Notes under the pieces: generated by a model | Databases searched by the model: none | Seen by the model: only the letters and a program-made list of their open reading frames with translations | Told to the model about the DNA's origin: nothing | Translations under genes and position numbers: made by a program | Part shown: piece after piece, positions 1 to 64,000 of the stretch | How the letters are laid out: each line of letters starts with the position of its first letter | Position numbering within the stretch: the first letter of the stretch is position 1 | Origin: Crambe crambe | Taxonomy: Eukaryota; Porifera; Demospongiae; Poecilosclerida; Crambeidae | Length of the DNA: 64,000 nt | Direction: 5' to 3' | Assembly: GCA_963924555.1 (NCBI GenBank) | Contig: OZ004594.1 | Location: 4,619,563 to 4,683,562, forward strand

Positions 1-185
1 GGCTGCCAACTAGTCCTATGTATGGATGTGGTGTACTCTGGCTCCTCTGAGTGGTGACCTGTTTACAGACTTGTGGGTCTATTAGCTGCTGCTTGTTGTG
101 ATTTTTGGTAACCCTTCCTGGCATTATGTGTCATCTTCTACACTGACATCAGAGTGCGTGATCTGGCTCCTGCATGAGGGTAATC
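1..185 (+). repeat. Dispersed locus repeat, copy A
   Basis: This is the first of about seven copies of a 180-370 bp sequence found only between members of the secreted-protein cluster. It is recognised by the words CAACTAGTCCTAT, GACCTGTTTACAGACTTGTG and CATGAGGGTAA. Other copies lie near 1597-1800 (-), 5530-5720 (-), 16200-16570 (+), 17480-17810 (+), 20575-20750 (+) and 24000-24245 (+). No coding potential or clear terminal repeats are visible. It may be an old non-autonomous element or flanking DNA carried along by duplication of the gene units. Confidence 0.6.
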
Positions 186-199
186 TTTAATTCCCAATA

Positions 200-572
200 T
201 CTGGGAATTGCGGTGCTGACACATCGACATAACCCTCGTCAGCTGCAGTTGGAGAAGATGACAGAGTTAGTGGAGGTAGCTATTCATGTGCAGGTAGTCA
301 TGGACCATTTTCTCAAGTTCCATCTTTTGTCGGAAGTGATTTCTATTTGTGATACTGGTTCTAGAAGTGGTTGGCAACACGGATTCTTTAACAATGACAC
401 CCTGTGAGATGGGGCTGAATTCAGGAGGCCTAGCACCTGCTGTTTTTTCAACAGTCCTCCGTGGTTCTTGAAGCAGCTCTCCTCCATCACTAGTGATGAC
501 CTTGAGTTGAGGGTGTGCAGAGATGAGCCTAGAAGTAATGAAGATGTTGGCCTAAAGAGTGTGGAACTATAA
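200..572 (+). pseudogene. C-terminal relic of the fibrinogen-like secreted family
   Basis: Translated pieces match the C-terminal half of the whole family members: the CDTGSR segment, the CCFFNSPPWF-like segment, DLELRV and the tail EDVGLKSVEL. The reading frame is disrupted, and the 5' half (signal peptide, stalk, first part of the domain) is absent. The nearest whole relatives are the copies at 18723 and 4058. This is a decayed fragment and could serve as sequence donor for conversion. Confidence 0.8.
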
Positions 573-904
573 TTATGTGCAATAGCTAATTATTGTATAT
601 TGATTAATATTAACAAAATCTATGTTCTAGCTATCACTAATGAGTTGATTCCAAAAAAAAATGTTTGGTTTGAAATATGATCTGCACCAGAATCTAATCA
701 TTTCCTGTCAACAAGTGATGAGGGGAAATTTTACAGACAAATAGCTAGGGTGTTGTTTACTCCTGTATGCATAATATGTGGATAATCAAACACCACAGCA
801 GTATAGAAGGTTGCCACTTAGCAGCTGTGACAGATGTTGCTAACCACTGTAAATCCAGCAATAAAAATACGTATGGGAGTCACACTTATACTGTTAAAAT
901 TTAA

Positions 905-1345
905 TGACTCAACTATTGCCAACTGCTGCAGAAGAAGTCAGAACAGAAGATGCTCTCATAATAAACTGGAGTAGCTATAAGAGAGTAATTTCTAGTGATA
1001 CCTCTCAATTTACTGATGATAATTATCATCAATAGAGGTTTCTTGTATTTATCCATTTGTTTATGTAGTGAACTGGCCAGACTCTGGACTGCAGTTTTGT
1101 ACAAACATGATAATAACATTTAAGAATGCACAGACTATTCACATGAGTACAGTTTACCACAAACCTATATACACAGGTTGAGAGAGAAAACTTGCATTAT
1201 AGGACAAACTACTGGTAGATTAGTGACACTGGTTTTCTAGAAGTGATTGGCAGCACAGATTTTTTGGTGATGGGATGTGGGGGGGTCTAGCAGCAGCACC
1301 TGCTCTTCCTTCAACAGTCCTCCATGGTTCATGAAGCAGCACTAG
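905..1345 (+). pseudogene. Two small relics of the secreted family
   Basis: Positions 905-965 match the coiled-coil stalk coding sequence of the copy at 21058-22403 (around 21450-21530). Positions 1225-1345 match the conserved C-terminal stretch around the CCSFNSPPWF motif. They are separated by about 260 bp of unrelated DNA and no open frame joins them. The rest of 573-1595 shows no gene. Confidence 0.6.
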
Positions 1346-1499
1346 TACTGCAGGTATACTATTTTTATGTGGGCCAAGGCAGATTAGCTAGCTATTTGTT
1401 ACTCATAATACATACCAGTACTAATTTACTACATGATTGCATGAAATTTGGAGATACTTATTGTATGCTCGAACTATATATGAAGTGGCCGGCACTCTT

Positions 1500-2300
1500 G
1501 AAGTTATGATTTGAGCTGAGCAGAGTTAAATCCTACAGATGTGTGTGTACCACATTTCATTTGACCACTGCAATTCACAGATATACGTAGGGAACTAAAG
1601 GTTACCCTCATGCAGGAGCCACATAATTTTTAATCACGCACTCTGATGTCAGTATTTACGTCTTATAGAAGGTGACACATAATGCCAGGAAGGGTTACTA
1701 CCAAAAACCACAACCAGCAGCAGCTAATAGACCCACAAGTCTCACTCAGAGGAGCCGGAGTACACCACATCCATACATTGGACTAGCTAGTTGGCAGGTA
1801 ACCCTCATGGAACCCTATAGCTAGCTAAAGCACTACTAATCACCTAGCATAAATAGGTAAACAAACACAATGAACTACGTAATAGCTAGCTAAAACGAAG
1901 CAACATCATATTATTATCATGCATAGCTAATCATGAATTGCTCAAACTTTATGATAGCTATATGAAGTGGCTGGTACACATACTATAGCTTCCTCACTTA
2001 AACCCCAAACAGAACGGCTCAACACAAGAATGTCTGAGGAGAAATCAGAGAAAATAGAAAGAAGATTGCCATTATGAAAGATGTCATAATATAATTATTA
2101 TCCTAATTTTCGTCGCTTTTTGTTGTTGTTGTTTTGTATGTAATTTTTTTCTAATTGAGAAGAATTTAATTCAACCGATAAAATCATTGCAGTTATATAG
2201 CTTAGAGTGAGTGTATAATTTTAATACATAGCAGTACACAAAATTTTCATTCATCAGAACAATTGAACAAATCAATGTTCTATTGTACATGAAGTTCCAC
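1500..2300 (-). repeat. Inverted duplicate of 20105-20900
   Basis: Read on the minus strand, this stretch follows the 3' end and 3' flank of the gene at 18723-20156. It contains the gene tail, the AT-rich 3' flank, a stalk fragment at about 2015-2090 (its mirror is at about 20370-20430), the words AGTGGCTGGTACACATACTA, and a copy of the dispersed locus repeat. Identity is patchy but colinear. This arm is the downstream flank of the broken gene at 2284-3280. Confidence 0.65.
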
Positions 2301-3280
2301 ACTCTTTAGGCCAACATCTTCATTACTTCTGGGCTCATCTCTGCTCAACTCAAGGTCATCACTAGTGCTGGAGGAGAGCTGCTTCATGAACCATGGAGGA
2401 TTGTTGAAGGAACAGCAAGTGCTTGACCCCCCACATCCAGCCCCATCCCAAAGGGGGTCATCTCCATAAAATGATAATGACCTCTAGAACCAGTGTCACA
2501 AAAATAGCTACTTCCTATAAAAGACGGAAGAAGAGCAGCAGATCCACCTCTATGTGTGCAAGGACAAATTGAGTGTCTAATTATACCAGCTTCATCAAGT
2601 GCAGCTGTTAATGTCCAGATGTGATGTCGTGGATTATGTCCATGTGTTAGACTAGCTCCATCGACATAAGCACCATTTATATCATTCGGTCTCACATAAT
2701 AATTAGCGAATGCATCTGGGCTTGCTTCCTGGTACCCTATGACCTTCCCACACCTTTTGGTAAGGGATCCCATGGATGTCAAACATAGTAGAAGCACATC
2801 CTGCACCATCACTAGGCATGCCACACCTCCTCCTGATGTTGGTGAATAACTGTAGTCCACTTGGACAGGATTGTGAGATGTTGTCTGCATTGAAGTCCGC
2901 CACTCTCATCCATGGTCCACCCACTCCTTTGCAGCTGGTCATTTTACAGTACACATGCACAGTGGGACCAGTGGTGGGTTTAATGTAGTAATGGCCTGAG
3001 GGGCTATTGGGAACACAATCTTTAATTTCTCGACAGGAGTTGGCAGGGTTGCATTCGTACTGTCCAATATTGTTTGGTAGAAGACACTGTATCAAGTTTG
3101 AAACTATTTCTCTCTTAGCCTGCTCCACTCTTTGTTCCACAAAGTTCACAAGCTCTCTGGAGTGGATTCATTCAACTGTGAGATAATTGGGTTGCAGGAT
3201 GGAGGGGTTTCAGTAACACCTTGTCCATCTGCTCTCATATAGAGGAAAAGGAACATAAATGACAGTATCAAAGTCTTCAT
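2284..3280 (-). pseudogene. Near full-length broken copy of the secreted fibrinogen-like family
   Basis: An ATG at 3280 opens a good signal peptide (MKTLILSFMFLFLYMRADGQ) followed by the SQLNEST stalk motif, so the gene start is present. The frame is then lost in the stalk near 3150 and again near 2755-2760, inside the segment that normally reads PYQKVCGKVIGYQ; smaller changes follow near the end. The domain carries the KPTTGPTV type of middle segment and the DEAG type of C-terminal segment. The stalk is very short. Its 5' flank at 3200-3560 is duplicated at 15460-15815. An intron explanation is unlikely because whole siblings are intronless and no fitting splice signals are seen. Confidence 0.85.
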
Positions 3281-4057
3281 TTTACGTAGCAGTTGTCTTG
3301 GTAGCTAGTTATGCTCTAAGAATCCTTAATCTAAAAAGGCTTTTTATAGCTAGGAGTTCCATAGCTCAGCTGTTAATAATAATATCGTTTATCAATGTGT
3401 TCTTTGGTGACATCATGCATTACAGTCAGATAAGGAGGTTAAGGGTCATGATGATAGTGCTTCCTGATCAAAGTGTCCTCACACTTTATTCCCATGATAG
3501 TAGACATGTACATAAAGTATAGCAGGTGCCCCAATAACTATAATGCTACCTTTATTCATCAGAAAAGGTGGGGGGATTGGGGGTTTGGGTAACACTTTGG
3601 AAATAAATAAAATTTAATGCTGATTTTCAAACTCTGAGAAACCTTTTCATAGCTTTATAGGAGTAGCTATCACAGGTAATTTTATAATTTGTATCTCTGA
3701 GCATCAGAGTTCACCACACTAGAGATGACAGCCAATTATCATATGATGGATGAAAAGTATTACCTACTGTTCTCCTCTCTTAAAATTAATTATAGCAAGA
3801 TTATGGTTATACGTAAAATGAGTAGCAATTCTTTGAATTTTCTCACATGTGTGGCCATTGGACTGACCTTCACAGTTGATGCCTCCTGCTAAGGTTGCAG
3901 GTGTATCCTTATACTGTACAGTATTCCTTTTCTAATTGAGAAGAATTTCAATAAATCATTGCAGCTAGCTTGAACTGCATTAGAGTGAGTATATAATTTT
4001 AATACATAGTAGTACAAAAAAATTTCAGGATAATTTCATCATAACAATCGAACCGTT
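3281..4057. other. Intergenic, promoter side of the broken copy and 3' flank of the next gene
   Basis: The first 280 bp are the upstream region of the pseudogene at 2284-3280 and recur at 15530-15815. Positions 3890-4057 are the 3' flank of the gene at 4058 and resemble 2140-2285 and 20157-20290. No open frame that looks real is present. Confidence 0.5.
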
Positions 4058-5140
4058 CTATTGTACATAAAGTTTCACACTCTTTAGGCCAACATCTTCA
4101 TTACTTCTTGGCTCATTTCTGCACACTCTCAACTCAAGGTCATCACTAGTGTTAGAGGAGAGCTGCTTCATGAACCACGGAGGACTGTTGAAGGAACAGC
4201 AGGTGCTTGACCCCCCACATCCAGCCCCATCCCACAGGGGGTCATCTCCATAAAATGTTCCAATCCGATAATGACCTCTAGAACCAGTGTCACAAAAATA
4301 GCTACTTCCTATAAAAGATGGAAGTTGAGTAGCAGATCCACCTCTATGTGTGCAAGGACAAATTGAGTGTCTAATTATACCAGCTTCATCAAGTGCAGCT
4401 GTTAATGTCCAGATGTGATGTCGTGGATTATGTCCATGTGTTAGACTAGCTCCATCAACATAAGCACCATTTATACCATTTGAGCTCACATGATTGGAGA
4501 ATGCATCTGTGCTTGCTTCCTGGTACCCTATGACCTTCCCACACACCTTTTGGTAAGGGATACCATGGATGTCAAACATAGTAGAAGCACATCCTGCACC
4601 ATCACTAGGGATGCCACACCTCCTCCTGATGTTGGTGAATAGTTGTAGTCCACTTGGACAGGATTGTGAGGTGTTGTCTGCATTGAAGTCTACCACTCTC
4701 ATCCATGGTCCACCCACTCCTTTGCAGCTGGTCATTTTACAGTACACACGCACAGTGGGACCAGTGGTCAGTTTGATGTAGTAATAGCCTGAGGGGCTGT
4801 TGGGAACACAGTCTTTGATCTCTCTACAGGACTTGGCAGGGTTGCATTCATACTGTCCAATATTGCTGGGTAGTAGACACTGCACCAAAGGGGACAACTG
4901 TTGCTTTATCTTCTGAGTGACTTCAGAAACAATCTCTTGCTTCATGACTTCCTTGTCAATTTGGCAACTATCATCTATTCTTGCAATTATCTTTTTCTCA
5001 ACTCCTTTGAAGCTCTCCTGTATGGAGTCATTCAGTTGTGAGATGCCTTGTCTCCAGGTATGTGGAAATTCGTTATTATTTTGTCCCTTGGCTACCTGGC
5101 TGGTAACCATGAACATCAATAGTAAAATCTGATGGAGCAT
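4058..5140 (-). CDS. Secreted coiled-coil protein with fibrinogen-like start and basal-metazoan C-terminal domain
   Basis: Single-exon gene of 360 residues. I take the ATG at 5140 rather than one nine codons upstream because MLHQILLLMFMVTSQ aligns with the starts of the copies at 32801 and 36353 and begins a clean signal peptide ending near residue 18. Residues 25-88 form a short predicted coiled-coil stalk containing SQLNDSIQES. From about residue 93 comes the family domain. It opens with NIGQYECNPAKSCREIKD and a fibrinogen-like YYYIK-TGPTVRVYCKM segment. It then has WMRVVDFNAD, RRRCGMPSDGAGC-like and VCGKVIGYQ segments, a variable part, the DDPLWDGAGCG and STCCSFNSPPWF motifs, and ends EDVGLKSVKLYVQ. 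There is no transmembrane helix, so it is probably secreted. Whether it acts in recognition, aggregation or matrix is unknown. Confidence 0.9.
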   Translation of the reverse strand: MLHQILLLMFMVTSQVAKGQNNNEFPHTWRQGISQLNDSIQESFKGVEKKIIARIDDSCQIDKEVMKQEIVSEVTQKIKQQLSPLVQCLLPSNIGQYECNPAKSCREIKDCVPNSPSGYYYIKLTTGPTVRVYCKMTSCKGVGGPWMRVVDFNADNTSQSCPSGLQLFTNIRRRCGIPSDGAGCASTMFDIHGIPYQKVCGKVIGYQEASTDAFSNHVSSNGINGAYVDGASLTHGHNPRHHIWTLTAALDEAGIIRHSICPCTHRGGSATQLPSFIGSSYFCDTGSRGHYRIGTFYGDDPLWDGAGCGGSSTCCSFNSPPWFMKQLSSNTSDDLELRVCRNEPRSNEDVGLKSVKLYVQ

Positions 5141-5169
5141 CCTGACACGATTAATACAAAACTGCAAAT

Positions 5170-6454
5170 TGTAAGACTGGGGTAGGTATAATTATATTGA
5201 TGGCCCTAAAATACTCTAGCTATGTCCGCCAGTATTAAACATGCAGAACAATGATGGAACAAAATTAATGATTGCTTTAAATCTCCCATGAATTCCTTTA
5301 TGAGATATAGCTAGTATAAAATGGCAAATGGGTGGAGGGTGGATGAGAATGGTTGACATATGTAGACAGTTGCACTCCTTCGCATGAGGACTGCAGCTAG
5401 CTAAGTGTTGAATGGAAGAATCCCTACATCAAGCCACAGGATTCATGACACTTGACTAGTGTTTAGCAGTGTAGGTACTACACCTATAGTTATCAGTAAG
5501 CAGCAGATAGATTTCTATAAGCTTATAAACTGGTATACCACCAGGTTACTCTCAGGAGCCTTCTGTGATGGTGCACATCACTACCATGCAGGTTCCCATC
5601 AGGACCATGCAAGTTACCCTTAGGAGCCTTTGTTCAGGTCGACAGAACAGATGGCATATGCCATATCCATGCATAGAACCATCTGGCAGGTAACCCTCAG
5701 GAACCACTGTACAGGTTAGCTGCATGTCATACCAGCGATAATAACACACTTCCATACTCCTTGGCATTTCCTTAATACTATCAGCAATGGAATGTTAATA
5801 AAATGTATAAAGCAGCCAGAAAAAATCCAGCTAACATTGTTCTATGAATCTAACGTAGTGCTGGAAAAGAGCTATACTTTATGCTAAGATTATGATTTTT
5901 TTTACTGATCTTCCCAGTATCTGTGAACCCATACAATTATGATTGCTGGATTTATTATCAGCTGCTAAGTGACTACCATCTATACTACTGAGAAATGGAA
6001 TTTGCCCTATTGTACTGTACATGCATAATAATGTGTGTACACATGACTGTGGTAACCACAGTACTCCAAATAAGTATCCATACACTTCCATGAGTAAAAA
6101 CAATTTATGAATTTCTGCAGTCTGCAGGCCTAATATTTCCATTGTATAGCAAATCTTACCACAAATATCATACCAACTACAGGTGAAGAGCGATGTTAAT
6201 TACAAGAAATACTTGCCCAGCTGCAATGGCAGGTCATTGGCTTGTGGAGCACTGACCAGGAATTCTTTATTCATTGCTAGTACACTGTTGACAGAAAAAT
6301 TAACAATAAGGATCCAAAAATCATGGATTTAGGCATTGGATAACTCACCAAATCAGATGGCAACTTTCTTCAGGAGACGCTGAGCTGCTACATACATTCT
6401 GCTCCTCATGAGATGAGTAGCTAATTAGGATCTTCATGAGATGATCCATTAGAG
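5170..6454. other. Intergenic region with one dispersed-repeat copy
   Basis: The region upstream of the gene at 4058-5140 contains at 5530-5720 a minus-oriented relative of the dispersed locus repeat, with several GGTTACCCTC-like words. The remaining sequence is AT-rich and has no convincing gene. Confidence 0.4.
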
Positions 6455-6459
6455 TGACT

Positions 6460-7026
6460 CAGTGGCGGCTGAGGGTGGGGGCGAGAGGGGCTAGAGCCCC
6501 CCCCCCCCATTTTTTTGACCCATTTGTGGAGGGACAGCCTCACATGAACCTCCTGTGTGTATGTGTGTGCGTGTATGTGTTTGTTCATCATTATTCTGTT
6601 CTGTGTCTGTCATCCTTTATTCATTATCACTTGTATGTGTGTATATGTGTGTTTACTCTGTTTTAGTCTTGTATTTATCTATAAGAAGATTCCTTACCTA
6701 CACTCAGTGTAAAACCTGCAGCTGTAGCTAGCTAAGACAGGACCTGGTGGCAGCATACTAATCCTACTGGTGGCAGAGTGACTAACCCCTCACTCATCCC
6801 ATCACACCATTATATAATTGACTAACTGCAGTAGTCAAGTCTACTGTCTAGTCACTAATGATGTTGCATATTAGTGACTGCATTGTTGTTTGGCCACAAC
6901 ATGTATAGAATCAATTAAAACCTTCATAAATATAATTACAGCTCATCGGGAGTAGTCATTGATGCGCAATTTTGAGCCCCCCCCCCCCCCCCCCCCCCCA
7001 CTTTTTGGGATCCTCAGCTATCCCTG
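6460..7026. mobile_element. Non-autonomous hAT-like DNA transposon inserted in a minisatellite
   Basis: The 567-bp element starts CAGTGGCGGCTGAGG and its other end, reversed, reads CAGGGATAGCTGAGG. These are imperfect 15-bp terminal inverted repeats with the CAGNG start usual for hAT elements. It is flanked on both sides by the 5-bp direct repeat TGACT (6455-6459 and 7027-7031). Removing it restores a continuous minisatellite unit. It has poly-C runs near both ends and no transposase. Short 5-bp target duplications point to a minor hAT-like group; the family assignment is inference. Confidence 0.75.
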
Positions 7027-7285
7027 TGACTGTAAGTAAGACCCTCATGAGATGATCCATTAGAGTGAGTGTAAGTAAGACCCTCATGAGATGATCTATT
7101 AGAGTGAGTATAAGTAAGACACTCATGAGATGATCCATTAGAGTGAGTGTAAGTAAGACCATTTGAGTGAGTGTAAGTAGCTAAGACCCTCATGAGATGA
7201 TCCATTAGAGTGAGTGTAAGTAGGACCCTCATGAGATGATCCATTAGAGTGAGTGTAAGTAAAACACTCATGAGATGAAGTGAGT
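7027..7285. repeat. 39-bp minisatellite array
   Basis: About six and a half units of roughly 39 bp, each with CTCATGAGATGATC, ATTAGAGTGAGT and GTAAGTAAGAC. One more partial unit lies at 6390-6459, on the other side of the inserted hAT-like element, so the array was split by that insertion. The minus-strand open frames across it are a by-product of a repeat length divisible by three. Confidence 0.85.
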
Positions 7286-7454
7286 ATACTCATAAACTGG
7301 TAAACCGGTAACTTGCTTGATTGTTTGTTTGATTTGCTTGCTTTTGAATTATTTAAAAAAAAATAATACCACCAAATATTTATTTTGCAACAAAATTGAA
7401 CCAAATTATGTGCAGTGATAATTAATTGACACTCTTTTGACAACATCAGGTCTC

Positions 7455-7494
7455 ATCTCAGACTATTGAAGGAACAGCAGGTGCTAGCCCCCCC

Positions 7495-7525
<31 letters not shown>

Positions 7526-7552
7526 ACACACACACCTCCATAAAAGGTGGGG
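7455..7552 (-). pseudogene. Relic of the secreted family with expanded poly-C and CA run
   Basis: The bases on each side (AAGGAACAGCAGGTGCTAG and CCTCCATAAAA) match the complement of the DDPLWDG-to-STCC coding segment of family genes. The G-rich codons that normally separate them have been replaced by about 24 C followed by a CA run. The relic marks one end of the inverted duplication arm. Confidence 0.65.
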
Positions 7553-7994
7553 GAGGTTATCCTGAGTGACTTTATGTAGGTGTGTATTCAACTCTAAGGA
7601 ATAGAGGTGGACTTCAGTGCTGATGTGTGGAGGTATGGCATATTTACATGATGTGATTTATTTTATGTCTTCTCTGATCTCTTGAATAAGCAACAATATC
7701 GACTAAATTTTCTATAGCTACCAAGAATGGATATTGAGGTAACTCAAATCGTTACTACTAGCTGTAAAGCTACACTAACGGCTTCTCTCTGCCAGAAATT
7801 CTCATCAAAATGTGCCATTCAGTCTGTGCTCATGAACCACTATGACCCAAGCACACCTTCATTGAATTCAAAATTATTCAATCATTAGCTTTGACTGCAT
7901 AAAATGGAAATTTATGAATGGGCCTATCATCTCTTTGAGGAGCCAACACTAAAAAAATACTGTACTATTTCAACTTTCACATAATCTTCATCAT

Positions 7995-8475
7995 TTCATG
8001 CTTGATCTCTGCACATGCACCCTCAATTCAAGGGTCATCACTAGTACTGGAGGAGAGTTTCTTGATCACTCACACCCAGCTCCATCCCACAGGGGGTAAT
8101 TTCCATAAAATCTGTGCTGCCAAAAACACTTCTAGAACAAGCTTATGTTAATTACTATTTTAATGACTCAGACTCTATACTGTCACCACAAAACTGCATG
8201 ATTATAGTTTGACAGTAGCTACAAGACCACAAATTATTCGACAATAATTATTAAATCAGCCTATCTTAGACAGCTATATAGCTATATACATAATAATGCA
8301 TATTAAATTTAAAAATTATCCACCTTCTATTGCACAAAATTGACATAGTTTGACACAAAATTATTTACGTAGCAACAATCAATCTCAGACAACTGGCTAC
8401 ATTACTAATCTTACACGTAAGTTCCACACTCTTTAGGCCAACATCTTTATTACTTTTAGACTTGTCTCTGCTAAG
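7995..8475 (-). pseudogene. C-terminal relics of the secreted family
   Basis: Positions 7995-8140 match the complement of the segment running from the YGDDPLWDG region to the DLELRVC region, with internal losses. Positions 8410-8475 match the final EDVGLKSVEL codons. The intervening 270 bp are unrelated AT-rich DNA. No frame survives. Confidence 0.6.
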
Positions 8476-9144
8476 TTTTTTGATAATTGCGTGGTTAATT
8501 TCCGTAAAGGGTGGAGCTATAGGGCTATAAGTAACTTCCTGCCGGTACTCTAGCCACAGCATTTTATAAAAGCTGTTGTCCCCACTGGAGGTCAACCTGC
8601 TTCGGGTGAACAGATCTGACCGCTCAGAAGGATCTCTACATGTCATAATAGTTAGAGCTGAAAAGCCATTTATTGTAATTATCATGAGCCTTGTGATAGC
8701 CAGGAGTGGAAAAATGATGTAGAATTTGAATTAAGCATAATGGCAAATTCTTGAAGGTAGGGGAGAAAAGAAAGAGGAACCATACTAACAGTCCTCTAAG
8801 TGGCCCAATATGTTCATGCTTAGGTGGCATGGCATACAGCTACCATGACAACGGAGAGTTATGATATTAAATTTTATTATCCCAATCAAAATGCAGTTTC
8901 TCATAATTATTGGGTTTACATCTGTACAGGAAGTGGTAGATTTTTGATATTTACATGTAATTAACTTCCTAATTTTATGGATATACACATAATGTAGTAT
9001 TGTATTGTATAATTTTTTATAGCCCGTTGCCATGGTAACGGACCGATTTACATGGATTTATAAATGTGATACAGTGCATGTAATTGTAGCCTGGGGTGGT
9101 GTTTACAGGGAAAAGTTAGATATAGATTCTGCAGTAGCCACTAA

Positions 9145-9655
9145 TGCTGTAGGAGAGCTGCTTCATGAACCATGGAGGACTGTTGAAGGAACAGCAGGTG
9201 CTAGATCCCCCACCATTCTATAGGGGGTCATCACCATAAAATCTTCTGTTCTTAAAAAGATGCCCACCCACACCTTTGCAGCTGGTCATTTTACAGTACA
9301 CACGTATGATGGGTCCATTGTTCTTTTTTATAATAGCCTGAGGTGCTGTTGGGGTTGTGGTTCTTAATGTCTTACATGATTGGGCAGGATTGCATTCAAA
9401 ATACTGCAATATTGGAGATAGAAGTTTAGTTAAGCATACACTTTTGAGACTATATATATCTCTCTTTTTTTCCTTCACTATCTGTTGCTGATGACTCTCT
9501 TGAATGGAGTCATTTAACTCATACTAGAAAGGTGTGAGAACATCTTATTCTCCAAATTCTGCTCCAGAAGGTGTAGCTAAGCATTCTCCTGTTGAATTAG
9601 AAATGCATGTTTCGTTATCCTTAACAGCTCGAAAATGCTGCATCTTCGCTACTTT
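9145..9655 (-). pseudogene. Decayed copy of the secreted family (stalk and start of domain)
   Basis: The minus strand has stalk words equivalent to LNDSIQES and ETCISNS (9480-9640). These are followed by the ECNPAQSCK segment and the NNGPIIRVYCKMTSCKGVGG segment (9240-9410). It then jumps directly to the FYGDDPL and FNSPPWFMKQ coding region (9150-9235), so the middle of the domain is deleted. The same internal deletion and the same KNNGPII type occur in the mirror relic at 29259-29990, showing that the loss predates the inverted duplication. Confidence 0.75.
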
Positions 9656-9689
9656 GATCTGCACATGTATTCTTAACTTGCTATACAGG

Positions 9690-9765
9690 AGAGCTATGTA
9701 GCTATTGAACCACAGAGGACTGTTGAAGGAACAGCAGATGCTAGACCTCCCACACTCAGTTACTG
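9690..9765 (-). pseudogene. Short C-terminal relic of the secreted family
   Basis: About 75 bp match the complement of the STCCSFNSPPWFMKQLSS coding segment, with small indels. Nothing else of the gene is present beside it. Confidence 0.55.
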
Positions 9766-10104
9766 GTGATTACAGTACAAATAGCTATAGAATACAGATC
9801 TCCTGCAGTAGAGCAGTATATAAGAGGGGTCTTAAACTGCCAATCCTTCTAGCTTGGTGAGTGAGCCCTTCAGTGTAAGAAGAGACTTGCTGTGGACCAT
9901 GTGCCCAGTAATTTATAGTCTGTGTGCATGCCACTAGTGCTTGCATTGTGCAAAAGCTTTAATTCAATTTCTCTTCAAATTACATAAAGAATTAGAAAAC
10001 CTAGATATTCATGAGTATAGCTAATCAAACATAGCTAGCTATCAGGCTCTCTTTTTCTCTTAATTATTATTATCTCTTTTAATGAAATATTGTGCAGTCC
10101 AAAG

Positions 10105-10335
10105 TCTATCCATGCATGCTCTATCCACACTCTTTCGGCCAACACCTTCAATACTTCTGACCTCATCTCTCAACTCAAGGTCATCACTAGTGGTGGAGGA
10201 GAGCTGCTTCATACATGAACCTGAACCATGAGGATCATAGAAAGAACAACAGCAGGTGTTTGACCCCCCGCATTCATGATCAGCCCCATCCCATCACCAA
10301 AGAGTCTGTGTTGCAAACAACTTCAAATCTATATA
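10105..10335 (-). pseudogene. C-terminal relic, duplicated at 22495-22660
   Basis: The complement matches the last 80 or so codons of family genes, from the TCC-FN region to the EDVGLKSVEL tail, with indels. The relic and about 50 bp beyond it (a word reading AACAACTTCAAATCTAT) recur at 22495-22660. The nearby flank at 9890-10070 recurs at 22800-22960. These repeats are direct, unlike the large inverted arms. Confidence 0.65.
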
Positions 10336-10502
10336 GCTATATTGATCAGACTATAATGTTCTGAATTTGAAATTCACCACAAAATTGACATATTTGGTAG
10401 CTAGTTAAGGGTGTCTCTTTATAATAATTATTTGAAACAAGAATCTTATAGCTATATTAAAATAAGTAAGCTATGGCTATAGCTACTGTCCAAATTCATC
10501 TA

Positions 10503-11720
10503 CTATTGCACATAAAGTTCCACACTCTTTAGACCAACATCTTCATCTCCTCGTTCTTGATCTCGGCACACCCTCAATTCAAGGTCATCACTAGTGCTGG
10601 AGGAGAGCTGCTTCATGAACCATGGAGGACTGTTGAAGGAACAGCAGGTGCTAGCTCTCCCACATCCAGCCCCATCCCACAGGGGATCATCTCCATGCAA
10701 CACTGGATTTGGCCAACCATTTCTAACGCCAGTGTCACAAAAATAGCTATTTCCAACGAAAGATGGAATATTCACAGCACTATTTCTCTCTCTGTGCGTA
10801 CAAGGACAAACTATAGCAAGATGTCCATAATTGAAATCTTCACTAAATGCAGCTGCAAATGTCCAGATGTGATGACGTGGGTTATGTCCATGTGTGAGAC
10901 TAGATCCATCAACATAAGCACCTTCAATGGAGTATTGTTGGACGAAATTTGAGAATGCATCTGTGCTCATTTTCTGGTATCCTATCACCTTCCCACACAC
11001 TTTTTGGTAAGGGATGCCATGGACATCTAACATAGTAGAAGCACATCCTGCACCGTCACTAGGCATGCCACACCTCCTCCTGATGTTGGTGAATAGTTGT
11101 AGTCCACTTGGACAGGAGTGTGAGGTGTTGTCTGCATTGAAGTCCACCACTCTCATCCATGGTCCATCCACTCCTTTGCAGCTGGTCATTCTACAGTACA
11201 CACGCACAGTGGGACCAGTGGTGGGTTTAATGTAGTAATAGCCTGAAGTGCTGTTGGGAGCAGCCTCCTTAATTTCATGACATGACTTGGCTGGGTAGCA
11301 TTCACACTTTCCAATGTTGCTAAGTGCAGTGCATTGCCTTGGGAGAGATAAATGTTCCTTTATATTTTTTGAGACTTCAGATACTATCTCTTTAGTCACA
11401 TTCTCTTTATCGACATAATATTGAGAAGACACATTTTTCACTATGTCATTCAGGCCAAATAGTAGAACTTGGGAAGTTATATCAGAGACTATTTTTTGTT
11501 TTGCTTCAGTTAGACTTGCTATCATACCTTTAATAACTTGCTCCATAGCCTGTTCAACTCTCTGTTCCATGAGGTCAGCCAGCTGCTGAAGACTCTGCTG
11601 AGTGGAGTTGTCTAATTCGTGAATGTCGTTAGTCCAGGAGAAAACAGATCCATTGTCACTCTGTCCATTTGCTGCATTGCAGGTCACTACCAATACTAAA
11701 TACAGCAGCAAAAGATGCAT
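10503..11720 (-). CDS. Secreted coiled-coil/fibrinogen-like family protein, 405 residues
   Basis: Intronless, with ATG at 11720. Residues 1-19 (MHLLLLYLVLVVTCNAANG) are a signal peptide. Residues 30-130 are a heptad-rich stalk with ELDNSTQQSLQQLADLMEQ. The domain starts near residue 135 (NIGKCECYPAKSC), with one more Cys than siblings. The middle segment is of the KPTTGPTV type. The C-terminal half is of the second type: AAAFSEDFNYGHL, CPCTHRERNSAV and CDTGVRNGWPN instead of the DEAG and GSR versions. It ends EDVGLKSVELYVQ. Its closest C-terminal relative is the broken plus-strand gene at 21058. The upstream region has a TATTTTATAG box about 50-65 bp before the ATG. Probably secreted; ligand unknown. 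Confidence 0.9.
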   Translation of the reverse strand: MHLLLLYLVLVVTCNAANGQSDNGSVFSWTNDIHELDNSTQQSLQQLADLMEQRVEQAMEQVIKGMIASLTEAKQKIVSDITSQVLLFGLNDIVKNVSSQYYVDKENVTKEIVSEVSKNIKEHLSLPRQCTALSNIGKCECYPAKSCHEIKEAAPNSTSGYYYIKPTTGPTVRVYCRMTSCKGVDGPWMRVVDFNADNTSHSCPSGLQLFTNIRRRCGMPSDGAGCASTMLDVHGIPYQKVCGKVIGYQKMSTDAFSNFVQQYSIEGAYVDGSSLTHGHNPRHHIWTFAAAFSEDFNYGHLAIVCPCTHRERNSAVNIPSFVGNSYFCDTGVRNGWPNPVLHGDDPLWDGAGCGRASTCCSFNSPPWFMKQLSSSTSDDLELRVCRDQERGDEDVGLKSVELYVQ

Positions 11721-12747
11721 CTTCTTTGTGAGTAGCTATAAATTTCTCAGTCTTGAGCAATTCTTGTGAGCTATAAAATATAATTATTAATTACCGCGTG
11801 AATATATTTACAGCAGCACTATCAAAATGACCTTTAACCAATAATTTTTTTTTGTAGTGAACTCTTAGTGAAACCAGAAGATCTTGAGATAATTAACCTT
11901 TGAACCATAGCAATTAGTCCTGATTGAGCACGGAGGAGAGTATTACACTCTCAAATGTCCTGCAAGACATATAACTTTGTGGTGTGTGAATTGTAATACA
12001 GTGTAACAAAATCATTGGCTACTTTCCAAATCAGCCAATTTAACTTTTACTGCTTGCATGGACATCGCTCTATAGCTATGAACTGACAAGGTGATTTTCC
12101 AATTGTCTGTTCCAGCAGTCCAATCCAGCTCTTCTGTTTTTGACTATTAGCTAATCCACATGTGATTGTTCTTTTGTAATGATTGATAGTCATAATTATG
12201 CTCAGCATGTAGATATTGTTTGAAATTCCAGCTAATGGAAAGCCTTCATTAACCATAATGGAATGTAAACAGAGTGTATGCAGCATCCACATAAATCAAT
12301 GTTTGAATGCAAAGCATTTTGCATTTTGAGATTGCTGGAAGAGAGCTACATACTTCATGCTCAACTTACCTACTAGCTATAATGTGACTTATCTACTAGC
12401 TAATAATTATGACTTATCTACTAGCTAATGTGATATTTTGAGCCAAGATGGTCAGGTAGAATGTAATTATAATCAGTTAGGAAGCTGATAGCTACCTACT
12501 ATTAAGTTGTAGTAGCATGGAGTGGTTAATGCAGCCGCAGGGTCAAGGTTAAAGTGGCACTACACAATAATGTGCAGCTGCAATAATGACCACTAGGACA
12601 GTTCTGCTGTATAGCTTTCGTTTTGTTTGTGGAAATTATCAATACAATCATACAATGGAAATTTATGAATGGGTTAGAGGAGCCAAATCACTTCTCCACT
12701 AAGAAAACTTCAAAGAATAAAATTTAATATATATAAAGTTTCAAAGA
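11721..12747. other. Intergenic region
   Basis: The first 100 bp hold the putative promoter of the gene at 10503-11720. Positions 11815-11880 (words TATCAAAATGACCTTTAACC) recur at about 30565-30610 and, inverted, at 14990-15050. Positions 12640-12747 are the 3' flank of the next gene. No further coding sequence is recognisable. Confidence 0.4.
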
Positions 12748-14184
12748 TTATTGCACATAAAGTTCCACGCTCTTTAGACCAACATCTTCATCTCCTCGTG
12801 TTTGATCTCTGCATACCCTCAACTCAAGGTCATCAATAGTGCTGGAGGAGAGCTGCTTCATGAACCATGGTGGACTGTTGAAGGAACAGCAGGTGCTAAA
12901 CCCCCCACATCCAGCCCCATCCCACAGGGGGTCATCTCCATAAAATTTTCCATACGAAAATCGACTTCTGGAACCAGTGTCACAAAAATAGCTACTTCCT
13001 ATAAAAGATGGAAGTTGAGTAGCAGATCCACCTCTATGTGTGCAAGGACAAATTGAGCGTCTATTCGTACCAGCTTCATCAAGTGCAGCTATTAATGTCC
13101 AGATGTGATGTCGTGGGTTACTTCCATGTGTTAGACTAGCTCCATCAACATAAGCACCATTTATACCATTTGAGCTCACAAATGCATCTGTACTTCCTTC
13201 CTGGTATCCTATGACCTTCCCACACACCTTTTGGTAAGGGATACCGTGGATATCAAACATAGTAGAAGCACATCCTCCACCATCACTAGGCATGCCACAC
13301 CTCCTCCTGATGTTGGTGAATAGTTGTAGTCCACTTGGACAGGAGTGTAAGGTGTTGTCTGCATTGAAGTCCACCACTCTCATCCATGGTCCATCCACTC
13401 CTTTGCAGCTGGTCATTTTACAGTACACACGTATGATGGGTCCATTATTCTTTTTTATATAGTAGTAGCCTGAGGTGCTGTTGGGGTTGTGGTTCTTGAT
13501 GTCCTTACATGATTGGGCAGGATTGCATTCAAAACTTCCAATATTACCAAGAGAGTAATGCTGCAACATTGGAGATAGAAGTTTCTTCATTGTAGTGATT
13601 TCAGACACGATATCTTGTTTGATCATCTCTCCATCAATATGGCAGCTGTTGGATGGAGCGAGTAGTTGTAGTTGACGAGACACTTGTGAAATCATATCTC
13701 TCTTGATCTGTTTCATCTGATTAGTAAGCTGCTGATAACTCTCTTGAATAGAGTCATTTAACTGGGCAATAATATCTTCTTTGATGCCAGCAAGTCGTGA
13801 GAACATTTTCTTTTTCTGATTAGCAAGCTGTTGATAATTCTCTTGAATGGAGTCATTTAACTCGGAGATATCAGTGGAGACTTCCAATATGATATCTTCC
13901 TTCACACCAGCAATTTGTGAGAGCATTATATTCTTCATTTCCTCTGTTTTCTGCTCCAGAAGGTGTAAGCGTTCTTCTGTCGAATTATTCAGCTGAGAAA
14001 TACATGTTTCGTTATCCTTCACAGTTCGGAAGTTCTTATCAATTTTAAGGAGTATCTTTTCCATTGCTCTCATTTTCTGTTCCAAGTGCTGGAGACTCAC
14101 TTGAATGGAGTCATCCCTCTCATCTTGTCCCATAGTTGTATGGGAGATCACCAATACAATCAAAAGTACATGTAGATAGAACAT
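12748..14184 (-). CDS. Secreted coiled-coil/fibrinogen-like family protein, 478 residues
   Basis: This is the longest member and a good reference for the family. Signal peptide 1-19 (MFYLHVLLIVLVISHTTMG). Stalk 25-205, built from repeated units: ISQLNNSTEERLHLLEQ, SELNDSIQENYQQLANQ and AQLNDSIQESYQQLTNQ, with the intervening AGVKEDII/AGIKEDII. The domain runs from about 214 to 478: FECNPAQSC 218-226, YYYIKKNNGPIIRVYCKM 240-257, PWMRVVDFNAD 266-276, RRRCGMPSDGGGC 293-305, VCGKVIGYQ 320-328, SLTHG 350-354, PSFIGSSYFCDTG 392-404, DDPLWDGAGCG 417-427, STCCSFNSPPWF 430-441. Middle type KKNNGPII is joined to C-terminal type DEAG, a combination not shared by its N-terminal twin at 18723. It is intronless. 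The ATG at 14184 is the only one giving a signal peptide. Confidence 0.92.
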   Translation of the reverse strand: MFYLHVLLIVLVISHTTMGQDERDDSIQVSLQHLEQKMRAMEKILLKIDKNFRTVKDNETCISQLNNSTEERLHLLEQKTEEMKNIMLSQIAGVKEDIILEVSTDISELNDSIQENYQQLANQKKKMFSRLAGIKEDIIAQLNDSIQESYQQLTNQMKQIKRDMISQVSRQLQLLAPSNSCHIDGEMIKQDIVSEITTMKKLLSPMLQHYSLGNIGSFECNPAQSCKDIKNHNPNSTSGYYYIKKNNGPIIRVYCKMTSCKGVDGPWMRVVDFNADNTLHSCPSGLQLFTNIRRRCGMPSDGGGCASTMFDIHGIPYQKVCGKVIGYQEGSTDAFVSSNGINGAYVDGASLTHGSNPRHHIWTLIAALDEAGTNRRSICPCTHRGGSATQLPSFIGSSYFCDTGSRSRFSYGKFYGDDPLWDGAGCGGFSTCCSFNSPPWFMKQLSSSTIDDLELRVCRDQTRGDEDVGLKSVELYVQ

Positions 14185-15425
14185 AATTATTTTGCTCTAG
14201 CTACTCTAATTCTGAAACACACTGACAAAGCATTAGATGCCAATCCCTCAGTCTGTTATTATTGTGGTTAGCTAGATAGAATTCTCCAGATGTACAGTCA
14301 AGTTCCACTTATTGTGGTAACCCACAAGGTTATTCTATTGTAGACCAAGGTGAATTATCTTGGCAACATGAGCAGCAATTGTACACATTCTATTTGCTGC
14401 TCAGTGAACTTTACAAATTTCAAATGTACAATCATGCATGCATATTGGTAGCTACATTATTTTATGGTCCTTAATTTCACAAGTCAAGCAGTCACTATCC
14501 TTTGAAGTGCCATAATAGCACTAAATGATAGAGAGATTTGTATTTCACGAATATTAGCGAAGAGTGTTTAAAATACAATATCTGGATGAAAAAGGCATGA
14601 AAAGAGGTACGTAAGTTGTGGCCAGTAGCTTCAAAGTGTCGTCCAAAACTTGATGGATGGACATTTTTAAATAAAGAAAGTGGGCCCAGAGTATACAAAT
14701 AGCTGAATGGAAAGTCTGCACTATGGACTATTATTAATTTCCAGATTCCAAAAAGCAAGTGATATAATCACCACTACTCTAGTCCTGTAAGTATAGCATG
14801 CATCCTTCTCATACCACTTATTTTATTGGACCCTCTATGAGCAAACAGTTAAAATAATGTCTCCTTTTGCATAGCTCCTGCAGGTGTATATTATTAAGCC
14901 CTTGGGCTAGGCCCTAACATGCATTAATATGCTTGTGTACCTATCTCTGGTTATGGTTCAAAGATGCACACAGATAAGGTCCTCCCTAGTAGAGTTCACT
15001 CTACCAATAAATAATTACTGGTTAAAGGTCATTTTGATAGCACTGCTGTGTTTAAAATAGAAATATTTTTTATAACAAGATCCAATATATAACTCTAAAA
15101 TCTTCTTCCCCCTATACATTCAGTTTGGGGAAATTTAAGTTGAAACTTGATGGATGGACATGGATGGACCAAGTCTGGACATGGATGGACCAAGTGGATG
15201 GGATGGATGGACCAAGTCTTCATGTTATGATTTATTTTTATGTATGTACAAAGTTTAATTTTTGTTGTTTAACATTTAAATGGGCATAGTGATACAGCAA
15301 TGTATAATTGTCAGGTCTACATAATGAGGGTGGTGATTGAATCAAAGGTGAATTGTATTAGTAACTCGAAGTGCATGCTTCAGTAATTATTATAGCTATA
15401 CATGTTGAAGATTTCATTCAGTGGA
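14185..15425. other. Intergenic region between minus-strand and plus-strand halves of the cluster
   Basis: Positions 14220-14345 are the upstream region of the gene at 12748-14184 and resemble, reversed, the promoters at 18590-18670 and 25050-25140 (shared words AAGTGGAACT and GTACATCTGGAGA). Positions 15135-15225 hold a short tandem repeat of GATGGACCAAGT. No gene is seen. Confidence 0.45.
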
Positions 15426-15427
15426 GT

Positions 15428-15815
15428 ATAAAACTGCAAATTGTAAGACTGTCAGTGTCTTAGAGATTTCAGTAACACCTTGTCCATCTGCTATCATATA
15501 GATGAAAGGGAACATACGTAAATGACAGTATCAAAGTCTTCATTTTACGTAGCAGTTATCTTGGTAGCTAGTTCCCAAAAATTATGCTCTAAGAATCCTT
15601 AATCTAAAAAGGGAGTTCCATAGGCTAGCTAGCTCAGCTGTTAATAATAATATTATTATTATCAATGTGTTCTTTAGTGACATCATCAGATAAGGAGGTT
15701 AAGGGTCATGATGATAGTGCTTTCTGATCAGTGTCCTCACACTTCATTCCCATGATAGTCTATGTAGACATGTACGTAAAGTATAGCTGACTATAATGCT
15801 ACCTTTATTCTCCAA
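15428..15815 (-). pseudogene. Orphan, chimeric promoter and first codons of the secreted family
   Basis: Positions 15460-15815 are a direct duplicate of 3200-3560, the start and upstream region of the broken minus-strand gene, including its AAGTCTTCAT start region and the 5' flank. The adjoining 15428-15455 match 5155-5180, the upstream flank of a different gene (4058-5140). The coding body is missing. This is therefore a junction of two gene starts left by deletion or recombination. Confidence 0.65.
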
Positions 15816-15929
15816 GACCTCCAGGAAAAGGGGGGTTTGGGTAACACTTTGTCCATCTGTAGAAATAAATAATATTTTGGTACATAAATGGAACTCTCTG
15901 GAGTGGAGATCGAGTTTTGACCACAGAAA

Positions 15930-16200
15930 TGATAGAAGGGATTCTAATAAAGGCTACACTATCAGACTTAATTGGCAAACACTTCATGCTTCAGAATTTG
16001 AGTAGCTAGAGCAAAATATGTTACCCCTATATCTACTTTTAGTTGTACTGGTGACTTCCCATTATGGGACAAGATGAGAGGGATAACTTCATTCAAGTGA
16101 GTCTCCAGCACTTCGAACAGAAAATGAGAAGATATAGCTACTCCTTAAAATTGATACAAATTTTTGAGCTGCTAAGGATAACAAAAACGTGTATTTGGAT
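15930..16200 (+). pseudogene. Orphan promoter and 5' end of a MGQDERD-type family member
   Basis: A promoter word AGGGATTCTAATAAAGGCTA (15938-15957) matches those before 18723 and 25191. It is followed by coding matches to the signal peptide and MGQDERD-FIQVSLQHFEQKM stalk start (16020-16125). The frame is lost soon after and the sequence runs into a copy of the dispersed locus repeat (16200-16570). Confidence 0.65.
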
Positions 16201-16639
16201 GTCTGTTTTGTTGACAGCTCCTGAGGGTGACCTGATGGTATACCTGTTTATGTTTACAGACTTGTGGGTCTATTAGCTGCTGCTCGTTGTGGCTTTTGGT
16301 AACCCTTCACAACATGTGTCACTTTTGACAAGAGAGTGTGTGATCAAAAATTGATTCGTGGCTCTGCATGAGGGTAACCCTTCCCACTATCTGTTAATTA
16401 TGCTACCTGCCAACTAGTCCTATACATAGATGCAGTAAACACCATCTGTTCCTACCGATTAAAGATAAACCTGCATGGTTATGGGTACACCATAAGTTCT
16501 GTTGACAGAATAAAGCCTCCTGTGTGTAATCTGGTGGTGTATCTGTTTACCGGCTGGAAAGTTGAGTAATTAGCAACTGTAACAACTTAGTGCATATACC
16601 TCAATGATTGGCTGATTACACTCAGAAACAACGTACGTA

Positions 16640-16690
16640 GAACTCTCTTAATAGAAACAAACAAACAAACAAACAAACAAACAAAGCTAA
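16640..16690. repeat. AAAC microsatellite
   Basis: A run of about eight AAAC units. It lies between the dispersed repeat and the next relic. Confidence 0.85.
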
Positions 16691-16749
16691 GTAGCAGTAG
16701 GCTGATTTTCACATGCATTCAAGTATTATTAATGTACATAAACAGTCTT

Positions 16750-17107
16750 CACACACATGGACATAACCCACATCATCACATCTGGACATTTGCAGCTGCA
16801 CTTAGTGAAGATTTCAATAATGGAAGTCTTGATTATGTTTGTCCTTGTACAATCTTTCGTTGGAAATAGCTATTTTTGCGACACTGGCGTTAGAAATGGT
16901 TGGCCAGCAGTGTTGTATGGAGACAACCCCCTGTGAGATGGGGCTTGATGTGAGAGAGCTAGCACCTGCTGTTCTTTCAACAGTCCTCCTTGGTTCATGA
17001 AGCAGCTCTCCTCCAGCACTAGTGATGACCTTGAGTTGAGGGTGTGTTGAGATCAAGAATGAGGAGATGAAGATGTTGGTCCAAAGAGTGTGGAACTTTA
17101 TGTGCAA
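16750..17107 (+). pseudogene. C-terminal relic of the FNYG type
   Basis: The plus strand matches the second C-terminal type: HIWTFAAA, EDFNNG, SYFCDTGVRNGWP, then the STCCSFNSPPWFMKQLSS segment and the tail ending ELYVQ. The frame is disturbed. The 3' end and the 200 bp beyond it, including a poly-G run, are duplicated after the mini-gene at 25191-25505. The mini-gene's 3' half is most like this relic. Confidence 0.75.
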
Positions 17108-17220
17108 TAATTATGTAATTTCAATAACTGTGTACTCTTTCAATTCCCTTAGCTGAGAGCACCTTTGAACCATGTAGTTTCTGATATGCATGCACTGTAG
17201 TTAAACTTAGGGATCATAGG

Positions 17221-17221
17221 T

Positions 17222-17252
<31 letters not shown>
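17221..17252. repeat. Poly-G tract of about 30 bases
   Basis: An uninterrupted run of G followed by AATAGCCCCCCTACC. The homologous site at 25620-25637 has only two short G runs, so the tract has expanded. Such tracts are also error-prone in sequencing. Confidence 0.85.
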
Positions 17253-17479
17253 ATAGCCCCCCTACCAAACTGTAAATTAAATCTGATGAAGAAAGCATTC
17301 GGAAACATAAAAATCATTCATGTTTCCACATGGATCCCCAGAAGTTATGGGGATACACTTGCAACCTAAGCAGGAGGCATCAGCTGTTTACACATGGAAG
17401 GTCTGTGAGTGTCCAATGGCCACAAAGGTGAGAATAATTGCTACTCATTTTATTGACCTTCAGTAATGGGATGATTAAT

Positions 17480-18722
17480 TTTACCACAAATATGTATGTT
17501 TTACAGAATTGTGGATCTATTAGCAGCTTTGGTAACCCTTCACAGCATTATATGAGTCACTTTTATAAACTTCTAACAAGAGAGTGTGTGATAAAAAATA
17601 AAATTGATTTGTGGCTCTGCATGAGGGTAACCCTTCCCACTATCTGTTAATATATAGAAACCTGCCAACTGGTCCTATACGTACATAGATGTCCTACTGT
17701 AGGATTAAGGATTCCTGAGGGTAACCTAGATGGTTTATGGGTACACCATAAGTTCTGTTGACTGAATAAAGCCTCCGTGTAATCTGATGGTGTACCTGTT
17801 TATTGACTGAAAATCAACCTAATGCTGCTTAAATTTGCTTGTTTGTTTTTCTATTAAGAGAGAGTATCGTTGCTGTCTTCCTTCCTGTCTTTGTAAGTAT
17901 TGCTCTGGATGACACAGGCATGGAAATAAATCCTTATTTATGACAGCAGAATCCTCTTCAACGAGATATCTAACTCCCTCTTGTTGAGCTTATGCAAAAG
18001 TGATACCAGGCAACACCCGCTGAATGTATCTAGCTATGATGCTCGACTGACACTGTTAAGTGACAAGCATAAAAACACTTTTTGACTGCAGGGATATTCT
18101 AAATCCAGCTATCATCATAAGATGGGAGTCACATCAAAAATGACTCATAATTTTCACATGATTAATTTCACATTTGTGGGTAATGCATGTTGTGAGTTTA
18201 CTATAGCTAAGGCATATGCAGCTAGGGCTCCCAAACTTCAATTAAGGGAGAGAGATGACATTGTAGGTAGGCGTAGCTACTTAGCTAAGCACCCAACCAA
18301 CAGTAATTCTATCAGGTGTGGATGCATTCTTAGTATTAATTTTGAACAGGATAGATACTGTTAATCCAACATTTAAAGAAGTTGTGGAATCTGTAGCTAC
18401 TTCAGATGCTGCTGTTGTTTCTGGCCACTTGCCATCCAATGAAACTTCCTTGATCACAACTCACATATGTAGCTAATTATTTCTAGATAATTATGGGAAC
18501 CAATGTACCACTTTGATTTTGTACATTAAGTCATAGTGTCAGTCAGAAAAAATTATTCCCTTTGTCCTGTGGTACATAATTTACCACTTATAAGTGGAAC
18601 TAGTTTTGACAGTACATCTACATAACCACAGGAATGACAGAAGGGATTCTAATAAAAGCTACACTCTTTGGGTAACACTAGTCAATGATCATTACAGTTA
18701 GAGTATACGTAGCTAGAGCATT
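17480..18722 (+). repeat. Duplicated 5' flank of the 18723 gene
   Basis: About 1.2 kb upstream of the gene is colinear with 24000-25190, the upstream region of the mini-gene. Shared landmarks are the dispersed repeat (CTCTGCATGAGGGTAACCC), CCAGCTATCATCATAAGATG, and the promoter with ACAGAAGGGATTCTAATAAA. This shows that gene and flank were duplicated as one genomic unit. An 80-codon open frame at 18122-18364 inside it is not conserved in the other copy and is not called. Confidence 0.75.
18642..18672 (+). promoter_or_regulatory. TATA-like core promoter shared by MGQDERD-type genes
   Basis: The word ACAGAAGGGATTCTAATAAA followed by AGCTACACTC lies 50-80 bp before the ATG at 18723. The same module stands before the mini-gene at about 25115-25145 and the orphan 5' end at about 15935. 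A looser version (GATTTGAATAAAAGCAGCAC) precedes 21058. Conservation between copies and the AATAAAAG box suggest the core promoter; this is inference from position and sequence only. Confidence 0.55.
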
Positions 18723-20156
18723 ATGATAATTATGCTTCATCTATATCTACTTTTGTTTGTATTGGTGATCTCCCATACAACTATGGGACAAGATGAGAGG
18801 GACGACTCCATTCAAGAGAGTCTCCAGCACTTGGAACAGAAAATAAGAGCAATGGAGAAGATGCTCCTTAAAATTGATAAGAATTTTCAACCTGTTAAGA
18901 ATAACGAAACATGCATATCTCAACTAAATAATTCAACAGAAGAATACTTCCACCTTCTGGAGCAGAAAGCAAAGGAAATAGAGAAGAAGATGCTCTCACA
19001 ATTTGCTAGTGTAGTGCTAAGGATAAATGCCTCTGCTCAGGAGAGTTATCAGCAGCTTGCTGACCAGAAAAAGTATATGGCTAGTATAAAAGAAGAGATC
19101 ATATTGGAAGTCTTGACTGATATCTCCAAGTTAAATGAGTCAGTTCAGGAGAGTTCCCAACAGCTTGCAGACCAGATGGGATACAGAATGGAACAAGCAC
19201 GGACTGCAATAGTAAATTCTCAAATGTTATTACATGCTCCATCCAATAGTAGCCACATTGAGAAAGAAACCATGAAAGAAGAAATCATATCCGAAGTCAC
19301 TGAAAAGATGAGGGAGCACTTCTCTCTCTTAATGAAGTGCCTCCTACCCAGCAACATTGGACAGTTCGAATGTAATCCTGCCAAGTCTTGTCGAGAGATA
19401 AGTAATAGTGCCAACAGCCCCTCAGGCTATTACTATATTAAACCCACCACTGGTCCCACTGTGCGTGTGTACTGTAAAATGACCAGCTGCAAAGGAGTGA
19501 GTGGAGGATGGATGAGAGTGGTGGACTTCAATGCAGACAACACCTCACAATCCTGTCCAAGTGGACTACGCCAATTCACCAACATCAGGAGGAGGTGTGG
19601 CATGCCTAGTGATGGTGCAGGATGTGCTTCTACTATGTTTGATGTCCATGGTATCCCTTACCAAAAGGTGTGTGGGAAGGTCATAGGGTACCAGGAAAGA
19701 AGTACAGATGCATTCTCCAATCATGTGAGCTCAAATGGTATAAATGGTGCTTATGTTGATGGAGCTAGTCTAACACATGGAAGTAACCCACGACATCACA
19801 TCTGGACATTAATAGCTGCACTTGATGAAGCTGGTACAAATAGACGCTCAATTTGTCCTTGCACACATAGAGGTGGATCTGCTGCTCAACTTCCGTCTTT
19901 TATAGGAAGTAGCTATTTTTGTGACACTGGTTCTAGACGTCATTATCAGATTGGAACATTTTATGGAGATGACCCCCTGTGGGATGGGACTGGATGTGGG
20001 GGGTCAAGCACCTGCTGTTCCTTCAACAGTCCTCCATGGTTCATGAAGCAGCTCTCCTCCAGCACTAGTGATGACCTTGAGTTGAGGGTGTGCAGAGATG
20101 AGCCCAGAAGTAATGAAGATGTTGGCCTAAAGAGTGTGGAACTTTATGTACAATAG
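18723..20156 (+). CDS. Secreted coiled-coil/fibrinogen-like family protein, 477 residues
   Basis: Intronless. ATG at 18723 starts MIIMLHLYLLLFVLVISHTTMG; the second ATG three codons later would also serve. Stalk about 25-205, with units ISQLNNSTEEYFHLLEQ, QESYQQLADQ and SKLNESVQESSQQLADQ. The domain begins near residue 212 (NIGQFECNPAKSCREI). The middle segment is of the KPTTGPTV type. The C-terminal segment is of the DEAG type (ALDEAGTNRRSICPC, CDTGSRRHYQIG). The N-terminal 100 residues are nearly the same as in the gene at 12748, but the middle module differs. That is one of the signs of module exchange. It ends EDVGLKSVELYVQ. Predicted secreted; function unknown. Confidence 0.92.
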   Translation: MIIMLHLYLLLFVLVISHTTMGQDERDDSIQESLQHLEQKIRAMEKMLLKIDKNFQPVKNNETCISQLNNSTEEYFHLLEQKAKEIEKKMLSQFASVVLRINASAQESYQQLADQKKYMASIKEEIILEVLTDISKLNESVQESSQQLADQMGYRMEQARTAIVNSQMLLHAPSNSSHIEKETMKEEIISEVTEKMREHFSLLMKCLLPSNIGQFECNPAKSCREISNSANSPSGYYYIKPTTGPTVRVYCKMTSCKGVSGGWMRVVDFNADNTSQSCPSGLRQFTNIRRRCGMPSDGAGCASTMFDVHGIPYQKVCGKVIGYQERSTDAFSNHVSSNGINGAYVDGASLTHGSNPRHHIWTLIAALDEAGTNRRSICPCTHRGGSAAQLPSFIGSSYFCDTGSRRHYQIGTFYGDDPLWDGTGCGGSSTCCSFNSPPWFMKQLSSSTSDDLELRVCRDEPRSNEDVGLKSVELYVQ

Positions 20157-20900
20157 AACATTCAATTAATAGGATTGGTTCAATTATTCTGATTAAATTA
20201 TTCTCAGATTCATAATTTGTGTACTGCGCTATGTATCAAAATTATACACTCACCCTAATATAGTTCGCAATGATTTATTGAATTAGAAAAAAATTATTGT
20301 ATAGCTGCTACATTGCTACAAAAAAAGAGAAAATTGGTAGGTTTATGGAAACTTTTGAACCTCTTCTTTTCATAATGGCAATCTTCTTTCTACGTATTTG
20401 TTCTGATTTCTCCTCAGACATTCTTGTGTTGACTTGGGGTTTAAGTGAGGAAGCTATAGTATGTGTACCAGCCACTTCATATATCATATACGTAGTTTGA
20501 GCAATTCACGATTTCATTATCTATTTATGCTAGGTGATCAGAGTGAGTGTTTTAGCTTGTTATAGGTTATATAATGGTTCCATGAGGGTTACCTGCCTAT
20601 GTATGGATGTGGTGTACTCCATCTATTCTATTGAGGCTCCTCTGAGTGATGACCTGTTTACAGACTCGTGGGTCTATTATGTAGCTGCCGCTGGTTGTGA
20701 TTTTTGGTACCCCTTCCTGGCATTATGTGTCACCTTCTACATGATGTGAGTTGGAGGAGGGAAGCTATGTATAGTATGTGTACTGGCCACTTCATATAGT
20801 TTGAGCATGCAATTAGCTATGTATCTCCAAAGTTCATGCAGTCATGTAGTAAATAGTACTGGTACGTATATGTATTATATGATCTGCCTTGGCCCACATA
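20105..20900 (+). repeat. Inverted duplicate of 1500-2300
   Basis: Gene tail, 3' flank, an antisense stalk fragment (about 20370-20430) and a dispersed-repeat copy (20575-20750) are present, mirrored at 1500-2300. The duplicated unit therefore starts within a gene and extends 750 bp past its stop codon. Confidence 0.65.
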
Positions 20901-21057
20901 AAAATAGAGTGACTCTCAAAATTTTTGTGGGATGATTGACCATGATAAAAGGAATCAATTTTGACTGCACACATCTAACAGAAAGATTTGAATAAAAGCA
21001 GCACTCTGCAGTTAAAAAGTAATACACTAGCTAGCTAGATCAGTCTAAGAGTGAAAT

Positions 21058-22403
21058 ATGTGCTATCTAAGACTACTTTTGATTATTTTGGTAACCTGCC
21101 ATACAGCTGCTATGGGACAAGGTGAGAGGGAGTTTTCTTGGAGACAAGATATCTCCCAACTGAATGACTCCACTCAAAAGAGTCTCAATCACTTGGAACA
21201 AAAAATGAGAGCAGTGGAGAAAATACTTCGTTCCAAACAGAACAGCTCAACACAAGAATGTCTGCAACTGTTAGAGGAGAAATCAGAGGAAATAGAAAGG
21301 AAGATTGCCATTATGAAAGAAGAGGTCATATTAGAAGTTTCCAGTGATGTCTCTCAACTAAATGTTTTCTATTCGACAACTGCAGAACACACTGTTTATA
21401 ATTGATGAGGAAGTTCATACTGATAAGGATATTGGTATTAAACTCAATGACTCTGTATATGAATGGTTACAACTGCTGGAGAAGAAGATAGAGGACGCAG
21501 AAAGGAAGATGCTCTCAAGATTTGCTGAAATGAAAGAAGAGATTAAAATAGAATTTATCACTCAGAAGGAAATTCTATCTCCACTGTTGCAGCATTACTC
21601 TCTTAGTAATATTGGAAGTTTTGAATGCAATCCTACCCAATCATGTAAGGACATTAAGAACCACAACCCCAACAGCACCTCAGGCTACTACTATATAAAA
21701 AAGAACAATGGACCCATCATACGTGTGTACTGTAAAATGACCAGCTGCAAAGGAGTGAGTGGACCATGGATGAGAGTGGTGGACTTCAATGCAGACAACA
21801 CCTCACACTCCTGTCCAAGTGGATTGCAACTATTCACCAACATCAGGAGGAGGTGTGGCATACCTAGTGATGGTGCAGGATGTGCTTCTACTATGTTTGA
21901 CGTCCATGGCATCCCTTACCAAAATGTGTGTGGGAAGGTGATAGGATACCAGAAAAAGACCACAGATGCATTCAAAAAATTTGTCCAATACCACTCCATT
22001 AAAGGTGCTTATGTTGATGGATCTAGTCTCACACATGGACATAGCCCACGTCATCACATCTGGACATTTGCAGCTGCATTTAGTGAAGATTTCAATTATG
22101 GAAATCTCGATAATGTTTGTCCTTGTACGCACAGAGAGAGAAATAGTGCTGCAAGCATTCCATCTTTTGTTGGAAATAGCTATTTTTGTGACACTGGTGT
22201 TAGAAATGGTTGGCCAAATGCAGTATTGTATGGAGAAGACCTGTGGGAGGTCTAGCACCTGCTGTTGCTTCAACAATCCTTCATGGTTCATGAAGCAGCT
22301 CTCCTCTAGCACTAGTGATGACCTTGAGTTGAGGGTATGCCGAGATCAAGAACAAGGATATGAAGATGTTGGTCTAAAGAGTGTGGAACTTTATGTGCAA
22401 TAG
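21058..22403 (+). pseudogene. Broken full-length copy of the secreted family (FNYG type)
   Basis: An ATG at 21058 opens MCYLRLLLIILVTCHTAAMG, a signal peptide, then the stalk (SWRQDISQLNDSTQKSLNHLEQ). The frame shifts near 21362-21400, so the stalk continues in another frame to the domain (NIGSFECNPTQSC). The domain is of the KKNNGPII middle type with C-terminal type AAAFSEDFNYGNL and CDTGVRNGWPN. A loss of about 20 bases around 22235-22245 removes most of the DDPLWDGAGCG motif and shifts the frame again before the tail. So there are two frame breaks. No splice signals explain them, and whole siblings lack introns. Promoter box AATAAAAG lies at 20991-20998. Confidence 0.85.
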
Positions 22404-22494
22404 TAGGACAGTATAGCCATAGGTTACTTATTAAAATGTAGCTATAGGATTTCTTCAAATATTATAATCAATTTTGTGGTGAAATTCAAATTTA

Positions 22495-22735
22495 CAGGTC
22501 ATCACTAGTGATGGAAGAGAGCTGCTTCATATATGAACCTGAACCATGAGGATTATAGAAAGAACAACAGCAGGTGTTTGACCCTGATAGCCATCCCATC
22601 ACCAAAGAGTCCGTGTTGCAAACAACTTCAAATCTATAATAGCTATATTGATCAGACTATAGCTAAATGTTGAGTTGAGGGTGTGCAGAGATGAGGTTAG
22701 AAGTATTGAAGATGTTGGCCAAATGAGTGTGAGGG
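22495..22735. pseudogene. Two opposed C-terminal relics of the family
   Basis: 22495-22660 is a minus-strand relic duplicated from 10190-10370. 22667-22735 is a plus-strand scrap matching the DLELRVCRDE to EDVG segment. Neither keeps a frame. Confidence 0.55.
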
Positions 22736-23004
22736 TAACCTCTATTAGGAGACAATCCACTTCTTCAAAGGAAATTCTTGCTTGCTCAATAGGTGTAATA
22801 AACCAGCTGTGAACCATATGCCCAGTAATTAACATTCTGTGTGCATGCCACTATGATATAAAGCCACATGATTGTGTAAAACCTACATATGATTCAATTC
22901 CTCTTCAAATGAATTAGAAAACCTAATGGATAATCAGGCTCTCCTTTTCTCTTCATGATTTAAAAATATTATCATATAATCCAAAGTTTATGACTGCATG
23001 TAAA

Positions 23005-23470
23005 AATCTTGGCTGACATCTTCAATACTTCTGACCTCATCTCTGCACACCCTTAACTCTCAACTAGTGGTTAAGCCGGAGAGCTGCTTCATGAACCTGA
23101 ACCAGAAAGAACAGCAGGTGTTTGACCCCCACACTCAGTCCCATCCCATGCATCACCAAAGAATCTGTGTTGCAATTCTAACTATCTAATTTTGTGACTC
23201 AGATTATAAATGTTCTTAGCAATGATTTTTAGACTGTATCTCTTTATTTGAAACAAGAATCCTATAGCTGATCACAACTATCCAATTCATTAATGAACCA
23301 TAATTCTATTACACATAAAGTTCCGCACTCTTTAGGCCAACATCTTCATTACTTTTAGCTGCATACCCTCAACTCAAGATCATCACTAGTGCTGGAGGAG
23401 AACTGCTTCATGAATGACGGAGGACCGTTGAAGGAACAGCAGGTGCTAGACCCCCATGCATGGTCCCAAG
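23005..23470 (-). pseudogene. Two C-terminal relics in tandem
   Basis: 23005-23175 and 23305-23470 both match the complement of the region from STCCSFNSPPWF to EDVGLKSVELYVQ. The second also keeps the last codons (CACATAAAGTTC, the complement of ELYVQ). They are separated by 130 bp of AT-rich DNA. The hAT-like element at 23585 lies just beyond. Confidence 0.6.
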
Positions 23471-23584
23471 GGGTATACTATCGAAACCAACCATTACCTC
23501 ATTCAAGCAACACCACATTCTATTCCATGCATCTAAAAGTACTAACTTGGGGTCGCCTTCAGCAATAAAGGGATTTGTACTATG

Positions 23585-23868
23585 CAGGGTTTCATCTAGG
23601 AATTTCACCTTGGGGGGGAAGCTTACTGATCGCATGGCTGTAGGTCACAGTGAGGGAGGGTGCGGGAGCCCTCCTGTGTGTGAAGTGTGAAGCCAAAAAT
23701 GCTTACTACCCTGAAGTATCCCAAATTGGTCCTTAATTACTTCCTTTGGTGACTACATGTAACAACCTGTGGTCACCAAAGGGAGTTGGTGGGGGGGGGG
23801 GGGGGGGGGGGGGGGGGGAGGGGGTGGGGGGGAATTCCCCCCTGCACCCTCCAGTAGATGAAACCCTG
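23585..23868. mobile_element. Non-autonomous hAT-like DNA transposon, 284 bp
   Basis: The ends are perfect 14-bp inverted repeats, CAGGGTTTCATCTA at the left and its complement at the right. They are flanked by the 5-bp direct repeat CTATG (23580-23584, 23869-23873). The interior is G-rich and contains a poly-G run near 23790-23820. It has no coding capacity. The CAGNG start and 5-bp target duplication are the same as in the element at 6460-7026, so both may have used the same transposase. Confidence 0.8.
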
Positions 23869-23999
23869 CTATGTGAATAATGTGAAGATTGGATGGTACA
23901 ATAATAATTATAATTAGCTTTCCATAGCTAGTGATGTATACCTCTTAGAAGCAACAAGAAGAAACAAGAAAGGGTGCAGGATAAATGGTTCATATAGTT

Positions 24000-25190
24000 A
24001 TCAAACAAGAGAGTGTGTGATCAAAAATTGGATTTGTGGCTCTGCATGAGGGTGACCCTTCCCACTATCTGTTAATTATGGTGGTTAGCCAACTGGTCCT
24101 ACATAGATGTGGTATACACCATCTGTTCTTACTGTAGGAGTAAGGATTCCTGAGGGTAACCTACATGGTTTATGGGCACACCATAAGTTCTGTTGGCCTC
24201 CTGGGTGTAATCTGGTGGCGTACCTGTTTACTGACTGAATCAACCTAATACTGCTCGGTTTTGTTTGTTCTATTGAGAGAGTCCTACATTGTTTCTGAAG
24301 GTATACAGTCTTTATGTAGATTGATGTCTTCATCTATTTGTGGTTGATTGCTGCACACCCTAAACTCAAGATCAATAGATCATCATAACACTGGCTGTAA
24401 AAATGAGGTGGGTAGACAGGGATATAACAGTAAATCCAGCTATCATCATAAGATGATAGCTATTTTACATTTTAACAAACCTACTTAATTAGGTGAGATT
24501 AATCATTTGAAATCTGTCAAAATGACACTATATTTTTGGTGAATACAACAAACTGTCTGCTTGTTTCAACAATGATTAGTCTTAATAACAGTGAAATAAC
24601 AATTCTGTTTTTGCAGTGTGGGAGTCACATTATTCCACAATAACTCATTTAGTTTTCTAATTACACATTTGTGGGTGATATTGTGGCTAAGGTATGCAGC
24701 CAGGCTCCTAAACCTTTAAGGGAAAGAGATTAGAGAAACATCATAAATGACATTGTACGTAGGTAGGCATACTTAGCTAATTCTATCAGGTGTGGATGCA
24801 TGTTGTGTTATATAATTATTTTTGAACAGGATAGATACTGCATTTAGAGAAGTTGTGCTTTCTGGCTACCCAATGAAACTTTCTTGATCACAACTCAATA
24901 TGTCGCATAATTATTTCTAGATACGTATGGGAGTCAATGTACCACTTTGATCTTGTGCATTCAGTTTGTATCAGTTGTAAATAGCATCTCTAAGCAGTCA
25001 GACAAAAATTATTTCCTTTGTTCACAATGACCTGTGGTATATAATTTACCACAATATAAGTGGAACTTGTTTTGACTGTACATCTGGAGAGCCCATCTAC
25101 ATAACCACAGAAATGACAGAAGGGATTCTAATAAAAGCTACACTCCTTGATTCAATGGTTCAGAGTTAAAGTATACTTAGCTAGAGCATT
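24000..25190 (+). repeat. Direct duplicate of 17480-18722 (5' flank of the mini-gene)
   Basis: Colinear with the upstream region of the gene at 18723. It includes a dispersed-repeat copy at 24000-24245 and the promoter module at 25115-25145. A scrap of antisense family sequence lies at about 24345-24385. No other gene is visible. Confidence 0.7.
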
Positions 25191-25505
25191 ATGATAATGA
25201 TGCTTCATCTATATCTTTTGTTTGTATTGGTGACCTCCCATATAACTATGGGACAAGATGAGAGGGATAATGCTGGCTTTGCGACGCTGGCGTTAAAATG
25301 GTTGGCCAAGACATGTGTTGTATGGAATGACCCTCTGTGGGATGGGGCTAGATGTGGGAGGTCTAGCACCTGCTGTTCTTTCAACAGCCCTCCATGGTTC
25401 ATGAAGCAGCTCTCCTCTAGCACTAGTGATGACCTTGAGTTGAGGGTGTGCCGAGATCAAGAACGAATAGATGAAGATGTTAATGTGGAACTTTATGTGC
25501 AATAA
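25191..25505 (+). CDS. Internally deleted mini-gene of the secreted family, 104 residues
   Basis: An intact open frame joins an N-terminus of the MGQDERD type (MIMMLHLYLLFVLVTSHITMGQDERDN) to the last 75 residues of the domain (NDPLWDGARCGRSSTCC, FNSPPWFMKQLSSSTSDD, ending ELYVQ). The whole stalk and about three quarters of the domain are gone. The joint reads DNAGFATLALKWLAKTCVV and is not family-like in this frame; it comes from the CDTGVRNGWP-coding DNA read in another frame. Promoter and signal peptide are intact, so a short secreted Cys-rich peptide could be made. It may equally be a relic that happens to stay open. Confidence 0.55.
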   Translation: MIMMLHLYLLFVLVTSHITMGQDERDNAGFATLALKWLAKTCVVWNDPLWDGARCGRSSTCCSFNSPPWFMKQLSSSTSDDLELRVCRDQERIDEDVNVELYVQ

Positions 25506-25659
25506 TTACAACAACTGTGTACTCCTTTCAATTCCCTCATCTGAGAGCACCTTTGAACCATGTTGATAAATTTAGTTTCTGATATGCATGCATTGTAAAC
25601 TTAATCATAAGTGTAAGAGTGGGGGGGTGGGGGGGCATGTAAATTAATCTGATGAAGAA

Positions 25660-26345
25660 AGCATTAAAAACACAAAGTCAATAGTTGTTCTCCGCTCTCT
25701 CTGTGTTGTCGAATCAGCATTGACTGCTAGCTTGAAGCTTTTTTTGCCTTTATAAGCACTATATAGTATGAATAGTATGATACAAGAAGGTGCATTGATG
25801 ATGAAAATGGTGATGTTAGAAATCAATCTCGTTATAGATGGTTGCTGGCACACATTGACAGCAGGTAGATAGGTAAAGCAGTCTTGAATCCATGGCAATT
25901 GAAGACAACTTGCAATTATTGAGACTACCCAAAAGAGAGTACAGATAAACCAACAATCCTTTTATGATGTTTTTGATAAAAGTATGGAGGAAAACAGCAA
26001 TCAGTTACAAAAGCCAGCATCAGTGGTGCCCTGGAATGAGAGTCATAATTATAGCCTTGAGCAATTAACATCAAATACTCATCGGTCAGCTGCAACAGTG
26101 ATGAATCTTACAGGAATGACAATAGCAGCACTAACGAAGTCTATCATTACCTGCACTTTAAGGGAAATCACAAATGATAGGGTCTGTACCTCCTTAAACT
26201 GTGGAGAGAGATGCCAACTACAATGAGAAGATAGTGGGTGATGTTGAAAGAACCACCTCAAGAGTGTGGCTATGATTGAATAAGATGTTGCAATTGCTGT
26301 GCAGCACATGTTATAATTAGAACTCTCATTGGCTGACATGAGTAG
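25660..26345 (-). pseudogene. Decayed copy of the adjacent GPCR gene
   Basis: Minus-strand pieces match the receptor at 26906-28015. 26080-26340 covers the TM1-TM2 region (words LSFVISLKV, IDFVSAAIVIPVRFIT). 25644-25898 covers the end of TM4 to TM5 and loop 3 (MPWIQDCF, INAPSCIILFILYSA, DADS-like). Several frame breaks and losses occur, and TM6, TM7 and the tail are missing. It is a host gene duplicate in tandem with the whole copy. Confidence 0.8.
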
Positions 26346-26905
26346 AGTAGCACTCTCCTAAAAACCATTCCACCTTTCATATTTTCTTGTTGCCAACTAG
26401 CTATAGCAACGAATGATGGCTAGACACAAGTTACTAAACATATGACACACAAATTCCATAGATTAATTTGCACTTCAGGAATTCCTGCCATTTGTGACTA
26501 TGCTATCAGAGTTGAAAGTAAACACTTTAGTCAATAATTAATATGTATGTACTTGAAATTTTATATTACATTACGTATAGCTAGAACATTTAAGTGCAAA
26601 ACTTTTGTAACCCAGTGGATTATACTTGTTATCAGCTATATAACATCAGCATGCCCATGATCATCAATGAAACAAGTGGAAACAAAATAAAGGCAAAATA
26701 ATAGCCATAACCAACATAGCTGAATATCATTTTTCTTTCTGAGTTAGCTACATAGCTATTTTGTGGGAACTGTTAATTGTGTTTTTGAAAGAATATTAAA
26801 CAAACAAAGAATACTCGACTTCTTAATTTGAGTAAAATTACCCAACAAAAAATTTCATGCTCTAGCTACATGTAAGTAAGGCTGGCTTTAAGATAATTAG
26901 CTGGC
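26346..26905. other. Spacer between GPCR relic and GPCR gene
   Basis: AT-rich, with no open frame resembling a gene. It presumably contains the 3' end of the receptor transcript. Confidence 0.4.
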
Positions 26906-28015
26906 TTATACATGATGTGACTCAGCATCTGTGCTCTGCTGGGTTACTTGTGTCTCAGGATGTGTCTCAGGATGTACCTGACACTTGCGTTTTCTGTTGC
27001 ACTTGAATTTAGACAGTGCCATCCTCACGTCTCTATCCCTCAGAATAAAGATTGGATCTAAGACTATCACCATTGCAAACAAGTTGGAAAGAATGTTGAT
27101 AAAAATCAGTTGCACCACTGGAGTTATTTTTGCTATTAATGATGGTGGAATAACGAAGAAGATGATTAAAGGAAAAACTACAGCAAATACTCCCATGAAC
27201 ATGAGAAAGTAGGTAACAGTTGCTCTCCACTCTCTCTGAGGTGCCGAATCAGCATCGGCTGGAAGAGTTATGCTATCTCGTAACTTCTTTGCTTTTATAT
27301 ATAGAGCACTATATAATATGAGTGGTATGATACAAGAAGGCACATATATAGTGAAAACTGTGATGTAGGAAATCAGCACACATTGTTTGCTACAGGTGGT
27401 TATTGGGACGCAATAATTTCCAAAAGGTGAAAAGGCTAAGCAGTCTATGATCCATGGCAAATAAAGAGAGCTTGCTATTATAGTGACTACCCAAGTGAGT
27501 AAAGATAAACCAACTACAATCTTCTTACGATGCTTTGGATAGAAATACGGCAAGAAAACAGTCAAGAAGCGATCAGTTACCAAAACCAACATCAGTAGTG
27601 TCCTGGAGAAAGTACAAATGAGACTCAAATAGCCTTGAGCAATGCAAAAATTAGCGCTGAATACCCATCGGTCAGCTGCAGCAGTGATGAATCTTACAGG
27701 AATGACAGTAGCAGCATTGACTAAGTCTATCATTACAACTTTAAGGGGAATCACAAATGATAGGGTGTGCAGCTGCTTAAACTTGCATGCCAGTCCAAAC
27801 AATAGTATGGGGAGAGAGATGCCAACTATCATGATGAGAAGATAGTAGATGATGTTTAAAGATCTGATCGTAACTACGACTGGAGAATAAGGCAGTTTGA
27901 TTGGACGTTGTAATTGCCGTGCAGCACATGTTAGAGTCTCATTGAGTAGAGTAGCGTTTATCATACCTGATGCACCCTCCTGAAAATCGTCCCACCTTTC
28001 TTCTGAAATATTCAT
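26906..28015 (-). CDS. Rhodopsin-like (class A) G protein-coupled receptor
   Basis: Intronless, 369 residues. An N-terminal tail with N-glycosylation sequons (N2, N20, N25) is followed by seven hydrophobic segments at about 53-78, 85-110, 122-146, 166-188, 213-238, 266-290 and 298-324. C124 before TM3 and C202 in the second extracellular loop can form the usual disulfide. The TM3-end motif is DRF (148-150) in place of DRY. TM7 has LDPIF (319-323) in place of NPxxY. The tail ends with basic KCNRKRKCQ and a Thr/Glu-rich end. These features fit class A, probably one of the lineage-specific sponge receptors. The ligand cannot be inferred. It is flanked by family genes, with no sign of shared function. 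Confidence 0.85.
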   Translation of the reverse strand: MNISEERWDDFQEGASGMINATLLNETLTCAARQLQRPIKLPYSPVVVTIRSLNIIYYLLIMIVGISLPILLFGLACKFKQLHTLSFVIPLKVVMIDLVNAATVIPVRFITAAADRWVFSANFCIAQGYLSLICTFSRTLLMLVLVTDRFLTVFLPYFYPKHRKKIVVGLSLLTWVVTIIASSLYLPWIIDCLAFSPFGNYCVPITTCSKQCVLISYITVFTIYVPSCIIPLILYSALYIKAKKLRDSITLPADADSAPQREWRATVTYFLMFMGVFAVVFPLIIFFVIPPSLIAKITPVVQLIFINILSNLFAMVIVLDPIFILRDRDVRMALSKFKCNRKRKCQVHPETHPETQVTQQSTDAESHHV

Positions 28016-29258
28016 GGCTCTTCTTTTAGAATCAGATCTTTATTGTCACCAACTAGCAAACTAAAATGATGGCTGGATATCAGTTTACAAATTCCACTTC
28101 AGGTGACAGCTCATGTCTTGCAATGCATGTGTACTGTATAACAATCACAAGGAATTCCTGCCATTCGTGACTATGCTATTACTAAGAGTTAAAAATAAAC
28201 ACATACTTTTGAATTTGGTTGGTCAGTTTTTCGAAAGAAAAATATCATTCTGACACTCATCTGCTCTACCAAATTTCATAGCTATTAAAGGCACCAGCAG
28301 AGAGCTTGTCACCCACTCTATGAGCAAATAAAGAATTTCTTCTGATAATTAATGAAGGGTGATGTAGGGATGACTGGTTAATAAAGTTGGAACAAGAGAT
28401 CCGGTGATTGATTCAGAAACAAAACATCGTAGGATGGATGCCAGATGCATACACTTTGTGAACATTCCATTGCAGTTATATTAATTAATTGAGTAGCAAT
28501 GTTTAATATTGTGATCAGGAGTATGGAGGTGCTGTACTATACGTATTTTAACCATTTTTATTTGCCAAAGCAATCTTGTACTATATGCAGTGCTGATCTG
28601 TAAACAATAGAGTACAGCTTATGCTATTGTGGTAGGATCACATGCACTTCAAATGATATAGAGACTGCTTGATTTAATAAAGTGTTAGCTAAGTAGCTAG
28701 CTAGCTACCACTTTTTTCTCATTTTTCCCCTCTAGCGTAGCTAACCGACATAGCTAGCTACCAAATTGGAAAATATATGTATAGCCAATAATAATAGTGA
28801 TAATGAGATTTAAACAAGACCCAAGTATATGAATGCCAAATGGTCCATGAATGCCAAGTAATGTTAGGCTTAAGATTGGTTTTCTGCACCACCAGGTTGA
28901 CGGGAGCAGGTGTATCCGCCCCAAATCTTCCTGCAGAGGATCTAGGAGTGAGCACCCCTGTGAGGGCTTGAATGGAGGATTTCAGGAGGGAGAAAGATGG
29001 GTGATGTCTCAACAAACCCATAGTCGTGGAGTATGGTTGATACCATTTCGAAGAGAGAATAGAGGCCAAACAGCAAATCAAATCTGTGATGCAGTCAATC
29101 TGCTCATGCTATATACAAGGTCTAAGTATACAATAATGGAATGCAATATTTACATACCACAATAGCTAAGTAGAATTTCTAGCTAACCACTGAAGGGACG
29201 AGCTGCTACGTAGCTATAAAACCTGCATTCTCAATTAATGTGTTTTAGAGTAAAATAA
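28016..29258. other. Intergenic region
   Basis: The receptor promoter must lie at the left side. Weak open frames at 28758-29081 (-) and 28851-29165 (+) have no recognisable domain. Nothing else is supported. Confidence 0.35.
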
Positions 29259-29990
29259 TTGTTTCATTTTCATCTACTTTTGAGTGTATTGGTGATCTCC
29301 CATACAACTATTGGAGGGATGATTCCATTCAAGAGAATCTCCAGCACTTGGGACAAAAAATCAGATAGGAACATTCAAACTGTTAAGGATAACGAAACAT
29401 GCATTTCTAATTCAATAGAAGAACGCTTACACCTTTTGGAGTAGAATTTAGAGAATAAGATGCTCTTACAGCTTGCTGGGGAGAAAGAGATTTCTACTGA
29501 TACCTCTAAGTTAAATGACTCTATTGAAGAGAGCCATCAGCAGCTTACTGATCAGACAAAACAGATAGTGAAAAAAGAAAAGAGAGATATAGTCTCACAA
29601 GTATCTGCTCAACGACTATGGTGTCTGAATTCTCTATTATAATGACTATCTCCACTGTAGCATTAGCTAGTAATATAGGACGCAATCCTGCCCAATCATG
29701 TAAGGATATTAACCACAACCCCAACAGCACCTCTGGCTACTACTATATAAAAAAGGACAATGGACCCATCACGTGTGTATACTGTAAAATGACCAGTTGC
29801 AAAGGAGTGGGTGGGTATCTTTTTAAGAAACGGAAGATTTTATGGTGATGACCCCCTGTAAAATGTGGGGCTGGATGTGGGGGGGTCTAACACCTGCTGT
29901 TCCTTCAACAGTCCTCCATGGTTCATGAATCAGCTCTCCTCCAGCACTAGTGATGACCTTGAGTTGAGGATATGGGGCCCGTGATATTAG
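29259..29990 (+). pseudogene. Decayed copy of the secreted family, mirror of 9145-9655
   Basis: The signal peptide region (FHLLLSVLVISHTTIG), stalk words (TVKDNETCIS, EERLHLLE, LNDSIEESHQQLTDQ), the domain start (NPAQSCKDI), and YYYIKKDNGPI-CVYCKMTSCKG are followed directly by YGDDPL and FNSPPWF-coding DNA. The middle of the domain is missing. There are several frame breaks. It is the right-arm partner of the relic at 9145-9655. Confidence 0.8.
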
Positions 29991-31710
29991 ATCTGGTATA
30001 ATCGACTGGGGCATGCGCAGTCCCCACATGGGACAGCAGACTAGCATATATTAATATATTATGCAGAAATCATAGGGTCAGGGTAACTATCTTGTTTGAG
30101 GGTGGCAACCCTACTGCATTTTTCAGAATTACAAATATGTCCTGTGCTATAAAATTACACAATACAATTATAATACATTATGTGTACGTATATCCATAAA
30201 ATTAGGAAGTTAATTACATATAAATATAAAAAATCTACCACTTCCTGTGCAGATGTAAACCCAATATGAGAAACTGCATTTTGATTGAGGATAATAAATA
30301 TCATAATTCACCTGCAATACAGTAGCTGTATGCCATGCCACCCAAGCATGAACATTGGGCCACTTAGAGGACTGTTAGTATGGTTCCTCTTTCTTTTCTC
30401 CCCTACTTTTAAGAATTTGCCATTATATATGCTTAATCCTATTGGTCCAATTTTTTTTCCTCAAATTTTCCACTCCTGGCTATCACAAGGCTCATGACTT
30501 CTGAGCAGTCAGATCTGTTCACCCTGAAGCAGGTTAGCTATATTCTCAGTGAAAAATATTTTTAAGCGCTATCAAAATGACCTTTAACCGTGGTAGTGAA
30601 CTTTACGAAGTCAGAAATCTATTTCATTATCTGACACACAGTAAGTCCATGTGGGGGATCAAGCATTTGCTACCAAATATACAAATAACCCAAGGAGGAG
30701 CCAAAATTCTGCACACAAATGTAGATAAGCACACACTATAACTTGGTAATTAGAGATCTGTACAGTTATCTAATATGTACATGTGTGTATCACACACATG
30801 TACTCCACACGCAATATGTGCATACACAGAGAGGGAGAATAAAATTTTTCAAAATGATTTCAATTAGCCTTAAAGCCAAGGTTAACTTCTTATGTACTCT
30901 TCTTGAAATTAAAAAAACAATTTATTTTGTGTGCACCTTTGAACCATGCATGCAGCTAGTCTTTGATAATTAATTTTATTTCAATATACTGCTATGTACT
31001 CTTGTAATAGGTGAGCAGGAATAAGGGAGTCATAGCTACATATTTTGTTTACTCACCCAAAGAGGGTTGGTCAAATTACTACTGTCGTTAGAAATTTAAA
31101 GGAGCTCCATGACTACCTGACCTTGGAGGGTGGATGAGAGTGGTGGACTCCAGGGGTGTGTCCACAGAATTTTGAGTGGTCTAGTGTACTTATACGTAGC
31201 TAATTGTGTGTGGAAATTTTCTTGATGACCCTGCTCACTTTATCCTTTATCAGCCACACCAACTTTTATTGTCGGAAGGAGTTCTGATAGTGTGAATTTA
31301 AACAAAAATGGATGATCGTGATTCGTTGGCATCAATGAAGGTGTGCTTGGGTCACAGTGGTTCATGAGCACAGACTGAATGGCACATTTTGATGAGAATT
31401 TCAGGCAGAGAGAAGCCATTAGTGTAGCTAGTAACGATTTGAGTTATCTAAGGAGTTACCTCAATATCCATTCTTGGTAGCTATAAAAAATTTTGTCGAT
31501 ATTATTGTTTATTCAAGAGATCAGAGAAGACAAAATAAATCACATCCTGTAAGTATGCCACACCTCCCACACATCTTTCCTGTTACTGGTTATAGCTAGT
31601 CCAGGCTTTATCAGGCACTGAAGTCAACCTCTATTCCTTAGAGTTGAGTACCCACCTACATCAAGTCACTCAGGATAACCTCCCCCACCTTTATATGGAG
31701 GTGGGAGGAC
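29259..31710. repeat. Right arm of the large inverted segmental duplication
   Basis: Reversed, it is colinear with 7533-9655. It includes the shared non-coding blocks at 30150-30535 (words CCACTTAGAGGACTGTTAGT and CACTTCCTGTGCAGATGTAA) and 31320-31705 (words CATTTTGATGAGAATTTC and CAATATCCATTCTTGGTAGC). Between the blocks are arm-specific insertions such as the DNA at 30545-31300, where the left arm has other sequence. Confidence 0.75.
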
Positions 31711-31849
31711 TCCCACTGGGGATAAAGTTATTTCCTATGTGAATACGTATGATGCATATTTCCTATAGTGTGCAGGAAATTTTGCAGCTGAAGGATAGAG
31801 CCAAAACAGGAAATTCTGTCCAGTGTTACAGGAGCCATTCTTTATCAGA

Positions 31850-32215
31850 CCACATCCTCCCACTAATGAAAGTTCATGTAAAATCAACATGATCTTGTTG
31901 ATTGGTAGATCATATCCTCATTAGAGGAAGTTTATGTGATGTACATTCATGTGAAATTAACACCATCGATCAGAGAAGGAATAATTATGCTCTCATAACT
32001 TCCTGACATCAAAGAAGAAACTTCCTCATTAGAGGAAGTTTATGTGATGTACATTCATGTTGATTGGTGGAATACATCCTCCCCATTGGAAGCATATCTC
32101 ACCAGTAGATGAGAACGGTGGACACTTCAATTTACACCTCACGCTTCTGTTCAAGTGGACTATATACTGTTCACCCAATTCAAGAGCAGGAGGAAGTGTG
32201 GCTAGCTAGTGAAGG
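31850..32215. repeat. Local repeats and a family scrap
   Basis: The word CCTCATTAGAGGAAGTTTAT followed by GTGATGTACATTCATG occurs twice (about 31917 and 32026) and contains a short palindrome. Positions 32095-32215 match, on the plus strand, the WMRVVDFNAD to RRRCG coding segment with indels. Smaller scraps of the same segment occur at 31125-31150, 35545-35615 and 38385-38450. Confidence 0.5.
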
Positions 32216-32228
32216 TTTAATAGCTACA

Positions 32229-32401
32229 CAGTGGAACCTCTAAATGTGGACACCTTTGGGACCAGCAAAAAGTGTCCTGATTAGAGAGGTGTCCCTATTT
32301 CAGGGGTTGAATTATACACATTTATATTGTGTTGGGACAAGAAAAAGTGTCCTGATTAGAGAGGTTTTTGCATTTCAGGGAGTCATTTAGGGGTTCCACT
32401 G
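32229..32401. mobile_element. Tc1/mariner-type MITE, 173 bp
   Basis: The ends are CAGTGGAACCTCTAAATG and, reversed, CAGTGGAACCCCTAAATG, an inverted repeat with one mismatch over 18 bp. A TA follows the right end directly and lies two bases from the left end, as expected for a TA target. Inside, GTGTCCTGATTAGAGAGGT occurs twice. No coding capacity. Confidence 0.75.
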
Positions 32402-32707
32402 TATTACATAATAATTAATGTACAAGGATGAAAGAGGGGAGTTGGAACCCTCACCCCAAGAGATTCTCAGGAGCCATGATTCTGTAAAGGATGGAGTGAA
32501 GTATGGAAAATCACTGTTAGTTAAAAGTAATGAATTCCAAGAAATCTCCACTACAATCATCCCCTCAGTCATATCCTCACCAGTGGAAGTTTAAAATTAC
32601 TTACAAGAGGAAGTAGGTGCATTAATTACCTTGCCTTATGCCTTATAGATTAGAGACTATCTAGCTACCTCACTGTCATGAACCGCATAGTTCCAACATA
32701 ATGAGGG

Positions 32708-32760
32708 GAAATAGACTATAAAAATATCCAGGGGATGCTATCAGCCTCACATCAAAATCA
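32708..32760 (+). promoter_or_regulatory. TATA core promoter of the 32801 gene
   Basis: TATAAAAATATCCAGGGGAT at 32717-32736, followed by TCAGCCTCACATCAAAATCA, lies 65-85 bp before the ATG. The same module (TATAAATGCCCAGGGAGCAC, TCAGCCTCACATTAAAATCA) lies before 36353. It differs from the AATAAAAG module before the MGQDERD-type genes, so the cluster uses at least two promoter types. Confidence 0.6.
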
Positions 32761-32800
32761 CTCACAGTTACAGTCTGCCAGAAGCACAAATTAATTGAAG

Positions 32801-33820
32801 ATGTTCCATCAGATTTTGCTGCTAGTCGTTCTGGTCACTTGCCAGGAAGCAAAGGGACAAGGTGAAAATGAGTCCCTTCTCTACTGGAGACGACTGAATG
32901 ACTCCATTCAAGAGAGATTCGATCAAGTGGAGGATAAGATAAACAGTTGCAGCATTGATAAGGAAGCCATGAAGGAAGAGATCGTATCTGATATCAAGAA
33001 ACTGTTATCTCCCTTGCAATGTCTACTACCCAATATTGGACAGTATGAATGCAACCCTGCCAAGTCCTGTCGAGAGATCAAAGATCGTGTTCCCAACAGC
33101 CCCTCAGGCTATTACTACATTAAACCCACCACTGGTCCCACTGTGCGTGTGTACTGTGAAATGGCCAGCTGCAATGGAGTGGATGGGCCATGGATGAGTG
33201 TGGTGTATTTCAATGCCAACAACACCTGGCACTCCTGTCCAAGTGGACTACAGCTATTCACCAACATCAGGAGGAGGTGTGGCATGCCTAGTGATGGTGC
33301 AGGATGTGCTTCTACTATGTTTGACGTCCATGGTATCCCTTACCAAAAAGTGTGTGGGAAAATCATAGGGTACCAGGAAGCAAGCACAGATGCATTCCAT
33401 CGTCAAGGACATAAGAGTGTTGATGGTAATTATGTTGATGGAGTCAGTCTCACTCATGGACACAGCCCTCGTCATCACATCTGGACATTTGCATCTGCAG
33501 TCGATGAAACTGGTATACATAAGCAATCAATTTGTCCTTGCACACATAGTGGATCCACTACTCGAGTTCCATCTTTTATAGGAAGTAGCTATTTTTGTGA
33601 CACTGGTTCTAGAAATTATTATCAGTATGGAGATGACCCCCTCTGGGATGGGGCCGGATGTGGGGGGTCAAGCACCTGCTGTTCCTTCAACAGTCCTCCA
33701 TGGTTCATGAAGCAGCTCTCCTCCAACACTAGTGATGACCTTGAGTTGAGGGTGTGCAGAGATGAGCCCAGAAGTAATGAAGATGTTGGCCTAAAGAGTG
33801 TGGAACTTTATGTACAATAG
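32801..33820 (+). CDS. Secreted coiled-coil/fibrinogen-like family protein, 339 residues
   Basis: Intronless. ATG at 32801 gives MFHQILLLVVLVTCQEAKG as signal peptide. The stalk is short (about 25-75), with RRLNDSIQERFDQVEDKI. The domain starts near 78 (NIGQYECNPAKSC), with YYYIKPTTGPTVRVYCEM-type middle. Variable segments are its own: FHRQGHKSVDGNYVDG after STDA, ASAVDETGIHKQS before CPC, HSGSTTRVPSF, and a shortened SRNYYQYGDDPL. WMSVVYFNANNTW replaces the usual WMRVVDFNADNTS. It ends EDVGLKSVELYVQ. It forms a subgroup with 36353 by promoter, signal peptide and stalk. Confidence 0.92.
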   Translation: MFHQILLLVVLVTCQEAKGQGENESLLYWRRLNDSIQERFDQVEDKINSCSIDKEAMKEEIVSDIKKLLSPLQCLLPNIGQYECNPAKSCREIKDRVPNSPSGYYYIKPTTGPTVRVYCEMASCNGVDGPWMSVVYFNANNTWHSCPSGLQLFTNIRRRCGMPSDGAGCASTMFDVHGIPYQKVCGKIIGYQEASTDAFHRQGHKSVDGNYVDGVSLTHGHSPRHHIWTFASAVDETGIHKQSICPCTHSGSTTRVPSFIGSSYFCDTGSRNYYQYGDDPLWDGAGCGGSSTCCSFNSPPWFMKQLSSNTSDDLELRVCRDEPRSNEDVGLKSVELYVQ

Positions 33821-34301
33821 ATAGCTAACTTTATTTTTTAGACAGTATTCTAATCATTAAATTAATTTTTGGTGGAAAGATTATGCATGAAACCATAAAT
33901 CACTTGAAAGTGAATTTAAAGTTTACATTCACCTTGCATCTTGATTATTTACACGCTATAACTTTCATCTTTCAAATTTCAAACACCAGCAGGGAGTGGT
34001 TGATCGGCTCTCTGCTGATACATTAAACTAGAAATTTGGTTAAGAATTGAGAAAGTTATAGCAGTTATAGTGAATGATTAAGGTGCCAGGTGAATGCAAA
34101 TTATCATTTATGGCATGCTCATTGTTCACAGAGTGCCTCGTACTTGCAATTGCTTGAGAACAACTATATGCATCACCATTCACTGACTATATTTTTGGAA
34201 ATGCAAGATAATAGAAACAACAGGTAGCTATATCTCTAAGTGTTAATTCTTACAGATGTTCATGCAAGCAGTAAAAATCTATAGCTAAAAGTACATGGAT
34301 A

Positions 34302-34364
<63 letters not shown>
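34302..34364. repeat. CA microsatellite
   Basis: An uninterrupted CA run of about 30 units. The surrounding 33821-35100 has no recognisable gene. Confidence 0.95.
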
Positions 34365-34365
<1 letters not shown>

Positions 34366-35106
34366 CTTGAGTCATACTTAGTAAAGCTTTAGTCAAGCTA
34401 CAGCACAACCAGATAATTTACACTACTCACCACGAACTTATACATTATGCATGAAATTAAATGACATGTGCAGTAGAGCACATGCTAATAAAAAAGAGAA
34501 GAGAATCCTCAGCCATCAGGTACATAATTTAAGCCTAGATAGTATAACATGCAATAACAACTACTCAGACTCACATTTAGATAGAGGAAGTACAGTCAAC
34601 TAAAATCAATAGGTAAACTTGTAATCAAACCTAAGAATCAACCAATGTGGTAGCTTGCAAAATAAAACCCAACAAACCAAGTCACATGATGTCACTTAGT
34701 CACAAGACGAAAAAACTGTCATGAGAACAGCAGTCAAGTTCAAGAGACGTATCCTACAATGACACAGTCCGGACTCCTGTGGGAGTGGTCCTGCCCTCTT
34801 CGTAGCCGACCATAGGTCGGGAGACTAATGGGACCAAAACCTATGGTTGGTGATGATCGAACTGGGTTCTCCCCTGATGACCGGATAAGAAGCTCTCGAA
34901 AACAAGTTCTCAAAGAATAACGTAGAATCATCTCACAATCACACTATCTCAACATAAGTATAGTAGCTAATAATGGTCCTAAAGGGTTAGTTATTAAGTT
35001 AATTGGATTAAGCTCCCAATAGGTGACCTCTACCTGTGATAAGGCAATGGACAAAGGTCTTACCAAATTTATACTTTTATGTTTTTCTTTTATTCTTCTG
35101 CAATCC

Positions 35107-35108
<2 letters not shown>

Positions 35109-35175
<67 letters not shown>

Positions 35176-35213
35176 ACACACCACACCACACGCACGCACA
35201 CACACACACAGAG
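35109..35213. repeat. AC microsatellite
   Basis: A long AC run with a few CCACACC interruptions toward its 3' end. The Thr-His repeat frames across it are artefacts. Confidence 0.95.
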
Positions 35214-35804
35214 TTAACCTCTTGTTGGATATTTGAGATCAGGGGCAGGGGGGAAATCACAGACTTATGGACAAACATATTAGCTAGTTATGAGCTCTTC
35301 TTTAAAAAAGTCAGAAATGCATTTTAAAACTTTGTGTGTAGCCATGTAGTTAGTCCTTGATAATTTCCATAGCTGGAAATATAATTGTACACAGTCAGTC
35401 ATGTAGTAAGCTCTTGTTAGGGTGAGGGGAATCATGATTTGTTATTACTCATGCATAGAGGGTCAGTCAATACTGTCTTGAGAAAATTTAAAGGAGTCTC
35501 TATAGCTACTTATTTTGACAAACATGACTACCTGACCTTGGAGGGCACACTTCTGTCCAAGTGGACTACAACAGCAGGAGGTGTGGCATGCGCCTAGTGA
35601 AGGTGCATGTAGTAAGTTATAGTATAATCTATTTCATGCATGAGGATGGAATCCATTCAGAGGGCATAGAGTTGACAAGGATGCATGAGTAGACAAGATG
35701 TCATAGATTGTGAGGTGCTCTTGGAATCACAAAATAGCTATCTAGCTAATAGATTCCAAGAAAGCGTTTCATAGCTACATGCCGAGGATGACAATGAAAC
35801 AGTT

Positions 35805-36150
35805 TCTTGGAATCTCTCACATACAGGATATGATAGCTAGCTACATCTTAAATGCACCATGAACTTTCATAATGTGGTCAACTTTCACTGATGAGGAATA
35901 CCAAGTAGTGAGGATGTGAATTCTCACCAGAGGAGTTTGGTAGACCACAACATTTTAAATGAAACGGAATCTCTCACATATACAGGATATGATAGCTAGC
36001 TACATCTTAAAATGCACCACGAACTTTCATAATGTGGTCAACTTTCACTGATGAGGATGTGGTCTATACCAAGTGATGAGGATGTGGTCTGCCATGACTG
36101 AAACACCAGTGGAGTTTGGTAGACCACAACATTTTAAAATTAACTAGTAT
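35805..36150. repeat. Tandem duplication of about 165 bp
   Basis: Two adjacent units share CACATACAGGATATGATAGC, CATAATGTGGTCAACTTTCA, GATGAGGATGTG-like words and GGAGTTTGGTAGACCACAAC. The second unit carries a small internal duplication of GATGTGGTCT. It lies directly upstream of the 36353 promoter and may be regulatory or neutral. Confidence 0.75.
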
Positions 36151-36352
36151 CTATATGTACGTAGCTATGTCCATAGACACTTTGGCTCTGCCTTAGTGAA
36201 GAGAATACTACCACATGGTTCCAACACAATGACCACTATGAGAGGAAGTAGCTAGAATATATAAATGCCCAGGGAGCACTGTCAGCCTCACATTAAAATC
36301 ACAGTCTGCCTGAAGTACAAAAGATACTTCTGAATCATCATTAGCATTGAAG

Positions 36353-37330
36353 ATGTTCCGTTATATTTTGCTACTAGTCTTTCTGGTCACTTGCCAGGAA
36401 GCAAAGGGACAAGTTGAAAATGAGTCCCTTCTCTACTGGAGACGACTGAATGACTCCATTCAAGAGAGATTCGATCAAGTGGAGGATAAGATAAAGGAAC
36501 TGTTATCTCCCTTGCAATGTCTATTACCCAATATTGGACAGTATGAATGCAACCCTGCCGAATCCTGTCAAGAGATCAAAGATCGTTTTCCTAACAGCAC
36601 CTCAGGTTATTACTATATTAAACCCACCACTGGTCCCACTGTGCGTGTGTACTGTGAAATGACCAGCTGCAATGGAGTGAGTGGACCATGGATGAGAGTG
36701 GTGGACTTCAATGCAGACAACACCTCACACTCCTGTCCAAGTGGACTACAGCTATTCACCAACATCAGGAGGAGGTGTGGCATCCCTAGTGATGGTGCAG
36801 GATGTGCTTCTACTATGTTTGACACCCATGGTATCCCTTACCAAAAGGTGTGTGGGAAGGTCATAGGGTACCAGGAAGCGAGTACTGATGCATTTCGGAA
36901 TTATATTGGAAACCATTCTATAGACGGTGCTTATGTTGATGGAGTCAGCCTCACACATGGACATAACCATCGCAATCACATTTGGACATTCGCATCTGCA
37001 ATCAGTGACCACCCTAGCTATTCAAACACCTACTGTCCTTGCATACAAAGGCAGTCCAGTTTTCAAGTTCCATCTTTTATTGGAAATGACTATTTTGGTG
37101 ATACTGGAAATAGACATCGCTGGCAATATATATTTTATGGAGATGATCCCCTGTGGGATGGGGCTGGGTGTGGGGGATCTAGCACCTGCTGTTCCTTCAA
37201 CAGTCCTCCATGGTTCATGAAGCAGCTCTCCTCCAGCACTAGTGATGACCTTGAGTTGAGGGTATGCAGAGATCAAATACGAAGAGATGAAGATGTTGGT
37301 CTAAAGAGTGTGGAACTTTACGTGCAATAA
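36353..37330 (+). CDS. Secreted coiled-coil/fibrinogen-like family protein, 325 residues
   Basis: This is the shortest whole member. Signal peptide MFRYILLLVFLVTCQEAKG. The stalk is minimal (about 25-55) because the CSIDKEAMKEE part seen in 32801 is absent. The domain starts near 60. Variable segments are distinctive: FRNYIGNHSIDGAYVDG, ASAISDHPSYSNTYCPC, IQRQSSFQVPSF and NRHRWQYIFYGDDPL. The usual SYFCDTG is DYFGDTG, so a Cys conserved in all other copies is replaced by Gly. NHRNHIWT replaces PRHHIWT. Promoter: TATA box at about 36257-36266. Confidence 0.92.
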   Translation: MFRYILLLVFLVTCQEAKGQVENESLLYWRRLNDSIQERFDQVEDKIKELLSPLQCLLPNIGQYECNPAESCQEIKDRFPNSTSGYYYIKPTTGPTVRVYCEMTSCNGVSGPWMRVVDFNADNTSHSCPSGLQLFTNIRRRCGIPSDGAGCASTMFDTHGIPYQKVCGKVIGYQEASTDAFRNYIGNHSIDGAYVDGVSLTHGHNHRNHIWTFASAISDHPSYSNTYCPCIQRQSSFQVPSFIGNDYFGDTGNRHRWQYIFYGDDPLWDGAGCGGSSTCCSFNSPPWFMKQLSSSTSDDLELRVCRDQIRRDEDVGLKSVELYVQ

Positions 37331-39400
37331 CTAATAGTTGTATAGCTACTCTATTACTGTTCAAGTTGTAATAATAATTAATCTGAAGAAAATAAGTTTA
37401 CTAGCCAACTAGTCTGAGATATCCATTCTTGGTCTATATATTGGGATCATGGGTGATATAGCTAAGATATTCCATCACGGTGAGGATTATAACTCTTTTG
37501 GAATGATGGGAAGAGTTGATCGGCCATATTATGATATGGCTTTAAATAGATACATTTATAAGTGCAATGGGATTATTATGCCAATATGATGTCAGACCAA
37601 AGCAAATCTTGATCAGACATTTTGACTTTTTAACCCAGTAAATGGCCTATGGCAAACTATTGTATAATCCTCACTGCATCGTGTGATGATTGGTGCCTTC
37701 TTAGTTAGGTTAGCTAAATTTTTGAGCTGCACCTTATTGTCAGAGTAGCTAGCTATACCAGTGATGATGGGGAATTTGTGGAAGACTTGCTTATAAGAAA
37801 AATATGAAGCTATGTGCTGGATAAAAAAAGTGTCAAGGGAGGTGGAAAAGTGTAGCCCATTTTCATTGGTAGCTAGTTTTGAAGAGTAGGCAGTTTTCCA
37901 CATTTGCATGTTATACTGGCGGCGCCGACCCACCCACAAGAAAAAGGAGGTAAAGTGTCGGCACTGCCAGACTAATACTGACCTACAAAAAATATGCCTA
38001 GGTTAGCTACAGAAATGTATGTGTTAATTTGATTCAGTGAATGATTCAGAAGCTATATATGTAGGGGGTAAGGACACAAGATCCAATAGAAAGGATTGGG
38101 ACAATAATTACCTCATGAGATTCTAATGGTTTCTGTGTCAAAAAGTTTACTAGAAACCTAGTTACATAGCTACAGCTTCTAACATGATTAGCTAGTGTGT
38201 GTGCTTGAATCACTCACCCAACTATATCCTTGAAAGATGGACTTGCTTACTGAATGTCTAACGGTTATTTCCCTGAATAAGCAGTCACAAAACATGTTTA
38301 TTCAGCAAGTTGCACATAGTACATGCAACAGTGAAGCTGTGGAAGACTTTGGTAGAGTAGTGGAATTGAGGAACTTTCTCTAGAGATATTGGTGGACTTC
38401 ACACCTCACACTTGGACTAGCTACCCAATAGCAAAAGGAGGTGTAGCATAATACCTATAGTGGTTCCAAGAAAGTATTTCATAATATCCCCATCTCCACT
38501 ATAGACACAAGTCTAGTCTCATGGGTCTGGTTCACGAGACTAGACACAAGTCTGCATGTCATATCCGCAACCATGTTCTCACCTAGTAAGGTAAAGCAGG
38601 GTGACTTGGGACACGGGAAACTTGGGACACTGAAGTTTATTTCAATCTTGCTTCGAGATTAGCTACTAAGAGTTTCAAGATCTTATTTTGCACACATAGC
38701 TTTGTCTCTCTCTGAAGCCAGTCTAGAGTGCTTTGGTTACTCTGTTGGTCACTCTGTGCGCATGCTGATTTTACAAGACCGCAAGAAAACTTAATAAACT
38801 AACTTCAAACTTACTTCTACTCGCTGAGATAATGCTGCATAATGATCTCTGTGTTTTAAAGAAGTGATCAGTCAGCAAAACATGCATATAGCTTCGTCAA
38901 AATTGCTGTGTGCCAAGTTATCCTATGAAAGGGATTTCCACATACTACACAATTGTAGCAACACTAGAAAAGTTGCTCGTCCCAAGTCTGGCGTAGCAGC
39001 GACCCTTACCAACCCAAGGGCCTGAAGTCAGCATGAAGCTATTGTCCTCTCCATGTCCACAGGCTGCACAAATCCTTATTTTGCAACTCAGCACTACACC
39101 ACAGTCAAATCCAGAAAAACCAACTACCTAATGTTTTACTGTGATTGATAATAGTACCTTTGCTGGTTTGTAGTACATGAGGAGTCACAAACAAGGATAA
39201 TGGTACATAGAGGATTGTTACAATCCCCTCCTTCTTTCCCAAGTTCAAACAGGGAAGTATAAATAATAATTACAGACGTTAAAATAATAATAATATTATA
39301 AACATGTGATATGCTATATTAGTCATGATTTATTACCCTATCACTTGGCCATACATAACTGCAATTGAAAAATTAGATTTTTTATTATTAGCAGTAGTTG
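37331..39400. other. Intergenic region between the family cluster and the eIF3L duplicate
   Basis: It contains a minus-strand open frame of 108 codons at 37613-37939 with no recognisable domain. It also has a possible inverted-repeat element at about 38598-38994 (GACTTGGGAC facing its complement) and, from 39150, DNA shared with 44265-44600 as part of the eIF3L 3' duplication. A family scrap lies at 38385-38450. Confidence 0.4.
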
Positions 39401-39424
39401 TTGTATAGCTGTATAGCTACATAC

Positions 39425-41338
39425 CTCTTCTAGCTTCTGAATCTGTCTTATGAAGAAATCTCCATAACGTCGAGCCAATTTGGTATCAGCTATATGAAGC
39501 ATTTCCTGCAGGACAGTAAAATCAGACTACATATGTAACTCAATGCACATGCAGCTATCAATCGCTTAATTATTACTGCCTCTTCTCCCTCCCTCCTTTC
39601 CACCCTGTACAATGCACAAGAATAACAGCTAAGCACAGTGGACAGCATTTAAAAAATATTGCATCATTCTAGCCCTACCATCACGTAGCTATATCACAGA
39701 AATTTTCTGTATAATATATTGATTGCCTTCATGCTACATGACTAGAGTCTAACTGCTCACTCCAGCTATGTAGAAGTCCAGGTCAGAAGCAGACTGTAGC
39801 TCCCCATTCAATTGGTTCGTTCCTTTGGAAGTAGACACCAACCCTCGAGTCTTATGCTGGCATTATCAAATTAATTATAGCTATTATGCGAAGAAATTCT
39901 ATAAGCATACCTTAAATCTAAGGAGATTCTCTTGCAGTGTTCCCTCGTCCTGTGCACAATGAAATGTACCATAAGTCACCTAAATATGAAAACTGTATTC
40001 AGTTGGTACAACTACATAGCTAAATTATAGTCAGTGTAGGTGCAAAATTCCTTATATATATCAATGTACAATTCTACGAAGGCATTATGAACTTTACATT
40101 TAAGCTATTCATACATGTACAGTTCTTCACCTTATGCAAATATATCTTTAACTATGTACATACTAGCACATAATACATTTTCAGGAAAGGAATTGCTGAA
40201 ATCATCACAAAGGGCAGGGATGTAATCAACGCAAGCTGCTGACTTGCGCTTACTAGGAATTCCTCGTTGACAACTAATACCCATTGCATCAGGCCTAAAG
40301 CAGCATTTCAATAATGAGTGATTCTTCTGATACATCAGTATTAGCTATAGCTAGCTACACATAATGTAGTTAACTCACCACTTCCATGAAGGCAGATAAC
40401 TTTGAGATGGGCATGGTGGTCAGCACTGGGATAATCAACTGCTGCTCTATTTCTGCTACAAACACAGAGGCTTGGTTCTGAGTGGGTTCCTAGGGGGGAA
40501 AAGTTCACAGTCACTATTTTTCTGCAGTGATTCTCCATCAGTATATTATTCTTAGAAGTTTGCACCAACTTAGTAAAACTTGCAGCACTTTTTTAGCCAG
40601 TGGTTAACCAAACTCTGGCTACATCAATGAAATGTGGTAATATTGTAATAGGATGCTAAAAAAATCTGTTGCAAGTCTTATTATATTAACTGTACCATAG
40701 ATTCATATAAATTTCCCCTATGGGCTATGCAGCATTCCAAGGATCCATTAATGAAGTCAAGAATACTGCGTATCATGGCAATACATAGAGCCAAGATATC
40801 AAGACATCAAGTCTTTTAAAAGACAAACTTTGTTAGCTCTGTGAGGATGATGCATTATAGATTATGACTAATTCACTTATACGTACCTTGCTATAATTCT
40901 CTGGAAGACTCTCGTAGTCGGGAGGAATGGGAGAGAGGAACTTTAGAGAAACATCTCTTCATAGGCCTTCAGGTCTCCCTTTTGGAGGCGTGCCATCTTC
41001 TCTTGGAATCGTGTCTCTCTCAGCTGGGAACTCACCACTTCATCAACATTCTATAGTACACATACATACATGCATAGGGCGGAAGAAAAATTCAAAAAAA
41101 ATTTTTATTTAAAAAATAATAAACTAACAAACAAACAAAAACAAAATTGATGGGAAAATCAAAATAATAGCTACCACTGGTCAGGAGATCTGGAGGGGAA
41201 AGGCAGCCACAAGCCCTGAAAGCAGATCAATAAATTTAAAATAGGTGGAGCTCCCCACCTACCCAGTCTTCATTGCATGCATGATGCACTAACCTGAGGG
41301 TAAAGAGCAAGCACCATAGCAACAATGTTCAATATTTT
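39425..41338 (-). pseudogene. Broken partial duplicate of eIF3L (exons 11-16)
   Basis: Copies of eIF3L exons lie in order at 39425-39505 (exon 16), 39761-39856 (15), 39911-39949 (14), 40379-40489 (13), 40887-41050 (12) and 41294 to about 41338 (11, cut short). Splice sites are kept. Exon 13 has lost 21 bases in frame, removing the RSYLKFY region. Exon 12 has lost 10 bases, which breaks the frame. The gene start and exons 1-10 are absent. Introns are shared with the whole gene, so this is a DNA-level tandem duplication of the 3' half lying downstream of its source. Confidence 0.9.
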
Positions 41339-41968
41339 GTAGTTGGTGATGGGTAAGGAGTTACTTGACTGAAGTTCACTCTCTTGTTGCTGAACTTTTT
41401 TGAGCCGTACACATTAACCATCCCTACTTGTCTTTTCCTTTATAACTAATTTAAATCACATAGGATTCTGGCAGCCCACAAGAACTTCACTCCTCGTATC
41501 TTGAGGATGCAAGACAAGAAGGGTGCAATTTAGCAGCAAATCTTACTCCCACCGCTCCAGGTGTCTGACTTTTCTTTCTCCTCCATTATATTCTTTTCAC
41601 CTAACCCATGCAAGAGTCAGCATTAACTAGCTAGTAACCACTTAACAGTGATACTTTTAAATTCACATCAGCTTGAAGATACCAAACATTTTATTTTGTA
41701 GCATACTAGCCATTAGCCTAGATAGCTACCTTTGGTAAGCTTTTTTCCCCCTGAAGTTGATAACTATCATCATGATGTGATAGCTATCCCTTATTTGGAC
41801 CTCCAGTGCTAAATGGACATGGTGGTTCAATTATCCACCCTGGGAATACTCACCAAGAAAAAAATTAATAGTTCAATAATAGTTATCTACTAGCTACACA
41901 ATCACTGGCTAAAAATATAGTTCAAAGTCAAACAGTCCAGATTCATATAGAGTCTGTATGCACCATTA

Positions 41969-42365
41969 TCAATGACATGTTTGTGAAAAAGGATTGTAAC
42001 ACCGGTTGCCACACAGGCTCTCGTGGGAACCACAGACTATTCCTCCTCTGAAGCATCGTTGTGTAAAAGGATTGTAGCACCGGTTGCCACACGGGTTGTC
42101 ACGAGAATTACAAACTACTCCTCCACTGTGGCATCGTTGTGTGAAAGGATTGTAGCACCGGTTGCCACACGGGTTGTCACGAGAATTACAAACTACTCCT
42201 CCACTGTGGCATCGTTGTGAAAAAGGATTATAACAACGGTTTCCACACCTACGTACTTTGATGAGATCCACAAACAACTGCACCAGAGCAGGTTTGTCCA
42301 TACAATAACAGCACACCAAACCCAATTATTAATAGCACAAATTTTTCCAAGCTTAAGCTTTTCAT
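41969..42365 (-). pseudogene. Small secreted Cys-repeat protein locus (galaxin-like repeats), frame disturbed
   Basis: An ATG at 42365 starts MKSLSLEKFVLLIIGFGVLL, a signal peptide, then YGQTCSGAVVCGSHQS. Four extra bases (near 42250) separate this from the remaining frame. That frame has four repeats of about 26 residues on the pattern CGNRCYNPFxQxCxxGGxVC and stops at 41969. The two middle repeats are almost identical 78-bp DNA units. The spacing resembles galaxin-type repeats but without the CC pairs. A TATA box (TATAAAAG) lies 42-49 bp before the ATG. Without the four bases it would be a secreted protein of about 130 residues. It may be a recent pseudogene or an assembly error. Confidence 0.6.
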
Positions 42366-42406
42366 TTTGTTTTTTGCAATGAACTAAAAGAAGTCAGCAA
42401 ATCATG

Positions 42407-42414
42407 CTTTTATA
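42407..42414 (-). promoter_or_regulatory. TATA box of the Cys-repeat locus
   Basis: TATAAAAG on the minus strand, 42-49 bp before the ATG at 42365. The spacing would give a very short 5' leader. Confidence 0.5.
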
Positions 42415-43640
42415 ATAACCTGCTAGATCATCAAATATTTTCATGAAAGCTGGATTAATGACAGCAGCTGATATGCATTTTATGTCATTCACTGAAAACA
42501 TCTGTTCCATTAAGCTCTTTCCATTGGTTGTGGACTGTGAACTTCCTGCAAGCCATGGAACTCAGACTCATGACTCTCTGGGTTACATAGTGGTGGGGAT
42601 GATATAGTAGTTTAAAGGTCATAATTAGGTCTTAATAATATAATTATTGCTAATTGCTGTGGTTAGGATATCTACCACGGAGTATATAGCTAGTGTCTTC
42701 ATGGAATGGCACATCAATGATTCCTCATTGGTCACATATAATCCATCACTGGCTGCATAACTGCTGGAAGCACTACTGAAATTCAGTATTAATGGTCGTC
42801 ACCGCAAATGTGCAATTATTACTAGCTCTGTACTTTTTTTTTATTTCACCAAAACATCACTAATACGTACCTCATATGCACGATAACTTTGGACTTTCCT
42901 TGTGCTATTTTTCATTTCATCCTTGCCAGAATGCACCAGAGACCATTCTCGAGGGAAATTTTTCCAGGGGAGCATAGAGCTGTGTGACCATTTGCCTGAG
43001 CACGCTTCCGGCTGCCTTGTAGCTATATTAATATTATGTAGCAGGTAGCTATAGACAGGGATGGCCCTATGTGACTGTGAGACACCCCTTTACTCATTGG
43101 GTAGAGTAGAGGCTTTCATTTATTGGAATCAAGGAGTCAGATATGGAATGGAGGTACAACCATCATAGCTATTGAGGTGGCCGGATTTTACTGTTTTTTT
43201 TTTTCAGTGCTTTGAAGAAGGTAAGGTCTACTCTTTTGGTTTGGTGAGTTAAGACTAGTGCACCTGACCCTCCCTCGATGACATAATCCAGTCACTGATC
43301 CTAAGCTTACTCACAGAGATGGTAAAAAGAAGATTCATAGACGAGATGTAGCGATTTGAAGTGAATTCTGCACATGAAGGAGTGTTCCACAGCATGCATG
43401 CAAAAGCTTGAACAGAATTATGTCTCCTTTTGCAGGTAGCTAGTTGGAGGTTGTCAGTGGTGGGGTCAGCTGATGCTATTATGTGGCTGCTATCAGAGGG
43501 CATGGCCTTCTTTATGAGTGGCTCTTTATTGTATGTTGGAAATTTTTAAAGATTCGTGTTATATATAGGAGACAGTGATAGACTAGAAAATTGGAATCAT
43601 TGGAGGCCAGGGCAATGTCATTTTGAAAAAACAGGGTAGG
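42415..43640. other. Intergenic region
   Basis: No convincing gene. A minus-strand frame at 43255-43503 has no recognisable domain. The last coding exon of eIF3L, if separate, was searched for here and not found. Confidence 0.35.
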
Positions 43641-43752
43641 AAAAAACCTGCTGTTCCCAGGCAGTCACCCATGTAAGTACTGGGCAGGCTTGACACTGAT
43701 TAACTCGGTGATCAGATGAGAACTGGTGTATTCATCATGGTATGGTTGTAGG
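43641..43752 (-). pseudogene. 5S rRNA-derived sequence with TATA box and T-run
   Basis: On the minus strand, CTACAACCATACC, ACACCAGTTCTCATCTGATC, CCGAGTTAATCAGTGTCAAG and ATGGGTGACTGCCTGGGAAC follow the order and spacing of metazoan 5S rRNA, including the A-box and C-box regions. The terminal helix I is lost at the 3' end: the sequence stops at GCAGG followed by six T, a Pol III-type terminator. TATAAAA lies about 23-30 bases upstream. Compared with the 5S sequence I recall, paired changes in helices II and IV/V seem to keep pairing. It cannot be a normal 5S rRNA. It is either a relic or a 5S-derived small RNA. Confidence 0.7.
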
Positions 43753-43826
43753 GAACTGAAGTACACATTTTATACTCAATAGGAGGAGGCCAATAATTTA
43801 CTAGTGCTAATACTGTGTATGTTACT

Positions 43827-44095
43827 AGCCTCGTCCCCAGGCTCCATTGAAAATAGAGCCTGGTATCAATTGTTTGCACATGCATGCAGTATACAGGCAA
43901 TAACCTGAAAGTTTACTGAGTGAGATTCCTTTCTCCTTTTCTTTTTTCCAGTTCTCCATACCATTCACTATTGCAATACTTATGCTTAACAAGACTATGT
44001 TTTATCATTTGGTGCTCCGATTATTTTTTCATGAATAAACATCCATTTATGGAGAGTATACGGGAATATACGGAAGCCTTGGAATTCCGAGGCTA
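43827..44095. mobile_element. Possible MITE with TAGCCTCG ends, about 270 bp
   Basis: The left end is TAGCCTCGTCCCCAGGCT and the right end reversed is TAGCCTCGGAATTCCAAGGC, an imperfect inverted repeat. No clear target duplication is seen. The end sequence is close to that of the small hairpin at 44395-44450, suggesting one family. Confidence 0.5.
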
Positions 44096-44394
44096 ACGCG
44101 TAGAACTGATACCAGGAGGGGAGACTATGCATGTGGGCATGCTGTGTGAGGAAAAAAAAGTGCTATATAGAGATTCTTGACACATTCAGGAATTGGTCAT
44201 GGGGGGGGTTTCAATCAGAAGGGGGATCTCCCCCCTTTCCCCTTCCGCTCTATGAAAACATGTGTACCTTTGCTGGTTGTGACAAATATTGTAGTATGTA
44301 AGTAATGAGCCACAAACAAGAAAGACAATCCTCAACTCCCTCTCCTTCCTTTCCAAGTTCAAACAGGGAAGTGTAGATAATAATAATTACAGAC

Positions 44395-44450
44395 TAGCCT
44401 CGTACCCAGGCCCGCTTTTTTCGCGGGGCGGTGGCCTGGGTACGAGGCTA
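44395..44450. mobile_element. 56-bp hairpin insertion
   Basis: Perfect 18-bp inverted repeats (TAGCCTCGTACCCAGGCC and complement) around a 20-bp GC-rich loop. TACAGAC stands on both sides. The paralogous site in the eIF3L duplicate (near 39278) has a single ATTACAGACG and no hairpin. So the 56 bp were inserted after the duplication, with a 7-8 bp target duplication. It is far too small for coding. Confidence 0.85.
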
Positions 44451-44616
44451 ACTACAGACGTGTGATTTTTAAAATTATCATTACAAACATGTGATATGCC
44501 ATTAGTCATGATTTATTACCCTATAAAACTTCATCACTTGGCCATACATAACTATAAAATTGAAAAATAAGATTTTTTTATTATTAGCAGTAGCTGTTGT
44601 ATAGCTGTATACATAC

Positions 44617-47600
44617 CTCTTCTAGCTTCTGAATCTGTCTTATGAAGAAGTCTCCATAACGTCGAGCCAATTTGGTATCAGCTATATGAAGCATTTCCTG
44701 TACAACAGTAAAATCAGACTTTGTAACTCAATTCACATGCAGCTATTGACTTAATTATTACCAACTGCCTACACTTCCTCCTCCCCCTTCTCCTCCTCTC
44801 CCTCCTTCCCTTCCCTCTCCCCCTCCTCCTTTCTCTCTCCTCCCCTCCTCCCCCCTCCTCTCCCTCCCCCCTTTCCACCCTGCACAATGCAGCTAAACAC
44901 AATCAAAAGTGGACAGCATTAACAAAATCATCATTCTAGTCCTACCATGACATAATATTATATCACACCAATGTTTGGTGGTACAATTTCTGTACAATAG
45001 CCTTCATGCTACATGATTAGAGTTTAACTGCTCACTCCATCTATGTAGAAGTCCAAGTCAGAAGCAGACTGTAGCTCCCCATTCAAGTGGTTCGTTCCTT
45101 TGGAAGTAGACACCAACCCCCGAGTTTTATGCTGGCGTTATCAAATCAATTATAGCTATTATGCAAAGAAATTCTATAAGCATACCTTAAATCTAAGGAG
45201 ATTCTCTTGCAGTGTTCCCTCGTCCTATGTGCACAATGAAATGTACCATAAGTCACCTAAATATTAGAACTGTATTCAGTTGGTACAACTACATAGCTAA
45301 ATTATAGTCAGTGTAGGTGCAAAATTGGCCCCATTCCATCAATGTAAGGCATTATGAACTTTACATTTAAGCTGTACAGTTCTTCACCTTATGCAAATAA
45401 TAACTATGTACATACTAGCACATGATCTCTGTAGCTACATTTTCAGGAAAGGAATTGCTGAAATCATCACAACAAATTTCTAAATAATACCCATTGCCAG
45501 AGGTACACATCTGGCCTAAGCAGCATTTCAATAATGAGTGATTCTTATTTGAAGTTCTGATACATTAGTATAATGTAGTTAACTCACCACTTCCATGAAG
45601 GCAGATAACTTTGAGATGGGCATGGTGGTGTAGAACTTGAGGTAACTCCTCAGCACTGGGATAATCAACTGCTGCTCTATTTCTGCTACAAACACAGAGG
45701 CTTGGTACTGAGTGGGTTCCTAGGGGGAAAAAAGTTCACATTCATTATTTTACTTCAGTGATTCTCCATCAGTATAACTAGCTAATTTATATTTTTCTTA
45801 GAAATTTGTACCAAGTACACTTCCAACTTAGTAAAACTTGCAACACTTTTTTAGCCAGTGGTTAACCAAACTCTGGCTACATCAATAAAATGTGTAGTAA
45901 AAATCTGTTGCAAGTCTTATCAGAGAGTGCGGTAGCACTCTCTATGTAGGGATGACTTGGACGGCCGCGCGCGCCGCCTATAGACTAATACAAAAGTGAA
46001 ATTCTAGTTCCCCCACTTAGACCTAACAAAAACTACTGTGAATGATTATCCAGCCTACTACAATGTGCAGACCAAGTTTCAGGATCAGGGAGCTTACCAT
46101 TTCAGAAATATGGCAAGCAGGTAAATCGCTGGATTCTTCTTCTTATTATTATTCTTCTTAGATAACCATATCTCTCGAACCACTCAAGCTACAGCTATGA
46201 TTTCTGGATAAATCCACTCCAAATTCTACCAACTATGATCTTTTCTACTTGTTGATCCTCGAAAGGGTCGATAAAAAAGGAGACACTACGGAGCACAGCA
46301 CTCGACTAATTCAATTAGTGGAAGCCATCTTTTCAATAATACGCATGCGCATGTATTTGATATCCAATTATTCGAAATTATAATATTACTCAGCTATCTC
46401 TAGCTCTAGCTAGCTAGCTAGCTCTAGATAATGATCATAGACTACTGTATCAACTCGGGGATTTTAGATTCACCAATCCATCTCGAATTTCAGCATCTTC
46501 GACCTCCAAGTATAGCTCAACAATAACACAACACCTTGACTCCTTGATAATGATTGGGCTGGTATGCCGCTATTGGAGAACTATTCTTCTTTCATCTGTC
46601 TCTGCATACACATAGAAGAATGAACTCTATATATAGCTAAAACCATAAAAGAGAGGAAAAAAGACCAGGAACAAGTAAGGGAAAAATCATTTCGTGAAAT
46701 GAAAAAAGATGTAGGGATGACCACTGCTCAAAAAAGTAAGGAAACAAGAAGGATGGAGGGATCAATCTTTGTTCTGTATATCCAGCCAACAATCCCTACA
46801 TATACGTCGGGTAGCTTCAGATTATAGTGCAGTAATGTACGTATATGTAGGGATTGTTGGCTGGATATACAGAATAAAGATTGATCCCATTTCCATCGGT
46901 TTTCCTTACTTTTTTGAGCAGTGGTCATCCCTACATCTTTTTTCATTTACGAAATGATTTTTCCCTTATTAAATTAACTGTACCATAGATTCATATAATT
47001 TCCCCCTATGGACTATGCAGCATTCTAAGGATCCATGAAGAATACTGCGTATCATGGCAATGCATAGAGCCGAACATACCAAGACTTTTAAAAGACAAAC
47101 TTGTTAGTTCTGTGAGGATGGTGCATTATAGATTATGACTAATTCACTTATACATACCTTGCTGTAATTCTCCGGAAGACTCTCATAGTCGGGAGGAATG
47201 GGAGAGAGGAACTTGGGACAGGCGTAGAGAAATATCTCTTCATAGGCCTTCAGGTCTCCCTTTTGGAGGCGTGCCATCTTCTCTTGGAATCGTGTCTCTC
47301 TCAGCTGGGAACTCACCACTTCATCAACATTCTATAGTACACATACATACATGCATAGGATAATAATCTAACAAACAAAATTGAAAATCAAGGGAAGGCA
47401 TAATAGCATACCACTGGTCAGGAGATCTAGAGGGGAAAGGTAGCCACAACAAATTTAAAATAGGTGGAGCTCCCCACCTACCCAGTCTTCATTGCATGCA
47501 TAATGCACTAACCTGAGGGTAAAGAGCAAGCACCACAGCAACAATGTTCAACATTTGATCATTTCTCTTTACAACCTAGGGAGGAGGGAAGAGAATTACA

Positions 47601-48481
47601 TCACTAAATGGATTTCATCGGATATAAAAAAAGACATCAAATATTTATTTGATCTGCACATCAAAACAGTGTATTTAGCAATACCATAATCAGTCACAGA
47701 ACATAATAATATAACCTCAAAAAGGTTCTATAGCTACTGAAGTGTTATGAAATGCCTACCCACCAGTTCAGTGAATCATTTGTTCTAATGCATCACTATG
47801 CCGAATTAATTTAAAACTGGTTTGCATAAGGATGAAGTGATGACAAATGTCTAACATGGTAAGTCTACCAAAAAGATGTAATTGATGCACCAAAGAAAGT
47901 ATTTCAGGATGTTACCATGGATGAGATCCTTTCATCCAGTGACAGTGTAGCTACAGGACGCATTACCAAAAAGTGCTATCATGACTCTCAAAAATAGATG
48001 GAACTGGTCCCTAACATCTAGTACTTTGATAGTTAATCTGGTAACCAGCTCCAAGATACTGCAAAAACTCTGTAGTGCACACAGAAAAGATGGATCGAAA
48101 CTATTTCCCATGTTGGCCAAATAATGACAATCAGAGGTGAACACAGACACATGACATACATCATACATACATGACATAATATTAGTGACTACACCAAGGA
48201 TTGTCCAGTTCCCCTCTACTAACACCGTACTTCCCTACAGATAAACTAACCAGGTCATGCTGATAGGATTTGGGCTGAAAGTGACTCTTTGCTCTTTGGA
48301 TGAAGACGATGATGTTAGAAAAGGTTCGTATTGTGTCCTGCAGTCGAAAGAAGATGATGTTGAGATCAATACACAATCAACTCAACCACTATTTCTATCT
48401 TGTAAATAATTGGGCAGTGCGATAATATTATGTAAGTGAGAGAAACCTGTAATTGGCTACTAGAGAGAAAGAGGAGGGAGG

Positions 48482-48563
<82 letters not shown>

Positions 48564-51226
48564 AATAATGGTACGTACAGCACCTTATATCTTCTCATCA
48601 TGAGGTAACAGAATCCCACATAGTAGTAGAGACTGATCTGAGCAGCTGGCACACGAGTAGTGGCCAGGACTTTCTTGGAGAGCTGCACGTTGTTCACTGA
48701 CTGTAGGGCCTCGTAGTAATCCCCCAACTGGCAGTGCAAACGTAAGAGGCCAATCAAGCTAAAATAGCCAAGGTTCTTGTAGAGGGAATGGTTTCCGAAT
48801 TCACCTGCAACAGAAGCTGGGTCTCCACCAGCATAATACGCCTCAAGCTATGACAAATATGGGGGGAGGGAGAGAGGATAAGGGGAGGAAACAAGTGGGG
48901 AAGGATAAGGGGACACAGGGGGAGTAGAAGGGAGACAGGGAAGGGAGGGACAAGGAAGGGGAGAAAAGGGGAATGAGCAGTGGAATAAGGCAGTGGGGAG
49001 TGTATTTCTCCCTACCAATTGCAAATTGTATACATGTATAATGCATTTTTTAACCTGTTTATTGATGTTTGACTTGTCTACAAGTGAATAGAGCACATTG
49101 ATCATGCTATGGACGTTCCAGACATTAGGCGAGTCTTTCAGCTTTTGAATCTCCTCTGAAGATCGGCTCTTGAGTTTCCCTCGAAACTGGACAAAGTTCT
49201 GAAACTATACATTCACAATTTTCAACTGCTGTTAAATACCTTAGCAATGGAACATACACAGTAGCTTGCCAAAGTATATAGCTAAGTTGCCAAGTTATCT
49301 TTGGAGCAAGTTCTTCAGGTGTTTTACTTGCTCACAGTGTAATGGAAAATAAAAGGTAAAGGGTTTTCTCATAGTAGAGCCTTGGTGAATGGGAGAGGAG
49401 TTACATTTGTGGTGACATCACTTTTTAATAACTGGTTGGTTCATGCCAGCCATGTGACACTGTTGCTAAACCTATTCTGTGACAAGTGACTAGGGAAGTA
49501 ATACACTGAGGGTACATCCCTCCTGGGAAACTGTAAATTGAGAACGGAGTAACTATAATTAGATCCATCAAGTGAAAGTTTTTGATTACAATCTAGAGAA
49601 TGTATTTCCAGCAAAAGTTATAGACTACACTCACATATGCATGCGTACGTACCTGATAGACGAATTCATCAATTATGTCCCATAACCACTGGTTAGGGAG
49701 CTCAACATCCACAGGTTCGCCTGATGCTACATGTACAAACGAAGGTGATATAAGACGACCGAACCACATGATTTATACCTACCAAGAATTAAATTGAAAA
49801 GATCTATGTAATTCTGGAAAGAGTCAAATCTCTGATCCAGAGTTGGCTGAAACAGTAAAGATAATGATTATGACACTAAAATGAATGATGGATCCTGACA
49901 TGTCAGTACCTTATGTTCAGCATAGATGTGTCTAAACTGGAGCTCCTTGTATAAGACAATAAACTGTTTATCTAAAAGGAAATTCATGTCACAACTAAAA
50001 ATTTGAAGAAATAAAGATGCCCCCCTTTTTTTCTTTTGTAATAAAGTAGTCATTCATCCCAGATAAGAATATACCCCTAAAAATTACACTCTGCCAATGT
50101 ACGCTCCTCCCTTAGTTACCTTTTTCCACCAATGGTGCAATAAGCTCAGCATCAGGCCATGGAAACTCAGTAAAGTATCTTTCAGATAGCTTATTGAATT
50201 CAACCTCATAAATCTTGAGAATCTCCACTAAATTCTAAAAAAAAATTTAAAGAAAGAAAGAAAAAAGGACACTCTGAAGGACAAACTTCCGAACAAGGAC
50301 AATGTCCTTTGTGTATACACTCATGCAAAATAACTTCTAAAAGAGGATGACCTCTCTACAAAGAACAAAAGGGTAGGCCCCAAGTGTGTCCATTATACAT
50401 TATGTATAGCTAATTCAATCAGCTCGGGTATAACTTCATTCAGTCAGCTAAAGATACCAACCAAAGTTCTTTAAGGCAGGCAATTACTTGAATACCTTTT
50501 CTTTGAACTTTTGATAAAAGTAAGGGATGAAGTTACGGACTGGCTCAGGAATGAATTGATCAGGATGGTCTGAAGCACCATCCAACATCTGCTGAGGAGG
50601 AGGAGGAGCACCAGGCTGCATCACTACACCTTCCATGGGGGGAGCCCCTACAATTAATGTCTCTAATAATCTGGCTGCACTACTGAAAAGGGGTCCCAAG
50701 TAAATCAGGCATGACTTTGAAATAGGACTCTAACTCCCGACTTAGTCTCACTTAGCAGACCTGTAATCGGGTCTGGACCAACATTTTAGGTATTGCCTGA
50801 AGTTATTCAAGCCACTAGCTGTATACTATTGCCTATTAAACACTTTTGTGACTCATTGGATAGTATGTACTGTTCTCACAATTGATAACCACACTGATGA
50901 AGATTTCCCAAAAACCACACCCTCTTTCCCCTTGGGGTCATCAACTTACCAGGTGGAGGGAAATTTTGCACAGGCTGAGAATACGGATACACTTCAGGAG
51001 GGATGAATCCTTGAGCCAATTGGGGCTGTGGTGGTGGCGGCGGTGGTGGTAAGTACTCGTAACCCACCACTATTGGTGGTGGTTGCGGATACATATATGG
51101 TGGACCCCTTGACACTGGTGGAGGTGGTTGGGAATAGCCACCAGGCTGAGTGTAATTCTAATTAATGCACACCAATAAACATAGAGGTGAATATACCTGG
51201 GGGTAGTACTCCTGCTGCTGAGACAT
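44617..51226 (-). CDS. EIF3L: Eukaryotic translation initiation factor 3 subunit L
   Basis: Sixteen coding exons joined by GT-AG introns: 51197-51226, 50950-51157, 50496-50647, 50120-50234, 49910-49971, 49783-49846, 49653-49726, 49055-49204, 48584-48847, 48251-48337, 47513-47575, 47158-47331, 45588-45719, 45186-45224, 45036-45131, 44617-44697, in total 597 codons in one frame. eIF3L is a PCI-domain subunit of eIF3, which binds the 40S ribosome in translation initiation. The protein has a Pro-rich start of about 110 residues, then PEPVRNFIPYFYQKF, VLYKELQFRHIYAEHK, LPNQWLWDIIDEFVYQ, VHSMINVLYSLVDKSNINKQ and YYYVGFCYLMMRRYK. It ends in the PCI region and RRYGDFFIRQIQKLEE, close to animal eIF3L. 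The last few residues are unresolved: reading on gives a stop at 44584, or a short exon lies further left. Confidence 0.95.
44765..44880. repeat. CT-rich low-complexity tract in eIF3L intron 15
   Basis: An almost pure pyrimidine stretch on the plus strand between exons 15 and 16. The paralogous intron at 39575-39605 has only a short version, so it expanded after duplication. Confidence 0.75.
45917..46970. mobile_element. Roughly 1.05-kb composite insertion in eIF3L intron 12
   Basis: In the eIF3L duplicate the sequence passes directly from GTTGCAAGTCTTA to TATTAACTGTACC (about 40670-40693). Here the same flanks are 1.05 kb apart. CTTAT stands at both junctions. The insert begins CAGAGAGTGCGGTAGCACTC, a small hairpin, and its right end is the 289-bp foldback MITE at 46678. 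No transposase is visible. The insertion is younger than the duplication, or was deleted from the other copy. Confidence 0.65.
46678..46966. mobile_element. 289-bp foldback MITE with TA target
   Basis: Two arms of about 130 bp form a nearly perfect inverted repeat around a loop of some 25 bp. The ends are AGGGAAAAATCATTTCGT and complement, flanked by TA on both sides (46676-46677, 46967-46968), as in Tc1/mariner-type elements. The arms are colinear apart from a few differences (for example AAGAAGGATGG against CCGATGGAAAT). Open frames across the arms are not genes. The transcript of eIF3L would carry this hairpin in its pre-mRNA. Confidence 0.85.
48481..48561. repeat. GA microsatellite in eIF3L intron 9
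   Basis: About 35 GA units within 25 bp of the exon 9 donor site at 48583. Read on the gene strand it is a polypyrimidine CT run. Confidence 0.95.
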
Positions 51227-51462
51227 TATGTATTGTTCCACTTTACTTTACCCTCGCTTTGCACTATACTAGTAGCCTTCTTTCCAGAGCACGTGGAGTC
51301 AACCTAACATATACGGAAGAACACCAACTATGAACTCGAGAGATTACTAACGTAGCACGTGCACACGCAGCAAATCATGTGCCCTTGCGGTTTATCTATG
51401 TCATGCCGCGCCATTTTCTAAAAAAAGTGAAGTGACAAGGAAGAAGGCACAGCTAGACAATC
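51227..51462. promoter_or_regulatory. Bidirectional promoter of eIF3L and the DDX5/17-type gene
   Basis: Only 236 bp separate the two start codons, so the divergent genes must share promoter DNA. Two CACGTG E-boxes lie at 51290-51295 and 51356-51361. GCCGCGCCATTTT at 51405-51417 fits the YY1 motif in reverse and stands close to the helicase start. No TATA box is evident. Both genes serve basic RNA metabolism, so housekeeping co-expression is plausible. Confidence 0.65.
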
Positions 51463-56378
<4,916 letters not shown>

Positions 56379-56520
56379 TACTGTGATTATTATAAGTTGT
56401 TAACACATAATTTATTATTTATCATTGCAAAATTAATTTTAATAATGCCTGTTCGCGCGCATGCGCTTTGAATTTGTACTTCCGACTTATTGCGCAAGCG
56501 TTGTAGTAAAAAAAAAAAAA

Positions 56521-58047
56521 ATGGTGGCTATTTGGGGTTTAATTACAGGTGTTCTTCTCGTATGTCTCTTGGTATTGAGCATCCCACAGCGACTCTATCA
56601 TTTCTACAAGATATGTAAAGCTGTGAAGACTATCCCTGGCTTGCCCACCCACTGGTTGTGGGGGAATCTCCACCAGTTCAGGAATGATGAAACTTCATAT
56701 ATGAAGCTCCTATCTTTCACCCAAGAAAATAATTATAAAATGACAAAGGCTTGGATAGGTCCATTTTTCCCTGTTATCTTGATCAGTCATTCTGATGTTG
56801 CAAGTAAGCTCCTGAAGCTTCCTAAAGAAAGATATTTTTACTCTTATCTCGTGCCATGGTTGGGGGAAGGATTACTAATTTCCAAGGGGAAGAAGTGGCA
56901 ACGTAACCGTCATCTACTCACCCCAGCCTTCCACTATCAGATTCTCAAGGCTTATGTTCCTGTAGTTAATAGCTGCTTGGAAATTTTCCTTAAGAAGTGG
57001 ACAGGTGTGGCTAACGATGGAGTGTCGGTGTATGCATTCAAAGATGTTGGCAAGCTTTCTCTGGACGTCATAATGCGCTGTGCATTCAGCACTGAGAGCA
57101 ACTGTCAGCTTTCTGAAGATCACCTTTACATCAAGTCAATTTCAGACATGATTCATTTATTGAATGACCGCATTCCGAATCTTATATACAACAGTGATTT
57201 GATCTACGGTCTCACATCTGATGGAAAGAAATTCAACCAGGCCTGCAAAATTGCTCACAACTTCACTGAATCAGTGATAAGAGAAAGGAAGAAAGCTTTG
57301 GAAATTGGTGACAGTGAAGAAAAAAGGGAAACAGAGGCTGTTTTAAGAAGAGCCAGCAAGCAAAGGAAGTACCTAGACTTTCTGGACATCCTTCTCACTG
57401 CTTGTGATGAAGATGGAAAAGGGTTAACTGATCTTGAGATTCGAGATGAAGTGGATACTTTCATGTTTGCGGGTCATGACACCACCACCTCTGGCATATC
57501 CTGGACCCTATACTGCCTGGCCAAGCATCCTGAACACCAAGACAAGATCCGTGAAGAAGTAAGAGACATCCTAATGGGGAGGGAGTGGCTTGAATATGAT
57601 GACTTGAAGGAGTTGAATTACACCCAATGGTGCATCAAAGAAGCCATGAGGCTCTACCCTCCTGCACCCGAGACTTTGCGCACTACAACTGAGAACATTG
57701 AAATCGATGGTCATGTGCTTCCAAAGGGAGTATCACTCAGCATTATATTTTTTCAGATTCACCGTCACCCAGATTTGTGGGAGAACCCCAACGAGTATAA
57801 CCCTCTTAATTTCCATCCCAGCAAAGCTGAAGGACGGGACCCATATGCCTACATGCCCTTTTCAGCAGGTTATCGCAACTGCATTGGACAGAATTTTGCT
57901 ATTATTGAAGAAAAGATGGTCATTGCTTCGATAATCAATCGATTTCAAGTTATTCTGGATGAAGAACATGAAGTTAGTATGGAGCCTCAAATCATCATGC
58001 GTGCAAAGAATGACATAAAAATAGCTCTACACCCTATCAATAAATAG
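56521..58047 (+). CDS. Cytochrome P450, CYP4-like, Ala in the heme-ester position
   Basis: Intronless, 508 residues. I choose the ATG at 56521 over one 20 codons upstream because it aligns with the start of the next gene and begins directly with the membrane anchor (about 3-21). Then PGLPTHWLWGNLHQ, WLGEGLLISKGKKWQRNR, and the I-helix FMFAGHDTTTSG 314-325. ExxR is E374-R377 (KEAMRLYPP). The heme loop PFSAGYRNCIG has its Cys ligand at 454. These match the CYP4 clan (microsomal monooxygenases, often fatty-acid omega-hydroxylases). CYP4 enzymes usually have Glu before GHDTT, which binds heme covalently; here it is Ala317. Stop to the next start is 86 bp. It lies 142 bp after the helicase stop. 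Substrate unknown. Confidence 0.95.
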   Translation: MVAIWGLITGVLLVCLLVLSIPQRLYHFYKICKAVKTIPGLPTHWLWGNLHQFRNDETSYMKLLSFTQENNYKMTKAWIGPFFPVILISHSDVASKLLKLPKERYFYSYLVPWLGEGLLISKGKKWQRNRHLLTPAFHYQILKAYVPVVNSCLEIFLKKWTGVANDGVSVYAFKDVGKLSLDVIMRCAFSTESNCQLSEDHLYIKSISDMIHLLNDRIPNLIYNSDLIYGLTSDGKKFNQACKIAHNFTESVIRERKKALEIGDSEEKRETEAVLRRASKQRKYLDFLDILLTACDEDGKGLTDLEIRDEVDTFMFAGHDTTTSGISWTLYCLAKHPEHQDKIREEVRDILMGREWLEYDDLKELNYTQWCIKEAMRLYPPAPETLRTTTENIEIDGHVLPKGVSLSIIFFQIHRHPDLWENPNEYNPLNFHPSKAEGRDPYAYMPFSAGYRNCIGQNFAIIEEKMVIASIINRFQVILDEEHEVSMEPQIIMRAKNDIKIALHPINK

Positions 58048-58133
58048 CTAGCTAGCTAGCTAGCTAGGAAGCCTACGTGCATTACGTAATTTTTTAATTA
58101 TTAATAAAATTAAATTTTTATTAATTTTTTTAA

Positions 58134-59657
58134 ATGGTGGCAAATTGGGCCTCGTTGATTGTGGCTTTTATTCTTGCGTTTCTTCTTCTGTTCAACATTC
58201 CTAAAAAGGTGTGGGGCTTCTACAAACTATGCAAGACGCTGAGAAATATCCCCGGGTGGCCTACTCACTGGTTTTTGGGAAATCTCCACCAGATAAAGAT
58301 GGACCATGTTACAGTGATGAAGCTCCTGTCTTTCATCCAAGAAAAGCGGTATAAAGTGACTAAATTTTGGCTGGGCCCTTTCCTTCCTATGATCTTCATC
58401 ACCCACTCTGATCCTGCAGGTAAGCTCTTGAAGCTTCCTAAAGAAAGGCAGATCTATTCTTACCTCCTTCCATGGTTGGGAGAAGGGTTGCTGATCGCTG
58501 AGGGGAAGAAATGGCAACGTAACCGTCATCTACTCACCCCAGCCTTCCACTATGAAATTCTCAAGGCTTATGTTCCTGTAGTTAACAGCTGCTTGGAAAT
58601 CTTCATTAAGAAGTGGACAGCTGCAGCTAATGATGGAGAGCCAGTTTATGTATTCAAAGATGTCGGCAAACTTTCTCTGGACATCATAATGCGCTGTGCA
58701 TTCAGCACTGAGAGCAACTGTCAGCATTCCAAAGAGCATCCTTACATCAATACAGTGTCCAATATACTTCATTTGGCAGACAACCGATTTTTTAATATTT
58801 TGTACAGGAGTGACTTGATCTACTATCTCACACCTGAAGGCAGAAGGTTCAAGCAGGCTTGCCAAGAAGCTCATAACTTCACTGAATCTGTGATTAGAGA
58901 AAGGAAGAAAGCTCTGGGACTTGAGAACGAATTGAACAAAGATGGTGAGGATGTTTTGAAAAGAGCACGAGAGACCAGAAAGTATCTAGATTTCCTGGAC
59001 ATCCTCCTTGTAGCTCGTGATGAAGATAGAAAAGGGTTGACTGATCTGGAGATTCGAAATGAGGCAGATACCTTCATGTTTGAGGGCCATGACACCACCA
59101 CCAGTGGCATGTCCTGGACCCTGTACTGCCTGGCCAAGCATCCTGAACATCAGGACAAGATCCGTGAAGAAGTACAAAATGTCCTAATGGGGAGAGAGTG
59201 GTTTGAATATGATGACCTCAAGGAACTGAAATATACCCAATGGTGCATCAAGGAAGCCATGAGACTCTATCCTCCTGTGTTTATGTTTATACGAACTACC
59301 ACAGAAGATACTGAAATTGAAAGTCATGTTATTCCCAAAGGTATCACGATAACCATGTCAGTCATACAAATTCATCGTCATCCAGATTTGTGGGAGAACC
59401 CCAATGAGTATAACCCTCTTAATTTCCATCCCAGTAAAGCTGAAGGACGGGATCCATATGCCTACATACCCTTTTCTGCAGGCTATCGCAACTGCATTGG
59501 ACAGAACTTTGCTCTCAATGAAATGAAGATGGTTATAGCTTCGATAATATACCGATTTCAAGTTATTTTGGATGAAGAGCATGAAGTCGAAATGCTACCA
59601 AAGACTATTCTTCATGCAAAAAATGATATCAAAATAGAACTAAACCCTGCAATGTGA
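58134..59657 (+). CDS. Cytochrome P450, CYP4-like, with heme-ester Glu
   Basis: Intronless tandem paralogue of 507 residues, about three quarters identical to its neighbour by eye. Membrane anchor about 6-21, PGWPTHWFLGNLHQ, WLGEGLLIAEGKKWQRNR, I-helix FMFEGHDTTTSG with Glu317, KEAMRLYPPVFMFIRTTT with E374 and R377, PFSAGYRNCIGQNFA with heme Cys454. Glu317 is the residue that in many CYP4 enzymes forms a covalent ester with the heme, so this copy keeps the classical state while the upstream copy does not. The most different parts are the substrate-recognition stretches near 205-225, 262-280 and 382-410, suggesting different substrates. Only 86 bp separate it from the upstream gene, so read-through or a very compact promoter is possible. 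Confidence 0.95.
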   Translation: MVANWASLIVAFILAFLLLFNIPKKVWGFYKLCKTLRNIPGWPTHWFLGNLHQIKMDHVTVMKLLSFIQEKRYKVTKFWLGPFLPMIFITHSDPAGKLLKLPKERQIYSYLLPWLGEGLLIAEGKKWQRNRHLLTPAFHYEILKAYVPVVNSCLEIFIKKWTAAANDGEPVYVFKDVGKLSLDIIMRCAFSTESNCQHSKEHPYINTVSNILHLADNRFFNILYRSDLIYYLTPEGRRFKQACQEAHNFTESVIRERKKALGLENELNKDGEDVLKRARETRKYLDFLDILLVARDEDRKGLTDLEIRNEADTFMFEGHDTTTSGMSWTLYCLAKHPEHQDKIREEVQNVLMGREWFEYDDLKELKYTQWCIKEAMRLYPPVFMFIRTTTEDTEIESHVIPKGITITMSVIQIHRHPDLWENPNEYNPLNFHPSKAEGRDPYAYIPFSAGYRNCIGQNFALNEMKMVIASIIYRFQVILDEEHEVEMLPKTILHAKNDIKIELNPAM

Positions 59658-60125
59658 ACCATCATAGCTGTTAGCCAGCTGTGTGTCCTGCATACTTGTA
59701 GAGTTGAAGCTTTGTTTGTCTATAAAAAATATTCCCCCTAAAAATTCTAACCGAGATGTTGCCCAGTCATGTGCATGCTATGAAGTTGTCAGCCACTAAA
59801 ATTCTTTAGCATAGCTACCAAAAAAAAAAAAAAAAAAAATGGTGTCTTGCTCTAAATATTTCATCCACACCAACAAAAAATAAAACAAAAAACAACAATA
59901 AATAAACAAACATAATAGCCCTGTCTGGGAGTAGCCATGCAAGCAAGTACATATAATTATACATGAACAGCTATTGGGTTAGCTACAACCTCCTGGAGTG
60001 GGATGTTCATGCAGGACTGTTATCTTGCATGTGATGTACATAGAGGCTGGCCTCTGAGATAAAGCATGCACTGTAGTTACCCAGCCCCAAAAAGTTCAAA
60101 AGTTCAAAATTTAATTATAGCTAGC
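59658..60125. other. Intergenic region between convergent genes
   Basis: It holds the 3' flank of the second P450 gene, an A run at 59820-59840, and the end of the minus-strand acyltransferase-like gene. No further feature. Confidence 0.4.
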
Positions 60126-60557
60126 CTAGCTAAAATCAATCATACCATAACAGTTTTTGTATTCAGAAGAGATAAAGCCCAGTTTCTCAAATATTTTATT
60201 TGTGCTACCTCTTGCTAATAAACAGTAAGGAATGATTTCTGGGTAGTTTTTCTTGAGTGTTCGACACAGAGCAGCTGTGATTGCTGAAGCAAGACCTTTG
60301 CCTCTATGTTCCTCCAAAGTGAAAAGATGGCCAATCTCAAAGTAGGGATACATAGTGACCCATGCCACAGGCTGTGACTCATCAGAATCGTCTCCAGCTA
60401 TGAATGCTCCCAGTGCAGTGAAGTTTTTGATGCGTCCTTTAAACCAGGATAATCGGTTTGACCATGTGTATGGAAAAGGCCAATGAGAATCCACAAACGC
60501 AGCATGGCAGGGGTCCAGTCTTCTGATGCTGTAACCTTCTGGACACCTAGAATTAAA
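60126..60557 (-). CDS. Glycine N-acyltransferase-like (GNAT fold) protein, 3' exon only
   Basis: An open frame ends at 60126. It reads CPEGYSIRRLDPCHAAFVDS and HWPFPYTWSNRLSWFKGRI, then AWVTMYPYFEIGHLFTLEEH with the acetyl-CoA binding RGKGLAS, and YCLLARGSTNKIFEKLGFIS near the end. This is the C-terminal acyltransferase half of GLYAT/FR47-like enzymes, which conjugate acyl-CoA to glycine or similar amines. Two possible acceptor sites, AACAG at about 60558 and CTAG at about 60548, suggest an exon start here. The N-terminal half is not found. The pogo transposon begins only 180 bp upstream, so earlier exons would lie beyond 63229 or are lost. Confidence 0.7.
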   Translation of the reverse strand, partial: FNSRCPEGYSIRRLDPCHAAFVDSHWPFPYTWSNRLSWFKGRIKNFTALGAFIAGDDSDESQPVAWVTMYPYFEIGHLFTLEEHRGKGLASAITAALCRTLKKNYPEIIPYCLLARGSTNKIFEKLGFISSEYKNCYGMIDFS

Positions 60558-60736
60558 TTCTCTGTTAATAATACTAGCAAAATTAAATGCCAATAATTAT
60601 AATAATTATAATTTATAAGGTTTCCAAAGTTATAGTACTGTATTATAGCTATAGTGCAATTCTTTTGCAGGGTATAAAAATTTTACCCCATGAGAATTTC
60701 CTGCAAGCTACGTATATAGAGTTCTGCTATAGATTA

Positions 60737-63229
60737 ACGGAGGTAGTTTACGGACACTTAAAGTTCGCGATCACGTGCAGCTGCTTACGATGAAAAAAAC
60801 CATGAGGTGTTGGACTTTCATTGAAGCTTGGGACCCGCCTCACCTTATTGTAGAAGGAATTGGACCAACACTGCAGGATGCTGGCTTAAGCAATACCAAA
60901 ATGTTGGCCTATGCTGTAGGCGGTTACCGGACACTTGAGGCAGTTATTGGACACGTCTTTAAATAGACATTTAAAACTTATTTTTAAGGTTAGATATCTG
61001 TATAATAGGTAAAATACTATACTTACTTCACAAAATATCAACAAAAAAAAAATAATACTGCAGCATGCAGATATGTTAATGCACATAGCTGGTTTGATGC
61101 TGTTAAATGCACTCTTTGCAAATGAAGTCAATATCCTCGGTTACATCATCTACCTGTAAGGTGGTACATTCCAAATGGTACCATTGACCACACAACTCAC
61201 ATTCGATCCAAACTTCACTTATCTCTGTGTAGACCACCTTACATATGGGACACTTGCATCGGATGACTTTTCAGATTTTTTTTGCTGTTCTTTTTCCTTC
61301 TTTCTTCTCTTTCTGCGTTCTTCTTTCTCTTTTTCTTGAATCTCTTTTTTCTTCCTTCAATCTTCTCTCTGTCGTTGTTCTTCCTTCTTCCTGGCTTTCT
61401 CTAGCTCCTTCTCCTTTTTGCGTTCTTCTCTCTGCTGCTGACGTTCTTCTTTCATTTTCTCTTTCCATTTCTTTCTTTGCCTTTTGCTCTTCAAGTATTT
61501 TTATCATTTCATTCCCAAAATGTGTTTTGGCAAGCAAGCTGTCCCACGGATAGATTTTGATGGCTTTTCGACTCTAGCAACTGTAGGTACTTTAAACAGT
61601 TCTAAATCTGTCACTCTTGGCTCTGCTACTTTCCTATTGCTAAGGGTACATGGCTACATTGCTCTTTTAACTTCTTCCATGTGGAGTATAGTGGGTCATC
61701 CTTACAATCATATTCTTCTTCCCAACGACACTCATACTTCTTCAACACATCCTGCTCCAGTTCTTCTTCAAGGGCAGTTAGAGCCAACTTCTTTGCTGCT
61801 ATTGGTTGATACAGCCCTGCTTTCTCTTGCTGCTGATAAACTTGTGATGGATGCAACTTTCTTTCATCAATGGCCTTTCTATTCGGGGGATAAATGCCAG
61901 AGTGTTTGAATGCATTCATAATGCTTTCAGGCTTAACCACTTGTAAGTATATCCTTTCTAAACACCTTGGCAAAAGTACTCTTATTCACTGCAGCACCAG
62001 GATGGTCACAATTGTAGGCTATTACTGCCTTCTTCCAAGGTCCTTTCAAGGGTGAAAAAAACCCAACATCTAATGGTTGGGTTATATGGGAAGAATGGGG
62101 AGGTAAACAGTATAATAGTATATGGTTCTCATTGCAAAATTTTGCTGCTTGTAGGTCAATGTGTGATGTGTGTCCATCAACCAAAAGACAAACTGGACGC
62201 TCTGCTATTATGTGCCTCATAAAATGCCAACCATAAAACAGTTCCTGCGTCATCCATCCATTTTCTGATTTACCAAAGTAAGCCCCTTCAATGCAGTTAT
62301 ATGAAAATCGAACACCAGGAAACACATGCATTGGTGGAATTATTCCACCAGACAAACCAATGTAGTTATTTGCCCTTTCCCACTGCTTACATGATAGACA
62401 GTCTTGGTACTATATGGAGCCAAAACCTTTCCAGATTTTGGGCAGAAAGAAAACCCATTTTCATCACAGTTTCAGATATTGTGTGGTTTATCAATTAAAT
62501 TGTGTACCAGCAAGAACTGTTCATAGTCGGTGTACCATTTGTTCATTACACTTGGTGTACATGCTTTAGCCCTGTAAGTCTCAATTGCTTGGGGTGTGCG
62601 TAGGCGTATTTCAGGGTGCCATTTCAAAAAAGCATTCCACCAGTCCTTTCCAGGGTAATTATCAGTAAATGGGTTTGGCCTACCATTTTCATCAAGTAAT
62701 TTCTTTACCATGATGCAGACTTGCTATTTGCACTGGCCATATCCTACCTCTGCCATTTTTATTATCCACTGCACTAACTCTTCTTCCTCCTCTTTTTTCA
62801 ACACAGGTGATGGACCAGGACGTGATGTCACCTCTTTCACTTTAAGGCTGGCATGGTCATATATGGTACTCTTTGGTACCCCGTACTTCCTAACGGAGAT
62901 ATTGCCTTCCTGAACCTCCGTGATAGCCATTTCTAAGTGTTCAGATTTCCAGTTCCCTCTCTTTCTTGCACATGCCATAGCCTATTGCATGAAATGTGAC
63001 AATATAAGTTACTGTCCAGTAACTGCCTCCACAAGTACATAATTCTAAACTGAGGTAGCTCACACCGTGTAATAAGGATCACTTTATTTGTGTCATATTC
63101 TTATAGAGCAGTGAAAAAGCTTTCAGCCTCAAACCTTAATGACTCGGTCAGCAAAATTTCAAATTTCCCACCTAAAAAGCGCCTTTTTTACACGAGGTCG
63201 AAGTTCGCACGTCCGTAAACTCTCGTCCC
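60737..63229 (-). mobile_element. pogo/Tigger-type DNA transposon with PHD-finger transposase, broken
   Basis: About 2.49 kb between TA dinucleotides, with imperfect 19-bp inverted ends sharing AGTTTACGGAC, then GTTCG-containing subterminal DNA. The repeated word GGACAC lies near the left end. The transposase runs on the minus strand. It has an HTH start at 62978 (WKSEHLEMAITEVQEGNISV, KYGVPKSTIYDH), a CENP-B-like second DNA-binding part (62711-62472), and a DDE core (CLLVDGHTSH, YCLPPHSSHITQPLDVGFFS; 62355-61933). Next come a C-terminal part (PESIMNAFKHSGIYPPN), a Lys/Glu-rich coiled coil (61537-61271) and a PHD finger (61262-61103). One in-frame stop lies after the HTH part, and later parts are in other frames, so it is not autonomous now. 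Confidence 0.9.
61103..61262 (-). CDS. PHD finger at the C-terminus of the pogo transposase
   Basis: The open frame reads CKCPICK, WIECELCGQWYHLECTTL and FICKECI, then stop at 61103-61105. The Cys4-His-Cys3 pattern of a PHD zinc finger is complete. PHD fingers commonly bind histone H3 tails. Here it would give the transposase a chromatin-reading end. This is part of the transposon above, not a separate gene. Confidence 0.85.
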
Positions 63230-64000
63230 TAATCTAATAATGGTCAGTGATTATTTCATAACCTTGCAACAAGGGCCAACCGCTAATGCAATATCAGTCA
63301 TGATCAAGACGTGCAGTGTAAAGGTTGTCATATAAGGGGTCATAAATCACATGCTAATTGGGCCTTATAAATCCAACAAGAACTGATGTATGTTTTGGTT
63401 TAATTTCCTGCTCTAAAGTAAGTGTGATGGTAGCCTTATGACGTAAATTATTACGTGTACTAATTATTCCAAGGACTAATTATTCCAAGGGCTAATTATA
63501 CCAGTAGAAAAAAAAAAAATTAATAGTGAAGATAGAAGTGCAGTTGGGTATAAGAATTGTCAATATTGAAATTGTATAAACATGAAATTGTCATATTATT
63601 CCATAATAATAAGCACATAGAGTCAGAGTGAGGTATCGCAGGAGTGAATTATCTCAGCTCTATCTTACCACTGATGAGTGTGATAGATACATTCTTAGCT
63701 ACCAACATTTTTTTTCTTATGACAATGTGCATGCATGACTATTACCAACACCCACTGTGAAATAACAGCTCACCAATAAGATATATGATGGATGTGATAT
63801 ACCAACCATGAAACTTAGCTTCTATGACTCTTAATTTGAGACTCTGCCCAAATCGAAATAGAAAAAAAAATACTTTTTGGATTTTCGCACATAATTTATT
63901 ATCTTAATTTCTTCTAAATATAGCTAGCTATACTCAGTGGTGTGTGGTTGCCCTTGGAGAAAAAAAGAAAGTATAGATAGCTACAGCAGCTCTAAACTGT
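63230..64000. other. Right flank of the transposon
   Basis: AT-rich, with the short repeat GGACTAATTATTCCAAGG near 63472. The target site reads AGAT-TA on the left and TA-ATCT on the right. No coding exon is recognisable, although missing 5' exons of the acyltransferase-like gene would be expected further right. Confidence 0.4.

What the first reader, a model, noticed from the sequence alone, without database searches (positions are those of the whole stretch)
10503..22403. All four combinations of two sequence modules in four neighbouring paralogues: evidence of recombination
The middle module of the domain exists as KKNNGPII or KPTTGPTV. The C-terminal module exists as DEAG/GSR or FNYG/VRNGWP. 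The copy at 12748 has KKNN+DEAG, 18723 has KPTT+DEAG, 21058 has KKNN+FNYG and 10503 has KPTT+FNYG. By the four-gamete logic this cannot arise on one tree without exchange or parallel change. Stretches between the modules (WMRVVDFNAD to VCGKVIGYQ) are nearly identical in DNA across all copies, as expected under gene conversion. The modules are visible; conversion is inference.
Basis: partly seen in the sequence, partly recalled or inferred. Interest (0 to 1): 0.85.

Follow-up and report, generated by a model that had tools for sequence, protein, structure and literature searches.

The report
Swapped modules in lectin-like gene cluster
A cluster of closely related, probably secreted recognition-type genes in an animal genome has exchanged pieces between neighbouring copies, keeping a shared middle nearly identical while reshuffling the variable parts, a process known from some invertebrate immune genes and here seen in another family.

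Summary
Confirmed. Copies 10503, 12748, 18723 and 21058 carry all four combinations of two modules, and the switch in DNA is almost perfect: of 90 two-against-two sites one breakpoint explains 87 (0 of 20000 shuffles); silent sites agree, 14 of 14. Single-tree simulations with segment-specific rates give at most 12 of the 21 conflicting 5' sites (500 runs). Segments reject each other's trees in 12 of 12 comparisons with 13 intact copies, 11 of 12 with 15 copies. Copy 21058 is a clear chimera, but a pseudogene. The cluster spans about 65 kb: 13 intact genes and 16 broken or partial places. The core is homogenised at silent sites within the cluster (0.12 against 0.44-0.48 in the modules beside it; 4-fold sites 0.10 against 0.21-0.25) but not between clusters. 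Best reading: ectopic gene conversion, with some unequal exchange, in a fibrinogen/intelectin-like recognition family. The process is known (snail FREPs, sea urchin Sp185/333); membership of either is not claimed. Conversion versus crossover, function and timing are unproven. An unexplained silent-GC dip marks the variable module.

The parts
10503..11720 (-). copy K: intact ORF, 405 aa, KPTT + FNYG
12748..14184 (-). copy L: intact ORF, 478 aa, KKNN + DEAG, tail of the DQ.R.DED type
18723..20156 (+). copy M: intact ORF, 477 aa, KPTT + DEAG
21058..22403 (+). copy N: pseudogene (split frame near 21362-21405, 20 bases missing near 22241), KKNN + FNYG; front like copy F (C17:4610472), back like copy K
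11016..11205 (-). interval holding the switch point in copy K (alignment columns 166-355)
13243..13432 (-). interval holding the switch point in copy L
19463..19652 (+). interval holding the switch point in copy M
21721..21910 (+). interval holding the switch point in copy N
10691..10986 (-). variable module of copy K (FNYG/VRNGWP)
12936..13213 (-). variable module of copy L (DEAG/GSR)
19682..19968 (+). variable module of copy M (DEAG/GSR)
21940..22235 (+). variable module of copy N (FNYG/VRNGWP)
4058..5140 (-). copy J: intact ORF, 360 aa; inverted near-twin of copy H at C17:4618001-4619086
32801..33820 (+). copy O: intact ORF, 339 aa
36353..37330 (+). copy P: intact ORF, 325 aa
2280..3167 (-). 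relic I: 5' part like copy G (96.7%), 3' part like copy H (97.2%)
16749..17110 (+). relic with a third FNYG/VRNGWP-type module
9119..9760 (-). relic of the family
22994..23468 (-). relic of the family
25191..25505 (+). relic: signal-peptide-like start followed by a C-terminal tail, middle missing
29259..29972 (+). relic of the family
186..569 (+). relic (3' part)

Best explanation
A local array of duplicated single-ORF genes for probably secreted, probably oligomeric fibrinogen/intelectin-like recognition proteins keeps exchanging DNA between its copies, most likely by non-allelic (ectopic) gene conversion in the germ line with some unequal exchange. The common core is passed around often enough to stay nearly identical, also at silent sites. 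That stretch of identity lets exchanges begin or end inside it, so that the divergent 5' module, the variable module and the tail are recombined into new combinations. Selection for different binding surfaces probably keeps the variable modules apart. Shown: mosaic ancestry, the breakpoint zone, lowered silent divergence of the core within the cluster, chimeric and pseudogene copies. Inferred: conversion rather than crossover, germ-line timing, binding function, selection.
For: Four-copy site pattern: 87 of 90 by one breakpoint, 0 of 20000 shuffles; silent sites 14 of 14 in phase, matched by 40 of 20000 shuffles; single-tree simulations with segment-specific rates reach the 21 observed conflicting 5' sites in 0 of 500, maximum 12. 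AU tests: 11 of 12 cross-comparisons rejected with 15 copies, 12 of 12 with 13 intact copies. Copy N is 88-99% like F from 750 bases upstream to +510, 82-91% to +870, then 62-81% up to about +1320; against K it is 32-44% in most windows before +510, 64-74% to +690, then 84-98% to the stop. It is 2.8% from its nearest front match (C) and 7.6% from K over the back, which argues against an assembly chimera. Bounded tracts: A and P identical over 111 columns in the core although the pair differs at 138 of 339 polymorphic sites; M and E 91-98% from +60 to +510, 73-77% over 180 nt, 97-100% in the 3' coding part (a deletion in E lies between the last two). Silent divergence in 13 intact copies: core 0.121 (bootstrap 0.075-0.172), 5' module 0.483, variable 0.443, tail 0.252, while between clusters the core is 0.49-0.77. 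Among the four named copies the partners K-N, L-M and L-N lie in opposite orientation, where a crossover would invert the DNA between them. Ten C6-type copies also have conflicting segment trees (5'+core data reject the variable tree, p 3e-5; variable data reject the 5'+core tree, p 0.0096).
Against: One haplotype of one individual: non-reciprocity cannot be seen. The array also grew by segmental duplication (E-F to M-N; an inverted block with C-L and H-J as pairs; read), so some mosaics may be old crossovers later duplicated. Other partners (A-P, E-M, F-N) are in the same orientation. PHI is weaker than its permutation P suggests: single-tree simulations of 15 copies with unequal segment rates give z of -6.75 on average, minimum -10.3 of 25, against -15.1 observed, and the z of -10.1 for 13 intact copies would not stand out from that range. 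The GENECONV-like permutation (14 of 105 pairs) was not checked against such simulations and may share the weakness. With 4-fold sites only, the core contrast shrinks to 0.097 against 0.20-0.25, and 8 of 78 pairs do not show core below variable. In the C9 group the core is not the least diverged part. Core data do not reject the tail tree at 15 copies (p 0.065), and in the C6 set tail data do not reject the variable tree (p 0.074). A paper on snail FREP2 saw no recombination among its sequences (PMC2935394, passages), so the analogy is not uniform. Expression and binding were not testable.
Confidence: 0.8

Rival explanations
1. Unequal crossing-over and duplication of chimeric genes, with no appreciable gene conversion: a few crossovers in the core made hybrids, and the hybrids were then duplicated and inverted.
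For: Segmental duplications (E-F and M-N blocks; inverted H-J block with flanks). Copy N has one main switch point and shares only some 70-85 bases of 3' flank with K.
Against: K-N, L-M and L-N are inverted relative to each other. Bounded tracts (A-P 111 columns; M-E patch) need two exchange points each. The core has low silent divergence across all 13 intact copies, which a few crossovers do not give.
Confidence: 0.15
2. Parallel change or selection for the same residues, with a single gene tree and strong purifying selection on the core.
For: The core is also conserved in protein (pN 0.049).
Against: Silent sites carry the conflict; simulations never reach it (0 of 500); AU rejections; between-cluster silent divergence of the core is 0.49-0.77.
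Confidence: 0.02
3. Assembly artefact: collapsed or chimeric contigs in a repetitive array.
Against: Copy N differs by 2.8% and 7.6% from its nearest front and back matches; the 103,562-base stretch has no N runs; the same kind of conflict appears in C6-type copies.
Confidence: 0.03

Closest known systems
Snail FREPs (Biomphalaria glabrata)
   Same: Fibrinogen-related recognition proteins, large family; a review attributes their diversity mainly to gene conversion and point mutation (PMC12074976, passages read).
   Different: FREPs carry one or two IgSF domains (PMC7588048, start of the abstract in the listing); none was found here. Here the N-terminal part looks like a coiled coil (by eye) and Fibrinogen_C does not match. 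One FREP2 study saw no recombination (PMC2935394, passages). Somatic diversification is claimed for FREPs (title; PMC13428168, passages); nothing here speaks to that.
Sea urchin Sp185/333 (SpTransformer) genes
   Same: Tight cluster of short immune-type genes; mosaic of elements, genes look like hybrids of one another, recombination or gene conversion proposed (PMC3091723, passages read).
   Different: Two exons and flanking microsatellites there (same passages). That the protein is unrelated is recalled, not tested.
Placozoan intelectin-like genes
   Same: Clusters of secreted FReD-type genes in an early animal, alignable to vertebrate intelectins only in the N-terminal FReD part (PMC6321704, passages read), as here (intelectin-1 E 2.1e-5 over profile positions 12-74).
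   Different: Placozoan ones are about 250 aa and lack coiled coils per those passages; exchange between copies was not in what I read. Sequence relationship to this family not tested.
Duplicated genes under conversion with a divergence peak (theory and opsin example)
   Same: Low divergence in converted parts and high divergence where difference is favoured (PMC3924837, passages read).
   Different: Here many copies and several modules, with the modules also reshuffled.

Membership tests
Fibrinogen-related domain (FReD) superfamily | Match to Fibrinogen_C (PF00147) | tested here: not met
   No PF00147 match up to E 0.1 in 7 of 7 family proteins; none of the 81 places of the PF00147 search of the own genome coincides with the 93 places listed for this family
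Fibrinogen-related domain (FReD) superfamily | N-terminal fibrinogen-like YCDxxxxGGGW subdomain | tested here: met
   NF040941 over its cut-off in 4 of 4 domains tested, 30.7-38.2 bits against 30
Fibrinogen-related domain (FReD) superfamily | Fold | not testable with these tools
Intelectin (X-type lectin) | Sequence similarity over the whole domain | tested here: inconclusive
   Profile matches intelectin-1 at E 2.1e-5 but only at positions 12-74 of 269; COLFI matches in the same part
FREP (mollusc) | IgSF domain(s) beside the fibrinogen domain | tested here: not met
   No such Pfam match up to E 0.1 in the 7 family ORFs scanned, one of them (21362-22255) partial
Concerted evolution by ectopic gene conversion | Segment trees conflict | tested here: met
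Concerted evolution by ectopic gene conversion | Low silent divergence among neighbours, high between clusters, in the converted part | tested here: met
Concerted evolution by ectopic gene conversion | Paralogues within a species closer than orthologues between species | not testable with these tools
   No relative of this genome is held
Concerted evolution by ectopic gene conversion | Non-reciprocal transfer | not testable with these tools
   One haplotype only

The most novel reading that the evidence does not exclude
The array works as a module-shuffling recognition locus: a homogenised core serves as a fixed homology handle through which intact genes draw variable modules from neighbours and from pseudogene copies, possibly also between chromosomes, in a manner comparable to gene-conversion diversification of antibody genes but in the germ line (or, boldest, in somatic cells) of an early-branching animal. 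The trough of silent GC over the variable module (0.13 at 4-fold sites against 0.41-0.52 in the other domain segments; lower than core and tail in all five groups looked at) would be the footprint of a different exchange or mutation regime there.
Probability: 0.08. Interest if true: 0.88.

Novelty: new member of a known kind. Interest (0 to 1): 0.45.

Why it matters
It is a compact, well-resolved case in which the framework of a recognition-type gene is homogenised while its variable parts are kept apart and re-sorted. My eight searches of the paper library (listings seen, passages of seven papers read) showed no description of this family or of such exchange in it; papers outside that library were not searched. 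If confirmed in populations, it would allow a direct test of whether gene conversion spreads or generates diversity in recognition genes of early animals, and of whether the silent-GC trough marks where conversion is avoided.

Tried and rejected
PHI and the GENECONV-like permutation were first taken as strong, then demoted after single-tree simulations with unequal segment rates showed that PHI is inflated. Large AICc gains from one-breakpoint fits (up to 568 units) partly reflect rate differences between segments, so I rely on AU tests and the simulations. Synonymous constraint on the core was rejected by the between-cluster comparison. A singleton test for GC-biased conversion gave contradictory directions between segments and clusters and is inconclusive. 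Interchromosomal exchange of the tail between C17 and C19 is only suggestive: forcing the C17 copies together is not rejected by tail (p 0.076) or variable data (0.213), only by 5' module data (0.032). Naming the organism failed: it is unnamed in the tools, the cathepsin check was uninformative, and 'sponge-like' is recall only. Positive selection on the variable module is not shown: pooled pN/pS is 0.56. The mosaic painting is descriptive; for the diverged variable modules its segments are not reliable. The I-J comparison is meaningless because the two stretches overlap, and the N-K match about 1 kb upstream there falls in the neighbouring genes' tails (by coordinates). Rows dropped: pseudogene E from the 15-copy sets; of 25 family ORFs found in other loci five partial ones were left out, and 15 of the remaining 20 were used in its groups.
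Full report
What is there. The window lies at C17:4619563-4683562 of an unnamed 143-Mb genome; GPCR, P450 and collagen-propeptide-like domains point to an animal. The finding sits in a cluster that extends left of the window: C17:4592220-4656892, about 65 kb. tblastn places merge into 29, of which 13 are intact single-ORF genes (six in the window: 4058, 10503, 12748, 18723, 32801, 36353; seven to the left) and 16 are broken or partial, on both strands. Each intact gene encodes what looks like a signal peptide, a heptad-like stretch of very variable length, and a domain of about 265 residues (signal peptide and coil judged by eye). Similar genes occur elsewhere: 93 matching places with one query and 134 with another (places are pieces and only the best candidates are scored, so these are not gene counts).

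What the domain is. Pfam gives no Fibrinogen_C in 7 of 7 family proteins; fibrillar-collagen C-propeptide (COLFI) matches 6 of 7 in the N-terminal part, over its cut-off in 2. NCBIfam's fibrinogen-like GGGW domain is over its cut-off in 4 of 4 tested. A profile of six window domains finds intelectin-1 at E 2.1e-5 over positions 12-74 only. The Fibrinogen_C search of the genome lists 81 places, none coinciding with the places listed for this family. I therefore call it fibrinogen/intelectin-like and do not file it as a FReD, intelectin or FREP member. The fold could not be tested.

The modules. Along the domain there are four parts: a 5' module (KKNN or KPTT and variants), a core (from about YCKMTSC to GKVIGYQ), a variable module (DEAG/GSR, FNYG/VRNGWP and others), and a tail (DEPRSNED or DQ.R.DED types). 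At DNA level 90 sites split them two against two: 23 as 10503+18723 | 12748+21058, 65 as 10503+21058 | 12748+18723, 2 as the third split; the first kind fills columns 46-166 (plus one site at 805), the second starts at column 355. One breakpoint explains 87 of 90; the best of 20000 shuffles explained 73. Restricted to codons with the same residue in all four: 4 then 10 sites, 14 of 14 in phase, matched by 40 of 20000 shuffles.

Is one tree enough? No. With 15 copies (13 intact, copy N and relic I; the partial pseudogene E left out) AU tests reject the other segments' trees in 11 of 12 comparisons (p 0.034 or less); the core data do not reject the tail tree (p 0.065). The tree of the whole alignment is rejected by the 5', core and tail data and not by the variable data (p 0.064). 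With the 13 intact copies 12 of 12 are rejected (largest p 0.037). Thirty-two of 715 quartets of intact copies have cleanly conflicting segments by the rule I set (8 or more sites against 2 or fewer). Simulations on one topology with each segment's own branch lengths reach the 21 observed conflicting 5' sites in 0 of 500 (maximum 12). The same simulations show that the PHI permutation test is inflated by rate differences: simulated z averages -6.75 (25 data sets, minimum -10.3), observed -15.1; for the 13 intact copies alone z was -10.1 (not simulated separately), so PHI should not be leaned on there. A GENECONV-like test gives 14 of 105 pairs at global P 0.05 or less, with the same caution.

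Anatomy of the exchanges. Copy 21058 is the clearest: it is 88-99% like copy F (C17:4610472) from 750 bases upstream to +510, 82-91% to +870, then 62-81% up to about +1320; against copy 10503 it is 32-44% in most windows up to +510, 64-74% to +690 and 84-98% from there to the stop, and they share some 70-85 bases after it. It is a pseudogene (split frame; 20 bases missing). Relic 2280-3167 is G-like in front and H-like behind. Copies A and P, about 63 kb apart, are identical over 111 core columns while differing at 138 of 339 polymorphic sites. Copies M and E are 91-98% alike from +60 to +510, 73-77% over 180 nt, and, past a deletion in E, 97-100% in the 3' coding part. Twins 12748 and C are 91-99% alike through most of the gene, but the last coding window drops to 87% and the tails are of different types; their homology covers about 190 bases upstream and ends at the stop codon. 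K-N, L-M and L-N lie in opposite orientation; A-P, E-M and F-N in the same.

The core. In the 13 intact copies (78 pairs) silent divergence is 0.483 (5' module), 0.121 (core), 0.443 (variable), 0.252 (tail) (codon-bootstrap ranges 0.365-0.619, 0.075-0.172, 0.382-0.508, 0.182-0.323). In 20-codon windows it is 0.07-0.09 in the first part of the core and 0.32 and 0.55 in the windows crossing its 3' edge. Against copies on C19, C14, C9 and C6 the core shows 0.49, 0.57, 0.65 and 0.77, so it is not silent constraint. With 4-fold sites only the values are 0.214, 0.097, 0.247, 0.196, a contrast of about two to two and a half, and 70 of 78 pairs have core below variable. In the C6 group (7 copies) core 0.069 and tail 0.078 are low, 5' module 0.195 and variable 0.278 higher; in the C9 group (5 copies) the 5' module (0.055) is lowest and the core 0.144, which does not fit the simple rule.

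Generality. In ten C6-type copies (nine on C6, one on C17) the 5'+core data reject the variable tree (p 3e-5) and the tail tree (0.001), the variable data reject the 5'+core tree (0.0096) and the tail tree (0.031), the tail data reject the 5'+core tree (0.005) and not the variable tree (0.074). Two copies are 99% alike in 5'+core and 84% in the variable module, one of them being 88% like two other copies there.

Mechanism. The best account is ectopic gene conversion with some unequal exchange, plus selection that keeps variable modules different; theory predicts low divergence under conversion except where difference is favoured (PMC3924837, passages). Conversion is favoured over crossover alone by the inverted partners, bounded tracts and core homogenisation, but a single haplotype cannot show non-reciprocity. 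Function is inference: a secreted, probably oligomeric recognition protein. Fibrinogen-domain genes of a sponge respond to microbial patterns (PMC6208332, passages), but that the host here is a sponge is recall, not a result.

An unexplained feature. GC at 4-fold sites is 0.13 in the variable module against 0.49, 0.41 and 0.52 in 5' module, core and tail (13 copies); sliding windows reach 0.10. The variable module is lower than core and tail in all five groups examined (C17 0.13, C19 0.28, C14 0.17, C6 0.18, C9 0.30). Against a special role: the N-terminal part of the C6 group is as low (0.17), and single 60-codon windows in eight other ORFs have minima of 0.09-0.35, so the consistency across groups is the point, not the depth. 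The shift is symmetric between A and T in the C17 cluster but not in C9. GC-biased conversion is one possible cause; my singleton test was inconclusive.

Verdict. Observation confirmed and interpretation supported, with the correction that one of the four combinations sits in a pseudogene. The process is a known kind; the family and setting are a further case of it.

Noticed in passing
variable modules, e.g. window 12936-13213 and 19682-19968; also C19, C14, C6 and C9 groups: Trough of GC at 4-fold sites over the variable module, lower than core and tail in all five groups examined.
   Followed up: partly
L014, L015 (C19) against the C17 cluster: Both tail types (DQ..DED and DE..NED) occur on C19 too, and C17-C19 tail silent divergence (0.291) is about that within C17 (0.252) while the core is 0.491: possible exchange between chromosomes, not proven.
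   Followed up: partly
L029 (C17:6610072) against L027 and L030 (C6): A C17 copy outside the cluster has a variable module 87-88% like those of two C6 copies, while most C6 copies are 74-86% alike there.
   Followed up: partly
window 25191-25505: Relic ORF in which a signal-peptide-like start runs into a C-terminal tail, the middle being gone.
   Followed up: no
window 43640-43749, minus strand: 5S rRNA match, 52 bits.
   Followed up: no
window 26906-28015, minus strand: Intact rhodopsin-family GPCR ORF inside the cluster, with fragments that look similar nearby at about 25.6-26.4 kb (by eye).
   Followed up: no
window 56461-58047 and 58134-59657: Tandem pair of ORFs, 74-84% alike in the three repeat stretches listed; the first is a cytochrome P450 by Pfam, the second was not scanned.
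   Followed up: no
window 41969-42325, minus strand: Cys-rich repeats matching IGFL (29.6 bits) and Carb_bind (29.2 bits), cut-off 25 for both.
   Followed up: no
window 61626-62409, minus strand: Fragments that look like a pogo/Tigger-type transposase (recalled, not searched).
   Followed up: no
G000 C5 0.99-1.05 Mb, C19 1.23-1.26 Mb, C18 4.73-4.79 Mb, C8 6.40-6.44 Mb: Separate dense clusters of Fibrinogen_C matches, several with stops inside.
   Followed up: no
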